64,000 bases of DNA from Saxidomus purpurata (taxonomy: Eukaryota > Mollusca > Bivalvia > Venerida > Veneridae). Of the stretch, positions 1-64,000 are shown one piece after another. The notes beneath the pieces are model-generated. The model saw only the letters and a list, made by a program, of their open reading frames with translations, made no database searches and was not told the origin of the DNA. The first letter of the stretch is position 1, and every line of letters starts with the position of its first letter. A program made the position numbers and the translations under genes. The stretch is from NCBI GenBank assembly GCA_022818135.1, contig JAFMSR010000016.1:8102324-8166323 (forward strand). Reading direction: 5' to 3'.

Positions 1-3000
1 TATTGCATGGTCTAACCTCGTACTACATTCAGCGAGTGTTTTCTCGGGGATGAATTTTAATAAATTCTTTTCCCGCATGAAGTAATGTGGCACCAGACGA
101 CTCTTAAAGCATTCCGCAGTTCTCTTCAGAAGTATCAATAAGCATTCTCCTGGTTTTGACTTCCAATAAGATTTGTCCAACTTCTCGCAAGCGTAAAAGA
201 AAATACTTCTCACAACAGAAGTTGGGAGTGGTATGCCTGTCAGCGTACTACCTACCAAAACCTTGAACACGAGAAAGCACTGTCTTTGTTTAGACGAAAT
301 AAAGCGGCAAATTTCTTTCTCAGCAGCAACAAAGGAATAACACCAATTGTGGTCCTCAAACGAAGTTACAAAATATACAGGATCATCAAGTACGTCCGCT
401 AATTTTGCATCTGGCAATATAGGAACCACATGACAGCCTTTTTCAACAACTGTATTGATCGTTCGCTGATCAGGAAAACCGTTTTCTCGAGAACGCCCTG
501 GCCATTCTTTTGCAACATCTGGCCATTCAGACTTGAAGCCAATGGCTTTATAGAAATCGCCGATACTTTCTGTATGTTTCGGAGGAAAAATATCATGAAG
601 GTAGTCATCATTTATTTCAAAAGTTTTCAAACATATTTTTTCCCCGTTCAAAGATATTGTCTGTCCTTTCCATAATAGCGGCTTTTTTGGGATCAGTAAA
701 ACCCGACCAACGACCGCTGCATTATTTTCAGCTATAAGATCAGTTGCTCCGGCTGATTCCATAGAATTAACAATCTCTGTATCATTTGGAGTCTGGAATA
801 TAGTTGTAGTTTGTGTCTGAAAGCACCCGTCTGCAGCATCTTCTTTCACTGATGGAAAAAATATGCTTATTTCTGGTCCTAAACTTTCAGATTTTACTTT
901 ACATGGCACCAATTTGCACATGACTGAACCAAACATTTCGTTGGCATAATCTTCTGCTTCAAATCGGCTTGGCACTAGAAGGTCTACAACCTCTGTACCT
1001 GAACTTTTGATTAAGTCCATTCGAAAAAGTTGCCTGAGTATGAGGTTCATATGCTGCACTGGGCACGTAATCATGCAGTGCTCTTCAGGCGTATACGGGA
1101 CCAAAGATTTCATAGTATCTCGTCTATCATGTAAACCTGAATATTCAAGGAAAATGACTGAACTTAACAAATACACAGATGAAAACCAAAATAAAATGTT
1201 TCACAAAAGCTACAAAAAGATATCGAGCATCAAGTGACACATTTTCATTATCTGTCATTAGATATATCAATTAAATTTAAAAATAAAACACTGCAATCTC
1301 CTATATAATGTTATCAAATACAAACATTATTACAAAAAAACTAGATTCAATATTCTTAATTTGGTTGATCAAGTCGACATTCCGAATCACAGAACAGAAA
1401 CCCCCATATCTTTTAAGCTGATATTGTCGTTCCATGTCAAAATTGAAATATAGCATACTTTTCAAAAGAGACTGTCTCCACTGTTTTGGGCGCAAGCTCA
1501 TATAATGTGATTCGCTAATGTGTCCAATGTAAATCACACTGTTGTCGTCTAATCGATCATTTTCGGCATCTGACTTCACACTTTCTCCTTAAATGAAATA
1601 ATGAAATATATAAATATACTGTGGATAGTTTAATGTGGCTGCGGTATATATAAAATGCACGCTTATCTAGTACATAACCATCAAGTTATACTGCCGTTTG
1701 AAATCTAAATGCATGAATTACCAGTTAAAATGCATAAATTACCAGTTAAAATAAGAAGAAGATTGTGTAACTTTTGTAATTTAAACAAATGATAAATAAT
1801 CGTAAACTATACTACATGTATTCAAACATATTGCGTTGGTCAATGCTAATTACCTGAAAGATCTTTTGGATACAGAATGGTTTCTCTTTGTCCAGTCAGT
1901 CCACCATATATAACAATCTGCATGTTTATCACGTTGGAAAGAGCTCTAAAGAAAAGCAAGTCATAATATTCCTTTTCTGGTCGTAAGACAGAATGGGAAC
2001 ATGCATGAAATTAAATCAATAAATATCGTCTTTTTCATTTTACACAACTTATTTATGAGTTCTCCTATTAATGTTAGCTTGTGTAAAATTTATGTATGGT
2101 ATTATTCGCCAAATCTGCTATAGCAATACTGAACAGTCAGCTTGAAGATATAAGACTCTGATTCGATCTCAACTTTGATAAGAAAATTAAAATCATTTTA
2201 TTACCTCGGCATGTTAATTACTATTACATGTAGATACATGATAGAAATAATGCAAACATATAGCATCATCGCGCAGCACGTATTAGTAACGACTACAACA
2301 TTCAGTCAAAGAGCTTGGTGAACGTATAATGCTTCAACAGTGGTGAGAACTTCAATAAGCTGCTTATAGCTTCCAATTCAATCCGCATTTGTATTATGTG
2401 TAAAATAATTATCATGCTGTATAATATACGAATAATTCCGTGAAAAGAGAAAGTATTTATGTAAACATTTAGATGGATAAAACCCCTTGAAAGTGTTAGG
2501 CAGTTTTGATACAAATATCGCTACAATTTATTTTACAATATTGAACAGTATGTTAAAAATATTTATTTTATTTTACTTTTTATTATTTAGACACGCAATC
2601 GTTATGAACATGACATTCATAACATATGTTACCTAAGAATAATGTGGTCACCCCATTCTCCATCTTTGCTCATTCTGGTAAGATATGATTCCCAGGTCTC
2701 CTCATCTGTAAGAAACATATACAATGGCGTCTCGTCGTCCTGAAAGTTCAGTTAAGTCGGATGATACAGGATGTCACGTTCAGTTGATTCATTTGATTCA
2801 AATGTTGTTCAATTGTATCTGAAACAGTCTGTTCATAGAGATTATATCGGAAGCTGCGAGAAACATGCCCCTGTGTTATGGTATTGTTGCAAATCAATGG
2901 GATGTTTAAGTTTTTAAACCTTTGTAATGATATGGTACATGTAAAGGCAAATCATGACATGAAATGATTTATTGACATGCAAAGGAGTATTTCTGACAGA

Positions 3001-5017
3001 CGTTTATCTCTTTCATAAAACGGGAAAATATCTGTTAGAAGGAAGTATTTTATGTAATTCTATCAATTTGACAAAAACAGATACTAACTGCGGTTGGATT
3101 TTTCATCAGGTGATTTACCGCTGACTGCCTTAGACTATACGTTGTGAAACTAAAGTCGCCACGGACACGCAGTTGGTCCACTATAGCGGCAAATAGACAG
3201 TTTCCGTCCGGGGACACATCATACGGCACCAGCTGTTTAGCTTCCATAACTTCTCTCATCTGCCTTATCATCGTGCCAAAGGACGCCATTGTTTGAACTT
3301 GGCCCCCGCAAGCTTAATAACGAGTAAATTATACAATTATTTGAATATCGTTATTTGATCTACATTAAACTTATTTCCGGTACAAGATACATGTTTTGAT
3401 AGATTGGTCTTACTGAGATTCATTGACAAAAGTCATAACTACGGTTTGGACTGTACTCTTTATGATCCCTTCATCAGTCGATGAAATAAAGATGTAGAAA
3501 AATCTTTATAAATTCCATCCGTGTAGGCAGAAGAAAAAACATCTCCGTATATTTCCATATACAATTAGTAGTATTTGAAAATCGTTATATGATCTACATT
3601 CAAATTATGTCCGGTATAAAGTCACAGCTACGGTTTGGACTGTACTCCGTTAGATCCCTTCATCAGTTTATGTAACAAAAACGTCTTTATTAATTCCATC
3701 TGTGTAGACAGAAGAAAAGCACATCTCTGTGCTTTCTATTAAGTATGAATTAATAAACAGCGAAACAGTTTCGGGTTAAAATGATTTAATTTTTTTATAG
3801 AAAATCAACCATGCGTAATAAGTCTCACCATGTTTAAGTATAGCCTCAACGATTTGTACTTTTTTTGGCTTTTCAGTCTGTATAAAATAGTCAGATTTTT
3901 ACTTTGATTATGTACTGGCTTATATCAAAAGGTGTTAATGAACATCATATCAAGCTCACTGTATATGTATTAATAATCATTATTGGTACTCATTACAGTA
4001 ATTATCTCATTCAAATTAGTCAGACATTAATTGTGTTATTTTGTAAACCTATGTAATAGCAGTCTAATAACTTACTTGAACACCTGCCGTTACTACTACC
4101 AGCTTCCAAACTCATGCCCTTGAAAGAAGTCAAGTATTTTTCCCCGAGTTTTTCATAGCACTGCATGCACGGCAATTCGAATGAGGGTACACCCATGACC
4201 TTTGAATACTCCAGGAATGCTGGTAGGTCATATCCTTTTTCTTTTGCTATGCTCGCAATCATACTTAGAGGTGAAATATCGAGGAAACATGTAAACATAT
4301 AAAGAGGAAACATGTTATGGTTTGTCCAATATTATGATGTACAGATGACATGATTTTGGCATATCGGATTGGCATTTCAGGTGATTTTACCCATTCCGGA
4401 AAATCGGTTTGACAATTTTTATGCATCTTGCTATCATTTATTTTCGAGATTTGATTTAATTTTAGTAAACCTATACTTCCCATTACATCTCAGATTAAAT
4501 AAGTTCTCTATAATTTAAAAGATCGATACTGTTTCGAAAAAATTTATTTAGACTTTACGACAGACACATAGACGAACTGATTCCTACCTGCTTTCTTCTT
4601 TAAAAGCCTCATAGCCCTGATCCTCTTCCTTTTGCCGGCATTGTAGCTTTGCCACGCTGACTGTCCGTGTGTTTTTAGCGCTTTATATTCTTGAATACGT
4701 GTTTTGTTTAGTATGAGAGGTAAAGAAACTAAATCCTCTTCGTTTAATGTCCATCCATATTCAACAAGTTCCAAATCGGTTTCTTCATGTTGAGGTAAAT
4801 GTGCTGCATTTTTATTTAAAGAAGTAAAATTGTCAGCACCAGGATGATCAAGTATATCAAACATGACCGGGCCATTTCTATTTCCCTTTGCAGGCATTTC
4901 ATAGGCATTTTCTTCTTCATTTTCACCATGAGAATCATTGAATTCGTTGACGAATAGCATATCTGGAAAGCCGGCTCTGGAAACTGTAGGAAGACTTTCG
5001 TCGCTTTCCGTGTCCAT
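1..5017 (-). CDS. OTU/Mab-21 fusion protein, copy 1 (3' end beyond window)
   Basis: Seven coding exons are visible, in transcript order: 5017-4588, about 4263-4076, 3312-3089, 2739-2633, 1945-1854, 1587-1459 and 1137-1 (runs off the edge). Phases agree from exon 2 onward. The N-terminal exon is acidic and then basic. Exon 3 holds the OTU nucleophile motif PDGNCLF and exon 6 the catalytic histidine motif SHYMSLRP, so a cysteine protease acting on ubiquitin-type substrates is likely. The last exon begins a Mab-21-like module (FKSEWPDVAKEW, then GCHVVP). It is open to the window edge, with no stop or frameshift seen. ATG at 5015-5017 has A at -3. Oddity: the exon-2 acceptor AG used by copy 2 is absent here, replaced by a repeat of AGGAAACATG; the nearest AG (4264-4265) gives a frame that does not fit the exon-1 donor. 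The copy may therefore be defective or spliced differently. Domain calls are firm; exact exon 2 is not. Confidence 0.72.
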
Positions 5018-5743
5018 GGTTTCTTTCGTGGTTATATCATCAAAAGTTCTGTCTGCTAATCATTCCGTGTCTTTGTTCTGTTGAAATAGAATTTGTGATT
5101 GTTTCGTATAGTATATTTCTTTGAATTAGCTTCTCCATCACCTAAAAGTGTTTTTATATTTATATTTATTATTATTTATTTTATTACATTTGCCATCAAA
5201 ATGTCGTAAGATTAGAAACACGTAAAGCAATTTCCCGCAAACATAGGAAAACCCTTAATATTCTTCCACATCACATGCAATACCGGTAATTTATTCCAAC
5301 AATTACGGATAATAACAAGTATTACTTTAAGTTGTGACTATAAGAATAAAAGTATATAAAATCACATAAAACACAACAATTCATTATACCGTAACAACTT
5401 GCGTACGAACTTTTTCAGTAATAATAGATTTTTTTAAATATTAACTATTTTATATAATTTCCTTACCACAGCGTCCTTATAAATGAAATAACCTTATGGT
5501 TAAAGATAACAATGTCTACTACATTTTATCAGTAACACCTGCTCGTAAGAGAGAGGTCGCAGAACTGACGAGAGTAAATGTGGAGGTGGATTAGTAAAAC
5601 AAACCAATAGAATTGGACCTTTCTCCAATAATCCATTCACACCTGTACACCAAATAAGACGATTGGACAAACACCATTATAATAAACATACAGATATACA
5701 TTGACGTGACATGCAGCGAAAAAAACCAAGAGCGCCGAATCTG

Positions 5744-5753
5744 ACGCATGCGC
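5744..5753. promoter_or_regulatory. NRF1-like palindrome, conserved in both duplicates
   Basis: ACGCATGCGC matches the NRF1 consensus GCGCATGCGC at nine of ten bases. It is kept at 20584-20593 in unit 2. It lies about 730 bases upstream of the copy-1 start codon, where a promoter or first noncoding exon could be. Conservation may only reflect recent duplication. Confidence 0.25.
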
Positions 5754-5908
5754 GCGGGTAACGGCTATTCGAACTATGGAACGCCAGACCGGACGGTCCA
5801 CTAAAATACTACCAAGGCAATGTATTTATATCGTTCATAATATTAGTGATTATAATAAAAGTGCAAAACAGAAACAACTCGAAATCGATACCAAATCGAA
5901 AGTAGACC

Positions 5909-6932
5909 ATTATGAGGATCTTACATGGCCTGCTGTGGAGGACTGGGTTGTTCCGACCAGAGGGAAAGCGGGGGGATAGGAGGAACCGAGCGAAGCGAGG
6001 TTCCGACTTCCCCCTGCTTTCCCGAGGGTCGGGACAACCCAGTCCTCCACAGCAGGCCATGCAAGATCCTTTTTCTTGCATACTTAATTTGATTTCATCG
6101 CAGTTTCTACGAGAAAACCGCTTAATAGGCCCTATTATGTTGAGCGGTAAATCAAAACTTCATGTTGATTAAATATAATTCCCTGCATGGAACCCCTTTG
6201 CGTAGGAAATTTGGTAGGTCACACGGAAACCACTGTTTATGTTCTACGCTAAAAACATAGTGCTTGATCGTATCTAAAACCGTACTTTATTACGTTGCGA
6301 AACAAAAAAAATAATTAAATCTAAACAGAAATTCTCCCGACCCCCCCCCCCCCCCCCAGTTTACTTGATTAGCACTATACCACCGACTTGATTTAATTAC
6401 TGGTTTTGTTTACACAGTGACTCATTCAGAGAAATGTTACGTCATTTACCGCCATTATTTGTTTTGAAAAACGTTTGAATGCAGGTATGTTCTTTGAAAT
6501 GTGAATAGATTCTGTTGCTATACATTTCTAAAATTTGATGCTCTTGCTTGTGACACCATAAAAAGCACCATTTCTTTTCGCAATCAACTCTCGCTTCAAA
6601 ACTACATGGATATTCGTTACCAACAATTTTCGTAATTTGAACCGTTACTGCGTACCCTGAAAATTCGAACCATTCCTAAAATGGCATTCCTACTTGAAAA
6701 ATATTTAAGTGTGTGCTTTCTTATCAGACCTTAGTTTACGTTTACGTAAAACATTACTGTCTTTCACATATAAACCGCTGTGAAACGTATCTCGGAAATA
6801 AAGTGTTCCAGGTAAAGTGTACACGAAGGTAGTCGAGTCAAGTGAGATGTACTTTCCCTAGGTAAAGTACAGACTGATCTTTTCCCTCCGCGTGCTGGGA
6901 TCCGCCAGTACTTTTCCGGGGGGTATGCAAAA
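5909..6932 (+). mobile_element. Nonautonomous foldback-type element (about 1 kb)
   Basis: Present in duplication unit 1 but missing from unit 2, where the empty site reads about GACCGTAGTAAGAG (near 20748). A second copy of the same family lies in reverse orientation at about 62115-62905. Both share the GAGGACTGGGTTGT end and the GTACTGGCGGATCC end. No open frame of note is present. A C-run of about 18 lies at 6340-6357 in this copy. Exact ends and target duplication are not resolved. Confidence 0.8.
5916..6072. repeat. Near-perfect 157-bp palindrome
   Basis: Two arms of about 75 bases read AGGATCTTACATGGCCTGC inward on both strands, with a handful of mismatches and the small central palindrome GAACCGAGCGAAGCGAGGTTC-like core. 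The related copy near 62.8 kb has only one arm, so the second arm was added in this copy. Confidence 0.85.
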
Positions 6933-7299
6933 AAGTAAGAGTTTAGTTTTGCTTTTTGCTAACATCAATCAAAGCGCTAAAGGCACTGAATGTGTGTGTC
7001 TCAAATCAAAGAGGGTTTGATGAGCTCTCGCCTACTTAAAGCGGAAATGAAAACAAGTAATGAAAAGTTGCAGACTCAATTCGAAACTGTTTTGCAAGAA
7101 AATGTCACTGTCAACATTATTATTAATATAATTCAGATTAATTCCTTTTCCCATAAGAAAAAAGCAAATTATTCTGTTACAACTTTTGCGATTTACAACT
7201 TAGATTAATCGCTCTCGATACTAACTTTAGATGGAATGAACCTCGAAGAGAGAGAAAGGTAATGCAAACATACATGTGTCTTGCCTACGACACTACCAC

Positions 7300-7390
7300 C
7301 TAGGCACTGGTGGGGATCGAACCCGGGACACTCCGATCCTGAGCCAAACACGCTATCCAACGGCGCCATTTGCGGTCCGCTATAACTGGT
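7300..7390 (-). mobile_element. tRNA-derived SINE head
   Basis: The minus strand reads a B-box-like GGTTCGATCCC preceded by an A-box-like TGGCGCCGTTGG. Shared with 21110-21195 in unit 2, so it predates the duplication. It lacks a clean cloverleaf and is not called a tRNA gene. Confidence 0.6.
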
Positions 7391-7984
7391 ATACATATGA
7401 TTATTGACTACGGTCGATTCCCAACAAATAATGACCTTAAATTTTGACCTTAAAATTAAATAAGACATCTTATCATTTTAGAAACCAAGACATCGTATTG
7501 ATTTTAGTTGGTAATCATAACCTAGGCCTACTTAAATTAAATGAAGGTCATCTACTGAATACAAAGTTCGAGCACATGCCCAACGGTATACCCAAATATT
7601 TCCTAGTTTATTACTATTCATGGTCATCATGATATATAACCCAAACATACATAACTGTCATTCAAATGTCATGGTCAGCATCCCTACTAAGCTTGTACTT
7701 CCTAGGCCTTAGCTTTGTTTTGTAGACCCAAGGTCGACCTTGACCTTTGACCAAAATATCTGTACGGTCTAGGAGTGGTCGTAACCAGCCTATCTATCGT
7801 GCTATATTATACATTCATAACCTGTCTAAAACAACAACTGAATGTTTAAATAACATATTATTATCTATCTTACTTAACATATTAGACTCTAGCAGTCTGG
7901 AAAATAAACCACCAATTTGTGTATGAATGAACCCTAGTTATTCGTGGCCAGGTACGAACCGACTAATAGTTATACTCAGAACAG

Positions 7985-9500
7985 ATAAACCCATTGATTT
8001 GATTTTATTAATGATATCTTTTAAAAAAGAAAATATTTTTGACACAAAATCAATATTTTAAATCATATCAACAGCAAAACCTATTCTTGTTTTTTCACTT
8101 GTCACAACTGTAATTTATAAATGTGAGCTGCGTTTATCTGTATTATTATTTAAGAGTGTTTCTTGTCGTAAAAAGGGGTGTAGAGTTGTAGTGACTAACG
8201 TCACACGCAACTAAAACTCGTACTTTCTTCCCTTTTCAAGAAATAGCAGAAAATCCTACATAAAATGGTCATTATTGGCTGGAGTTTTATGTCTGTTTAT
8301 GTCATTATTGGCTGGTGTTTTATGTCTGTTTATGTCATTTATGCCTGTACTAAAGCGACATACCTCCATTTCAAAACCGAAAGTAATAAAAAACTGACAT
8401 GTAATCAGTATGCCATCTTTGATATTGCATTGCGCATGTTTGTGCGGGCACATGAAGTGTGACACATACATTCAGAGGGTGTATTTTGTTTTACGATTGG
8501 GTTCGATTCCCATGGGCTGACCAACGAAAATTGCTAACAGTCTTTCGGATGAGACTAACAAACCAAGGTCCTTTGTATGGGTGCTATGCAAATGGCACGT
8601 ATAAGAACCAGGGGTGTCTCTGGAATTGGGACGCTTTCTGAACCTTGCACTATCCTACGAAACCTAAAATAACTAACCTCTTCTGGGGGCATTGGTCATA
8701 TGGGAAACTGGTATCAACAATAAAGCTCTAATATACATACATACATTACAAACGCATATACCAGTACTTATAACCTTTTAGATAGACCTGGTACACGTTA
8801 CTGTAACCTAGAGCAGGACAACATAATTCACATATTTCATGAAACTATACGGTTTAACTAGTACACGTACTACTGTTCAAAGTAATCATCATAACAAGAA
8901 AGGCATTATCAATGGACGTTGCTAAAGTTATACAGCAATTGACTTTTAAGACACCTAGAGATTTCCATTTTTAACCAGTGTCAAGGAAACTTGATGAAAG
9001 TATTTGATTCTACGACGTCAAATAATAGAAACACGTTTAAGATTATTAAGATGTCTTGTTTACCTGAATCATGTTCATCCTTATTAAATGCTAGTTTGTT
9101 ATGCTCGATCTTGTAAAAAAACCCTGTAATGTGGTCAAATAGTTACAAAAACAATAATTATAAGCATTTGAGATACTATACGTTGTAGCCTATCCCCACA
9201 GGTAAGCACGGTTGCTTTGATAATTTCTAGGATGTGTTTGAAATTGAGTAACAATGTCATTAAGACAATTAGAAGTCACAAATCATGTAAATGTCTTAGC
9301 ATGTCAGTCTTAATGTTCTCAAGCTCAAGTTAAACTGAATCATGCCCCCTAAATATGCACGTGTTTCTGTTAGCGTAGGCCTTTGAAGTAAGGTTTTATA
9401 CTTAATATACTAACTTTTGACTAAAAGGTAACTCGTGCCAAAGAGAAGAAATTGTGGTGATAATTCACGCTTCATGATGAATTGTTATAATTTCTGGTAC
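7985..9500. repeat. Dispersed repeat, copy A
   Basis: Sequence 7985-8475 plus 8755-8930 reappears at about 9765-10400, and 8755-9500 reappears at about 21680-22350. It includes short frames that end in the same AHEV-type residues but no supported gene. Confidence 0.7.
8493..8755 (+). mobile_element. tRNA-headed SINE with conserved core
   Basis: Contains a B-box-like GGTTCGATTCCC followed by CTTTCGGATGAGAC, a core block common in animal SINEs, and a 3' tail ending in ATACATACATACATT. The related sequence at about 10200-10230 is an empty site: flanks on both sides match it and the SINE is missing. Confidence 0.75.
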
Positions 9501-9764
9501 ATCTCCCTTAAAATTTGTGATGTTATGATTTGTGCTCATTCCAAAGGACGCAGCTTACATTCCATTTACGACGTGAAATTGTGACGTAGTCCGGTATAAT
9601 GTCACAGGATGGATCGAAACCAAACAATTGGGTAAAAGACTTTAAATTCTCCGGACTAATTTTATCACGATCACTCGTTAGTTTTCTTTTAGCGCGGGAA
9701 ATCACGTGATCAAAACAAACTGTATTCGTCCGCGTAGGAAAATAGTTATAAACAGAAGAGGAAA

Positions 9765-10400
9765 ACCCATTGATTTCCTTTAACTTATGATGTATTCTAT
9801 AAATTTTGATTTCAAATCATGTCAACAGCAGAACCTGTTGTTTTTGTTCTCACTTATATCGTATCTGCGTTCAATCTGCATGATTATATTAGAATGAAAT
9901 TGAGAGGTACTTCGGTTTTAAAAGTAGCGGTTTCTTGTCGGAATACTGGGAGTAGAGTTGTGGTGACTGACACCCAACTAAAAATTGTATTTTCTTCCTT
10001 TTTCAAGAAATAGCAGAAAATCCTACATAAAATGGTCATTAATATGCTGGCTTTTTATGCCTGTACTTAAATATAAATCGACTTACCTCCATTACAAAAC
10101 CGAAAGTAGTAAAAAACCGATATATAATCAGTATGCCATCCTTGATATTGCATTGCGCATGTCTGTGCTGGCACATGAAGTGTGACACATACATGTAGAG
10201 GGTTTATTTTGTTTTACCAACGTATAACAAGTACTTATCCCCTTTTAAATAGACCTGGTACACGTTACTGTAATCTAGAGCAGGACAACATAATTTACAT
10301 ACATCATGAAACTATACGGTTAAACTTATACATGTACTACTGTTCAAAGTAATCATCAGAACAAGACAGGCATTATCAATGAACATTGCTGCAAGACTAT
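9765..10400. repeat. Dispersed repeat, copy B
   Basis: Diverged direct repeat of 7985-8930 without the SINE. It gives the pre-insertion state of the SINE at 8493-8755. Confidence 0.7.
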
Positions 10401-10489
10401 TAGTTATAACACACTGTTTAGACTTAGAATTTATAGAAAGGGTCAAGCCGCTCAGCAAAGATGTTTAAGCTGGGGCTTTTAAGTTTAGG

Positions 10490-10860
<371 letters not shown>

Positions 10861-11019
10861 TTGTGCCGAACCAAAAATAAGTTGAAATAACAAATATAAT
10901 TCTGTATATAATCGCATGCAGGATAAAGGTTACTGTATTTCTAAAGCATCGCATAATCCATTATCATTTTCATGAAATATTACATTAAGAAATCAGCGGA
11001 GTATACTTCTACATAATTA

Positions 11020-11158
11020 TACAGTGTTATTTCAGTAAAGTCAACATTATATAGCGTCATTTCAGTAAAGTCTACATATCTAGCGTTATTTCAATAAAGT
11101 CTACATACATGGCATTATTTCCGTAAAGTCTACATATATGATATTATTTCAGTAAAGG
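11020..11158. repeat. 31-34-bp imperfect tandem repeat, about 5 copies
   Basis: Units centre on TTATTTCAGTAAAGTCTACAT and vary slightly in length. No coding potential is seen. Confidence 0.75.
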
Positions 11159-11229
11159 AGCTCAGAAATATACACGACCCAATACTGATATTTTGAATGA
11201 GTGTATAATTGCTATGAATAAGTATAAAC

Positions 11230-13102
11230 TAGAAATGTGTCCCTAGAACACGAATGCCACGAATTTCGGCCATACCTGCCACCTTTGCTATGCGCAGCAA
11301 CAAAGCCCCAGATGCACTTCTTTACACGCAACATTAGTGTAAGGTTTCATGACTCTATATTATATACCTTTGAAGTAAAGTGCTCCACAAGTTCAAAAAT
11401 GACCATTCGATTTATTCAAGGGCCCAAACTCCGCCTTAAAAGATCAAAACCTCAACCACAGGTGCACAACTTTACATCCTGAACAGCATTACTGTAACTT
11501 TTCATGACTCTATGACATACATCTTTGGAGTTACATGCAGCACAAACTCAACATGATCTGTTTACTATACCCTACATACTAAAAGTAACTAAGGGCCTTA
11601 ATTCTGGTAAAATCGGTTATAACAAAATTCCTTCCTTTATGATATTTTTCATCCGAAGCGTAAAGAAAGTATTGGTGATATCTACAAAGTCATACAAAAG
11701 TCACACCAAAAAGGTTCGTCTGTGACAGTCTGAATCAAGTCCTTTCAATAGTGTGCGAGAAGTTGGACACATAAGATCTTTTCACTGTATACACTTGTAT
11801 ACATGCAAATTGGGATTTCAAATTTACAACGCTTTATAATTTGGTAACGTATACATTGTTGTTTCAAAACTACAGAAATACTTTACAGGAACTTGTACTG
11901 GAATATTTTTATTTGATGATTCGCTCTTAAATATGTTAATTTCAACCAGTTCGAAGATCCTAATTTTTTCACCAAAATCTGAGGGCGAGCAGCTTTAATG
12001 CAGAGTCAGCTACTGGCAATGAAATTTCGCTTTAAAAACATTGGAAGCTTAGCTATTATTTTGATTGCAAGGAACAGTAATTAAAAAACCAGGATATTAA
12101 ATTCAAATACGTTCCCTTTTATTTATAAACACATGTAAAGTTAGCTATAATAGTTATTGTTGCTAACATAATAAACAAACATAGTTGAGACGAGTGCAGT
12201 AGCGATAATAATGATTAAATTTGCATAATTTTACTATATCACGCTAGAATTTGATATCCAATGTGGAAGGGGGAAAAAGTACAACAAAACAATTGTTAAC
12301 AAGGTCAGGGATCCTTTTGCATTAGACTGTCAATTTTCCAAAACTTACTTTTATCGAGTGTGGTTAATTTTAAAAGGTATCATTTAGGAAATAATAAGGC
12401 TCAGGCTATATTTCGATTGAGTTAACTTAAATGTTTTAGCATTTTAAGGTTTTAACTGGCACAATGAATGATGAGTTCTGTTGTATTTTTAAGGTAAAGT
12501 CAATCAATGTAGCTAGCATATATTAAAATACAATGTTGTCCACTTCCCTTTGCTAAAGTCGACATACTGACATACATAAAATAAATAGAATGTACAGAAA
12601 CAATCAAGCACCCCTTTTCATGTACACTTCTAATTATGTTTGATTTAAGTGTCTGTCTGGTTACATCACTATTTGGCAGTATCTACTCAGCTTTATAAAA
12701 TCATCTACCAGGAAGATGTTCAACGTCATACACAAGTAATTAAAATGTTTTGATTTATTTCCATCACACGAAAAGCACTGAAATTAACACTAAGACCGTA
12801 AGAACGCCACTCCACTAGGAATTAGTTAGTTTACTTTAGTAATCGATTTGCTTCTTTGATGCATCAACGTTCTTTCCATCTACATTTTGATTCCGACTTA
12901 CACGCCTATCGATTGTCCTTGCAACGTTCATTCTCAAAGTCCTTCTTTTTTTTAGGGGGGGGGGGGGGGGTGGTTAAACTCATTATTTATCTTGAATTGC
13001 TAGCAAACAATATCTATGTTAAAGTTAGTCATCAATACTTTTGTTGTACGCATAATATTACCTAAATAACAGTAGCTATACTATGTTGACTCTAGTATGT
13101 AT
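11230..13102. other. Intergenic, 3' side of OTU/Mab-21 copy 2
   Basis: About 1.9 kb without a supported gene. The left 500 bases look like a dispersed noncoding repeat (blocks around TTTCATGACTCTAT occur twice, and CAAGGGCCCAAACTCC resembles common bivalve repeat text). A G run lies at about 12955-12970. TTTATT at about 12754 could be a minus-strand polyadenylation signal for copy 2, unproven. Confidence 0.4.
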
Positions 13103-16100
13103 TTAGACTATATCATATTTGCTCATGAAGTCTCCGAGTATTGCATCAAAAACGTGCCCACCCTTAGACACGCCCATCCTTTTGCTAATAGCTACTGCCT
13201 TCTCTCGTTCACCAAGACCTGTCCATATATTATACAAATTGGTCAAAGAAATTGGTGAACAACATCTTTCTTCAACTGGTACGTACAATGGCATCATTTC
13301 CCTAAATTCTTCTGTTTTGTTGATCGCAAAACAAAAATTATACAACTGGATATAGAGGTTTCGTAATACATGTACTCTCAGATTTGATGATGGTGACAAG
13401 TGGCATGAAACTGCTACCGATTTACCTTTATCTGGTCCTGCTGTACTATGCGACAAATCATTCGCAGTATCTGGAAGAACGAGAGACTCTCCTGCCAAAT
13501 CTGCATACTGCTTCAGACAAAATTTAATGCATCTAATGTACATTCTGTTGCTCACAATTTGAGAAAGGATATCCGAAACCTTCGAGAGAAATTCTAAATC
13601 GCCTTTTCTTATACTGAAGCATTCTGGGACTAAGGTATCCGGCAATTCTTCGAGGCAGTTTGGACCAAAAACCTCTGTCACATGGACTGTGTCATATCTG
13701 TCGCACAACTTTGCTGTCATTGTCGTCTGCTGTTTTATATCCACATACAGGGCAAAACACCACTGATAGCTTATATGCATTTCCCGAGACAGTTTCTTTA
13801 TCAAAGCAACACCATCTGTCCTCAAAGTGCCTCCCATTTCTTCTATAACATCCTGAAGAACTAACATAGCCCCGTGGAAATCTTCATTGTATATCAAGTT
13901 CTGAAGCAATTTTGTACATGCCGGTAACAATGTCTGGTCAGAGGGACATACTTTAGCGTCGGGTCGACCTTCAATAATGATGTTTTCAATGATCTCCTCC
14001 ACAAAACTTCCAATTTCTAACGACATTACATTCATCTGATCCAACAGGAAGTACACTGTTACTACCGGCTGAAGTCTTGCATTGTCTAGCCTCTTACTAC
14101 ATTCAGCGAGTGTTTTCTCGGGGATGAATTCTAATAAATTTTTCGCCCGCATGAAGTAATGTGGCACCAGACGACTCTTAAAGCATTCCGAAATTCTCTT
14201 CAGAAGTATCATTATGCATTCTCCAGGTTTCGATTTCCAAAGAGATTTGTCCAACTTCTCGCAAGCGTAAAAGAAAATACTTCTCACAACAGAAGATGGG
14301 AGTGGTATGCCTGTCAGCGTACTATCTACCAAAACCTTGAACACGAGAAAGCACTGTCTTTGTTCAGACGAAATAAAGCGGCAAATTTCTTTCTCAGCAG
14401 CAACAAATGAATAACACCAATTATGGTCATCCAACGAAGTTACAAAATGTACAGGATCATCCAGTACGTCCGCTAATTTTGCATCTGGCAATAAAGGAAC
14501 CACATGACAGCCTAATTCAACAACTGTATTTATCGTTCGCTGATCAGGAAAACCGTTTTCTCGAGAACGCCCTGGCCATTCTTTGGCAACTTCTGGCCAT
14601 TCAGACTTGAAGCCAATGGCTTTATAGAAATCGCCAATACTTTCTGTATGTTTCGGAAGAAAAATATCATGAAGGTTCTCATCATTTATTTCAAAAGTTT
14701 TCAAACATATTTTTTCCCCGTTCAAAGATATTGTCTGTCCTTTCCATAATGTCGGCTTTTTTGGGATCAGTAAAACCCGACCAACGACCGCTGCATCATT
14801 TTCAGCGATTAGATCAGTTGCTCCGGCAGATTCCATAGAATTAACAATCTCTGTATCATTTGGAGTCTGGAATAAAGTTAGAGTTTGTGTCTGAAAGCAC
14901 ACGTCTGCAGCATCTTCTTTCACTGATGGAAAAAATATGCTTATTTCTGGTCCTAAACTTTCAGTTTTTACTTTACATGGCACCAATTTGCACATGACTG
15001 AACCAAATATTTCGTTGACATAATCTTCTGCTTCAAATCGGCTTGGCACTAGAAGGTCTACAAACTTTGTACCTGAACTTTTGATTAAGTCCATTCGAAA
15101 AAGTTGCCTGAGTATAAGGTTCATATACTGCATTGGGCACGTTATCATGCAGTGCTCTTCAGGTGTATACGGGACCAAAGATTTCAAAGTATCTCGTCTA
15201 TCATTTAAACCTGAATATTTAAAGAAAATGACTACACTTGACATAAACCAAATAAAACTTCACACTAGCTACAGAAATACTTAAAATAGTGTCATATCGA
15301 GCATCAAGTGACATATTTTCACCAGCTTTCATTAGATGTTTAAATTAAATTTATAAAAATAAAACACCTCTATAGCCTATGTAAAGTATCATTACAAAAA
15401 CTAGATTAAATATTCTTAATTTGGTTGATCAAATCGACATTCCTAATCAGAGAACATAACAGAACATAAACCCACATATATTTTAAGCTGATATTGTCGT
15501 TCCATGTCAAAATTGAAATATAGCATACTTTTCAAAAGAGACTGTCTCCACTGTTTTGGGCGCAAGCTCATATAATGTGATTCGCTAACGTGTCCAATGT
15601 AAATCACACTGTTGTCGTCTAGTCGATCATTTTCGGCATCTGACTTCACACTTTCTCCTTAAATGAAATTATGAAATCTATTAATATACTGTGGATAGTT
15701 TAATGTGGCTGCGGTATGTATAAAATGCAGGCTTATCTAGTATATTACCATCAAGTTATACTGCCGTTTGAAATCTAAATGCATGAATTACCAGTTAAAA
15801 TACATAAATTACCAGTTAAATAAGACGAAGATTGTGTAACTTTTGTAATTTGAACAATTAATAAATAACCGTAAACTATACTACATGTATTCAAACATAT
15901 TGCGTTGGTCAATGCTAATTACCTGAAAGATCCTTTGGATACAGAATGGTTTCTCTTTGTCCAGTCAGTCCACCATATATAACAATCTGCATGTTTATCA
16001 CGTTGGAAAGAGCTCTAAAGAAAAGCAAGTCATAATATTCCTGTAAACTACTCAGATCCTTTTCTGGTCGTAAGACATGTTGGGGAACATGCATGAAATT

Positions 16101-18957
16101 AAATCAATAAATAACATCTTTTTCATTTTACACAACTTTTATTTATGAGTTCTCCTATTAATGTTAGGTTGTGTAAAATCTATCTACGGTATTATTCGCC
16201 AAATCTGCTACAGTAATATTGCACAGTCAGCTTGAATATATAATACTCTGATTCGATCTCAACTTTGATAAGAAAATTAAAATCATGTTATTTCCTCAGC
16301 AAGTTAATTACTATTACATGTAGATACATAATAGAAATAATGCAAACATATAGCATCATCGCGCAGCACGTATTAGTAATGACTACAGCATTCAATCAAA
16401 GAGCTTGATGAACGCATATGCTTCAACAGTGGTGAGAACTTCAATAAGCTGCTTATAGCTTCCAGTTCAATCCGCATTTGTATTATGTGTAAAATAATTA
16501 TCATGCTGTATAATATACGAATAATTCCGTGAAAAGAGAAAGTAGTTATATAAACATTTAGATGGATAAAACCCCTTGAAAGTGTTAGGCAGTATTGATA
16601 CAAATATCGCTACAATTTCTTTTACAATATTGAACAGTATATTAAATATGCTCACAAACTCTTATTTGATTGCATCATCGATAAAACTTGAAAATCACTA
16701 TGTCTTTTAATATTGACGTTATTTATTGATTTAATTAATAGGTTGAGATGAACCTGTTATACTACCTGAAAGTCTGCTCGTTTCCAGATTAAGGTTTTGC
16801 ATTTGTGTACGGAACTATGTGCTTTCATGTACATTTAACAATTAAAAAAAATAAACCATTTTTCAATAGTACGTCACCGTACTTTAAAAATTGAGATAAC
16901 GCCAGAGGAACGACTGTTAAAACTATAAAAAAAACGTTTACGTACTTTAATTATTTAAATTATTTAGACACACAATCGTTATGAACATGACATTCGTAAC
17001 ATGTGTTACCTAAGAATAATGTGGTCACCCCATTCTCCATCTTTGCTCATTCTGGTAAGATATGATTCCCAGGTTTCCTCATCTGTAAGAAACATATACA
17101 ATGGCGTCTCGTCGTCCTGAAAGTCAGTTCAGTCGGATGATACAGGACGCCTCAAATTCCAGGTCATTCTTACACGTGCATTTCTGATACTATTAGTTGA
17201 TACTATTCACGAGAATATGACTTGAAATGACAATCGGTTAAGAAACTAAACGGGAATTTCAGTCAACTTATAGAATATTATACATTCCGCTCACTATGAA
17301 AAGCAATCACATAAAACAATCAAGACATAATCCATGCCATTAGAAACGGTGATCCAGCGAAACCTTTATGGGTACTAAAATGCTGCATCAAGCCTTTATC
17401 AAATCAGTCATCTAATAATAGACAATGCCTAGTCTTGGACAATCGATACAGTCGTGCGATATTTTTTCGTTGAAATCAAAGGGATCAGGTGCGATACAAA
17501 TCATGACCTGAAATGATTTACTGACATGCAAAGGAGTATCTCTGACAGATGTTTATCTCTTTCATAAAACGGGAAAATATCAATAAGAAGGAAGTATTTC
17601 ATGTAATTCTATCATTTTGACAAAAACAGATACTAACTGCGTTTGGATATTTCGTCAGGTGATTCACCGCTGACTGCCTTAGACTATGCGTTGTGAAACT
17701 AAAGTCGCCACGGACACGCAGTTGGTCCACTATAGCGGCAAATAGACAGTTTCCGTCCGGGTACACATCATACGGCACCAGCTGTTTAGCTTCTATAAGT
17801 TCCCTCATCTGCCTTATCATCTTGCAAAAGGACGCCGTTGTTTGAACTTGGCCCCCACAAGCTTTAAAACGGGTAAATTATTTAATAACTAGTATTTGAA
17901 CATCGTTATTGTATCTACATTTAAATTATGTCCGGTATAAGATACATGTTTTGATATATAGTCCTTACTAAGATTCATTGACAAAAGTCACAGCTGTGGT
18001 TAGGACTGTACTCCTTTAGATCCCTTCATCAGTCTATGTAACAAAAACGTCTTTATTAATTCCATTCGTGTAGGCACAAGAAAAAATCTCTGTGCTTTCT
18101 ATTTAGTATGAATTAATAAACAGCGAAACACTTTCAGGTTAAAATGATTTACTTTTTTTATAGAAAATCAACCATGCGTAATAAGGCTGACCATGTTTAA
18201 GTATAGCCTCAACGATTTGTGATTTTTTTTTGGCTTTTCAGTCTGTATAAAATAGTAAGATATTTACTTTAATTATGTACTGGCTTATGCCTAAAGGTGT
18301 TAATGAACAGGTATCAAGCTCACTGTACATGTATTAATAATCATTCTTGGTACTAATTTCAGTAATTATCTCACTTAAATTAGTCAGACGTTAATTGTGT
18401 TATTGTATACACCTATGCAATAACAGTCTTTTAACTTACTTGAACACCTGCCGTTACTACTACCAGTTTCCCAACTCTTGAAAGAAGTCAAGTATTTTTC
18501 CCCGAGCTTTTCGTAGCACTGCATGCACGGCAATTCGAACGAGGGTACACCCATGAGCTTTGAATTCTCCAGGAATGCTGGTAGGTCATATCCATTTTCT
18601 TTTGCTATGCTCGCAATCATACTTAGAGGTGACATATCGCTTAAGCGCGTAGTGTCTCTACCTAGAGGAAACATGTTATGGTTTATCTAATATTATGATG
18701 TACAGATGACATGTTTTGGCATATCGGATTGGCGTTTCAGGCGATTTTACCCATTCGGTTTGTCCTGTGACTTTGGAACATGGTGGGGGTAAGAGTGAGG
18801 TTGGGTGCGCACCATAAACCGGTTTAAGCTCCCCAGTGGTGTTTTTGCCACTGACCGTTCCAAGGCGGTGCCCCCTGTGTTCCTTTTATTGTTCGTTTTG
18901 TCCTCGTGTGTTTGCTTGTATGCTAGTGTGTGTTGGTAGTGTATATGTGTGTGTTCA

Positions 18958-19025
<68 letters not shown>

Positions 19026-19810
19026 GGGGGGTGTGTGTTGTTGGTGTGTTGTGTGTGTGTTTGTGTGTGTGTGTGTGTTGTGTGGTGTGTGTTTTTTGGT
19101 GTGTGTGTGTTGTTGGTGTTGTGTTGGTTGTTTTGTTTTTTGTGGGTCCTTGGGTGATGTGGGGCTCGTTTTGGGAGGCTGCTTTTGGTCGTGGCTTCCC
19201 TTTTTTTTTTTTTTTGACAATATTTTTGCATCTTGCTATCATTTGTTTTCGAGATTTGATTTAATTTTAGTAAACATATACTTTAAAATTTCGTCACATT
19301 CCTATTTTATTTTCAAAGAAGACAAATAAATTACATCTCAGATAATATAAATTCTCTATAATTTAAAAGATCGATACTGTTTTAAAAAAAATATTTCTAC
19401 TTTACGAATGACACATAGACGAACTGAGTCCTGCCTGTTTTCTTCTTCAAAAGCCTCATATCCCTGGTCTTTTTCATTTTGCCAGCATTGTAGCTTTTCT
19501 GCGAAGCTGACTGTCCGTATATTTTTAGCGTTTTATATTCTTGAATGCGTGTTTTGTTCAGTGTGAGAGGTAAACAAACTAAATCGTCTTCGTTTAATGT
19601 CCATCCAGATTCAACAAGTTCCATATCGGCTTCTTCATGTTGAGGTTGTTGTGCTGCATTTTCATTTAAAAAAGTAGCATTGTCTGCACCAGGATGATCA
19701 AGTCTATCAAACATGACCGGGCTATATCTCTTTTCCATTGCAGGCATATCATTGGCACTTTCGTCTTCATTTTCACCGTGAGAATCATTGAATTCGTTGA
19801 CGAATAGCAT
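13103..19810 (-). CDS. OTU/Mab-21 fusion protein, copy 2
   Basis: Coding exons in transcript order: 19810-19435, 18661-18440, 17861-17638, 17116-17010, 16014-15923, 15657-15529 and 15210-13103. Joined phases are consistent and give 1085 residues. The OTU domain has the DGNC nucleophile motif (Cys about residue 238), a central W..YL..M/WGDHIILRALS block, and the HYMSLRP histidine motif (His about 368). The 2.1-kb last exon encodes a degenerate nucleotidyltransferase-like region followed by a Mab-21 helical domain (FKSEWPEVAKEW, GCHVVP, AAEKEICRF, FFYACEK, PHYF) and an alpha-helical C-terminus. Two differences from copy 1 matter. The ATG at the copy-1 start position is AGG here, so the first in-frame Met is at 19808-19810. 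The exon-1 donor is GC rather than GT (CAG|GCAGGA). A SINE-like element with a GT microsatellite sits in intron 1. Possibly a rare GC-AG intron, possibly early decay. Confidence 0.78.
18764..19214. mobile_element. SINE-like element with (GT)n core in intron 1 of copy 2
   Basis: About 450 bases interrupt CGGTTT...GACAATxTTT, which is continuous in unit 1 near 4403. The insert starts with CCTGTGACTTTGG, includes ACCATAAACCGGTTTAAGC, a GT run of about 31 units (18958-19022) with further GT-rich tracts, and ends in a T run of about 15. It is absent from copy 1, so insertion followed duplication. Confidence 0.8.
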
Positions 19811-22800
19811 ATCTGGAAAGCCGGGTCTGGAAACTGTAGGAATACTTTCGTCGCTTTCCGTGTCCCTGGTTATATCCGTGTCGTGGTTATAATTATCATG
19901 AAAAGTTCTGTCTGCTAATCATTCCGTGTCTTTGTTCTGTTGAAATAGAATTTGTGAATGTTTCGTATAGCATATTTCTTTGACTTAGCTTCTCCATCAC
20001 CTAAAAGTGTTTTTATATTTATATTTATTATTTAAATGTTATTACATTTGCCATCAACATGTCGTAAGATTAGAAACTCGTAAAGCAAATTCCCGCGAAC
20101 ATAGGAAAACCCTTAATATTCTTCCACATAACATGCAATACCGGTATTTTATTCCAACATTTACGGATGATAGCAATTATTACTTTACGTTTTGACTATA
20201 AGAATGAAACACAACAATTCATTATACCGTAACAACTTGCGTACGAACTTTTTCAGTAATAATAGATGTTTTAAAATATTAACTATTTTATATAATTTCC
20301 TTACCACAGCGTCCTTATAAATCGAAATAACCTTATGGTTAAAGATAACAATGTCTACTACATTTTATCAGCAACATCTACTCGTAAGAGAGACGTCGCA
20401 GAACTGACGAGAGAAAATCTGGAGGTGGATTAATAAAACAAACCAATAGAATTGGACCTTTCTCCAATAATCCATTCACACCTGTACAACAAATCAGACG
20501 ATTGGACAAACACCATGATACTAGACATACAGATATACATTGACGTGACATGCAGCGAAAAAAACCGAAGTGCGCCGAATTTGACGCATGCGCGTTGGTA
20601 ACGGCTATTCCAACTATGGAACGCCAGACCAGACGGTCCACTAAAATACTACCAAGGCAATGTAATTATATCGTTCATAATATTAGTGATTATAATAAAA
20701 GTGCGAAACAGAAACACTTCGAATTAGATACCAAATCGAAATTAGACCGTAGTAAGAGTTTAGTTTTGCTTTTTACTAACATCAATCAAAGCGCTAAAGG
20801 CACTGAATTTATGTGTCTCAAATCAAAGAGGGTTTGATGAGCTCTCATCTACTTAAAGTGGAAATTAAAACAAGTAATGAAAAGTTGCAGACTCATTTCG
20901 AAACTGTTTTACAAGAAAATGTCACTGTCAACATAATCATTAATAGAATTCCGATTAATTACTTTTCCCAAAAGAAAAAAGCAAATTATTCTGTTACAAC
21001 TTTTGTGATTTACAACTTTGATTAATCGCTCTCGATACTAACTAGATGGAATCAACCTCGAAGAGAGAGAGAGGTAATGTAAACATACATGTGTCTTGCC
21101 TACGACACTACCACCGTGGCGCTGGTGGGGATCGAACCCGGGACACTCCGATCCTGAGTCAAACACGCTACCCAACGGCGCCATTGCGGTCCGCTATAAC
21201 CGGTATACATATGATATTGACTACGGTCGATACCCAACAAATAATGACCTTAAATTTTGACCTTAAAATTAAAAAAGACATCTTTTCATCTTAGAAACAA
21301 AGACCTTAGTAAAATTAAATGAAGGTCTCTACAATGTTCGCGCACATGTCCAACGGTATAACCAAATGTTTCCTAGTTTTTTTTACTATTCATGGTCATC
21401 ATGACATCTAACCCAAACATACATGACTGATTCAAATGTCATGGTCAGCATCCCTACTAAGCTTGTATCTTCTAAGCCTAAGCTTTGTTTTGTTGACCCA
21501 AGGTCGACCTTCACCTTTGACCTAAATATCTGTAGTCTATATCTATAAGTATCTGTACACCTTTGATAATACAAGCGTTGACAAGTTCAGAAATTCGTTG
21601 TTTCAGGTTGAATTCCAATTTTCTCACCACGTTTTGTAATTTACAATTCAAAAGTACGTACTAGATTTATAGTAACCTTTATATATATAACCTTTAAAAT
21701 AGAACTGGTACACGTTAGAGCAGGACAACATAATTCACATACTTCATAAAACTATACGGTTAAACTAATACACGTACTACTGTTCAAAGTAATCATCATA
21801 GCAAGAAAGGCATTATCAATGAACGTTGCTAAAGTTATACAGCAATTGACTTTTAAGACACCTAGAGATTTCCATTTTTAACCAGTGTCAAGGAAACTTG
21901 ATGAAAGTATTTGATACTACGACGTCAAATCATAGAAAAGCGTTTAAGACTGTTAAGACGCTGGTTTACCTGAATCATGTTCATCTTTATTAAATGCTAG
22001 GTTGTTATGCTCGATCTTGTAAAAAACCTGTCAAGTGGTCAAATAGTTACAAAAACAGTATAAACATTGAGATACTAGACTATCCCCACAGGTAAGCACG
22101 GTTGCTTTGATAATTTCTAGGATGTGTTTGAAATTGAGTAACAATGTCATTAAGACAATTAGAAGTCACAAATCATGTAAATGTCTTAGCATGTCAGTCT
22201 TGATGTTCTCACGCTCAAGTTAAACTGAATCAGGCCCCCTAAATGTGCACGTGTTTCTGTTAGCGTAGGCCTTTGAAGTAAGGTTTTGAAACTTAATATA
22301 CTAACTTTTGACTTGTGGTGATAATTCACGCTTCATGATGGATTGTTATAATTTCTGGTACATCTCCCTTAAAATTTGTGATGTTGATTTGTGCTCAAGG
22401 ACACAGCTTACATGCCATTTACGACGTGAAATGGTGTCGTCCGGTATAATGTCACAGGATGGATCGAAATGGATTCCTTTTCTATAAGAGTGGTGATGTG
22501 AAATACCCGGGTCAGTAACATACCACATCATAAAAAAACGTTACGATTGTCTCGGGAAACAAACTGGAACACGACTAGCTAAAATGGCATAAACTGACTC
22601 CTTTTCTGAAGGTCTTGTCAGCACATTGCTTTCTATAATAGCTTCTCTCTGTGTTATGAGAAAATTTTCATGAGTGGCTGCGCCACTCGTGAAAATATCA
22701 CTTTTGGTACCCATTCGGTGAAATTATAACGTGATATTACACCGAAACCAACAATTACCCTCTACAAAATTTATATTAAACTATCGTCCAGCCTTAATTA

Positions 22801-22844
22801 TCCTGTACGTACATGTAAATGTACTGGAATTATATGTTGAAATA
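19811..22844. other. 5' flank of OTU/Mab-21 copy 2
   Basis: Mostly duplicated sequence shared with 5018-9700: the NRF1-like site, a SINE head and the dispersed repeat at 21680-22480. A small palindrome, GAGTGGCTGCGCCACTC, lies at about 22673-22689. No gene beyond the upstream copy-2 region. Confidence 0.45.
21110..21195 (-). mobile_element. tRNA-derived SINE head (duplicate)
   Basis: Unit-2 counterpart of 7300-7390, with the same A-box and B-box-like blocks and a few substitutions. Confidence 0.6.
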
Positions 22845-23238
22845 TACCATAAACCCTCGATAATAAGCTACTGACTGCTACCTGTTTTACCGTTTATTAC
22901 GTTATGTAACTTGTGGTATGAAAACAAATATCCAAGTATTATTTGAGGCTACATCATTACCCGTTTAAAACTGATTTCTCTCGTTAATGTTTAAACTTTT
23001 AGGTCTGAAATAAAATTGTATGTTGTTTATTTGACCGATTAGCTATAATTAAAACACACACAAAAATCTCATTTGTTTGTTTTCCCGTTACCAATGCTAA
23101 AATGGCCGAAACAAATTTCATTCCGACGACGATTAGCTTTAAAAAGTACTCCATAATGCGCCGGACTGGAAAAATAAGCCACCGTATCTTTACGAAAAAT
23201 TGAAATAAGCCGCAGCTTATTATCGAGGTTTTATGGTA
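22845..23238. mobile_element. MITE with 24-bp terminal inverted repeats
   Basis: Left end TACCATAAACCCTCGATAAT and right end its near-perfect reverse complement bracket about 390 bases with no coding capacity. Confidence 0.8.
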
Positions 23239-23274
23239 TTTTTACAAATGATTATAAATAATCGGTATATTAGT

Positions 23275-24012
23275 ACAAGAGGGCCATAATGATCCTATAA
23301 TACTCACCAGTGTGACATTGCTCTTCAAGAAATATATTCCGATACGTTTTCCTGATGACTGAATGCAAAATGTGGCCTCTGTCATATTTACAAGCTTTAT
23401 CTTTTATTTGCTATGATGACCTAGTTATTGACCCTAGTAGAACCAGATTCCAAATATTAAAACAAACATTCTGACAATTTTCAAGCAAACTGGGTATCAA
23501 ATATGGTCTCAAGATTTTCCTTTGATTTGAACTTGTGACCTATTCTGTGGCCGCATGTGACCTGGCTTCGAGATCATCGAGACATTCATTCTGACATTCT
23601 GGTGTTCATGGTGACCGGGGTCAGTGTTAACAAGGTTTCCTCTTGATTTGCCAAGGTGACCTAGTTTTTGACACGATATCACCCATTTTCGACCTCTATC
23701 TACATTTCATTAAGACACTCATTCTGACAAAGTTTTACAAAGATCGAACGAAAAAAACTTCTATTGCATAAACACAGCTATTCTATGATTTGAAATAGTG
23801 ACCTAGTTTTTGACTCAAGATGACTCGTATTCTAACTCGACTTAGATTTCATCAAGACCCGCATTTTTACCAAGTTTCATGAATATCTAATGAAAAATGC
23901 AGCCTCTATTGCATACACAATGTAAAGTGTCGACAGACGACGGAAAGACGATGGACACCAGGCGATCACAATATCTCACCTTGATTACTTTGTGCTCCGG
24001 TGAGCTAATAAG
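23275..24012 (+). repeat. Bivalve-type dispersed repeat (GAGGGCCAT ... GGTGAGCTAA)
   Basis: Starts ACAAGAGGGCCATAATG, contains repeated phrases such as TGACCTAGTTTTTGAC and AACATTCTGACAA, and ends GTGCTCCGGTGAGCTAA. Related fragments occur at 42361-43005 (reverse), 55727-55985 and 63200-63300. Confidence 0.75.
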
Positions 24013-25267
24013 ATCATTAACCATAGATATAAGTGAAGGTCTCAATGGTCTTGTAGAGCTAGCACATTTTTGTATATTAAACATACACCTGTAGAATATT
24101 TTACTACAGTATTTTTACGGTATACGCACAGAAATGGCACAAGACTTTAGTGTCGAAATTTGTGCATACATGTTCCAAACATATGTATCATAAATTGACT
24201 ATGCATGAAGAGGACGGTTAAGGAAGCCTTTGTTATTTAACTATCCTAAAGCAGCCGTACGCAAGTGGAATGATAGCACTGATTTGGTGCAAACAGACGA
24301 CCTAAGATTAAATGGTAAAATGGTATAGCTATCAGTCGAGTTCAAAAGCATTTCTCAGGACACTTGTACTGACAACTTCTTTTCAGATGGTTGGTCAATG
24401 GTCTTAACTTCTAATCTAATAAATTGACAGTGTAAGTGTTCAGTTGTAAAATACCCTTGCCTGGGTTTGCAGGTTAAGAGTCGTTTTGCAGAAATTCTTA
24501 AAGCCACATACAAGGCAGTATGTTTCAATCATTGTTATATTTTGCGAGAGAAAAAACTAGACACGTTTAATTCGTACATGTAATTGTAAAACAATATTAA
24601 TCACAAATGCAAACACAAAATGTACTTTGATATAATGTGAACTGTATCATGAGTATTAGTCAGAAATAATTTAAATGCCTGACCCAAATGTATATGTGCA
24701 CATTAACTAGGAATTTTAATCGGCAACTAAATTAACATTGGTGCACCATCTGGGTGAAAATTTAGTATTTGATATTTCTGCTTTCGAAAGCGAAATCGGT
24801 GCAGATGTCAAAATGTCAGCAGCTCGGCGCAAAGGCTGTGAGTCCAGACTCAGCTAGTGTTCACACGAACGTACTGATATGACATATTATGTATTCCAAT
24901 ATTCTCAAGAGGTTAGCGACAAAATTCATAATCTTTCAGTGTTTTGAATCTTGCATAAAAACGACCCTAACTGAAATATCCGCTAAACTCACGTTATTAA
25001 CGGAGCTGTTTTTCTTTCCCAGCCCGTAATGACTCTTTTCTGAATTATACTCGCTTTGTGTGCGATAGAAACGCATACTATACGAGCATCACAACAGTTT
25101 ACAGCTTCAAACCTACCAACGCCAAGAAATCACACATAATATTCACTTAAAAATGTTCAAAAGGGCTGTGATTCTGATGTAGCAGTACGTTGCAGTATAT
25201 ATGTATAGAGCCACTAACAGAAAACTTAATATCCATACGCCTGCAAACATCTTTTCTGTCTTGTCAT
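24013..25267. other. Intergenic, nothing recognised
   Basis: AT-rich sequence 3' of OTU/Mab-21 copy 3. No coding exon, RNA gene or clear repeat was recognised on either strand. Confidence 0.5.
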
Positions 25268-28200
25268 TCATTCCATACTTGCATGTCTACCATAACACGT
25301 GCAACAATGCTTTGCTTTCTCGGTTTCACCTAACATGCTCCAGGCAAGCGCTAAGTCACGACAACTGCTGTGGTTCTCCTGAAGCTCAGTTATCGTAATT
25401 AAGCTAGGCATCAGATCTCTAAATTGTTCAGGCTGGCCAATGTCGTGGTACGTTTCGAGCAATGTCATGTACAAGTATTGTAGGCTCCTCAGCTTTCTAC
25501 GGCGACATGTCGATTGACCGTCTCCTATAACAATATCCTCACCTGCTATATCTTTATATGTGTCTAAATAATATCGCAAACATTTTACCACAAGTTTTGG
25601 CTTCCTTGCTTGTAACATAACATCAGCACTAACCGTGGGAAATTTTAAATCCCCACCAGAAATGCAGTATAACGCTGGAGTCGCAGTATTCGGCATATCA
25701 TCTTCAATACCTGGTCCAAATATTTCAGTTATATGCACAACGTCATATCCATCGGAGAGTCTTCTGGTTACAACAGAGCCTTTCATCAGGTCAATGTAGA
25801 GTCCAAAACACCATTGATAACCTACAGCCATCCCTGACAGCAGCATTTTTATGACACTGGCAAGGTCGATGGAAGATCTCGAAAAATGGCATATTTGCTC
25901 ATGTATGTCCTCCAGTGATAACATGGCATGATGAAATTCTCTTTGATGTATAAGACTTTCAATCAATGTGCCAGAAGCGGGAGTAAACGTTTCGTTGAAT
26001 GACCTAAGAATATTTTGATGACAATTGTATTTGGGTAGATCTTCTAGAATACTGTCGAACAAAGCACCAACTTCGGTGGCTGTTATGTCTTGCCTATCTA
26101 ATACGAAATACAAGGACACTACAAGCTGTCTAAATACGCTCTCAATGTTTCTCGACCATACTGCAATATGTTCTGAAAAAGCGTTTTGTAGCAAATTTTG
26201 TCCCGATATAAAGTAGTGAGGTATAAAAGACATCTGAAGCCCATTTTGGAGTTGTTGAAGCATTGCAACCAAACAACTTCCAGGCTGAAACTTCCATAGA
26301 TCTTCCTCCATATTTTCACACGCGTAAAAGAAGACACTCTTCGACAATGCGTCTGGTAACGGAGGGTCACAAATTGTGAAATCAACAAGTGATTTGAAAA
26401 GGAGAAAACAGCATCTCTGATTATTACAAAGATGGCTGCTAAGTTTGATCTCCGCAACTGCAAACGAGTAACTCCATAGTTCTTGACTATCTATCATTTC
26501 GGAACTGATATAACCATCAATGACGTTACACTGATTCTCATTTGAAGTGATAGGGACCACGTGGCATCCTTGTGACACAACTGTGTGTATAACATTTTCA
26601 TCCGGATAACGGCTTCTCCTTCCTCTTACAATCCATTCATTGGCGACATCTGGCCACTCGGACTTAAATGCCAGGACTCTGTGAAAAGTAAGCTGCTCAT
26701 TTTCATGGCAGAAAGGTATATCCTCCATTGGAAAGCACTGGATATCGATCGCCCTAAGGCAAACTGTGCCCGTACTAGATTGCATTGTTTGACCCTTCCA
26801 AATGTCCGGTGCAACAGGCTGTAATCTCAAATGAGACAACCCTGAAGTGGACAATTCGGGCAGAAGATCAAACACCTTTCTCCCGGAACTTCTGTCCTGG
26901 ACAACAGAATCGGATGGAGTTTGAAAGGCTGTAATAACTGAGCAACTGCTTGGTGCCATATATTGATCACTTGGAAAGAATATGTTTATATCTATAGACA
27001 TACTTTCGCTTTTACTATTGAAATCCGGGGCCATTTTACACATGATTGGTCCCACAAGAGTAACTATAAATTTCGATCGGTGATCGTCATCGTGCACTGG
27101 CATCTCGGACATGTATGACATATAGCTCGATAAGTATTCCAGCTGGAATGTGTTTCTAAGGATAAAGTCAATATGCTGAACTGGCACGATAATGTTCTGC
27201 GCTGGATCAAGGTCTTCAGACTTTTGCTGCTGCCTTTCTTGTAGTACTTGGTAATTTGCTGAAACGATCAGACGGAAGAAAATCTGAATGAAACGTAAAA
27301 TTAACAGTACATGTATATTGCTTTTATAGGACAAATGTAGTATAAAATATGGGTACGAACAAGAAGTAAACTACATGTATTACTGAGACTGTCTACTTTG
27401 CAAAATGCATTTTACCCGCAAAGTAGGCTATGTTCCATGAATAGTTGAACAACTTCAGGACAGAAACCAATGCATTGACTGACTGAAATAATTTCAGCGA
27501 GATAGCAATTGATAATAGTACAATTAAAGAAAGTTAGTAATATAAAGTACATGCAGTTATGTGTCTTTAACTATGGGATTTATGGACATGTTCATTTTAA
27601 ATACTAGTATGATATAATTATGTTGACATATCGGCACTTTAATGTCTGGTTCTTTGCTTAAATTGGACATCTAACAAGCTCGCATTTTAATACATTGAAA
27701 CAACGTAGTCTATGCCACTTTGTTGTAACCAAAAGTATACAGTATATACACAGTATATGCATGCTTGTTTCCATAGGAAGAATGCGGTGTTACTTTGGAG
27801 AAACGGCAATAGCTATAAACTTTGTGTAGTATGGCATACTAGCCTAAAATGGATCTGACCGTGAGACCGTACATAAAAGAAACTAATTCCTAGTTGAGTT
27901 ACCAAAAACTCTCCTCAGCGGTTACTTCCCCTTACAGTTTATACAGCTCAACCAAACAAATCGCTTAAAACAAAGAGTTTGGACTTGACATTTACGCCGG
28001 CACATGACGAAACCAAAGTGTTTCAAAATGCATTTGAACGTACCACAACCTCATCACATACAAAAGAATTGGCCAAGAAAATCGGACATATCACTAATAT
28101 GTCAATACTACATACTTTCTTGTAAATGATGTAGTCACTTATATGTCAATAATACATACTTTCTTGTAAATGATGTAGTCACTAATATGTCAATAATACA

Positions 28201-31200
28201 TACTTTCGTGTAAATGATGTAGTCACTAATATGTCAATAATACATACTTTCTTGTAAATGATGTAACCAATTCTCTGGGCGAAGACTGACATAATGTTCT
28301 CCTAAATGTCCAAGATATATTGTCGGAAAACTTCTGTTCTTCTCTTGTGTTTCTGCCTCTGCTGACTGTTCTTCTGAAATACACATTTACAATATACTTT
28401 TAAGACTTTTAAGTTTGTTTTTAATTTACAGATTTAACTCGTAATATACGTTTCGAAAATATCAATATAAATTGTGTCAAGCATATCTAAACATATCTAT
28501 ATGTGATATATGAAGTTACAAGTTACATTTCTTCGTCGAATCGATCGAACAGCTATTTATCAAATTTACCTTTTGAACATTGTTCTATCACACAAAAAGA
28601 TTATGATATTACACGAAGTCTTTACCTAATAGGAACACTTGTACTAGCAAAGAGTATACAAATCAATGGCAGTTATAATATCTCTGAGACAGATCAGCGA
28701 ACCGCAAGGAACGAGAGCAGTATAAATGGTCTGACACAGATCCATAGGATGTAAAACAATCTAAGAAATTGCCGACGTATAGCACAGCTACTATAAATAC
28801 GCATTTAGTATTCAATAAGTTTTGAGACTGGCCTTATAAAATAAGACCAAAGCTGATTTACGACAACATTTATTATATCAGTCCATTTAACAAGCAATCA
28901 CTTTCCAATCCGAGATATCCATGACCTGAAAGCCACAGAGAAGACACTGTATGTAGACACTGATAGTCTGATACACAGCACTGCAAATAGCGATTCGACT
29001 TGTAGTGACCTGACACCCAATTCTGATTGTATGTAGACACTGATACACAGCACTGCAAATAGCGAATCTGGACTTGTAGCGACGAACAGCAAGCATCTTT
29101 TTTCAGTATAAGAAAAAGAAAGAAGTCACAGGGACTCGGGTCTCATGGGTATGCAGGGTACTGCAATAGTTGGACTTGTTGGACCCACAGAAACTGCTTC
29201 ACGATACATGTATTACTCTTGAGTGCATATGCATTTTCATGGACAAGACAGATACCCCTCTAACCAGTTCTTGGGCGAAGCTTAACATAACGTTTTTTCA
29301 CCGATTTCAATATTCTATCTCAATATAACTTGCAACTGATCTGCCAGGTGCACTGTCGTGTTATTTGCACAACAGGACCTGAACTTAAGTTTGTTTTGCT
29401 GTAAATGGTCTGAGAAACTGTATCACGCGAGGGCTTCTACATCAGCCATGTCTTTAGAAGACAATGAAGTTTACACGGGGTAGGTCTTTGACTCTATATT
29501 CTCCTTATTAAATACGTTTACCCACTCATAAAATGTGGCTTTGAAAGGAGAAGAATCACCATAAATATTTTAACTTCTGATAGAATCCGTTTACCTTGTA
29601 TATTCAAAGCACTACGCATATATATGTAAGACCTAATTTTCTTCTTTTCTGCAGGCTTCATGCTTACAAAAATAGTGTCAGTATAATAATTTCTACGGAA
29701 GCGCGTTTGTCTCAAAACTTGTTGAATACCCCTCGTATACACATACTGTATTTATCAGGTGAAATGACGGTCTCTGTTTCTCCACTTCTTCCACCATAAA
29801 TTACAATATGGGTCTGTAAAACATTCGCGAGAGCGCTGAAATATCAGACAAAATACTCTTCTAAATCATTTTAACAAATACTATTTATCTAATTCGACAA
29901 AGAGACAATAAATATTATATGTATACAGTTCTAGAAGGTAGATATGGCGAATATTAAAACACTGCATGGTTTGAAAGGCACATTGTATACCACCAATTAT
30001 ATATTATGCTATATGTATTAACACTAATTATGTTATATGTATTAAAAGAAACTGCCAAACCGTTTGTCCGAAGTTACGGGAAACTAGTCTGTCTCTGTCG
30101 CATGTAATAATTAATAATACGTTACCTTTATACCGCATGGTGTATACAGTTTAAACGAATTTAATGAAGAAATCGTAACAATACATATGTAATAAAGTAT
30201 CATACCTTAGAACCATGTGGTCTCCCCACTGGCCGTCCTCGCTCATACGGTTCAAATAACCTTCCCAGCACTCGTTTGTAAGGAACATTTCGAAATGGGT
30301 TCCGTCCTCCTACAAGAATATACACAATTTCTATCACGTTTGAAAGTATACTCTTTCAATAATAAAGTTAATAGCAATTCAAACAGCTAAGAGACTTTTG
30401 TTTAATTGGATTTGAGTCAGCTATCGAACATGTCTCTTTGCGTGAGCAAGTTGACAGTTTATGAATACGAAAGATAGGAGTACAGAGCTGGTCCTTCGGA
30501 GGAACGAGGTATAGGTTAACTACCCCCGGTAGATAACTTTGCAGTGCAGCTGCACTTGTTTTACAATACCCCCACTACCATGTAGATAACTTTGCAGTGC
30601 AGCTGCACTTGTTTTAAAATACCCCCACTACCATGTAGATAACTTTGCAGTGCAGCTGCACTTGTTTTACAATACCCCCACTACCATGTAGATAACTTTG
30701 CAGTGCAGCTGCACTTGTTTTACAATATCCCCATCATCATGTAGATAACTTTGCAGTGCAGCTGCACTTGTTTTACAATATCCCCATCATCATGTAGGTA
30801 ACTTTGCAGTGCAGCTGCACTTGTTTTACAATATCCCCATCATCATGTAGATAACTTTGCAGTGCAGCTGCACTTGTTTTACAATATCCCCACCACCACG
30901 TAGGTAACTTTGCAGTGCAGCTGCACTTGTTTTACAATACCCCCACCACCATGTAGGTAACTTTGCAGTGCAGCTGCACTTGTTTTACAATACCCCCACC
31001 ACCACGTAGGTAACTTTGCAGTGCAGCTGCACTTGTTTTACAATACCCCCACCATCATGTAGGTAACTTTGCAGTGCAGCTGTACTTGTTTTACAATATC
31101 CCCATCATCATGTAGGTAACTTTGCAGTGCAGCTGCACTTGTTTTACAATATCCCCATCATCATGTAGATAACTTTGCAGTGCAGCTGCACTTGTTTTAC

Positions 31201-34200
31201 AATATCCCCACCACCACGTAGGTAACTTTGCAGTGCAGCTGCACTTGTTTTACAATACCCCCACCATCATGTAGGTAACTTTGCAGTGCAGCTGTACTTG
31301 TTTTACAATATCCCCACCATCATGTAGATAACTTTGCAGTGCAGCTGCACTTGTTTTACAATATCCCCACCATCATGTAGATAACTTTGCAGTGCAGCTG
31401 CACTTGTTTTACAATACCCCCACCATCATGTAGGTAACTTTGCAGTGCAGCTGCACTTGTTTTACAATACCCCATCATCATGTAGGTAACTTTGCAGTGC
31501 AGCTGCACTTGTTTTACAATATCCCCATCATCATGTAGATAACTTTTGCAGTGCAGCTGCCTTGTTTTACAATATCCCCACCACCACGTAGGTAACTTTG
31601 CAGTGCAGCTGCACTGTTTTACAATACCCCCACCATCATGTAGGTAACTTTGCAGTGCAGCTGTACTTGTTTTACAATATCCCCACCATCATGTAGATAA
31701 CTTTGCAGTGCAGCTGCACTTGTTTTACAATATCCCCACCATCATGTAGATAACTTTGCAGTGCAGCTGCACTTGTTTTACAATACCCCCACCATCATGT
31801 AGGTAACTTTGCAGTGCAGCTGTACTTGTTTTACAATATCCCCACCATCATGTAGATAACTTTGCAGTGCAGCTGTACTTGTTTTACAATATCCCCACCA
31901 CCACGTAGGTAACTTTGCAGTGCAGCTGCACTTGTTTTACAATACCCCCACCATCATGTAGGTAACTTTGCAGTGCAGCTGTACTTGTTTTACAATACCC
32001 CCACCATCATGTAGGTAACTTTGCAGTGCAGCTGCACTTGTTTTAAAATACCCCCACTACCATGTAGATAACTTTGCAGTGCAGCTGCACTTGTTTTACA
32101 ATACCCCCACTACCATGTAGATAACTTTGCAGTGCAGCTGCACTTGTTTTACAATATCCCCACCATCATGTAGATAACTTTGCAGTGCAGCTGCACTTGT
32201 TTTACAATATCCCCATCATCATGTAGGTAACTTTGCAGTGCAGCTGCACTTGTTTTACAATACCCCCACCACCATGTAGGTAACTTTGCAGTGCAGCTGC
32301 ACTTGTTTTACAATACCCCCACCACCATGTAGGTAACTTTGCAGTGCAGCTGCACTTGTTTTACAATACCCCCACCATCATGTAGGTAACTTTGCAGTGC
32401 AGCTGTACTTGTTTTACAATACCCCCACCACCACGTAGGTAACTTTGCAGTGCAGCTGCACTTGTTTTACAATATCCCCATCATCATGTAGATAACTTTG
32501 CAGTGCAGCTGCACTTGTTTTACAATAACCCCACCATCATGTAGATAACTTTGCAGTGCAGCTGCACTTGTTTTACAATATCCCCATCATCATGTAGGTA
32601 ACTTTGCAGTGCAGCTGCACTTGTTTTACAATACCCCCACCACCATGTAGGTAACTTTGCAGTGCAGCTGCACTTGTTTTACAATACCCCCACCATCATG
32701 TAGGTAACTTTGCAGTGCAGCTGTACTTGTTTTACAATACCCCCACCACCACGTAGGTAACTTTGCAGTGCAGCTGCACTTGTTTTACAATACCCCCACC
32801 ACCACGTAGGTAACTTTGCAGTGCAGCTGCACTTGTTTTACAATACCCCCACCACCACGTAGGTAACTTTGCAGCGCAGCTGCACTTGTTTTACAATACC
32901 CCCACCACCATGTAGGTAACTTTGCAGCGCAGCTGCACTGTTTTACAATACCCCCACCACCACGTAGGTAACTTTTGCAGCGCAGCTGCACTTGTTTTAC
33001 AATACCCCCACCACCACGTAGGTAACTTTGCAGTGCAGCTGCAGCGCTTGTTTTACAATACCCCCACCACCACGTAGGTAACTTTGCAGTGCAGCTGCAC
33101 TGTTTTCAATACCCCCACCACCACGTAGGTAACTTTGCAGCGCAGCTGCACTTGTTTTACAATACCCCCACCACCATGTAGGTAACTTTGCAGCGCAGCT
33201 GCACTTGTTTTACAATAACCCCACCACCACGTAGGTAACTTTGCAGCGCAGCTGCACTTGTTTTACAATACCCCCACCACCATGTAGGTAACTTTGCAGC
33301 GCAGCTGCACTTGTTTTACAATACCCCCACCACCATGTAGGTAACTTTGCAGCGCAGCTGCACTTGTTTTACAATACCCCCACCACCATGTAGGTAACTT
33401 TGCAGTGCAGCTGCACTTGTTTTACAATACCCCCACCACCACGTAGGTAACTTTGCAGTGCAGCTGCACTTGTTTTACAATAACCCCACCACCACGTAGG
33501 TAACTTTGCAGCGCAGCTGCACTTGTTTTACAATAACCCCACCACCACGTAGGTAAATTTGCAGCGCAGCTGCACTTGTTTTACAATACCCCCACCACCA
33601 TGTAGGTAACTTTGCAGCGCAGCTGCACTTGTTTTACAATACCCCCACCACCATGTAGGTAACTTTGCAGTGCAGCTGCACTTGTTTTCAATACCCCCAC
33701 CACCACGTAGGTAACTTTGCAGCGCAGCTGCACTTGTTTTACAATAACCCCACCACCACGTAGGTAACTTTGCAGCGCAGCTGCACTTGTTTCAATCCCC
33801 CACCACCATGTAGGTAACTTTGCAGTGCAGCTGCACTTGTTTTACAATACCCCCACCACCACGTAGGTAACTTTGCAGCGCAGCTGCACTTGTTTTACAA
33901 TAACCCCACCACCACGTAGGTAACTTTGCAGCGCAGCTGCACTGTTTTACAATCCCCCACCACCATGTAGGTAACTTTGCAGCGCAGCTGCACTTGTTTT
34001 ACAATACCCCCACCACCATGTAGGTAACTTTGCAGCGCAGCTGCACTTGTTTTACAATAACCCCACCACCACGTAGGTAACTTTGCAGCGCAGCTGCACT
34101 TGTTTTACAATACCCCCACCACCATGTAGGTAACTTTGCAGTGCAGCTGCACTTGTTTTACAATACCCCCACCACCACGTAGGTAACTTTGCAGCGCAGC

Positions 34201-37200
34201 TGCACTTGTTTTACAATAACCCCACCACCACGTAGGTAACTTTGCAGCGCAGCTGCACTTGTTTTACAATACCCCCACCACCATGTAGGTAACTTTGCAG
34301 CGCAGCTGCACTTGTTTTACAATATCCCCACCACCATGTAGGTAACTTTGCAGCGCAGCTGCACTTGTTTTACAATACCCCCACCACCACGTAGGTAACT
34401 TTGCAGCGCAGCTGCACTTGTTTTACAATAACCCCACCACCATGTAGGTAACTTTGCAGTGCAGCTGCACTTGTTTTACAATACCCCCACCACCACGTAG
34501 GTAACTTTGCAGCGCAGCTGCACTTGTTTTACAATAACCCCACCACCACGTAGGTAACTTTGCAGCGCAGCTGCCTTGTTTTACAATACCCCACCACCAT
34601 GTAGGTAACTTTGCAGCGCAGCTGCACTTGTTTTACAATATCCCCACCACCATGTAGGTAACTTTGCAGCGCAGCTGCACTTGTTTTACAATACCCCCAC
34701 CACCACGTAGGTAACTTTGCAGCGCAGCTGCACTTGTTTTACAATACCCCCACCACCACGTAGGTAACTTTGCAGCGCAGCTGCACTTGTTTTACAATAA
34801 CCCCACCACCACGTAGGTAACTTTGCAGCGCAGCTGCACTTGTTTTACAATACCCCCACCACCATGTAGGTAACTTTGCAGCGCAGCTGCACTTGTTTTC
34901 AATATCCCCACCACCATGTAGGTAACTTTGCAGCGCAGCTGCACTTGTTTTACAATACCCCCACCACCATGTAGGTAACTTTGCAGCGCAGCTGCACTTG
35001 TTTTACAATACCCCCACCACCATGTAGGTAACTTTGCAGCGCAGCTGCACTTGTTTTACAATACCCCCACCACCATGTAGGTAACTTTGCAGTGCAGCTG
35101 CACTTGTTTTACAATACCCCCACCACCATGTAGGTAACTTTGCAGCGCAGCTGCACTTGTTTTACAATATCCCCACCACCATGTAGGTAACTTTGCAGTG
35201 CAGCTGCACTTGTTTTACAATACCCCCACCACCATGTAGGTAACTTTGCAGCGCAGCTGCACTTGTTTTACAATATCCCCACCACCATGTAGGTAACTTT
35301 GCAGCGCAGCTGCACTTGTTTTACAATACCCCCACCACCATGTAGGTAACTTTGCAGCGCAGCTGCACTTGTTTTACAATACCCCCACCACCATGTAGGT
35401 AACTTTGCAGCGCAGCTGCACTTGTTTTACAATACCCCCACCACCATGTAGGTAACCCCTTTGCAGTGCAGCTGCACTTGTTTTACAATACCCCACCACC
35501 ATGTAGGTAACTTTGCAGCGCAGCTGCACTTGTTTTACAATACCCCCACCACCATGTAGGTAACTTTGCAGTGCAGCTGCACTTGTTTTACAATACCCCC
35601 ACCACCACGTAGGTAACTTTGCAGTGCAGCTGCACTTGTTTTACAATACCCCCACCACCACGTAGGTAACTTTGCAGCGCAGCTGCACTTGTTTTACAAT
35701 ACCCCCACCACCACGTAGGTAACTTTGCAGCGCAGCTGCACTTGTTTTACAATAACCCCACCATCATGTAGGTAACTTTGCAGCGCAGCTGCACTTGTTT
35801 TACAATACCCCCACCACCACGTAGGTAACTTTGCAGTGCAGCTGCAATTGTTTTACAATACCCCCACCACCACGTAGGTAACTTTGCAGTGCAGCTGCAC
35901 TTGTTTTACAATACCCCCACCACCACGTAGGTAACTTTGCAGTGCAGCTGCACTTGTTTTACAATACCCCCACCACCACGTAGGTAACTTTGCAGTGCAG
36001 CTGCACTTGTTTTACAATACCCCCACCACCACGTAGGTAACTTTGAAGTGCAGCTGCACTTGTTTTACAATATCCCCATCACCACGAAGGTAACTTTGCA
36101 GTGCAGCTGCACTTGTTTTACAATACCCCCACCACCACGTAGGTAACTTTGCAGTGCAGCTGCAGTTGTTTTACAATATCCCCACCATCATGTTGGTAAC
36201 TTTGCAGTGCAGCTGCACTTGTTTTACAATACCCCCACCACCATGTAGGTAACTTTGCAGTGCAGCTGCACTTGTTTTACAACACCCCCACCACCATGTA
36301 GATAACTTTGTAGCACAGCTGCGCTTGTTTTATAAAAAATCTTATTTGTTAGACGCTGTTTAACACAGGTACGACTTACTTTGAGCCAAAGAAACCTTTA
36401 TGACTGTGTAGTAATAAGACAACTTACCGCTGTTGGATTTTCCCTCAGATAATCAACAACAGCCTTCCTTAAGCCAACGACTGTATATCTGAAGTCACCA
36501 CGCACTCGAAGCTGGTCTACCACAGTTCCAAACATGCAGTTCCCATCCGGGTACACATCACGAATAACGAGCTTTTTCTCTTCTAATATTTTCCGCAGTT
36601 TGGAAATCATTTTACCCAGTGACGCCAAAGTCTGCAACTCTCCTCCACATCCTGAAAACAGTTTTATGACACTTCACGGTACCTGTTCCACAAATAGAAG
36701 AGCTCAAATACGAAGCTCGTACAACTTAGATACAGTAAACTCCGTATATAACGAACTCATGAATACAATTTAAATTTTATGCTTATACCCGGAGTGTGTT
36801 ATATCCATACAGCATTTTCGTTTTAGATAAAGAAGGAATAAATATCGGGTTCAGAACATTTGTTCCTTATATCCAAAATTTCGCTATATCCGAAGTCGTT
36901 ATATATGGAGTTTATTGTAAAGATTAATTAATGTCCTCTATTAAAAGCACAATTAGCTATAGAAGTATTTTGAAAGTACATTTATTTAGTATTACAATGT
37001 ATTTAAGTGGTCATGCCTTTTTATTCTAATAGGCAAGACTATACTTTGGTATGCTTTAAACTCGTCACATGAAATACCTACTTTGGCATCTTCCGGCTAC
37101 TGATTGTCCATATCCGAGTAGGAATTCTCTGGCAATTTCATCTGGACTGGCACCTCCAATGCACTGCATGCATGGCATGTTCGAAGGCAATCCAAGCATC

Positions 37201-39085
37201 TCGGCACTTTCTAACACCATTGTTATATCAAGCCCCATTTCCTTAACAATTTTTACAAGGAAGGAGAAAGGCGAATTCATCATAGCGGCGGCTTCAGAGA
37301 ATCGGAGTGCCCTTGACTCCTCTCTTTCTTTGTTTAGTACTGAAAAATGTTGAATACGGCCTTGAGTGTGATACGATTAAATCTTTTTTCTCATTAGCTT
37401 GTATGAAAGTTACAAAAATGTCTTTACAAAATAGATTATAACGCTATACTTTCAGGTTATCTGTTTCAGTAGATTATAACGCTATACTTTCAGGTTATCT
37501 GTTTCAGTAGATTATAACGCTATACTTTCAGGTTATCTGTTTCAGTACCTGTTACGTGTATATTCAAGGAAAATTCCTGACAAACATTAGTCCTAGTTCA
37601 GCGCTATATTTCAATACATATTTACTTACGTTTCTTCACTCGCCTATGAAACATACGAGGTACCTTCCTAGCCATCGGTTTTGTTCTTTTACAATGTGTA
37701 CGTCTGTGCTGAGCAAATTCATCCTCATATCTTTCAAAAAATGTTTCATCCAATGGAGCTCCTTTCAAAAAATTTGGGCAAACAATGTAATCCCATATCG
37801 TCCATTTTTCATTCCACAGCTCGAAGTCAGATATACCGGAAGCATCCGACTGGCCTCCACGTGTCATACACGATGCCATAGAAACGTTCCTTCGTTCAGA
37901 CTTTGTGTTGACATGAGAGCCAAAGCCATGGTGATTTGCAATATCATCTGCTTCATTATAAATACCGCCTGTTGTCTTATTTCTATAAATATCCGATGCT
38001 GACTGAGACTCCACATCTCGCGAGACATTGGATGGTCTTGTCATATGCTTGTTAGTTTCGTGAGATCGTACTTGCAACCTCTCATTTCGGATCACGTATT
38101 CTTTCGATGTTCTGTCTGACTGCTGAAATGCGCTGTGGATCGAAGAGGAGTTTGAAGATGAGCCAGTAGGACTCTTTGAATACAAATCTGTATTTGTCGA
38201 TGACTGGAAGTTAGGGTTTGATTGGCTTAAAATCTGCTGACTAGACCTGAGGTTTGTCTGCGTACTATTGAAATATCCGGATTCTGATTGCGCTGACAAT
38301 TGTACTAAATTACTCTCAGAATATGTATGCGACTGTTTTTTCTTGCTTTTTATTCCCTTGTTTAAGATATCGCAATCGAGGTGCCTTTCTTCTAGCATAT
38401 GTTGTGAGCTGTCCGGAATTTGCCGGCTTCCCAAGATGGGTTGTCCGGAAGATACACGTTCTTTTAACCTTGTATTGGTACTTCTTGTATTATTGCGTTT
38501 CATTCTAGTTTCATCGCCAATGCGAGGAGTGTTTCTGACGGGGATTACGTTTTTGTGCTTTTTTGAAGGCTGAGATGTGGTTTTCCAGCTTTCTAATTCA
38601 TCATCATCAGAGAAACTACATTCGTCTTCACTATCTGTTTCGGAATAATCAGAACAACTCGAACACATTGACGGACACTGTTCATCGATTACAATTAACA
38701 AATCTTTAAGATCGACTGTTTCGAGTGTCTCGTTTTGGGAGAGCCGATCTGTCTGACCGGTTTTATTGCCAGTGTCTTGCATATCCCCCTCGCTGCGTGT
38801 AAGGTATGAAAAGCAACCTTTTTCTCTGTTGAGTACATAGTTTGAAAAGTCCGAATCTCCTAAATTCATCTTAAAACTATCTTGTCGCAATAACACACAT
38901 GGCGTCGAACTATTTGTGTTCCTTACGGCACTAATAACTTGATCGTGGTCAATATCATCTTCAGAGTCCGAAAACTGATTTACGAAAACTTTTGGAGAGT
39001 CCATCTCATCCGACTCTCTGTCAGAGGACACGCCGCGGTCTTCAGCTGTCGAAGTATTTATACCTGCCTTGATTTTACAATCCAT
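25268..39085 (-). CDS. OTU/Mab-21 fusion protein, copy 3 (most complete)
   Basis: Seven coding exons in transcript order: 39085-37630, 37339-37082, 36651-36428, 30309-30206, 29835-29747, 28373-28248 and 27258-25268. All junctions are GT-AG and in phase, giving about 1415 residues. Residues 1-485 are Ser/Asn-rich and probably disordered, ending in a basic stretch (HRRVKK). A small conserved module with LPCMQC follows. The OTU domain spans about 595-745, with Asp607-Gly-Asn-Cys610 and His737 (EHYVSLRP). A Mab-21-like module follows (WPDVANEW near 953-960, GCHVVPI, helical repeats to the stop). The catalytic nucleotidyltransferase pattern is eroded (VGP, then DIN). The first visible Met is at 39083-39085, but the frame stays open to an acceptor at 39138/39139, so an upstream coding exon is possible. 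The intron after exon 3 holds the 53-bp satellite. Inferred role: ubiquitin-linked innate immune signalling; substrate unknown. Confidence 0.82.
27258..28373 (-). other. Exon 6 of OTU/Mab-21 copy 3 and tandemly repeated splice donors
   Basis: Exon 6 (28373-28248) carries the OTU histidine motif and ends AAGAAA|GTATGT. A 44-bp tandem repeat starts within the exon end and repeats the same donor context. Intronic copies of the donor G lie at 28203, 28159 and 28115 in addition to 28247. The next exon's acceptor (TTTCAG|CAAAT) is at 27258/27259. Use of any downstream donor would run into an in-frame TGA just after the first donor. Confidence 0.7.
28092..28267. repeat. 44-bp tandem repeat, 4 copies
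   Basis: Four near-identical units that include 'TGTAAATGATGTAGTCACT' follow one another with 44-bp spacing. The right-most unit overlaps the 3' end of exon 6 of OTU/Mab-21 copy 3, so the array has amplified an exon-intron boundary. Confidence 0.9.
28949..29089. repeat. Two-copy direct repeat in intron 5 of OTU/Mab-21 copy 3
   Basis: GTATGTAGACACTGATA followed by ACACAGCACTGCAAATAGCG occurs twice about 80 bases apart, with an insert in the first copy. Confidence 0.75.
30531..36335. repeat. 53-bp satellite array, about 110 copies
   Basis: A head-to-tail array of a 53-bp unit fills 5.8 kb of the intron between exons 3 and 4 of OTU/Mab-21 copy 3. Every unit contains the 14-bp palindrome AGTGCAGCTGCACT, or the one-base variant AGCGCAGCTGCACT, around an E-box core CAGCTG. 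Units also carry a C-rich tract (ACCCCCACCACCA). Variant classes are regionally sorted: TAGATAAC/GTG types are common at the left, and TAGGTAAC/GCG types dominate about 32.87-35.8 kb. Edge units are more divergent (for example GTAGCACAGCTGCGC near 36310). No open frame persists, since 53 is not a multiple of three. Confidence 0.98.
36731..36919. mobile_element. Pogo/Tigger-like MITE in intron 2 of OTU/Mab-21 copy 3
   Basis: Inverted ends TACAGTAAACTCCGTATATA and the reverse of a matching TATATGGAGTTTATTGTA flank 189 bases. CAGTAAACTC...TATAACGA ends are typical of pogo/Tigger-derived MITEs. Confidence 0.8.
37433..37546. repeat. 38-bp tandem repeat, 3 copies
   Basis: Three identical units starting AGATTATAACGCTATACTTT in the first coding intron of OTU/Mab-21 copy 3. 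Confidence 0.95.
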
Positions 39086-39138
39086 GTTTTCTAAGAGCGC
39101 CAACACAACACATTCAGCCCAGGAAGTATTTGACTTCT

Positions 39139-40135
39139 CTAAAAGTAACAAATAAAAACAGTACGATAATATATCTGCATGCTACTTGTCAAAAGATATC
39201 TTCTGGTTTGGATGATGTCATGTCTGTTTAAATTATAACAACAGATAACGCGGAAAATTTTCAACAAGTGTTTATAATTTAAAGCCGAAATTTAACGTAG
39301 AGTAATTTCCATTCCTTTTTATATTCGACCGGAAAAAATCCTTCATTAAAAAATTAAGCTGAACGAAGCTTGCAATGACATTGTTCGAGACCGTTAATTA
39401 AACCATGTGGTTTCTCGGGTACTTTTTATATAAGAAAAACAAACAGCAAATATTCATGTTAGTTACAATAAAGCAAACACTGTATACCAACTCTGTTGAT
39501 ATCATTAATATATCATTTTCTTCCTGTGATGTATTCTTTCAATGTGAAACCGAAACTAGCCACTTGGACTTAAGTTTAAATTTCTATTAAGAGTCAATGA
39601 CAATAAAATATAAACCCTAACAGTCACTTAATAAAAATACAAATTTTGTATACCATGCTATTTGAAATATAACAGTTTTGATAAGCTTTAATTTGACCAT
39701 TTATCAAAACAAAAAGAAACCATACTAAGTGTAGTAGACAGCCTGTAGTAATTTGCACGCAATCATGTTCTTATAGTCTACACCGGATGAATATCAACAA
39801 TAATGGTGAGAAATAGGTCACATTTATTCTCATTACGTAAAACTTCCCTCAATTGATGATTAAGTCTGGTAAAAATTTGCACAAAATTACAAGTAAGTGT
39901 CCTTTAAAAAATTTCAAAAAGTAACTTCTCACGTTACGCACTCGCTGATAAATTCAATTATCGGTAAATATGTTAAGTGTTTCGTTCTGGATAAGTTCGT
40001 ACTTTTCGCTTTTCGTTCTCAAATAAATTAGTACATTTACTTTCTTCGGCAAAATCTTCAACTTGCGTTAATTTCTATTGTAGAATGGGGAATGATTGAC
40101 TGAAAAAAGTATAATCCGTTGAGACAAGCAACAAA
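39139..40135. promoter_or_regulatory. Divergent intergenic region between OTU/Mab-21 copy 3 and SDHAF3
   Basis: About 1 kb lies between the two oppositely transcribed genes and should hold both 5' regions. An acceptor-like TTACTTTTAG at 39139 on the minus strand suggests an upstream exon of copy 3. No TATA box or strong motif was singled out. Confidence 0.4.
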
Positions 40136-41471
40136 ATGGCAAAAGTAATAACTCATACGGGTCAAGTGAGGGCATTGTATAAAGCGCTCTTTAGATTACA
40201 CAGAGGTTTACCTTTCGAATTACAAGCAATGGGCGACCAGTATGTGAAAGACGAATTCAAGAGGCATAAAAACTGTACAGCTAAAGAAGCAGAGACATTT
40301 ATGGATGAATGGACAGTACGTTGATTAATTCTCTCATCTGTTGTAAGCTATATATAAAATTTGGTAAAATACGTAATTATGTACGCCTAGTCGCCTACAG
40401 AATCATACATGAAAGTATTATAGTACTATAGTATAAGCAAGTTAATTGCTACTGAGAAATGCAGTGTGAATAACACAGTCTCGTTATTTCACCAGACACC
40501 TGTCTCATCACACACTCTTATACCTAGATACGAACAGAGAGGTATTAACAGCAGTATTTTATACGTTTCTCATATGAATGTAGATATGTACCAGTATTGA
40601 CCACTCGACCACTCATTTGGCTTATAAATGTAAAAACAAACACTACTCACGATAAACCTTTCATTGATCAATATGTCATATTTAAATAACCATAACAGAT
40701 TAACAATGATAAATAATTGTATAAAACAAAACTGACTTTTTATGGAGTACGTTACGGATATTTGACCGAAATTTCCAGTCTACCAGTATTGATCGGCTTT
40801 ACCCAGTTTTGACCGCCCTACTTGTCTGTTGCCAGCATAAATTGAATATTAAGGTTATGTGAAGTGGTAATTTTTAATTAATTATAAATACCTTAAATAT
40901 TCACTACGTGTATTTTAGACACAAATGTCTCTGCCAATGAAACATTATCGCGCCATTATTAGTTTCGAAGAGGGATACTACTCTTGCTGTTGCTTCTTAT
41001 ACATGTACAGTAAACTTAATTCATAACGAGTCCGGATAGTGCGAACTTCCGGATATAAGGAACAAACTATCTGGACCCGATTGTTTACTTATTTATAGCA
41101 TACGAAACTGCAATATGGATATAGAATATTCCGGATATAAGGAACAAAATATCTGGACCCGACTATTTACTTATTTATAGCATACGAAAGTGCAATATGG
41201 ATATAGCATATTCCGGATATAAGGAACAAATTTAAATGGTCTCATGGAATTCGTTATATACCGAGTTTATTGTAGTTGTCTTTTATTTCAGAAGTATTAC
41301 CTGACATTAGCTAAACAACTTACAGCAAAGAAGAAGAACCAAACAATTGGATCCAACATGTCTCCGGAGCTACTAGACAATTTTAATGATGAACAAGTTA
41401 CTCAGCTTGTTGAACTGTACAATGTTGCAACAGATAGAAAAACAGGGAGCTCCGAAAGTGATAATTCTTGA
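40136..41471 (+). CDS. SDHAF3: Succinate dehydrogenase assembly factor 3, mitochondrial
   Basis: Two exons, 40136-40315 and 41292-41471, joined in phase 0 (donor ACA|GTACGT, acceptor TTTCAG|AAG), give 119 residues; the family is usually about 125. The N-terminus carries the LYR-family motif as ALYKALFRLHR, then LPFELQAMGDQYVKDEF and RHKNC, which match the SDHAF3/ACN9 signature closely. The C-terminal exon has LAKQL and the Asp/Glu-rich NFNDEQVTQLVELY. In other animals and yeast this LYR protein acts in the mitochondrial matrix in maturation of the iron-sulphur subunit of complex II. The gene lies head-to-head with the OTU/Mab-21 copy 3, about 1 kb apart. Its intron contains a pogo-like MITE ending 17 bases before exon 2. 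Confidence 0.95.
41006..41274. mobile_element. Pogo/Tigger-like MITE in SDHAF3 intron
   Basis: Ends TACAGTAAACTTAATTCATAACGA and TATATACCGAGTTTATTGTA flank an interior where CCGGATATAAGGAACAAA repeats three times at roughly 80-90-bp spacing. It stops 17 bases before the exon-2 acceptor. Confidence 0.8.
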
Positions 41472-41544
41472 TAGTAACGTGTGATAGGAAATGATATGTG
41501 TTTATATTGTTCGTGTGCTATTTCTCAGTTAAACAAATATATTT

Positions 41545-41550
41545 AATAAA
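41545..41550 (+). terminator. SDHAF3 polyadenylation signal
   Basis: AATAAA 74 bases after the SDHAF3 stop codon. Confidence 0.6.
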
Positions 41551-43253
41551 GTGTGAAAGAGTAAGTGTCTGTTAAGACTTGCCGCTGATTACCTGCGATA
41601 AGGTGACTGTTTTCACTAATATCGTTTTCCAGTTTCTACTTAAAATATGAATGCTTTTTGCAACACTATAATAAAACAATAGTGAAGTTGAATACGTGCA
41701 AGTTGTCACCTTATTAAGTTTGTAGCATCCTTTTTAATTGTACGTATAATCTAGCTTTTTGTAAGCAAATTCGACCGGTACATGAAGACAAAGTCCTAGT
41801 TACTCCCTTGAAAAAGAGGACTAGTTGATGAGAAGTATCGCTAGTACGCTTTGGTACCGGGGTACAATTCAGGTTCCCCTTCCTACCCTGTAATACCGTA
41901 GTCGAACAAAACATTCATGAATTATATCGAGTCCCTTGAATTTTAATTCATGTCTTCGAAACCGGAATAGGCCGTTTAATAACTGTCCGTTATTTGTTAC
42001 GCCACAATCTTCTTTTCTTAATAAACCTTAGCCCATTCAGTCACCTAACCCCATTCCGTCAACTTAGTCCGTGACGTCAACTTAGTCCGTGCCGCCAACT
42101 AAGCCCCGTTCCGTCAACTAAGCCCGTTGACAACCCAATTGCCCCTGACGTTCGGCTGTTTCGCTGTTTCGTTAAAGCTCATGATACCGACGGATTGATT
42201 TTCACATGAGCATCGTTTCTTTGATAAATTGAGTAAGTTTGCTTCCCTCAGCAATTAATTGCAAACTTCCTCAAACACATTTAAAAGAAAACGTAAAATG
42301 AATGCGATCTGCATGTGTTATCATGTGCAAGGTCGCTGGATTAGTGACGCTGGAATGTTTTTGCTCACCTGAGCCACTGGCTTAGGTGAGCTTTTACGAT
42401 AGATAATTGTCCGTCATACGACCATAGTTCGTTAACTCTTTCATCCATATTTCTGAAGCAAACCATTTCAAATTTGGTTTCAATGCGCATGTCCACAAGA
42501 TCTAGAGTTATTCCCCCCTGGTAGAGCAACTATTGCCATATTTGACCTTGTCGACACTCTTGTACATTTGATTTGAGCATTCTTTACCGAATGTGTCCAC
42601 AGATTGTGTATGGCTACACCATCGTGATCAAGTTCGATTTAAGGTCAGATCGGCCCATACTTATTCCCCTTGATGTATTAAAATTTGACCTTATATGCAT
42701 TCTGGGGGCTATATTTCGGAAGCAAACCTGGAATAAAATGTGTATGGTCACATGATGTAAGTGCGAATAATCTGAGAAGAAATGTGGCCACGCCGGATTC
42801 ACTTGTTTTATAGACTTATATACAGAAATACTTTAAAAAATCTTGTTATATAGTTGATGTATAGTGCTGCCTCAAAATCCTCTAAAAGGATGAGATATCA
42901 GAAATACTTTAAAAATATTTTTGTCCAAAACCCCAAGGCATTGAGCATAGATACTATACAGGTGAGCGATATTGAGCCACCATGACCCTCTTGTTATTCG
43001 GACAGCTAATCTTTGTTAATTGTAATGTTTATTTAATCGTGTACTCCGCTTACGGTTTAACCAAGAGGGTCTTCTTTTACTTCTCTGGTAACATGAGAAT
43101 GTCAAAGGAGTGAAAGAACCAAGGTCTTGCATGGAATGTATGGCTAGATATGTAATACGTAAACAGGTCCAAGCTGATAAGAGAGCGTACTGAAACTGTA
43201 TAAAATCTGTTGTGAGGCAGGTGAACTCCACACTTGTGCCAGCATTACGAAAC
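41551..43253. other. Intergenic region between SDHAF3 and GPx
   Basis: No gene seen. A short imperfect repeat of CCGTCAACTTAGTCCGTG lies at about 42050-42130. Most of 42361-43005 is a reverse copy of the dispersed repeat at 23275-24012. The GPx promoter is expected in the last 250 bases. Confidence 0.5.
42361..43005 (-). repeat. Bivalve-type dispersed repeat, reverse copy
   Basis: Runs from GCTCACCTGAGCCACTGGC to ACAGGTGAGCGATATTGAGC then ATGACCCTCTTGTT, the reverse complement of the family start. The termini are partly palindromic. Confidence 0.7.
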
Positions 43254-46200
43254 ATGAAGGGAGGGAGCGCTATTGGCGCTCTTCTCTCGTTAACAGCGGC
43301 GCTAGTCGGTGCGAGCGAGGTGGATGGCGACACTCCGCCAAGAAGCACGTGCGATCCTTCTTTAAGCAACAATACTATTTTTGACTATTCATTCAATAAC
43401 GTGTTTGGAAATGCTTCGATAGATATAGCGTCGCTCCGTGGGAAAGTCACGTTGATTGTCAACGTGGCGACCTACTGAGGGTACGTTGTTCAGTACCATG
43501 GACTGAATGCACTACAGTCTAACCATGGCGCTGACGGGTTACAGGTCCTGGGAGTTCCTTGTAACCAATTCTACTTGGTAAGTCTCATTTTTTACAATGG
43601 TTTTAGCGTGTTATTGATAAGTTACCACTTAACTGCACTTACGTATAGAGTACTTAAACTGCGATTCGTCGTTTTGAACAAGGAAATATTTTACGATAAT
43701 TTCCTGTTTTTATTGTACATAATTTCTAAAGGAAAATAAGGCTTAATAGTAATGTTTGTACATGAATATATAATTGTTTTCTAATAAAAACAACATGAGT
43801 GAAGTAGTGGGTTCAATGCGGTTCGGAAAATACGTGCATTTTTGTCCTTTTCGTTGCGTTTTGATAACAAAGACGAGCCAAAAAACTTCAAATTATCTCA
43901 TTACGGTAACACAAACTTTATGCTCCTCGTATTATAGGACAGTAAACTCCTTCTACATGTATTACGAATCAGCATATTGCGAAATTCCGGATATAAGGAA
44001 CAAATGTTCCGGGACCTATTTTTTTTCCTTCTTTGTGAAATACGAAAAAGATATACGGATATAGCATACTCCGGATATAAGCAGTGCCGTAGGCACACCA
44101 AGGCAGCTGCCTCGGTTAAAATTAGCAGAGCAAAAAATAAAGAGGAAACAAATGCAAAAAAATGAGAATATTAAGATTGACTTCTGAATTCGAGAAAATA
44201 CTTAAATGTTGCATTTAATAATTCAAAATGCGTAGGAAGTGCGCGATAAAACAGGTATACCGTTATATTGCAATTCGTTTGAAACGCAATACGTACCGGT
44301 ATAGTTTCACCCCGTACCGTGGTATTTTTATGTAAATAAAAAACTGCAATTTCTCCGTCATTTTTTCGCTGAAACTTGAATTTGGAAGAGTTCAGTGTTT
44401 TTTCCGTGACACAATGACGCATAGTAACTTAATTTTTTTAATATTTTTTTAGTAATAACGGGCGGTATATAATTTGGTGTCGAAACGCAAAAGGTAAACA
44501 AAGAAACATTAAAGATTTTGCCCAAGGAATGATTCAATTACTTTATTATCACATTATAACCAAGTTTAAATACTTAAAAGTATTTTTTTTTCTAGAGTTA
44601 TTCACTCTCTAATATTCACGCCAATACGTATCGCAATACAGAGCCGCGTACATGTATTGCAATTTATCGCGAAACAACTTGAATTTCTGATAATACCCAT
44701 CCTTAACAGTGAGGCAAGTCGAGGCACCATCTTTACTGTCATTTATCAATGCTGTGACTCCGTATTGTTATAGAATCACTCAACCGTAACTACTCGGCCA
44801 TCTTCAGCAAGCTTCGGCTTAATCGGTAAATCACAGAACTTTACAGAGAGTAACTAGATCAATCGCACTCACAGATCTCATTGGTCACCGTGATTGACAT
44901 ACTTTTTGGCAACCAATCAAATTCACTCTTTTGGCTAAAACTGACTGGTAAATCTCTTCTTTTTTGGACCCAGACAAATCACATTTTGTTAGTTATAGGG
45001 TTATAAGGAGACATGCCGAGGTCTCATCCAAGAATACAAGCTAATATAAATGCTCTCATGAACGGACCTTTATAAAATTTGCTTCAAATCAAACCCTTAA
45101 ATATGGAATTAAGAATTAGTGAATCTCTCATTGAAAATGTCTCTGTCCAAAGGGTACTAGGTATTTCAATTGATAATTGTCTCTATAACCAAAATATGTG
45201 CGCTGATAAAATTCTAAAATTGCACTCCTGAAATGAATATCATACTACTTAACGGCTGATATGAGAATGATGTTTTATATTGCCTACGTTTTACCAAAGT
45301 TTGATCATTGTGTCACAGTATGGGGAAAGGGAAATGGTTGTGCAAATAAAATGAATAAATTTCAATTGAGGGCTTTAAAACTTATTTATAGCAGGAACGT
45401 AGAATCAACGGGATTGGTCGCCGCTGTATATTCTACGTTCCTGTATATTCTACGTTCCTGTTTATAGAGCAGGCTTTCAACACTAATGCAGAAATCCTTT
45501 GCAATTTAAAATGCTTGTCTTTTTCAGATAGGTATGCATATCATACGGCTGTGTTAGTATATAAGGCTATACATTTTCTTGCTCCAAACTATATATATAT
45601 AATTTAATGGCATTTTCCAGTAACAATAATTATAGCTTACGCTCTGTAACTAACAATAACCTAATGTTACCAAAATTTCGTACCAATTATTTAAAAGCTA
45701 CTTTTACATTCTCAAGTGTACCAATATGGAACAGTATACCAACAAATATAAGAACAGCTAAATCACTGTTATCGTTTAAAAAGAAATACAAACAATACTT
45801 GCTGAAGCAATACAAACTTAAGTCGGATGAATGAATATTTACTTTATATGATATGTCTTTAATTATGAGTGTTTGTCGTAGTATATGTGTTTTTTCATTC
45901 AGTAATCAGTTTATCTAAGATGTTAAATAGATTATATTATTGCCGTTACATAGTATAACAATGTATATGAATGTGTGCATCAATATTTCTTATCATCGTT
46001 TTGTTAATGCTTGTTAATATAATTTCTTAAGAAGGCCACATTGAAATATTAGATATATGTTTGTTTATGTGTGTCTAAATGTGTACCCTTCTTTAAATAA
46101 AGATATTATTATTATTATTATTATTATTATTTTATTATTATTATTATAAACATTACGGAGATTATCGAATATAATGTTCCAGAACACAGAGAGACTAATC

Positions 46201-48796
46201 GATAGATATCTAATCTGATGATCAAAATTCTTGGGTATGGTGGTATTATACGGCCAAAGTGTCGTGAAGCAGGCACTTGAGAAGTCAAAAAAAATTTCTA
46301 GGGGTAGCATTTCCCCGGATCCCCCTAATCTGCCTCCGTTTAAATATACCTCTGGCTACGGCACTGATAAGGAACAAATTTAAATGGTCCCAAGGAGAAT
46401 TTCGTTGTATACGGAGTTTACTGTACATGTACATTCAGTATTAAAAGAAGAGAGAACTTATAGTGATTCTGTGTTACTTATAACATGTTTGTTTTGCAGT
46501 GACCTATCACATCTCTCTATATGTTTTGCAGTGACCTATCACATCTCTCTATATGTTTTGCAGTGACCTATCCCATCTCTCTATATGTTTTGCAGTGACC
46601 TATCACATCTCTCTATATGTTTAAGCACGCAGGTCGCGCGAGAAAGTTACGTATTTTAAATTGTCTCCATTTAGCAATGAAATCAAACGGTAATAGATAA
46701 AAAAAATATCAATCTTAATAAAATATGTGTTTGTTGTACATTCAACGGCATGTTCTGATACCCCATCAATGTACACAATTATTGACACACACTGCACAAG
46801 ATAAGTGTGTTCACATTTGAAAATTTGTGACTGTGTGCAATATTAGTAAATAATTGACATTCGACGCGCGAAAATGTACCTTCAGACATTTGTTACCTTA
46901 TTCGACAATAATTGATTAAAAAAACCCATAAAATTTACATTTTTGTCACCCTCTTTAAATGCAAAACCAATTTTAAAACTGATTGCTACTATCAAACATA
47001 CTATTTGCTTCAAAATTCTCCAAAATCATTACTATGGTAACAGCGATTTGAAATTATTCTTTTTTTTAATCTTGGCTATACCCTATGAAAAAGGCAGATC
47101 GTGGAAAGAAGACATGAAATAGTTCACCAGATATGATATATATTGAAAGAGTATATAATGTTGCAACCAAAAATAAATGATGCTGTTAGGAAATGATTAC
47201 CGGAATAGTTTACTGCCTATGTAAATTGAAATAAGTTTTGACGTCAAATTGTGGCATATGACGTCATTTTTAGAGTGCACAATGACGCCTTGGGTATACT
47301 TTTTCAAAATGTTTTGGTTTTGTATGTACTGAACGTAGGTAACTGAAATTTTCCAATATTGATATAAAAATATTGTTTGTTCAAATATGCAAGAAAGCTA
47401 GTTGCCAAGTATTTTGTCCGAAGGCCCATTTTCCCGTGTCGCTGGTCAGTTAGTATTGTATTGATTGTCAGAATTTATTCCGTAAAGTAAACAATATCAT
47501 ATGAAGCTTGGTGTGATGTAGGGTACGTAAAATGATACGAAACAAATTTGATCACCCTTTTTTCAGCAAGAGCCCTCCTGGAATGGCGAGGAGTTGATGA
47601 ATGGGTTGAAATACGTCCGTCCTGGCGGCGGATTCGTTCCAAACTTTCCATTAACCGAGAAAGTAGATGTTAACGGCTACAAGGAACACAAAATGTTCAC
47701 GTATATGAAGGTTAGTATTTGAGTAAAGTTATGTCATTACACCCCAAACCCCCTCCCCTCCCCTACCCCTCCAGCTTTTACCAGTGTAGATCATGATTCG
47801 CGGGACAAAACCGTCTCTCCATTATGAAACTTGAACCTGTTATTACCCAAGTACCGCGAAGCAGTTGGTTTCTTTTGAGCTCGCTTTGGCACGTACAGTG
47901 TCCACGGTGAGCCATAAGGCCCGAGGGGAGTCCGTCTTCCGTACGTGCAACACTTCACGTATATGTGTATTTACACTCAAGGACTCGCTTTCTTTTTGAG
48001 AAATCTTAATCATTCATTGGTCAAACGATATCACACACTAGGTTGAACAGTTATATACATGTATTCCCGTCAGTTGTGTAACATATAGACTACGATCTTG
48101 ATAACAAACTGGTTTGCATTCTGAAGCCTCTTTCCTTGAAAACTTTTAAAACCAAAACCGGGTAAGACCAGACCAATATATCCTCAGTTACCTTGATTAC
48201 ACTCTAGCAGCCCATTTATTAACAAACTACAAAATTGCACCATATTTGACCGGCAATATGAATTCCTAAAGTCCTAATAGCCTGTCTTAAAATGTTTTCA
48301 GCAAAGTAGATTTTAATATGAAAAATGGTTTGCATATTATTATTGAAACATCTTTATATACTCATTATGGTATGTTAATCATGCACGATTTATCAGGCAA
48401 TACATATGTTCTCTATTAACGTATGCAATGTAGGAATACCTTTGTCCTCTTATTAGATAGTCAACATCATGAATATGCAAAGTAGCTAAAGTACATATAT
48501 ACAGTTATCTTTGTGAACAGAAAATATCAGCATGTGTCTCATTTCAGTCTCTGTGTCCGACTGTATACCGCAAGGTCTATACGCCGATCTTGTACAGCCC
48601 TGTTTACACCGAGGACATCCGTTGGAACTACGAAAAGTTCCTGATTGGTCCCGATGGACGGCCTATTTATAGATATGCGCAGACTGTCGATCCTAGGTCG
48701 GATGCGCAGCTTCTAGCAGACATTAAAGTAGAAGTGGCGAAATTAAAGTCTACCGGACAATCAGGTGGCGGCTCTTCACCGAGTATTGTTGGATAA
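43254..48796 (+). CDS. Secreted selenocysteine glutathione peroxidase (GPx3-like)
   Basis: Three exons, 43254-43577, 47567-47710 and 48548-48796, all in phase 0, give 238 residues with an in-frame TGA at 43476-43478 read as selenocysteine. The context VNVATY(U)[13 protein letters not shown] is the glutathione peroxidase active site. The remaining tetrad residues are visible: Gln in PCNQF, and Trp-Asn in DIRWNYEKF. The loop [13 protein letters not shown] is typical of tetrameric GPx1/2/3 enzymes and is missing from GPx4. The N-terminus after ATG 43254 looks like a signal peptide (hydrophobic residues about 6-20), so an extracellular or secretory enzyme that reduces hydroperoxides with thiols is likely. 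A longer upstream start would need GTG at 43212 and is not favoured. The 4-kb intron 1 is full of nested transposons. No convincing SECIS was recognised by eye in the 3' UTR. Confidence 0.93.
43476..43478 (+). other. Selenocysteine codon (TGA recoding site) in GPx
   Basis: TGA lies exactly at the catalytic selenocysteine position of glutathione peroxidase, between VNVATY and GYVVQYHG. The frame continues without other stops through conserved family sequence and two further exons. A premature stop would not preserve 130 downstream residues of family consensus. Confidence 0.93.
44082..46366. mobile_element. hAT-like element with 5-bp target duplication
   Basis: Inverted ends CAGTGCCGTAGG and CTACGGCACTG are flanked by direct ATAAG repeats (44077-44081 and 46367-46371). 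The intact MITE at 41006-41274 supplies the empty target sequence. No transposase frame remains, and a LINE fragment lies inside. Confidence 0.78.
45036..46146 (+). pseudogene. LINE reverse-transcriptase 3' fragment
   Basis: Decayed non-LTR retrotransposon. Plus-strand pieces read [29 protein letters not shown], then [11 protein letters not shown] and [14 protein letters not shown], in the order found at the C-terminus of CR1/Jockey-type reverse transcriptases. Stops and a local TTCTACGTTCCTG duplication break the frame. It ends at AATAAAGAT followed by (ATT)n at 46105-46146, a usual LINE tail. Confidence 0.8.
46492..46620. repeat. 32-bp tandem repeat, 4 copies
   Basis: Four units of TTTTGCAGTGACCTATCACA... 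in GPx intron 1. Each unit contains a TTTTGCAG acceptor-like string on the gene strand. Confidence 0.9.
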
Positions 48797-49004
48797 CTGG
48801 AGGAGAAAATAGACTAAAAATTTTGTGTTTGATATATGATTTGATTTTGTAATCAATAATTGTTATCTATTTTGTGCTTATGATTGTTGATTTTAGTTTA
48901 TGTGAATTGTCGTTCTAAAACAAGTTTACTTGTAGATTGGCAATGAAGTGTTGGAGAGAGGCAAGCCCTTGTGCATTCAGCTTGTATCTTGATAACACAA
49001 CTAA

Positions 49005-49010
49005 AATAAA
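49005..49010 (+). terminator. GPx polyadenylation signal
   Basis: AATAAA 209 bases after the GPx stop. If used, the selenocysteine insertion element should lie between 48797 and here. Confidence 0.5.
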
Positions 49011-49640
49011 CAATTAAAAACCCACAAGTTCTTCTTCATAATACAACGTTTATAGGTTGTTCGCATTTTGAATTGTGGCGGAAAACAAAAACTTGCTCCG
49101 ATTTTACCCGAGACTGGCCGCGAATTAAAAAGTGAAACTTTAATAAATGGTTGCAAAATATTATATCGTAATGGAATGGTCAGACGCGATTAGTTTTTCT
49201 TAATAACATCTGCCTAAAACGAAAAATGCAAATAAGTGCATCTTTGTTATTTGTACCGATTTTGCGACTTAGCTGTCTGGTGGTACCTTTTTTACCTTGT
49301 TATGTATTCACCAAGATTCATAACTCTTTTTACAATTTTATTTTATTATGCATTTCTATTATAACACAGCAATTTGTTTTATGTTCTGACTTTCAAGGAC
49401 AGATAAGTCAAGATCGAGGCATTTGACCTATGGTTTTTATTTTTAGTTTATCTTGTTTCAAACTTGATTCTCAAAATCGAAATGGCAAGTTTGAAGAAAT
49501 TCTAATGCTATGAAAAGTTAAAGTTTGGCCCTTTATACATACAGAACTCTTTAGCAAAAGTCCTTAAACCTGAATATGCCTATTTGCAAATGTCACGATT
49601 TAGCTGCAAGCACTATCGCTATTGAATTGTCTATACAGCC

Positions 49641-49646
49641 TTTATT
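49641..49646 (-). terminator. cGLR copy 1 polyadenylation signal
   Basis: AATAAA on the minus strand 54 bases after the stop, in a block conserved with cGLR copy 2. Confidence 0.55.
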
Positions 49647-49699
49647 GTCATTCAATTAGACTGATTGAAATAAAATAGCAACAAAACTTTCTTCTCTTG

Positions 49700-52600
49700 C
49701 TAAAAACCTTTTGTTTCATCAAATTTAGTGTCTTCTCTCGTATAGTACTTTCCTGCTTTAACGAATTCTCTAAATGCACTGGAAAATTCTTCGGAAGTGT
49801 TCACGTTCGCACAATACTGACTTTTTATCTCAGACTTTAGTGTTCTAAAAGATAGTTCTGCTTGCCACAAGGCATCTTCAGACTTGTCCGTAAATAAATC
49901 ATACCGTAGGCTTCGCTCTCCGACTTTGTAATCTGGGAACATATAAACGAGTAAATCATTTGCGTGAAAGAAATGCGGCAGCTTTCGTTCCTCTAGACAA
50001 ACTTCTAGAAAATCTAAGAAATAGGCAAGTGCTTCTTTAACACCGGATAATTTCATGTTGTTAACAATGGTTATTTGTTTCTCTTTGTTTATCACAACAA
50101 GGTAGAGAATACAGTAGAATGCAATCTGTTTTAGATGGTAAGATCGCACGACTGTAAATATCTGGTGTGGTGGTATTGTCATCTTTTTCTGTGTTCGAAA
50201 TTCTCGCTTCATGATCCGCAAAGCAGTGACGATGTAGCATTCTTCTTTTGAACCACTCGACACATCCAGCACGTGCTTCTCGTACCCTGAGCTACAAACG
50301 CGCCACAGTACATCTGGTTGGCTATCATAGCGGGCAGCTGCTGGCTGATTGTCGGTAAACCACTTGAAAACGGCGTATCTAGGACATTTCATTGCCCCGT
50401 TCCAATCTGTTGGATCAGGAACTGTATCCATAGCTATTTCCAGACCTAAAATGTAATAAACAAAACGTTTGATTTCATTATAATGAATTTCTTGACGCAG
50501 AATTTTGTAATGAATTACAGAGAAAAACTACCTCTTTGACAAAACTTTTATCATGTTTTAAACTATAAAGTTTAAAGTTGAAGTGTAGGTTTCTTGCTAC
50601 AGTTTCTAACCATGACCATCTGCAAATCCTTCTAAGTACGCAAGTTTCTGGTAGTATCGCAATATTCTTAAAATTAGTCTTTTTTGGATTATCTATACAA
50701 TTTATGCACAGACATCGATTAGACGAAGGTAATGGAAATGGCTCTGACATATCAAATGACGTAAACGAACTAACAATTAAAACACTACATTTACAGACCA
50801 CCTCCTTATAAAGACCACTCTGTGAATAAAGACCGGCAGGGTGAAACAAATGTGAACAAGACAACAGATACAACTTAAGCTTCTTCCCGTCATTGATCTT
50901 TGTTCACATGTTTGACTATACATGTTTCATCTGTAACACCCAGGTAGTGTTGCTTAATTTTCATTTCTTATAGATTACTTATCCCGACATACATATCTTT
51001 AAAGGTATTAAATCACATACCGATAAAGACGTAAAAGTATAAAGATAAAACACATTCGATATATTTAAGGGGTCGGAATGAAATGCCCTAAGATTACCTG
51101 GTACTATGTCAACGTCGATTATACATGTAGTTTCTACTGCAGGCTTCCGCCGACTTTCCAGGATAATACTGCAATTATGTAAGTGGGTGATGTAATCATA
51201 GGAACCTTCTTTCTCTACCAGATTTATTACAATATTTATGGATGGCGGATTGATCTTAAACTTTCGTATAGAAAAATCAAACCCTGCACGAGATTTTGGT
51301 GTATTGACTCTTTTCTCAACACTGTTAGATGCCTTCATGATGATAGACTTGAACACTTTTTCTTGCAGGTTTCTTGAGTTTAAAACGACCCTGTTCATTC
51401 TCCCGTTGAATGAAAACACACCATCTCTGTAAAGTTGTTGGTAATTCCGTTCGAAACTGCTTTGTGTGAAACCTTTCGCCACAAGATTGCCGAACTCTGG
51501 TAACGTCCAGTTTTCGTTATCTTTAAGATGCTTTACCTAAATAGTATAATAATACAGAATTGGCACCGTTGATTTTAAAAAGTGACTGTGCCGTGTCAAT
51601 AAAACTTATTTATTTTTTAACCTTAACTCAAATAAACTGAAAACAATTTTGTATCAGAATTAACACCAAAAACAAATCTTTAGTTACATACATTGCTTCA
51701 AAACGGGCAATGTGTTTGTATTTGTGCTTATTGGGCCCACCATCCTCTAAAGAGGCTATCATCGGTACGACCCGTAACGTGCAATGTTCAACAATTTGTC
51801 ACTGATAAATCAGTTACCGGAGGGTGTTGAATATCATCGCTGCACTCTACTGCTATTATAGGTCTTTGTACAAACCGTCTAAATATCGCATTTGCCTTAA
51901 CATTTTTCTCGTTATACCTCTAAAAAGGACTTGTCCATCGTTCACTTCGAGCAGCATTATCAATTGTTCAAAGGAATGCTAAACTAAAACTTTACGACCC
52001 GAATAGCTAACAGTTCAAACCATAATCAGACTACGTGTATTTGGAGGCTGGTTGTGATATACACTGATTGTTTTCAAGGCAGAATCCGCTAGAAGGGTAG
52101 GTGTTAATTGTTCCACGCATATTGCAATTTTAATGTCGCTCTCCGCTGAGGTTTTCATAGTTTTCTACAACTCAATGTTAACTTTTGCAGTCAATGTCTG
52201 TACGGTATGGTGGCGGAATTCTGTCATTTCGTTCTGGTGTTGACGCACCTCGAGGGCGCCAATACAACAAATGCGGGCGTACCTATACGCTAAATCAAAA
52301 ACTTGGCGTGTTGGTGTGCCAAGTTGGCGCCCCGCACACACGCTAAGTTCACACTTATCGTAAGAACAAATGGCAGATATCAGCTGCGGTAGATTGTATG
52401 GTATATATTGAATTACTAAAATAGCTACCTTGAAATCTACGCCTTCAATCTTGAACAGCAACAGGGCATCAAATTCGTCTGCCTCAGATACCTTCAACCC
52501 TTCTCTCGAGCTTCCTGTTAGAAAATGCACAATGGTGTATACTTATCGAACAAAGTTCGAGTCTAGGACCCAGTTGTTAAAACTTTTATAGACGATTAAG

Positions 52601-54631
52601 CTAAATTTGAGACGGTTACACTGAAGAGATATGTTTCAACAGCTGGAAAGAATTATTAAAACAGATTTGTGTATCTAAGAGAATGAGAACTACATAATTT
52701 TCAAAGCAAAATCAGAATATTCCACAAGATCTTGTTTTTATCAAAAGTTATTACTATACGGTTGGCTTACCAGTTGATTAAAATTTCGGACAATCGGGTT
52801 CCCGGAGGTCTAGCAAAATGGTACTAAGTTTTTAAGTTAGTCTGTAAACTACTAAGTTGAGATAAAAAAAATGCTGTTGTTTCTTCTTAGTTTTGGATAT
52901 CTATATCTTACCGCTATAATAGATACTGTGTGCTATAGAAAAGACACATGTTTTCTAACATTTTGAAAAAAGGTTTTTCTTACATAAAAGTATCACTATC
53001 TAGTTGTATTTCTATTCCAAGCCTGTCCAATCTTACTTTACCAAATGCATTAACCATTACACATTCTTCCTAAAAGGACTAACAACATCACCTGCTACTC
53101 GCTGCTTTAATAATAATGGACAGAAAATCAACAAATTACCTTGTCTAACAAATTTATCAATGAGAAGTCCAGAATACAGCCTGGCCTCTTTCTTGATTTC
53201 TTGAAGCAGCATTTCCAGGACTAAGTCTACAGCAGTTGTTGCACGTTCCCAAGCGTCTGACGCCAAGTCAAACTCACCTGAAATTTAATTAGCATTTACT
53301 TACTGAATTTTTTCGCTTTACAGCTGAATACTTTTATAAAAAAGCACGCATACATGAATGATATTCTCATGATCCTGCACGAAATGTTCACTGTTGAGAA
53401 AGGACCTTAAAACGAGTTTTGTAATTTGTTAGTTCAATTATATACCCCAAATCTTTAATGAAAGTTTCAAAATAATCCAATTAGTGATTGGCATAACTGC
53501 ACCCGGCTTATTCATTTAGTAATGTGAAAACTTTACGTACTTAAATCTACGGGCAATGTATCTAGTTCTTCCGGACCCCATTTGCTATCTGGTTTTCTCC
53601 ACTGGTTGAAATTAACACCAATGTTTGTCTTTACTAAATTTGGTGATATTTCCCAGCCGGTCTTTACAGGTGCATTCTGAAATTTAAAAAAATACATTCT
53701 CGATTCCTCCAAACTGTTGTTGTTTGACGCCCGTTCCGACCTTGATCACAAACTCCTCACAGCGATTTGATTACTTGATTAGATAAGCTGCCGCTGTACG
53801 CGTAGGAAGGAGCCGCTGCAAGGGGAAAGAACTCCTTCGGAGAGTTTGCCTTGTTTATTTAAACAGGCGGACAGTTTACCTAACAATCGTTCCTGGGTAG
53901 AACCAGCACTAGACTCTGATCCTCCATAAGAAACTGCCAACTTTCTCACATAAAGAGACATGGTCTGTAGCAGGGCGCGAACCCATGGCCCTCAATCTAG
54001 AAGAGGTTACAGTGATCTCAAGTCAGCGACTCTAGCCATTCGACGACGGAGGCGGTCTCGGTTCCTAAAACAACTAGTACTGTGTTCGCCTCGGGATCGA
54101 AATGTCCCTGGTTCGATCCCCTTCCATGCCCATGTAGAGGTAAACACTAGACAAGACAAGAGTCTCGACAGAGATTAATAAAAGTTGTAAAAACTTGTTT
54201 CGCAATCGAGATTTAATAGGTTAGTATGAATAAACTACTAGTACCTGTTGCGACTATATATCGGTGTAAGTTAATTAAATGACGTAACCAATTAGAAACA
54301 GTGAGTCAGAGTTTCAAATACCTGATCTAGTCCGAGCATGTATGCACAGCAGCATAAAATCAAAATCATAGTAATGTTAACTGCAGTGATGACCTCAGAA
54401 TGCTCGAGTGCTAAATACTTCATCATTTCTGGAAAAAATAACATGCGCTGAACAGTCCATTAATATGCTATTTTACTTCATAGTTGTACATTATAGCATG
54501 GAATTTATTGTGCAAGTTGAATATGATATATTACAATATTAAAATAAAAACACGCTTAAGCATTGTATTAAAGGTGCATCAATCTCACCGTTTATCCTGA
54601 TGAGATCCTTTTCGAAACTGTTCCAAGACAT
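49700..54631 (-). CDS. Membrane-anchored cGAS-like nucleotidyltransferase (cGLR), copy 1
   Basis: Seven coding exons in transcript order: 54631-54589, 54428-54322, 53676-53541, 53277-53140, 52514-52429, 51536-51098 and 50445-49700. All are GT-AG and in phase; the product is 564 residues. Residues about 27-47 form one transmembrane helix ending in a CCC run. A linker of about 90 residues follows. The nucleotidyltransferase core has GSSREG (142-147), Glu155 and Asp157 in ADEFDALLLF, and Asp313 in IDVDIVPG. These are the GS motif and metal-binding triad of the cGAS/Mab-21 family. The last exon is the Mab-21 helical domain (CPRYAVFKW, HLKQIAFYC, LPHFFHANDLL). In cGAS-like receptors a ligand switches on synthesis of a cyclic dinucleotide for STING-type signalling; the ligand and product here are unknown. 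No zinc-thumb cysteine cluster is seen. Copy 2 is about 7.5 kb upstream in transcript terms. Confidence 0.88.
50789..50925. mobile_element. MITE of the 'AATAAAGACC' family
   Basis: AGACCACCTCCTTATAAAGACC and GTGAATAAAGACC at the left, with TTTGTTCACATGTTTGACTA as the opposing end. Same family as 63331-63500. Lies between cGLR copy 1 exons 6 and 7. Confidence 0.6.
52235..52350. repeat. Inverted-repeat hairpin (GGCGCCAA/TTGGCGCC) in cGLR copy 1 intron 5
   Basis: GGGCGCCAATAC on the left pairs with CTTGGCGTGTTGG and TTGGCGCCCCGC on the right. The corresponding intron of copy 2 holds an expanded version. Confidence 0.7.
53690..54053 (-). mobile_element. Bivalve-type tRNA SINE in cGLR copy 1 intron 2
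   Basis: The minus strand has a tRNA-like head with GGGTTCGCGCCC, then GAAAGTTGGCAGTTTCTTA, ACCCAGGAACGATTGTTAGG and AAACTGTCCGCC. I recognise this body as a common bivalve SINE, from memory and without a search. Confidence 0.7.
54060..54175 (+). mobile_element. Second tRNA-like SINE head
   Basis: B-box-like CTGGTTCGATCCCC at about 54109-54122, preceded by CGCCTCGGGATCG. Abuts the opposite-strand SINE at 53690-54053. No cloverleaf good enough for a tRNA gene. Confidence 0.5.
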
Positions 54632-57064
54632 ACTTTCTAAAATATTAAACGTGGCAGAGATTTCGAGTGTCTCAATACAATAAAAAATCTAAAAGAAATC
54701 TAAGCCTCAATTAAATCACACTGATTGCTTTTGTAAACAAATGCACGAGTCACACACGTAAGAACTAGATTTTAGCGATAAGAGATGCAACTTCATGTAG
54801 ATGTGTAAGAGAAACGCCATGCATGATTCATGTAAATTCATGACACGTTTGCGGTACTGAGTAGAGACCGAAGTCTCATGTTATACATTGTACAATTCTA
54901 TGACTAACGTAAGAATTGATTTTGCAGACACTGGAAGAGTGGCATTGATCCAGAACAAATTGAGCCAAGGGTAAAATACGTTTCATTGCTAACTTAATAG
55001 TTATATCTCCAGATACGAATCACATTTTCCGTCTTTGTCTTTTTACATTCACATAAGATCCCAACTAACAAAATACATTGTCTTATTTTACCCTTTGAAG
55101 TATTTCGGTGGTAAAAATATCGTGAAACATAAGCATGATCATATTCTGTTAGCTGGCTTCATATGTGAATATAAAAAGATAATCTAGGCTCCCGATCGAT
55201 ATCTCCTATGACGAACCAGCTTTTAACAGATATTGATATTGTACACCTTGATTTTCATAAGTGATTTCACCCATAAAGGACAGCACGAATTATAGCTCTT
55301 GATATTGCACATGCTCAAAATGAACATGACCAAGAGTCATAAAAAAGAACAAGAAAATATGCCAAATAAAAAAAATATGTGTGTTCATGCCGCAAACAAT
55401 ACGGTCGGTTGCTCGAAATCACTAGAAAATTGGTAATAAAAAAGTAGGGCGTCGGCAGCGAATACAAAGTTGGTCTGAAGATCCGAAACAAGACCCGAAA
55501 CACACCTTTTGGCCTTAGAATAAGAAGTTAGATTCCGCTATGGTTTTGTGGTTATTGTAACTTAACCAATATTAAAGACATAAATAGTCTTAACAAAAAC
55601 GAATGGAGTATTGCCATGTAAGTCACCAATCTGATATGAAGCTCTGAATAAGATTAACATAACTATGACATAGGTTTCATTTAAATCCTTCAACAATTTT
55701 CCTCTCAGAAATATTTATTATTCTGTGAACAAGAGGGCCATGGTGGCCATTCATTGTTCACCTAGATAACATTGGCATTTATGCAAGGTCAACAACTGGA
55801 TTGAAGAAAGAAAAAAAATAACTTCAATGTCTTCAAAGGCGCAAAACAATAATATTGAAAGTTGTTTACACAACCGCACATATGGTACAAATTTCATGGC
55901 TGTAGTTTCACAAATTAGTAATAAGGGGTACAAATACAGCATGGAAAGGTGGCAATTATCAATCGAAGATCACATATATATAAGCGCATCTAGTTAAAAC
56001 GTTATAAGAGCTATGTTTATATGGGTGGTGATACTGAAAACATTAACTGCACGTTTTTACAGCCACTGGAATTACCTTAATGTTAAAAGGTAAAATAAGT
56101 TCAAATTTTCTTGGGTAAAACAAGTGTTATGACGGGTAACAATTGCAAAACAGTTTAAAATTAACTTGTTAACACATTTACATGTTAAAATTTGGTTTTT
56201 CAGCCGATTTAGTATCGATGACAGAAGAATACAACAACAGTTTTCGCGCGTGTGTATATATGTTCGCCTAAATTAGAATGTGACCAGGTTTTTCAATATT
56301 TCAAATCGGATGCCCCTGTTAATTATGTATATAGTCCCAGGTTTATAATTTACCATGAGAAGAAACCCGCATTTTCGACCGTTATTTCTTATTTTGCATT
56401 CTATATATTTGACCTATCAATTGCTTATCCATAACCTTTTAACCACGTGATCTAAAATGGAAACTATTTCAAAGCTAAAGACAAAACCTGTACCACACAT
56501 TGGTTTAAAATGATTATGGTTTAAAATGATTATGGTTTAAAATGGTTAACGACAGCTAGATATTATGACAAACTACAAATGTACTAGAAAGTACACAGCA
56601 TTACTTAAATAACCTATTTCAAATGTTCGCAGGCAAAGACATTGTCATCTAAAATGTCAAAGGTGGCTTTGATTTGTTGTCAACATGAAAAACAAGACTT
56701 CTCCAAGTTACTTATACATTCAAATATGGTTTAATACAACTACTTGTACGTTTACGTGACACTGCTCCCTTATGATCTGGAACCTTTCTTTTTTACTTCT
56801 TTGAGTCCAGTACAGTACAGTGTTTTCAAAAACCGTAACTGAAAAGAAGGAGCAACATTTAACTTCTAAATTTACAACTGATAACATGAAAGAATTAATA
56901 CATTAGTCATACACTCTCGCTTATATGCTCTTGGGGACATTTGTCACAGTTTCCTGTATTTCAATTGGGCCAAAATTTACCCTTTCATAGAATTTCCTCA
57001 AACTTTACATTTTGAGTATCCAGTTCGAAACAAAAATCTGTAGAAACAATTCTTAGGTCATCGG
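54632..57064. other. Intergenic between cGLR copies
   Basis: 5' flank of copy 1 followed by a GAGGGCCAT-type repeat fragment at 55727-55985 and AT-rich sequence. ATTATGGTTTAAAATG is repeated near 56510-56545. No gene recognised. Confidence 0.5.
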
Positions 57065-57123
57065 CCTTGAGTTTGTCAAGATTTAGCTGCAAGAACTATC
57101 GCTATTGAATTGTCTATACAGCA

Positions 57124-57129
57124 TTTATT
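57124..57129 (-). terminator. cGLR copy 2 polyadenylation signal
   Basis: AATAAA on the minus strand 53 bases after the stop, matching the position in copy 1. Confidence 0.55.
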
Positions 57130-57181
57130 GTCATTCTATTAGAGACTGCAATTCAGTAACAATGACACTTTATTCTCTTGC

Positions 57182-60100
57182 TTAAAACCTTTTGTTTCGC
57201 AAAATTAAGTGTCCTCTCTCCGTATAGTACTTTCCTGCATTCACGAATTCTCTAAATGCCCTTGAAAATTCTTCCGAAGTGTACACGTTCGCACAATACT
57301 GTCTTTTTATATCAGATTTTATTCTTCTGAAAGATAGCTCTGCTTGCCTCAAAGCGTCTTCAGACTTGCCCGTAAATAGGTCGTATCGTAGGCTTCGCTC
57401 TCCAAATTCGTACTCCGGGAACATATAAATGAGTAAATCATTGGCGTGAAAGAAATGCGGCAGCCTCCGCTCCTCTAGACACACTTCTAGAAAATCTAGA
57501 AAATAGGCAAGTGCTTCTTTAACACCGGATAATTTCTTGAAGTTAATGATTTTGATATGTTTCTTTTTGTTCATCACAACAAGGTAGAGAATACAGTAGA
57601 ATGCAATCTGTTTCAGATGGTAAGACCGCACGACTGTAAATATCTGGCGTGGTGGTACTGTCCGCATTCTCCGTGTCCGAAATTCTCGCTTCATGATCCG
57701 CAAAGCAGTGATGATGTAACACTCCTCTTCTGAACCACGTGACAAATCCAGCACGTGCTGCTCGTACCCTGAGCTACAAACGCGCCACAGTATATCAGGT
57801 GGGCTATCATAGCGGGCAGCTGCTGGTTGATTGTTCGTAAACCACTTCAAAACGGCGTATCTAGGGCATTTCATTGCCCCGTTCCAATTTGTCGGATCAG
57901 GAACTGTGTCCATGGCTATTTCCAGACCTAAAAAGCAACATACAAAATTTAATTTAATTTTGCTTTAATTAACTTTTTGACGCTGAATTGTATGCTATTG
58001 AAAGTATTCACAAATAAATTACAGAGAGAAACTACAGTACTCTTTACAACACTTTTATCATGTTTAAAACTATAAACTTGTGTAGGTTTCTTGTTAAACT
58101 TTCTGACCATAACTATCTGCAAACTCCCAAGTTTGCCAGATCCACCTGATAGTCCAAAAATGAGTAATTTCGATGTATCTATACAAATTATGCACCCAAA
58201 TCAATTGCACAACCTCTGGTATCTTGGCCGAGTATAATTGCAAACGACTCAGAGATAATAAAAGATTCAATATTAAATCATTTTTTTAAAAATTTTATCT
58301 TTTAAAGTTTACTTATTCCGGCATGTCTTTACATGAAGCACATACTAGATAAGCTTTTTTCAGCACAAACGCTTTTGTCAGCCCACTGCCAATGGGTCAA
58401 CATAGCTGCCCCTTTTGCGGTTCAGTGTAAGGTACTGTAGCACAGTCACGTGGCTGTGTATCTGCGCTTCTGTAAACAATGGACAAAACTCATGTAGTGC
58501 TGTTAAATTTTATCTTTTAAAGTTTACTTATTCCGGCATATCTTTACATGAAGCACATTCTAGATATTTCAAGCGGTAGAAATGAAACGTGTTCCGTACT
58601 CTTATATTACCTGGTACTATGTCAACGTCGATTGTAGTTTCTACTGCGGCCCGCAACACCAAATTTTCGTCCCTAATGCAATGACGGAAGTGGGTGATGT
58701 AATCGTCTTTCTCTACCAGCTTTATTTCAATATTTATGGATGGTGAATTGATCCTAAACTTTCGTATAGAAAAGTCAAACCCTGCACGATATTTTGGTAT
58801 ATTGACTCTGTTTTCAACACTCCTAGCTGCCTTCATGATGATTGAATTGAGCACTTTTTCTTTCAGGTTTCTTGAGTTTAAAAATACCCTGTTCATCTCA
58901 TCGTTGAATGAAAACACACCGTCTCTGTAAAGTGTTTGGTATCTCCGTTCGAAACTGCTTTGTGTGAAACCTTCAGCCACAAGATTGCCAAACTCTGGTA
59001 ACGTCCAGTTTTCGTTATTTTTCAGATGCTGTACCTAAATAGTATAAATAATACAGAATTGACACCTTCCTCGTTAAATCTCTAAAAAGTATATGTCCAT
59101 CTTTCAATTTGAACAGTAATATCAACTGTTCGAAATACTGCTTACTGACAAATTAACAAACAGCGGAGACTATGACCAGAAAACATTGATTTGGGGACTA
59201 ATAATGAGCTAAATCACACTGGTTATATTATTTTAGACAGAATCAGTTGCTGCTAGCAGGGTAGGGGTTTATGCCTGTTACTTATTGTTCGATGTTGCAA
59301 TTCACGTGTCGCTCTCCTCTGAATAACATGTTTAGCCTTTCACAACTGAATGTTAACTTAAACAGTCCATGATATGGTGGCTGATTTCTGCTATTTCAGT
59401 CTGGCGCCAACATGGCAAATAAAGCACGCCAACACGGCAAATAAAGCGCGCCAACACGGCAAATGATTTATTTGTCACACGCCAAAATCAAGAATTTGGC
59501 GTGTTGGTGTGTTGGCGCCCCGCACACACCAAATTCAAACGTGTCGTGTGAAGGCAGATATCAGCCCTCGTAGTATGGTGGTATATATTGAATTACTAAA
59601 ATTCTAAGCTACCTTGAAATCAGCGCCTTCAATCTTGAACAATAACAGAGCATCAAATTCGTCTGCTTTTGATACCCTCAGCCCTTCTCTCGAGCTTCCT
59701 GTTGGAAAATGCACAAGAAAAGTCCGAGTCAAGAACCCAATTGTTCAAAATGTTAGTAAGTGACCAACAGTTAATCAACGCTTGGTTTAAGTTGGTTAAA
59801 GATTCGAACAATCGGGTCCCGGAGAAGGTCTAGCAAAATGGAACATATTAAGATAGTCGTACAAACTACAAAATTTACAAAAAAAGTTTGCTGTTGTTTG
59901 TTCTAAGTCAGTTTAGATAATCTACCACTGTCTACCGCTGTAGGATACTCTGTGGTACGGAAAGGGCACAGGTTTTCTTACATTTTTAATAAAAGTTTTT
60001 CTGTGACTGTGAATATAAGTTTTACGTATGGTATAATATTCGTTCCAGCGCTGTTCATTGTCTAATAAACAATGATTTGGTGTTTTAATGCGTAGTAATT

Positions 60101-62045
60101 AAAGTGACACTGCACATAGTGTGTTTTGGTGACAGTTTTATAAAAGCCACAGCAACCGATGCTGTGCATTTAGATACATCTGTTAAATTAATTAAAATGC
60201 CGCATTAGTATTTGAAATTGCTGCTTTAGAAATAAAAAAAATCGGACTAATAAAATAATTGTTCCTTTCTTCGCAGTGACCTCCCTTGTGTTGTTGTTGG
60301 TAGAGATTTCAGCAGTGGAAGGGAAGCAACTCCTGCATGCAGTTGTTTTTTTTAAGACTGCACCAGTCAAAATGGGAAAAGTAATATTTGGAAAGTTATT
60401 ATTTCGTACTGGTAGCAGGAAGAGTTTGGTGTACAGTATTGGGTTAAAAGCTATTATTTCCTCTACCCTTTTTACGCACACATATTTCAGCTAGATTTTT
60501 ACTTGAAAAAATGAGCATAATTCCACTTTAACTACGAAGGCCGGAGGCACGTCAGAGACAATGCCACAAATATTTGCATTGTCTCTGATATTTCTATCGG
60601 TTCTCGCGTTGTTTATGGCATAATATGATTTTATACTCTTTGTATATAGAAACAAACTTGTAAGTCGTTTTAGAATAATTAATATTTCTATTCCGAGCCT
60701 GTCCAATCTTACTTTACCAAAGCATTAAACATTACACATTCTTCATGATCACCTGTTACTTACTGTTTTAATAATAATGGACAGAAAATTAGCAAATTAC
60801 CTTGTCTAACAAATTTATCAATGCAAAGTCCAGAATACAGCCTAGCCTCTTTCTTTATATTTTGCAGCAGCATCTCAAGGACTGAGTCTACAGCAGTTGT
60901 TGCGCGTTCCCAATCATCTGGCGCCAAGTCAAACTCTCCTGAAATTTAATTGGCATTAACTGACTGAATTTATTCGCTTTACAGATGAATACTTTTATAT
61001 AAAAAAACACGTCTACATGACTGAGATTTTCATGATCACGAAAATTTCACTGTTGACTTGAGAAAGGACCGTAACAAAATCAATCAAGAGTTTTGTAACT
61101 TGTTAGTCAAAATAATCCGATCAGTGGTTGGCATGCAAAACTTAAAACAAGCTGCATTAGAGATGTGTAAACTTTACGTACTTAAATCTAAGGGTATTGT
61201 ATCCAGTTCTTCTGTACCCCATTTGCTATCTGGTTTTCTCCACTGGTTGAAATTAACACCAATGTCTGACTTTAAAAAATTTGGTGATATTTCCCTGCCG
61301 GTGCTCACTGGTGCATTCTGAAATTTAGAAAAATAACGTTTAATCCATCAGAATGTGTCTAGAGAGCGATTCATATAAGTTGTAAGTCGAGGGTAAAATT
61401 AATACTACAGTACAGTAGTTCCAGTATTCAATCGATTCTCGGCTATAAAATGTAAAAACCAAAAAGAATACCTGGAATGTTGCGCTTCCGGACACAGTCA
61501 GAGTAGTGAAACGTGTGCCTGAAGATGTTGGACTGGATGGCGAAATGCCCGGGCGACTCTGGTCTTGTCCGAACATATATACACAACAGCATAAAATCGT
61601 GATAGTAATGATAACTGCGGTGACTGCAGTGATGACACCAGAATACTCGAGTGCTAGATCTACATACTTCATCATTTCTGAAAATAAATAACATGTTTTA
61701 TATGCCAAGAGACATATACAGTAGAGTCTATGTGGCATTGTCCCTAATGTTGGATAATCGACAAATATTTTATCTACTAATGGGGCTAATATTTTACTTC
61801 CAGATTGTGCATTATAAATGGAAATAAATAGGCCCTAGATCTAGATTCTAGATCTCGAGATTCAAGAAAAAAAATGATTGTGCAAGTTTTTAAAAGCCTA
61901 GATCTATACAGTACAGTATACAATGTTCAAATAAAAGCACGCATTCAACATTGTATTAAGTTTTTAAAAGCCGAAAATAATCATTAATCTTACCGTGTAG
62001 CCTGATGAGATCCTTTTCGAAACTGCTCCCACTAGTCCCAGACAT
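57182..62045 (-). CDS. Membrane-anchored cGAS-like nucleotidyltransferase (cGLR), copy 2
   Basis: Seven coding exons in transcript order: 62045-61994, 61677-61472, 61317-61182, 60938-60801, 59698-59613, 59034-58611 and 57927-57182. All junctions are GT-AG and in phase, giving 595 residues. The architecture matches the neighbouring copy: one transmembrane helix (about 31-53, with a CCC run), linker, GSSREG (178-183), Glu191 and Asp193 in ADEFDALLLF, Asp344 in IDVDIVPG, and a Mab-21 helical domain with HLKQIAFYC. Exon 2 is 99 bases longer than in copy 1, adding a Ser/Thr/Pro-rich juxtamembrane stretch, because the copy-1 donor position reads CAGAGT here and a downstream GTATTC is used. A transposon of about 0.8 kb lies just upstream of the ATG and is absent from the copy-1 flank. 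All catalytic residues are kept, so an active enzyme is expected. Confidence 0.88.
58288..58566. repeat. 63-bp direct repeats flanking unique sequence in cGLR copy 2 intron 6
   Basis: AAATTTTATCTTTTAAAGTT...ACATGAAGCACAT occurs at 58288-58350 and 58504-58566 with about 150 bases between. Copy 1 has one such block, so this is a local duplication. Confidence 0.75.
59395..59535. repeat. Expanded hairpin repeat in cGLR copy 2 intron 5
   Basis: CGCCAACACGGCAAATAAAG-type units occur three times and are followed by the opposing TTTGGCGTGTTGGTGTG and TTGGCGCCCCGC, giving a strong foldback. Confidence 0.75.
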
Positions 62046-62114
62046 ACTTTCTAATAGTGAATACAATTAAATCTATAGATAAGAAATCTAAGCCTCACAT
62101 TGAAATGCCGTTTT

Positions 62115-62905
62115 CTTGCATATATTCTCTCCCGAGTACTGGCGGATCCCGACACGCGGAGGGCAGAGATCAGCATATACTTTCCCTACGGAAAGGTCAT
62201 CGTGGGCTTACTGTTCTTGACAGCATCAGAACTACTTTCGTGTCAAATCGTACCTGGAACACTTTGTTATTTCCGAGATACGTTTTACGACGGTTTATAT
62301 GTAGAAGATAGTCATATTATTCATAAACGTAAACTACGGTCTCATAATAAAGCAGAAACTTGGATATTTTTCAAGTTAATGTAATGGGAATTACATTTTT
62401 AGAAATGGTTCGAATTTTCAGGGGACGAAGTAACTGTTTAAGTTACGAAAATGACGTCACAGTTTCTCTTGATAAGTGACGTCACTGTGTAAACAAAAAC
62501 AGTAAAAAAGTTAGTATGGGTGTCACTTTAATCAAGTAATTTGGACGTGCGTCAGGAGAATTTCTGTTTGGGATTTATTTGATTTTTTCACCACGTTAGT
62601 AAAGTACAGTTTTTGATGCGATCAAGCACTATATATTTAGCGTTAGAAATACATTCACAGTGGTAAATTTATGCGTGAACCTACCAAATTTCTACGCAAG
62701 GGGTTCAATGCAGGGAATTATATTTAACCAGCGAAGTTTTTATTTATCATAAGCGGTTTTCTCGTAAAAACTGCAGTGAAATCAAATAAGGTATTCAAGA
62801 AAAAGGATAGTTCCGCTCGGTTCCTTCTATCCCCCAGCTTTCCCTCTGGTCGGGAGTCGGGACAACCCAGTCCTCACCAGTAGGTCATGTAAGATCCTCG
62901 TAGTA
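62115..62905 (-). mobile_element. Foldback-family element in 5' flank of cGLR copy 2
   Basis: Reverse-oriented relative of the element at 5909-6932, matching along most of its length. The flank of cGLR copy 1 (about 54710-54745) lacks it, so it inserted after the tandem duplication. It starts about 70 bases upstream of the copy-2 ATG. Confidence 0.8.
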
Positions 62906-64000
62906 AAAATGTATGAGTCACACACCGCTGCACACGGAAGAACTTGATTTTCGCGACAGATGGTAACTAGATGTGTAAAAGAAATAACACATGCCGCCAT
63001 GCATGATTCATGATTTTTTCAACATGTTCAACAAATTCGGCACATAGAATATGTGCAAAATAAATAAAATATGTGTGTTCATGTCGGTCGATCACCTCTT
63101 TTTGCCTTAGAATATGAAGTTAGGTTCCGTCAGGGTTTTGTGGTTACAATGCTAGACAGCTTAATATTGAACAGACTGGGTTCATTTCTATTATTTATAT
63201 GTGAACAAGAGGGCCATGACGGCCCTTCATCGCTCACCAAGATAACATTGGCCATTATAAAAGGTCAACAACAGGATCGTAGAAAACAAAGTAAAAGTAG
63301 AGCTCTACAGCGGTTGATATTATTATAATATACTGTAAAACCTGTGAATAAAGACCACTGACCGGAAGAAGCGAAAGCGGTCTTTGTTGACGTAATGGTG
63401 ATTCCCCTATAAATGAATGATGAAGGATTGCGTCTGTGCTGGTCTTTATTCACATGATGGTCTTTATTCGGAGGTGGTCTTTAACACATGGTTGACTGTA
63501 TACGTGTGAAGGATACGTGTTGTTTGTATAAAGTAAAAAAGCCATCAAATTCAAGGTCTTCGGTGAAATAGGCGCAAAAAATTATTGAAACTTGTTTATA
63601 CTACCGTACACGTGCATGGTGCATGGCTGTAGCTTCGCAAGTTAGTAGCCTAGTAAGAGACAGGAATACAGCCTGAAAAGGTGGCAAAGCACATGAACAC
63701 AATCGATTTTATTCAGTCTTTTATTTTTCCCATCCGGTTATATCTCAGCCGGAGCCATTTTTTCATTAAGAGTTTACGGAAAACCATAAGCATAGCGTGG
63801 TGTCCCACCCGTCCCGTTAGCGAAAGTAGATGCTTTTCTTGGGTTGTGGACTTGCAACAACCTAAAATGGCTGATATTAATTGTTTCCAAATCACGGCAT
63901 ATTTATGAAACGTGGGTTTAGTAGCAAAAACGTCATAAGAAACTATGAAAATATGCCGGCCTCGCTTCAGTTTTTTTTTTTAAATTTTGTAAACTGCACA
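62906..64000. other. 5' flank of cGLR copy 2 and right window edge
   Basis: Duplicated flank to about 63700, including a GAGGGCCAT repeat fragment (63200-63300) and a MITE (63331-63500). The last 300 bases contain only short frames without recognisable homology. Confidence 0.45.
63331..63500. mobile_element. MITE of the 'AATAAAGACC' family
   Basis: Imperfect inverted ends TACTGTAAAACCTGTGAATA and the reverse of GGTGGTCTTTAACACATGG/GTTGACTGTA enclose 170 bases rich in GGTCTTTATTC. Confidence 0.7.

Follow-up and report, generated by a model that had tools for sequence, protein, structure and literature searches.

In the bivalve Saxidomus purpurata, a minus-strand gene, here called gene A, joins an OTU-type protease domain to a module of the cGAS/Mab-21 type in a single protein, and the module appears to be without a working catalytic site of its own, having lost it. 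The gene lies within a stretch of 64,000 nucleotides (contig JAFMSR010000016.1), referred to below as the window. A preliminary description of the window had proposed that the two domains form one polypeptide; this is well supported by exons that join in frame, by bivalve gene models that carry both parts, and by domain trees that match. On balance, we lean toward a role in which a dead cGAS fold places an OTU deubiquitinase on a target, probably in innate immune signaling.

Structure of gene A

In silico splicing joins the seven exons of gene A in frame into a protein of 1415 residues, and all six introns are bounded by GT...AG. The earlier model of this length was reproduced, including the exon ends at 28248 and 27258, although the span 25268..39085, which had been given for all copies, holds copy A only. 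The exons are as follows.

37630..39085, minus strand: exon 1, with an ATG start, an open frame, and a GT donor; low-complexity N-terminal region rich in Ser and acidic residues, ending near VPRMFHRR
37082..37339, minus strand: exon 2, a conserved segment whose CMQC is the first CxxC of a putative four-Cys zinc knuckle; in-frame join, AG/GT
36428..36651, minus strand: exon 3, with the second CxxC (spanning the junction) and the OTU part with the catalytic Asp/Cys (PDGNC)
30206..30309, minus strand: exon 4, middle part of the OTU domain, with a WGDH motif
29747..29835, minus strand: exon 5, OTU strand segment, IVIYGG
28248..28373, minus strand: exon 6, with the OTU catalytic His (HYVSLRP)
25268..27258, minus strand: exon 7, predicted two-lobed cGAS/Mab-21 fold with a degenerate metal site, followed by a helical tail and the stop

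The VPRMFHRR motif is also found in a relative (P0001), and CxxC pairs are visible by eye in relatives. Within exon 7, the fold covers about residues 21 to 391 of the exon's protein and the helical tail about 270 residues.

Tandem copies

The tandem row to which gene A belongs numbers six copies in the genome (A to F) and not three, as had been supposed. Copies B and C fall within the window.

19406..19867, minus strand: copy B, putative exon encoding an exon-1-like N-terminal region that resembles, by eye, the N terminus of Mercenaria P0002
18440..18661, minus strand: copy B, exon 2, CMQC segment
17638..17861, minus strand: copy B, exon 3, OTU Asp/Cys
17010..17116, minus strand: copy B, exon 4, in-frame join
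15923..16014, minus strand: copy B, exon 5, in-frame join
15529..15657, minus strand: copy B, exon 6, OTU His
13103..15210, minus strand: copy B, exon 7, cGAS-like fold (predicted) and tail, Mab-21_C match of 2e-12, in-frame join
4076..5017, minus strand: copy C, exon-1/exon-2-like sequence, putative exons
3089..3312, minus strand: copy C, exon 3, OTU Asp/Cys
2633..2739, minus strand: copy C, exon 4, in-frame join
1854..1945, minus strand: copy C, exon 5, in-frame join
1459..1587, minus strand: copy C, exon 6, OTU His
1..1136, minus strand: copy C, part of exon 7 inside the window, extending as an open frame to genome position C16:8101388

Exons 3 to 7 of both copies join in frame and are free of internal stops, so the proposed in-phase connection of the small exons to a 2-kb exon holds for these copies as well as for gene A. 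B and C are identical at 515/562 aligned residues, whereas A and B share only 305/836, with synonymous sites saturated. Furthermore, A groups in the tree with P0001, and B and C group with Mercenaria P0002/4/5. A recent triplication is therefore rejected. The window's group shows both tandem expansion and fast divergence.

The OTU domain

The Pfam OTU profile (PF02338; cut-off, 23.3 bits) matched the spliced OTU segments of A, B, and C with E values of 5.5e-19, 1.2e-14, and 1.2e-14 (69.4, 55.4, and 55.3 bits, respectively). The two motifs previously noted on small exons of these paralogues were confirmed on the minus strand, with DGNC at 36547 (A), 17757 (B), and 3208 (C) and HYxSLRP at 28296 (A), 15577 (B), and 1507 (C). 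Profile and motifs together point to membership of all three in the OTU cysteine protease family; the assignment is based on sequence profiles, as the matches listed in the structure searches were taken up by the cGAS-like part. The catalytic Asp/Cys and His motifs are kept in all 52 OTU-bearing proteins retrieved. Compared with B, C, and the aligned relatives, gene A is one residue short just before the catalytic His, and this deletion could leave its own product with weak activity or none.

The nearest solved OTU domains are of the OTUD type (OTUD5, E = 1e-06; OTUD2, E = 3.2e-06; OTUD1, E = 0.0012), which have the Asp/Cys and His motifs in common with the window proteins. Here, however, the OTU domain of gene A is one part of a chain of 1415 residues, and OTUD-type proteins are not known to include a cGAS-like module.

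The cGAS-like module and its metal site

The 2-kb exon had been read as encoding a helical Mab-21 domain. The Mab-21_C profile does match the long exons of A (5.9e-10; 39.6 bits) and B (47.6 bits) above its cut-off of 24.1, but a helical domain alone is discarded, since predicted models and structure searches reveal a complete two-lobed NTase core plus a helical lobe. As modeled, exon 7 thus belongs to the Mab-21/cGAS fold superfamily; its best fold match is MB21D2, less than 1 Z unit apart from cGAS. The companion NTase profile (PF03281) scored below its cut-off for A (16.5 bits) and B (12.3 bits), and ASK_PH, Sipho_tail, and similar Pfam matches, also below cut-off, were ignored.

The acid pair of a cGAS-like metal site has the form [D/E]x[D/E]. 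At this position, on the strand that agrees with the predicted models, A has V-I-T and B has T-L-T; the second acid is absent in 25/25 relatives, and both acids are present in 0/25 fused proteins. At the other candidate site, A has D-I-N, B and C have E-I-S, and none of the 20 fused proteins aligned has both acids, with 9 of the 20 gapped there. Residues of the NTase site were equated by aligning sequences and comparing predicted strands, in a part of the protein where conservation is weak. A first alignment misplaced the acid pair in three unfused controls (P0058 to P0060, with the sequences FDFD, DID, and DDD), and the alignment agreeing with the predicted strands was therefore preferred, with the readings of both given above. 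On this basis, the window proteins appear to lack the acid pair of catalytic cGAS-like receptors (cGLRs), which fits the earlier suggestion that the module acts as a scaffold.

Relatives and co-inheritance

Both parts are carried by cDNA-like contigs, and relatives match gene A over junctions 2/3, 3/4, and 4/5; across the exon 6/7 junction, their residue-level match is gappy. The OTU and Mab-21 domain trees match, so that the two domains have been inherited together. A search of bivalve gene models for both domains in one protein, as the preliminary description had advised, found the fusion already present in many bivalves, and the records seen are named just “uncharacterized,” “hypothetical,” or “OTU domain-containing” protein. 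One clade of 14 rows spans Solemya, a mussel, scallops, oysters, unionids, and venerids. It branches much like the bivalve phylogeny, which would also suit a non-immune role. The relatives search scored the 7993 candidates with the most shared words and is no proof of absence outside bivalves. In its precomputed annotation, Lamellibrachia P0054 shows Mab-21 domains but no OTU domain. A literature search on the OTU/cGAS-like fusion and its setting, mostly of sources other than subscription papers and bioRxiv preprints, gave no entry among those listed that described the fusion.

Proposed role and alternatives

Under the reading that we favor, every intact copy encodes one large protein, in which a low-complexity N terminus is followed by a putative four-Cys zinc knuckle, the OTU domain, a cGAS/MB21D2-shaped fold, and finally a helical tail. 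Its OTU domain would most likely cut ubiquitin chains. The cGAS-like part, lacking the metal-binding acid pair, would no longer make a second messenger and may instead recognize a ligand or protein partner, thereby placing the deubiquitinase on its target. The setting would probably be innate immune signaling. In mammals, cGAS is known to be controlled through the editing of its ubiquitin.

The same protein might work outside immunity, as a housekeeping or developmental deubiquitinase with the Mab-21-like part as a protein-interaction scaffold. The 14-row clade branches as a conserved single gene would, and the best fold match is MB21D2, even if cGAS is within 1 Z unit. However, the expansion and fast divergence of the window's group are less usual in housekeeping genes, and we consider this alternative unlikely, though the most probable of the rivals. 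A more specific possibility, put forward tentatively and with some doubt, is a bivalve-specific class of receptor-deubiquitinases, in which a cGAS fold that makes no messenger senses a ligand and signals within the chain to the OTU domain, with some members also bearing a RING-like or FYVE-type finger. If so, sensing and the writing or erasing of ubiquitin would be combined in one molecule.

It is improbable that the window copies are decaying duplicates without a function of their own, the work being done by a conserved orthologue elsewhere. Some damage is evident: OTU exon 3 is broken in E, the frame changes close to the end of exon 7 in F, A is short of one residue by the His, no in-phase join of exon 1 to exon 2 was found in B or C at the boundaries tried, and the acceptor AG of B in this region is, by eye, missing in C. 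However, exon 7 is free of stops over the codons matched in B, C, and D (695, 684, and 684), and Ka/Ks in exon 7 among copies B to F is 0.30 to 0.76, below 1 in 10/10 pairs, indicating real though loose constraint. In addition, the alignment between A and B still extends over 836 residues despite the saturation of their synonymous sites.

We regard as slightly less probable again the idea that the cGAS-like part has remained catalytic by rearranging its metal site, in which case one protein would do the sensing as well as the signaling. The two-lobed fold is complete, several rows retain the first acid of the pair, and P0051, a relative of A, reads D-I-D at the less likely candidate site. Against this, no aligned fused protein has both acids at either site, as counted above, and the third metal-binding position has no conserved acid in the aligned stretch, where the alignment is poor.

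Finally, it is very improbable that the OTU and Mab-21 exons are transcribed apart and that the fusion is a prediction error: P0051 to P0053, close relatives of A, are of exon-7 type only, but P0053 looks genomic, since by eye it opens with an apparent intron ahead of the exon-7 acceptor, and separate genes are rejected by the cDNA-like contigs, the matching junctions, and the matching trees.

Genes encoding cGAS-like proteins with intact-looking motifs lie about 10 to 21 kb from gene A. This neighborhood is weak evidence that gene A regulates the adjacent enzymes in immunity, because the same genome has at least 150 Mab-21_C matches.

Comparison with known systems

MB21D2 and Mab-21-like proteins (7lt1, 5eog) have no OTU domain, unlike the window proteins. 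A preprint on cGLRs (PMC9980059) places MB21D2 with the proteins whose putative active sites are complete, whereas the active site of the window module appears incomplete. From cGAS and animal cGLRs, including oyster Cv-cGLR1 (8gjw) and coral Sp-cGLR1 (8gjy), the window proteins differ in their incomplete acid pair and in the OTU fusion. The main text of that preprint, the survey of which was limited to complete putative active sites, mentions cGLR fusions with ankyrin, TPR, and death domains and does not contain the term “OTU” (PMC9980059). OTUD3 acts on cGAS, according to another report (PMC13194595).

The preliminary description had also drawn a parallel to bacterial CBASS. It stands insofar as type II CBASS, with Cap2/Cap3 and a CD-NTase, likewise ties a cGAS-like protein to ubiquitin-type modification. 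It is a loose parallel, however, since Cap3 is described as a JAB/JAMM enzyme from a separate ancillary gene (PMC10449767), whereas the window peptidase is a predicted OTU cysteine protease in the same chain as the cGAS-like part. No JAB family was among the Pfam matches listed for the window proteins, which do not appear to be deconjugases of the Cap3 metalloprotease kind.

Overall, the fused family looks like an undescribed ubiquitin editor, possibly an immune one. In animals rich in cGAS-like genes, a predicted ubiquitin editor and a cGAS-shaped module form one inherited protein, and this offers a testable case of a pseudo-cGAS that may serve as a targeting device, in a family found across many bivalves, farmed ones among them.

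Gene structure and tandem array

The preliminary description had proposed three paralogues in which small exons with the motifs DGNC and HYxSLRP join in phase to a 2-kb exon coding a Mab-21 helical domain. A motif scan of the window (contig positions 8102324-8166323, in a source genome of 1.135 Gb in 4232 contigs) locates both motifs in gene A and copies B and C, with DGNC at 36547, 17757, and 3208 and HYxSLRP at 28296, 15577, and 1507.

25268..39085, minus strand: gene A, exons 1 to 7 (OTU part, exons 3 to 6)
25268..27258, minus strand: exon 7 of gene A, coding the cGAS/Mab-21 part

Joining the seven exons of gene A in frame gives 1415 residues, as in the earlier model, and all six introns (290, 430, 6118, 370, 1373, and 989 bases) start with GT and end with AG. 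The phase joining stands for the whole of A and for exons 3 to 7 of B and C, which have the same order and phases and no internal stop, but exon 1, recognisable in both B and C, has no settled splice to exon 2.

Intron 3, which interrupts the OTU coding region of gene A, is mostly occupied by a satellite array (30529-36332; 53-bp units, about 110 copies, 95% match). Intron 5 carries inverted 21-nt arms like those of a small transposon (28808-29729; the pair 880 nt apart, 95% complementary), which presumably resemble mariner elements. Four 44-bp tandem copies (28091-28265) cover the last part of exon 6 together with its GT donor; because the donor at 28248 lies inside this repeat, it is itself repeated, and gene A may use alternative exon 6 donors.

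Three copies proved too few: exon 7 of copy C continues past the left window edge, and the 50 kb beyond that edge hold three more.

8088846-8093884, contig, left of window: copy D
8076021-8080091, contig, left of window: copy E
8066207-8071004, contig, left of window: copy F

Exon 3 of copy E (contig position 8080618) retains the letters DGNC in an otherwise broken reading frame, and copy E reads as a decaying member of the array. Exon 7 of copy F has a frame change close to its end. Exon 7 Ka/Ks is 0.30 to 0.76 for all ten pairs among B to F; between A and B, where synonymous sites are saturated, Ka is 0.39 for the OTU and 0.70 for the Mab part. Constraint on the array copies is present but loose.

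Distribution of the fusion

Both domains in one polypeptide, as first proposed, were found well beyond this genome. The search with residues 486 to 1415 returned 37 proteins, 35 with OTU and Mab-21_C in the precomputed domain column; a profile search that scored the 7993 best candidates returned 23, 21 with both (fusion proteins may also occur beyond bivalves); and exon 7 alone returned 11, 3 with both. Pooled, these are 60 distinct proteins, 49 of them with both domains. As exceptions, P0037 and P0050 are listed with OTU but no Mab-21_C; P0006 is listed with Mab-21_C but no OTU, yet retains both OTU motifs.

Named organisms account for 37 of the 49, spread over 16 genera: Mercenaria and Mya, which hold the closest named relatives of the window genes and suggest a heterodont bivalve as their source, Dreissena, Potamilus, Saccostrea, Sinanodonta, Solemya, Pecten, Ylistrum, Mizuhopecten, Pinctada, Tegillarca, Ostrea, Mytilus, Ruditapes, and Mactra. 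Six (Solemya, in Protobranchia, Potamilus, Sinanodonta, Tegillarca, Mercenaria, and Dreissena) are confirmed as Bivalvia, and we take the other ten to be bivalves. The remaining 12 proteins carry the tag "lgn" instead of an organism name. In 11 of these the frame fills 82 to 94% of the cluster's longest contig (39% in P0033), which is impossible for a gene like A unless the contig is RNA, and we infer that the "lgn" contigs come from RNA.

Quick midpoint-rooted trees without bootstrap, one of 34 rows and separate OTU-part and Mab-part trees of 31 rows, give the same three main groups; in both domain trees, long branches meet. In the first group, A, B, and C fall among heterodont and unionid proteins (13 rows; 14 in the 34-row tree); the second, of four rows (six in the 34-row tree), is pteriomorph and has 89% support in the Mab-part tree; and the third, of 14 rows, holds Solemya, mussel, scallops, oysters, unionids, and venerids. 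Branching within groups is partly without resolution and partly different between trees. The simplest reading is a single fusion that would have preceded the bivalve crown, followed by joint inheritance and later expansion.

Two domains, one conserved site

Against the Pfam OTU profile, whose cut-off is 23.3 bits, the spliced OTU segments of A, B, and C score 69.4, 55.4, and 55.3, and OTUD5 is the nearest solved OTU structure. Of the 60 proteins retrieved, 52 bear an OTU domain, and all 52 have the Asp/Cys and His motifs, with variants DENC and YHIFSFR in P0055 and P0057, HFVSLR in the pectinids P0038 and P0049, and HYVSMR in all four Mytilus proteins. In a 25-row alignment, D235, C238, and H375 (P0004 numbering) do not vary; gene A lacks one residue immediately ahead of the OTU His relative to B, C, and aligned relatives. 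Immediately before the OTU part, gene A has CMQC (exon 2) and CxxCGG (spanning the exon 2/3 junction), a putative metal-binding zinc knuckle. By eye, both Cys pairs recur in P0001 to P0004, and other relatives have different spacing or no pairs. Two fusion members carry extra N-terminal fingers: RING-like in P0003 (Mya arenaria; E 1.9e-4, under cut-off) and FYVE-type in P0015 (Solemya velum; E 1.4e-6, over cut-off).

Exon 7 of A and B exceeds the cut-off for Mab-21_C and falls under that for the Mab-21 NTase profile. A profile of 25 relatives matches, over its Mab part, cGLR1 (8gjy, 5.6e-36), MB21D2 (2.1e-25), and MAB21L1 (2.2e-16). In the 25-row alignment the GS-motif glycine is invariant and the acid pair of the nucleotidyltransferase metal site is not retained. 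Two candidate positions for the pair were considered. The first, in the exon 7 model, is the strand after a low-confidence loop (residues 106 to 114, SVITAFQTP), which reads V-I-T in A, T-L-T in B, D-V-T in P0025, and D-V-V in P0026; the second acid is missing in 25 of 25 relatives. The second lies within the loop at residues 89 to 91, with D-I-N in A and E-I-S in B and C. Of 20 fused rows (A, B, and C plus 17 from the retrieved set of 49), 8 keep the first acid alone, 3 lack both, 9 have a gap at this position, and not one keeps the full pair. P0051, a relative of A with exon 7 only, has D-I-D at this second candidate and P-V-L-T at the first. By eye, unfused proteins retain the pair (Lamellibrachia P0054, SDVD; P0058, FDFD; P0059, PDID; P0060, SDDD). 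The third metal position has no conserved acid in a region of poor alignment.

Neighbouring cGAS-like genes

Next to the array is a cGAS-like cluster with apparently intact catalytic motifs (EFD, DVD).

49700-52515 (about 49.7-52.5 kb): cGAS-like gene
57182-59699 (about 57.2-59.7 kb): cGAS-like gene
8178445-8179805, contig, just right of window: third cGAS-like gene

The first two have GSSREGLKVSEADEFDAL or GSSREGLRVSKADEFDAL and a DVDIVP motif; the first, spliced by hand, falls slightly under the Mab-21 NTase cut-off (E 9.2e-05; 23.0 bits against 24.1). Their acids look intact, whereas the fused proteins have not kept the pair. The source genome has at least 150 Mab-21_C matches (150 scored among 502 first-look candidates), so that proximity to the array means little by itself. 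Many of the matches are clustered locally and have open frames that run to about 700 codons.

Possible function

In the OTU half, the features of an enzyme are conserved; in the cGAS half, what is conserved is the shape, with more variation between copies and without the acid pair that an enzyme would need. This pattern suits a surface for recognition or scaffolding. In the favoured reading, a catalytically dead cGAS-like module would guide the deubiquitinase half of the same protein. Tandem expansion, rapid change, and the precedent of mammalian OTUD3, which is reported to act on cGAS (PMC13194595), make an immune setting the likelier of two; a non-immune role, with which the deep 14-row clade is also consistent, is less likely. 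The parallel drawn earlier with bacterial CBASS extends to the theme only: Cap3 is JAB/JAMM (PMC10449767), and the peptidase here is OTU.

Public gene models already hold the architecture as "uncharacterized," "hypothetical," or "OTU domain-containing" proteins. The listings of literature searches contained no description of the fusion, and the main text of the cGLR preprint (PMC9980059), whose survey covered proteins with complete putative active sites, has zero mentions of OTU or ubiquitin. The separate domains are already known; what is new is their combination, its age, and the contrast between one active site that has been lost and another that is kept.
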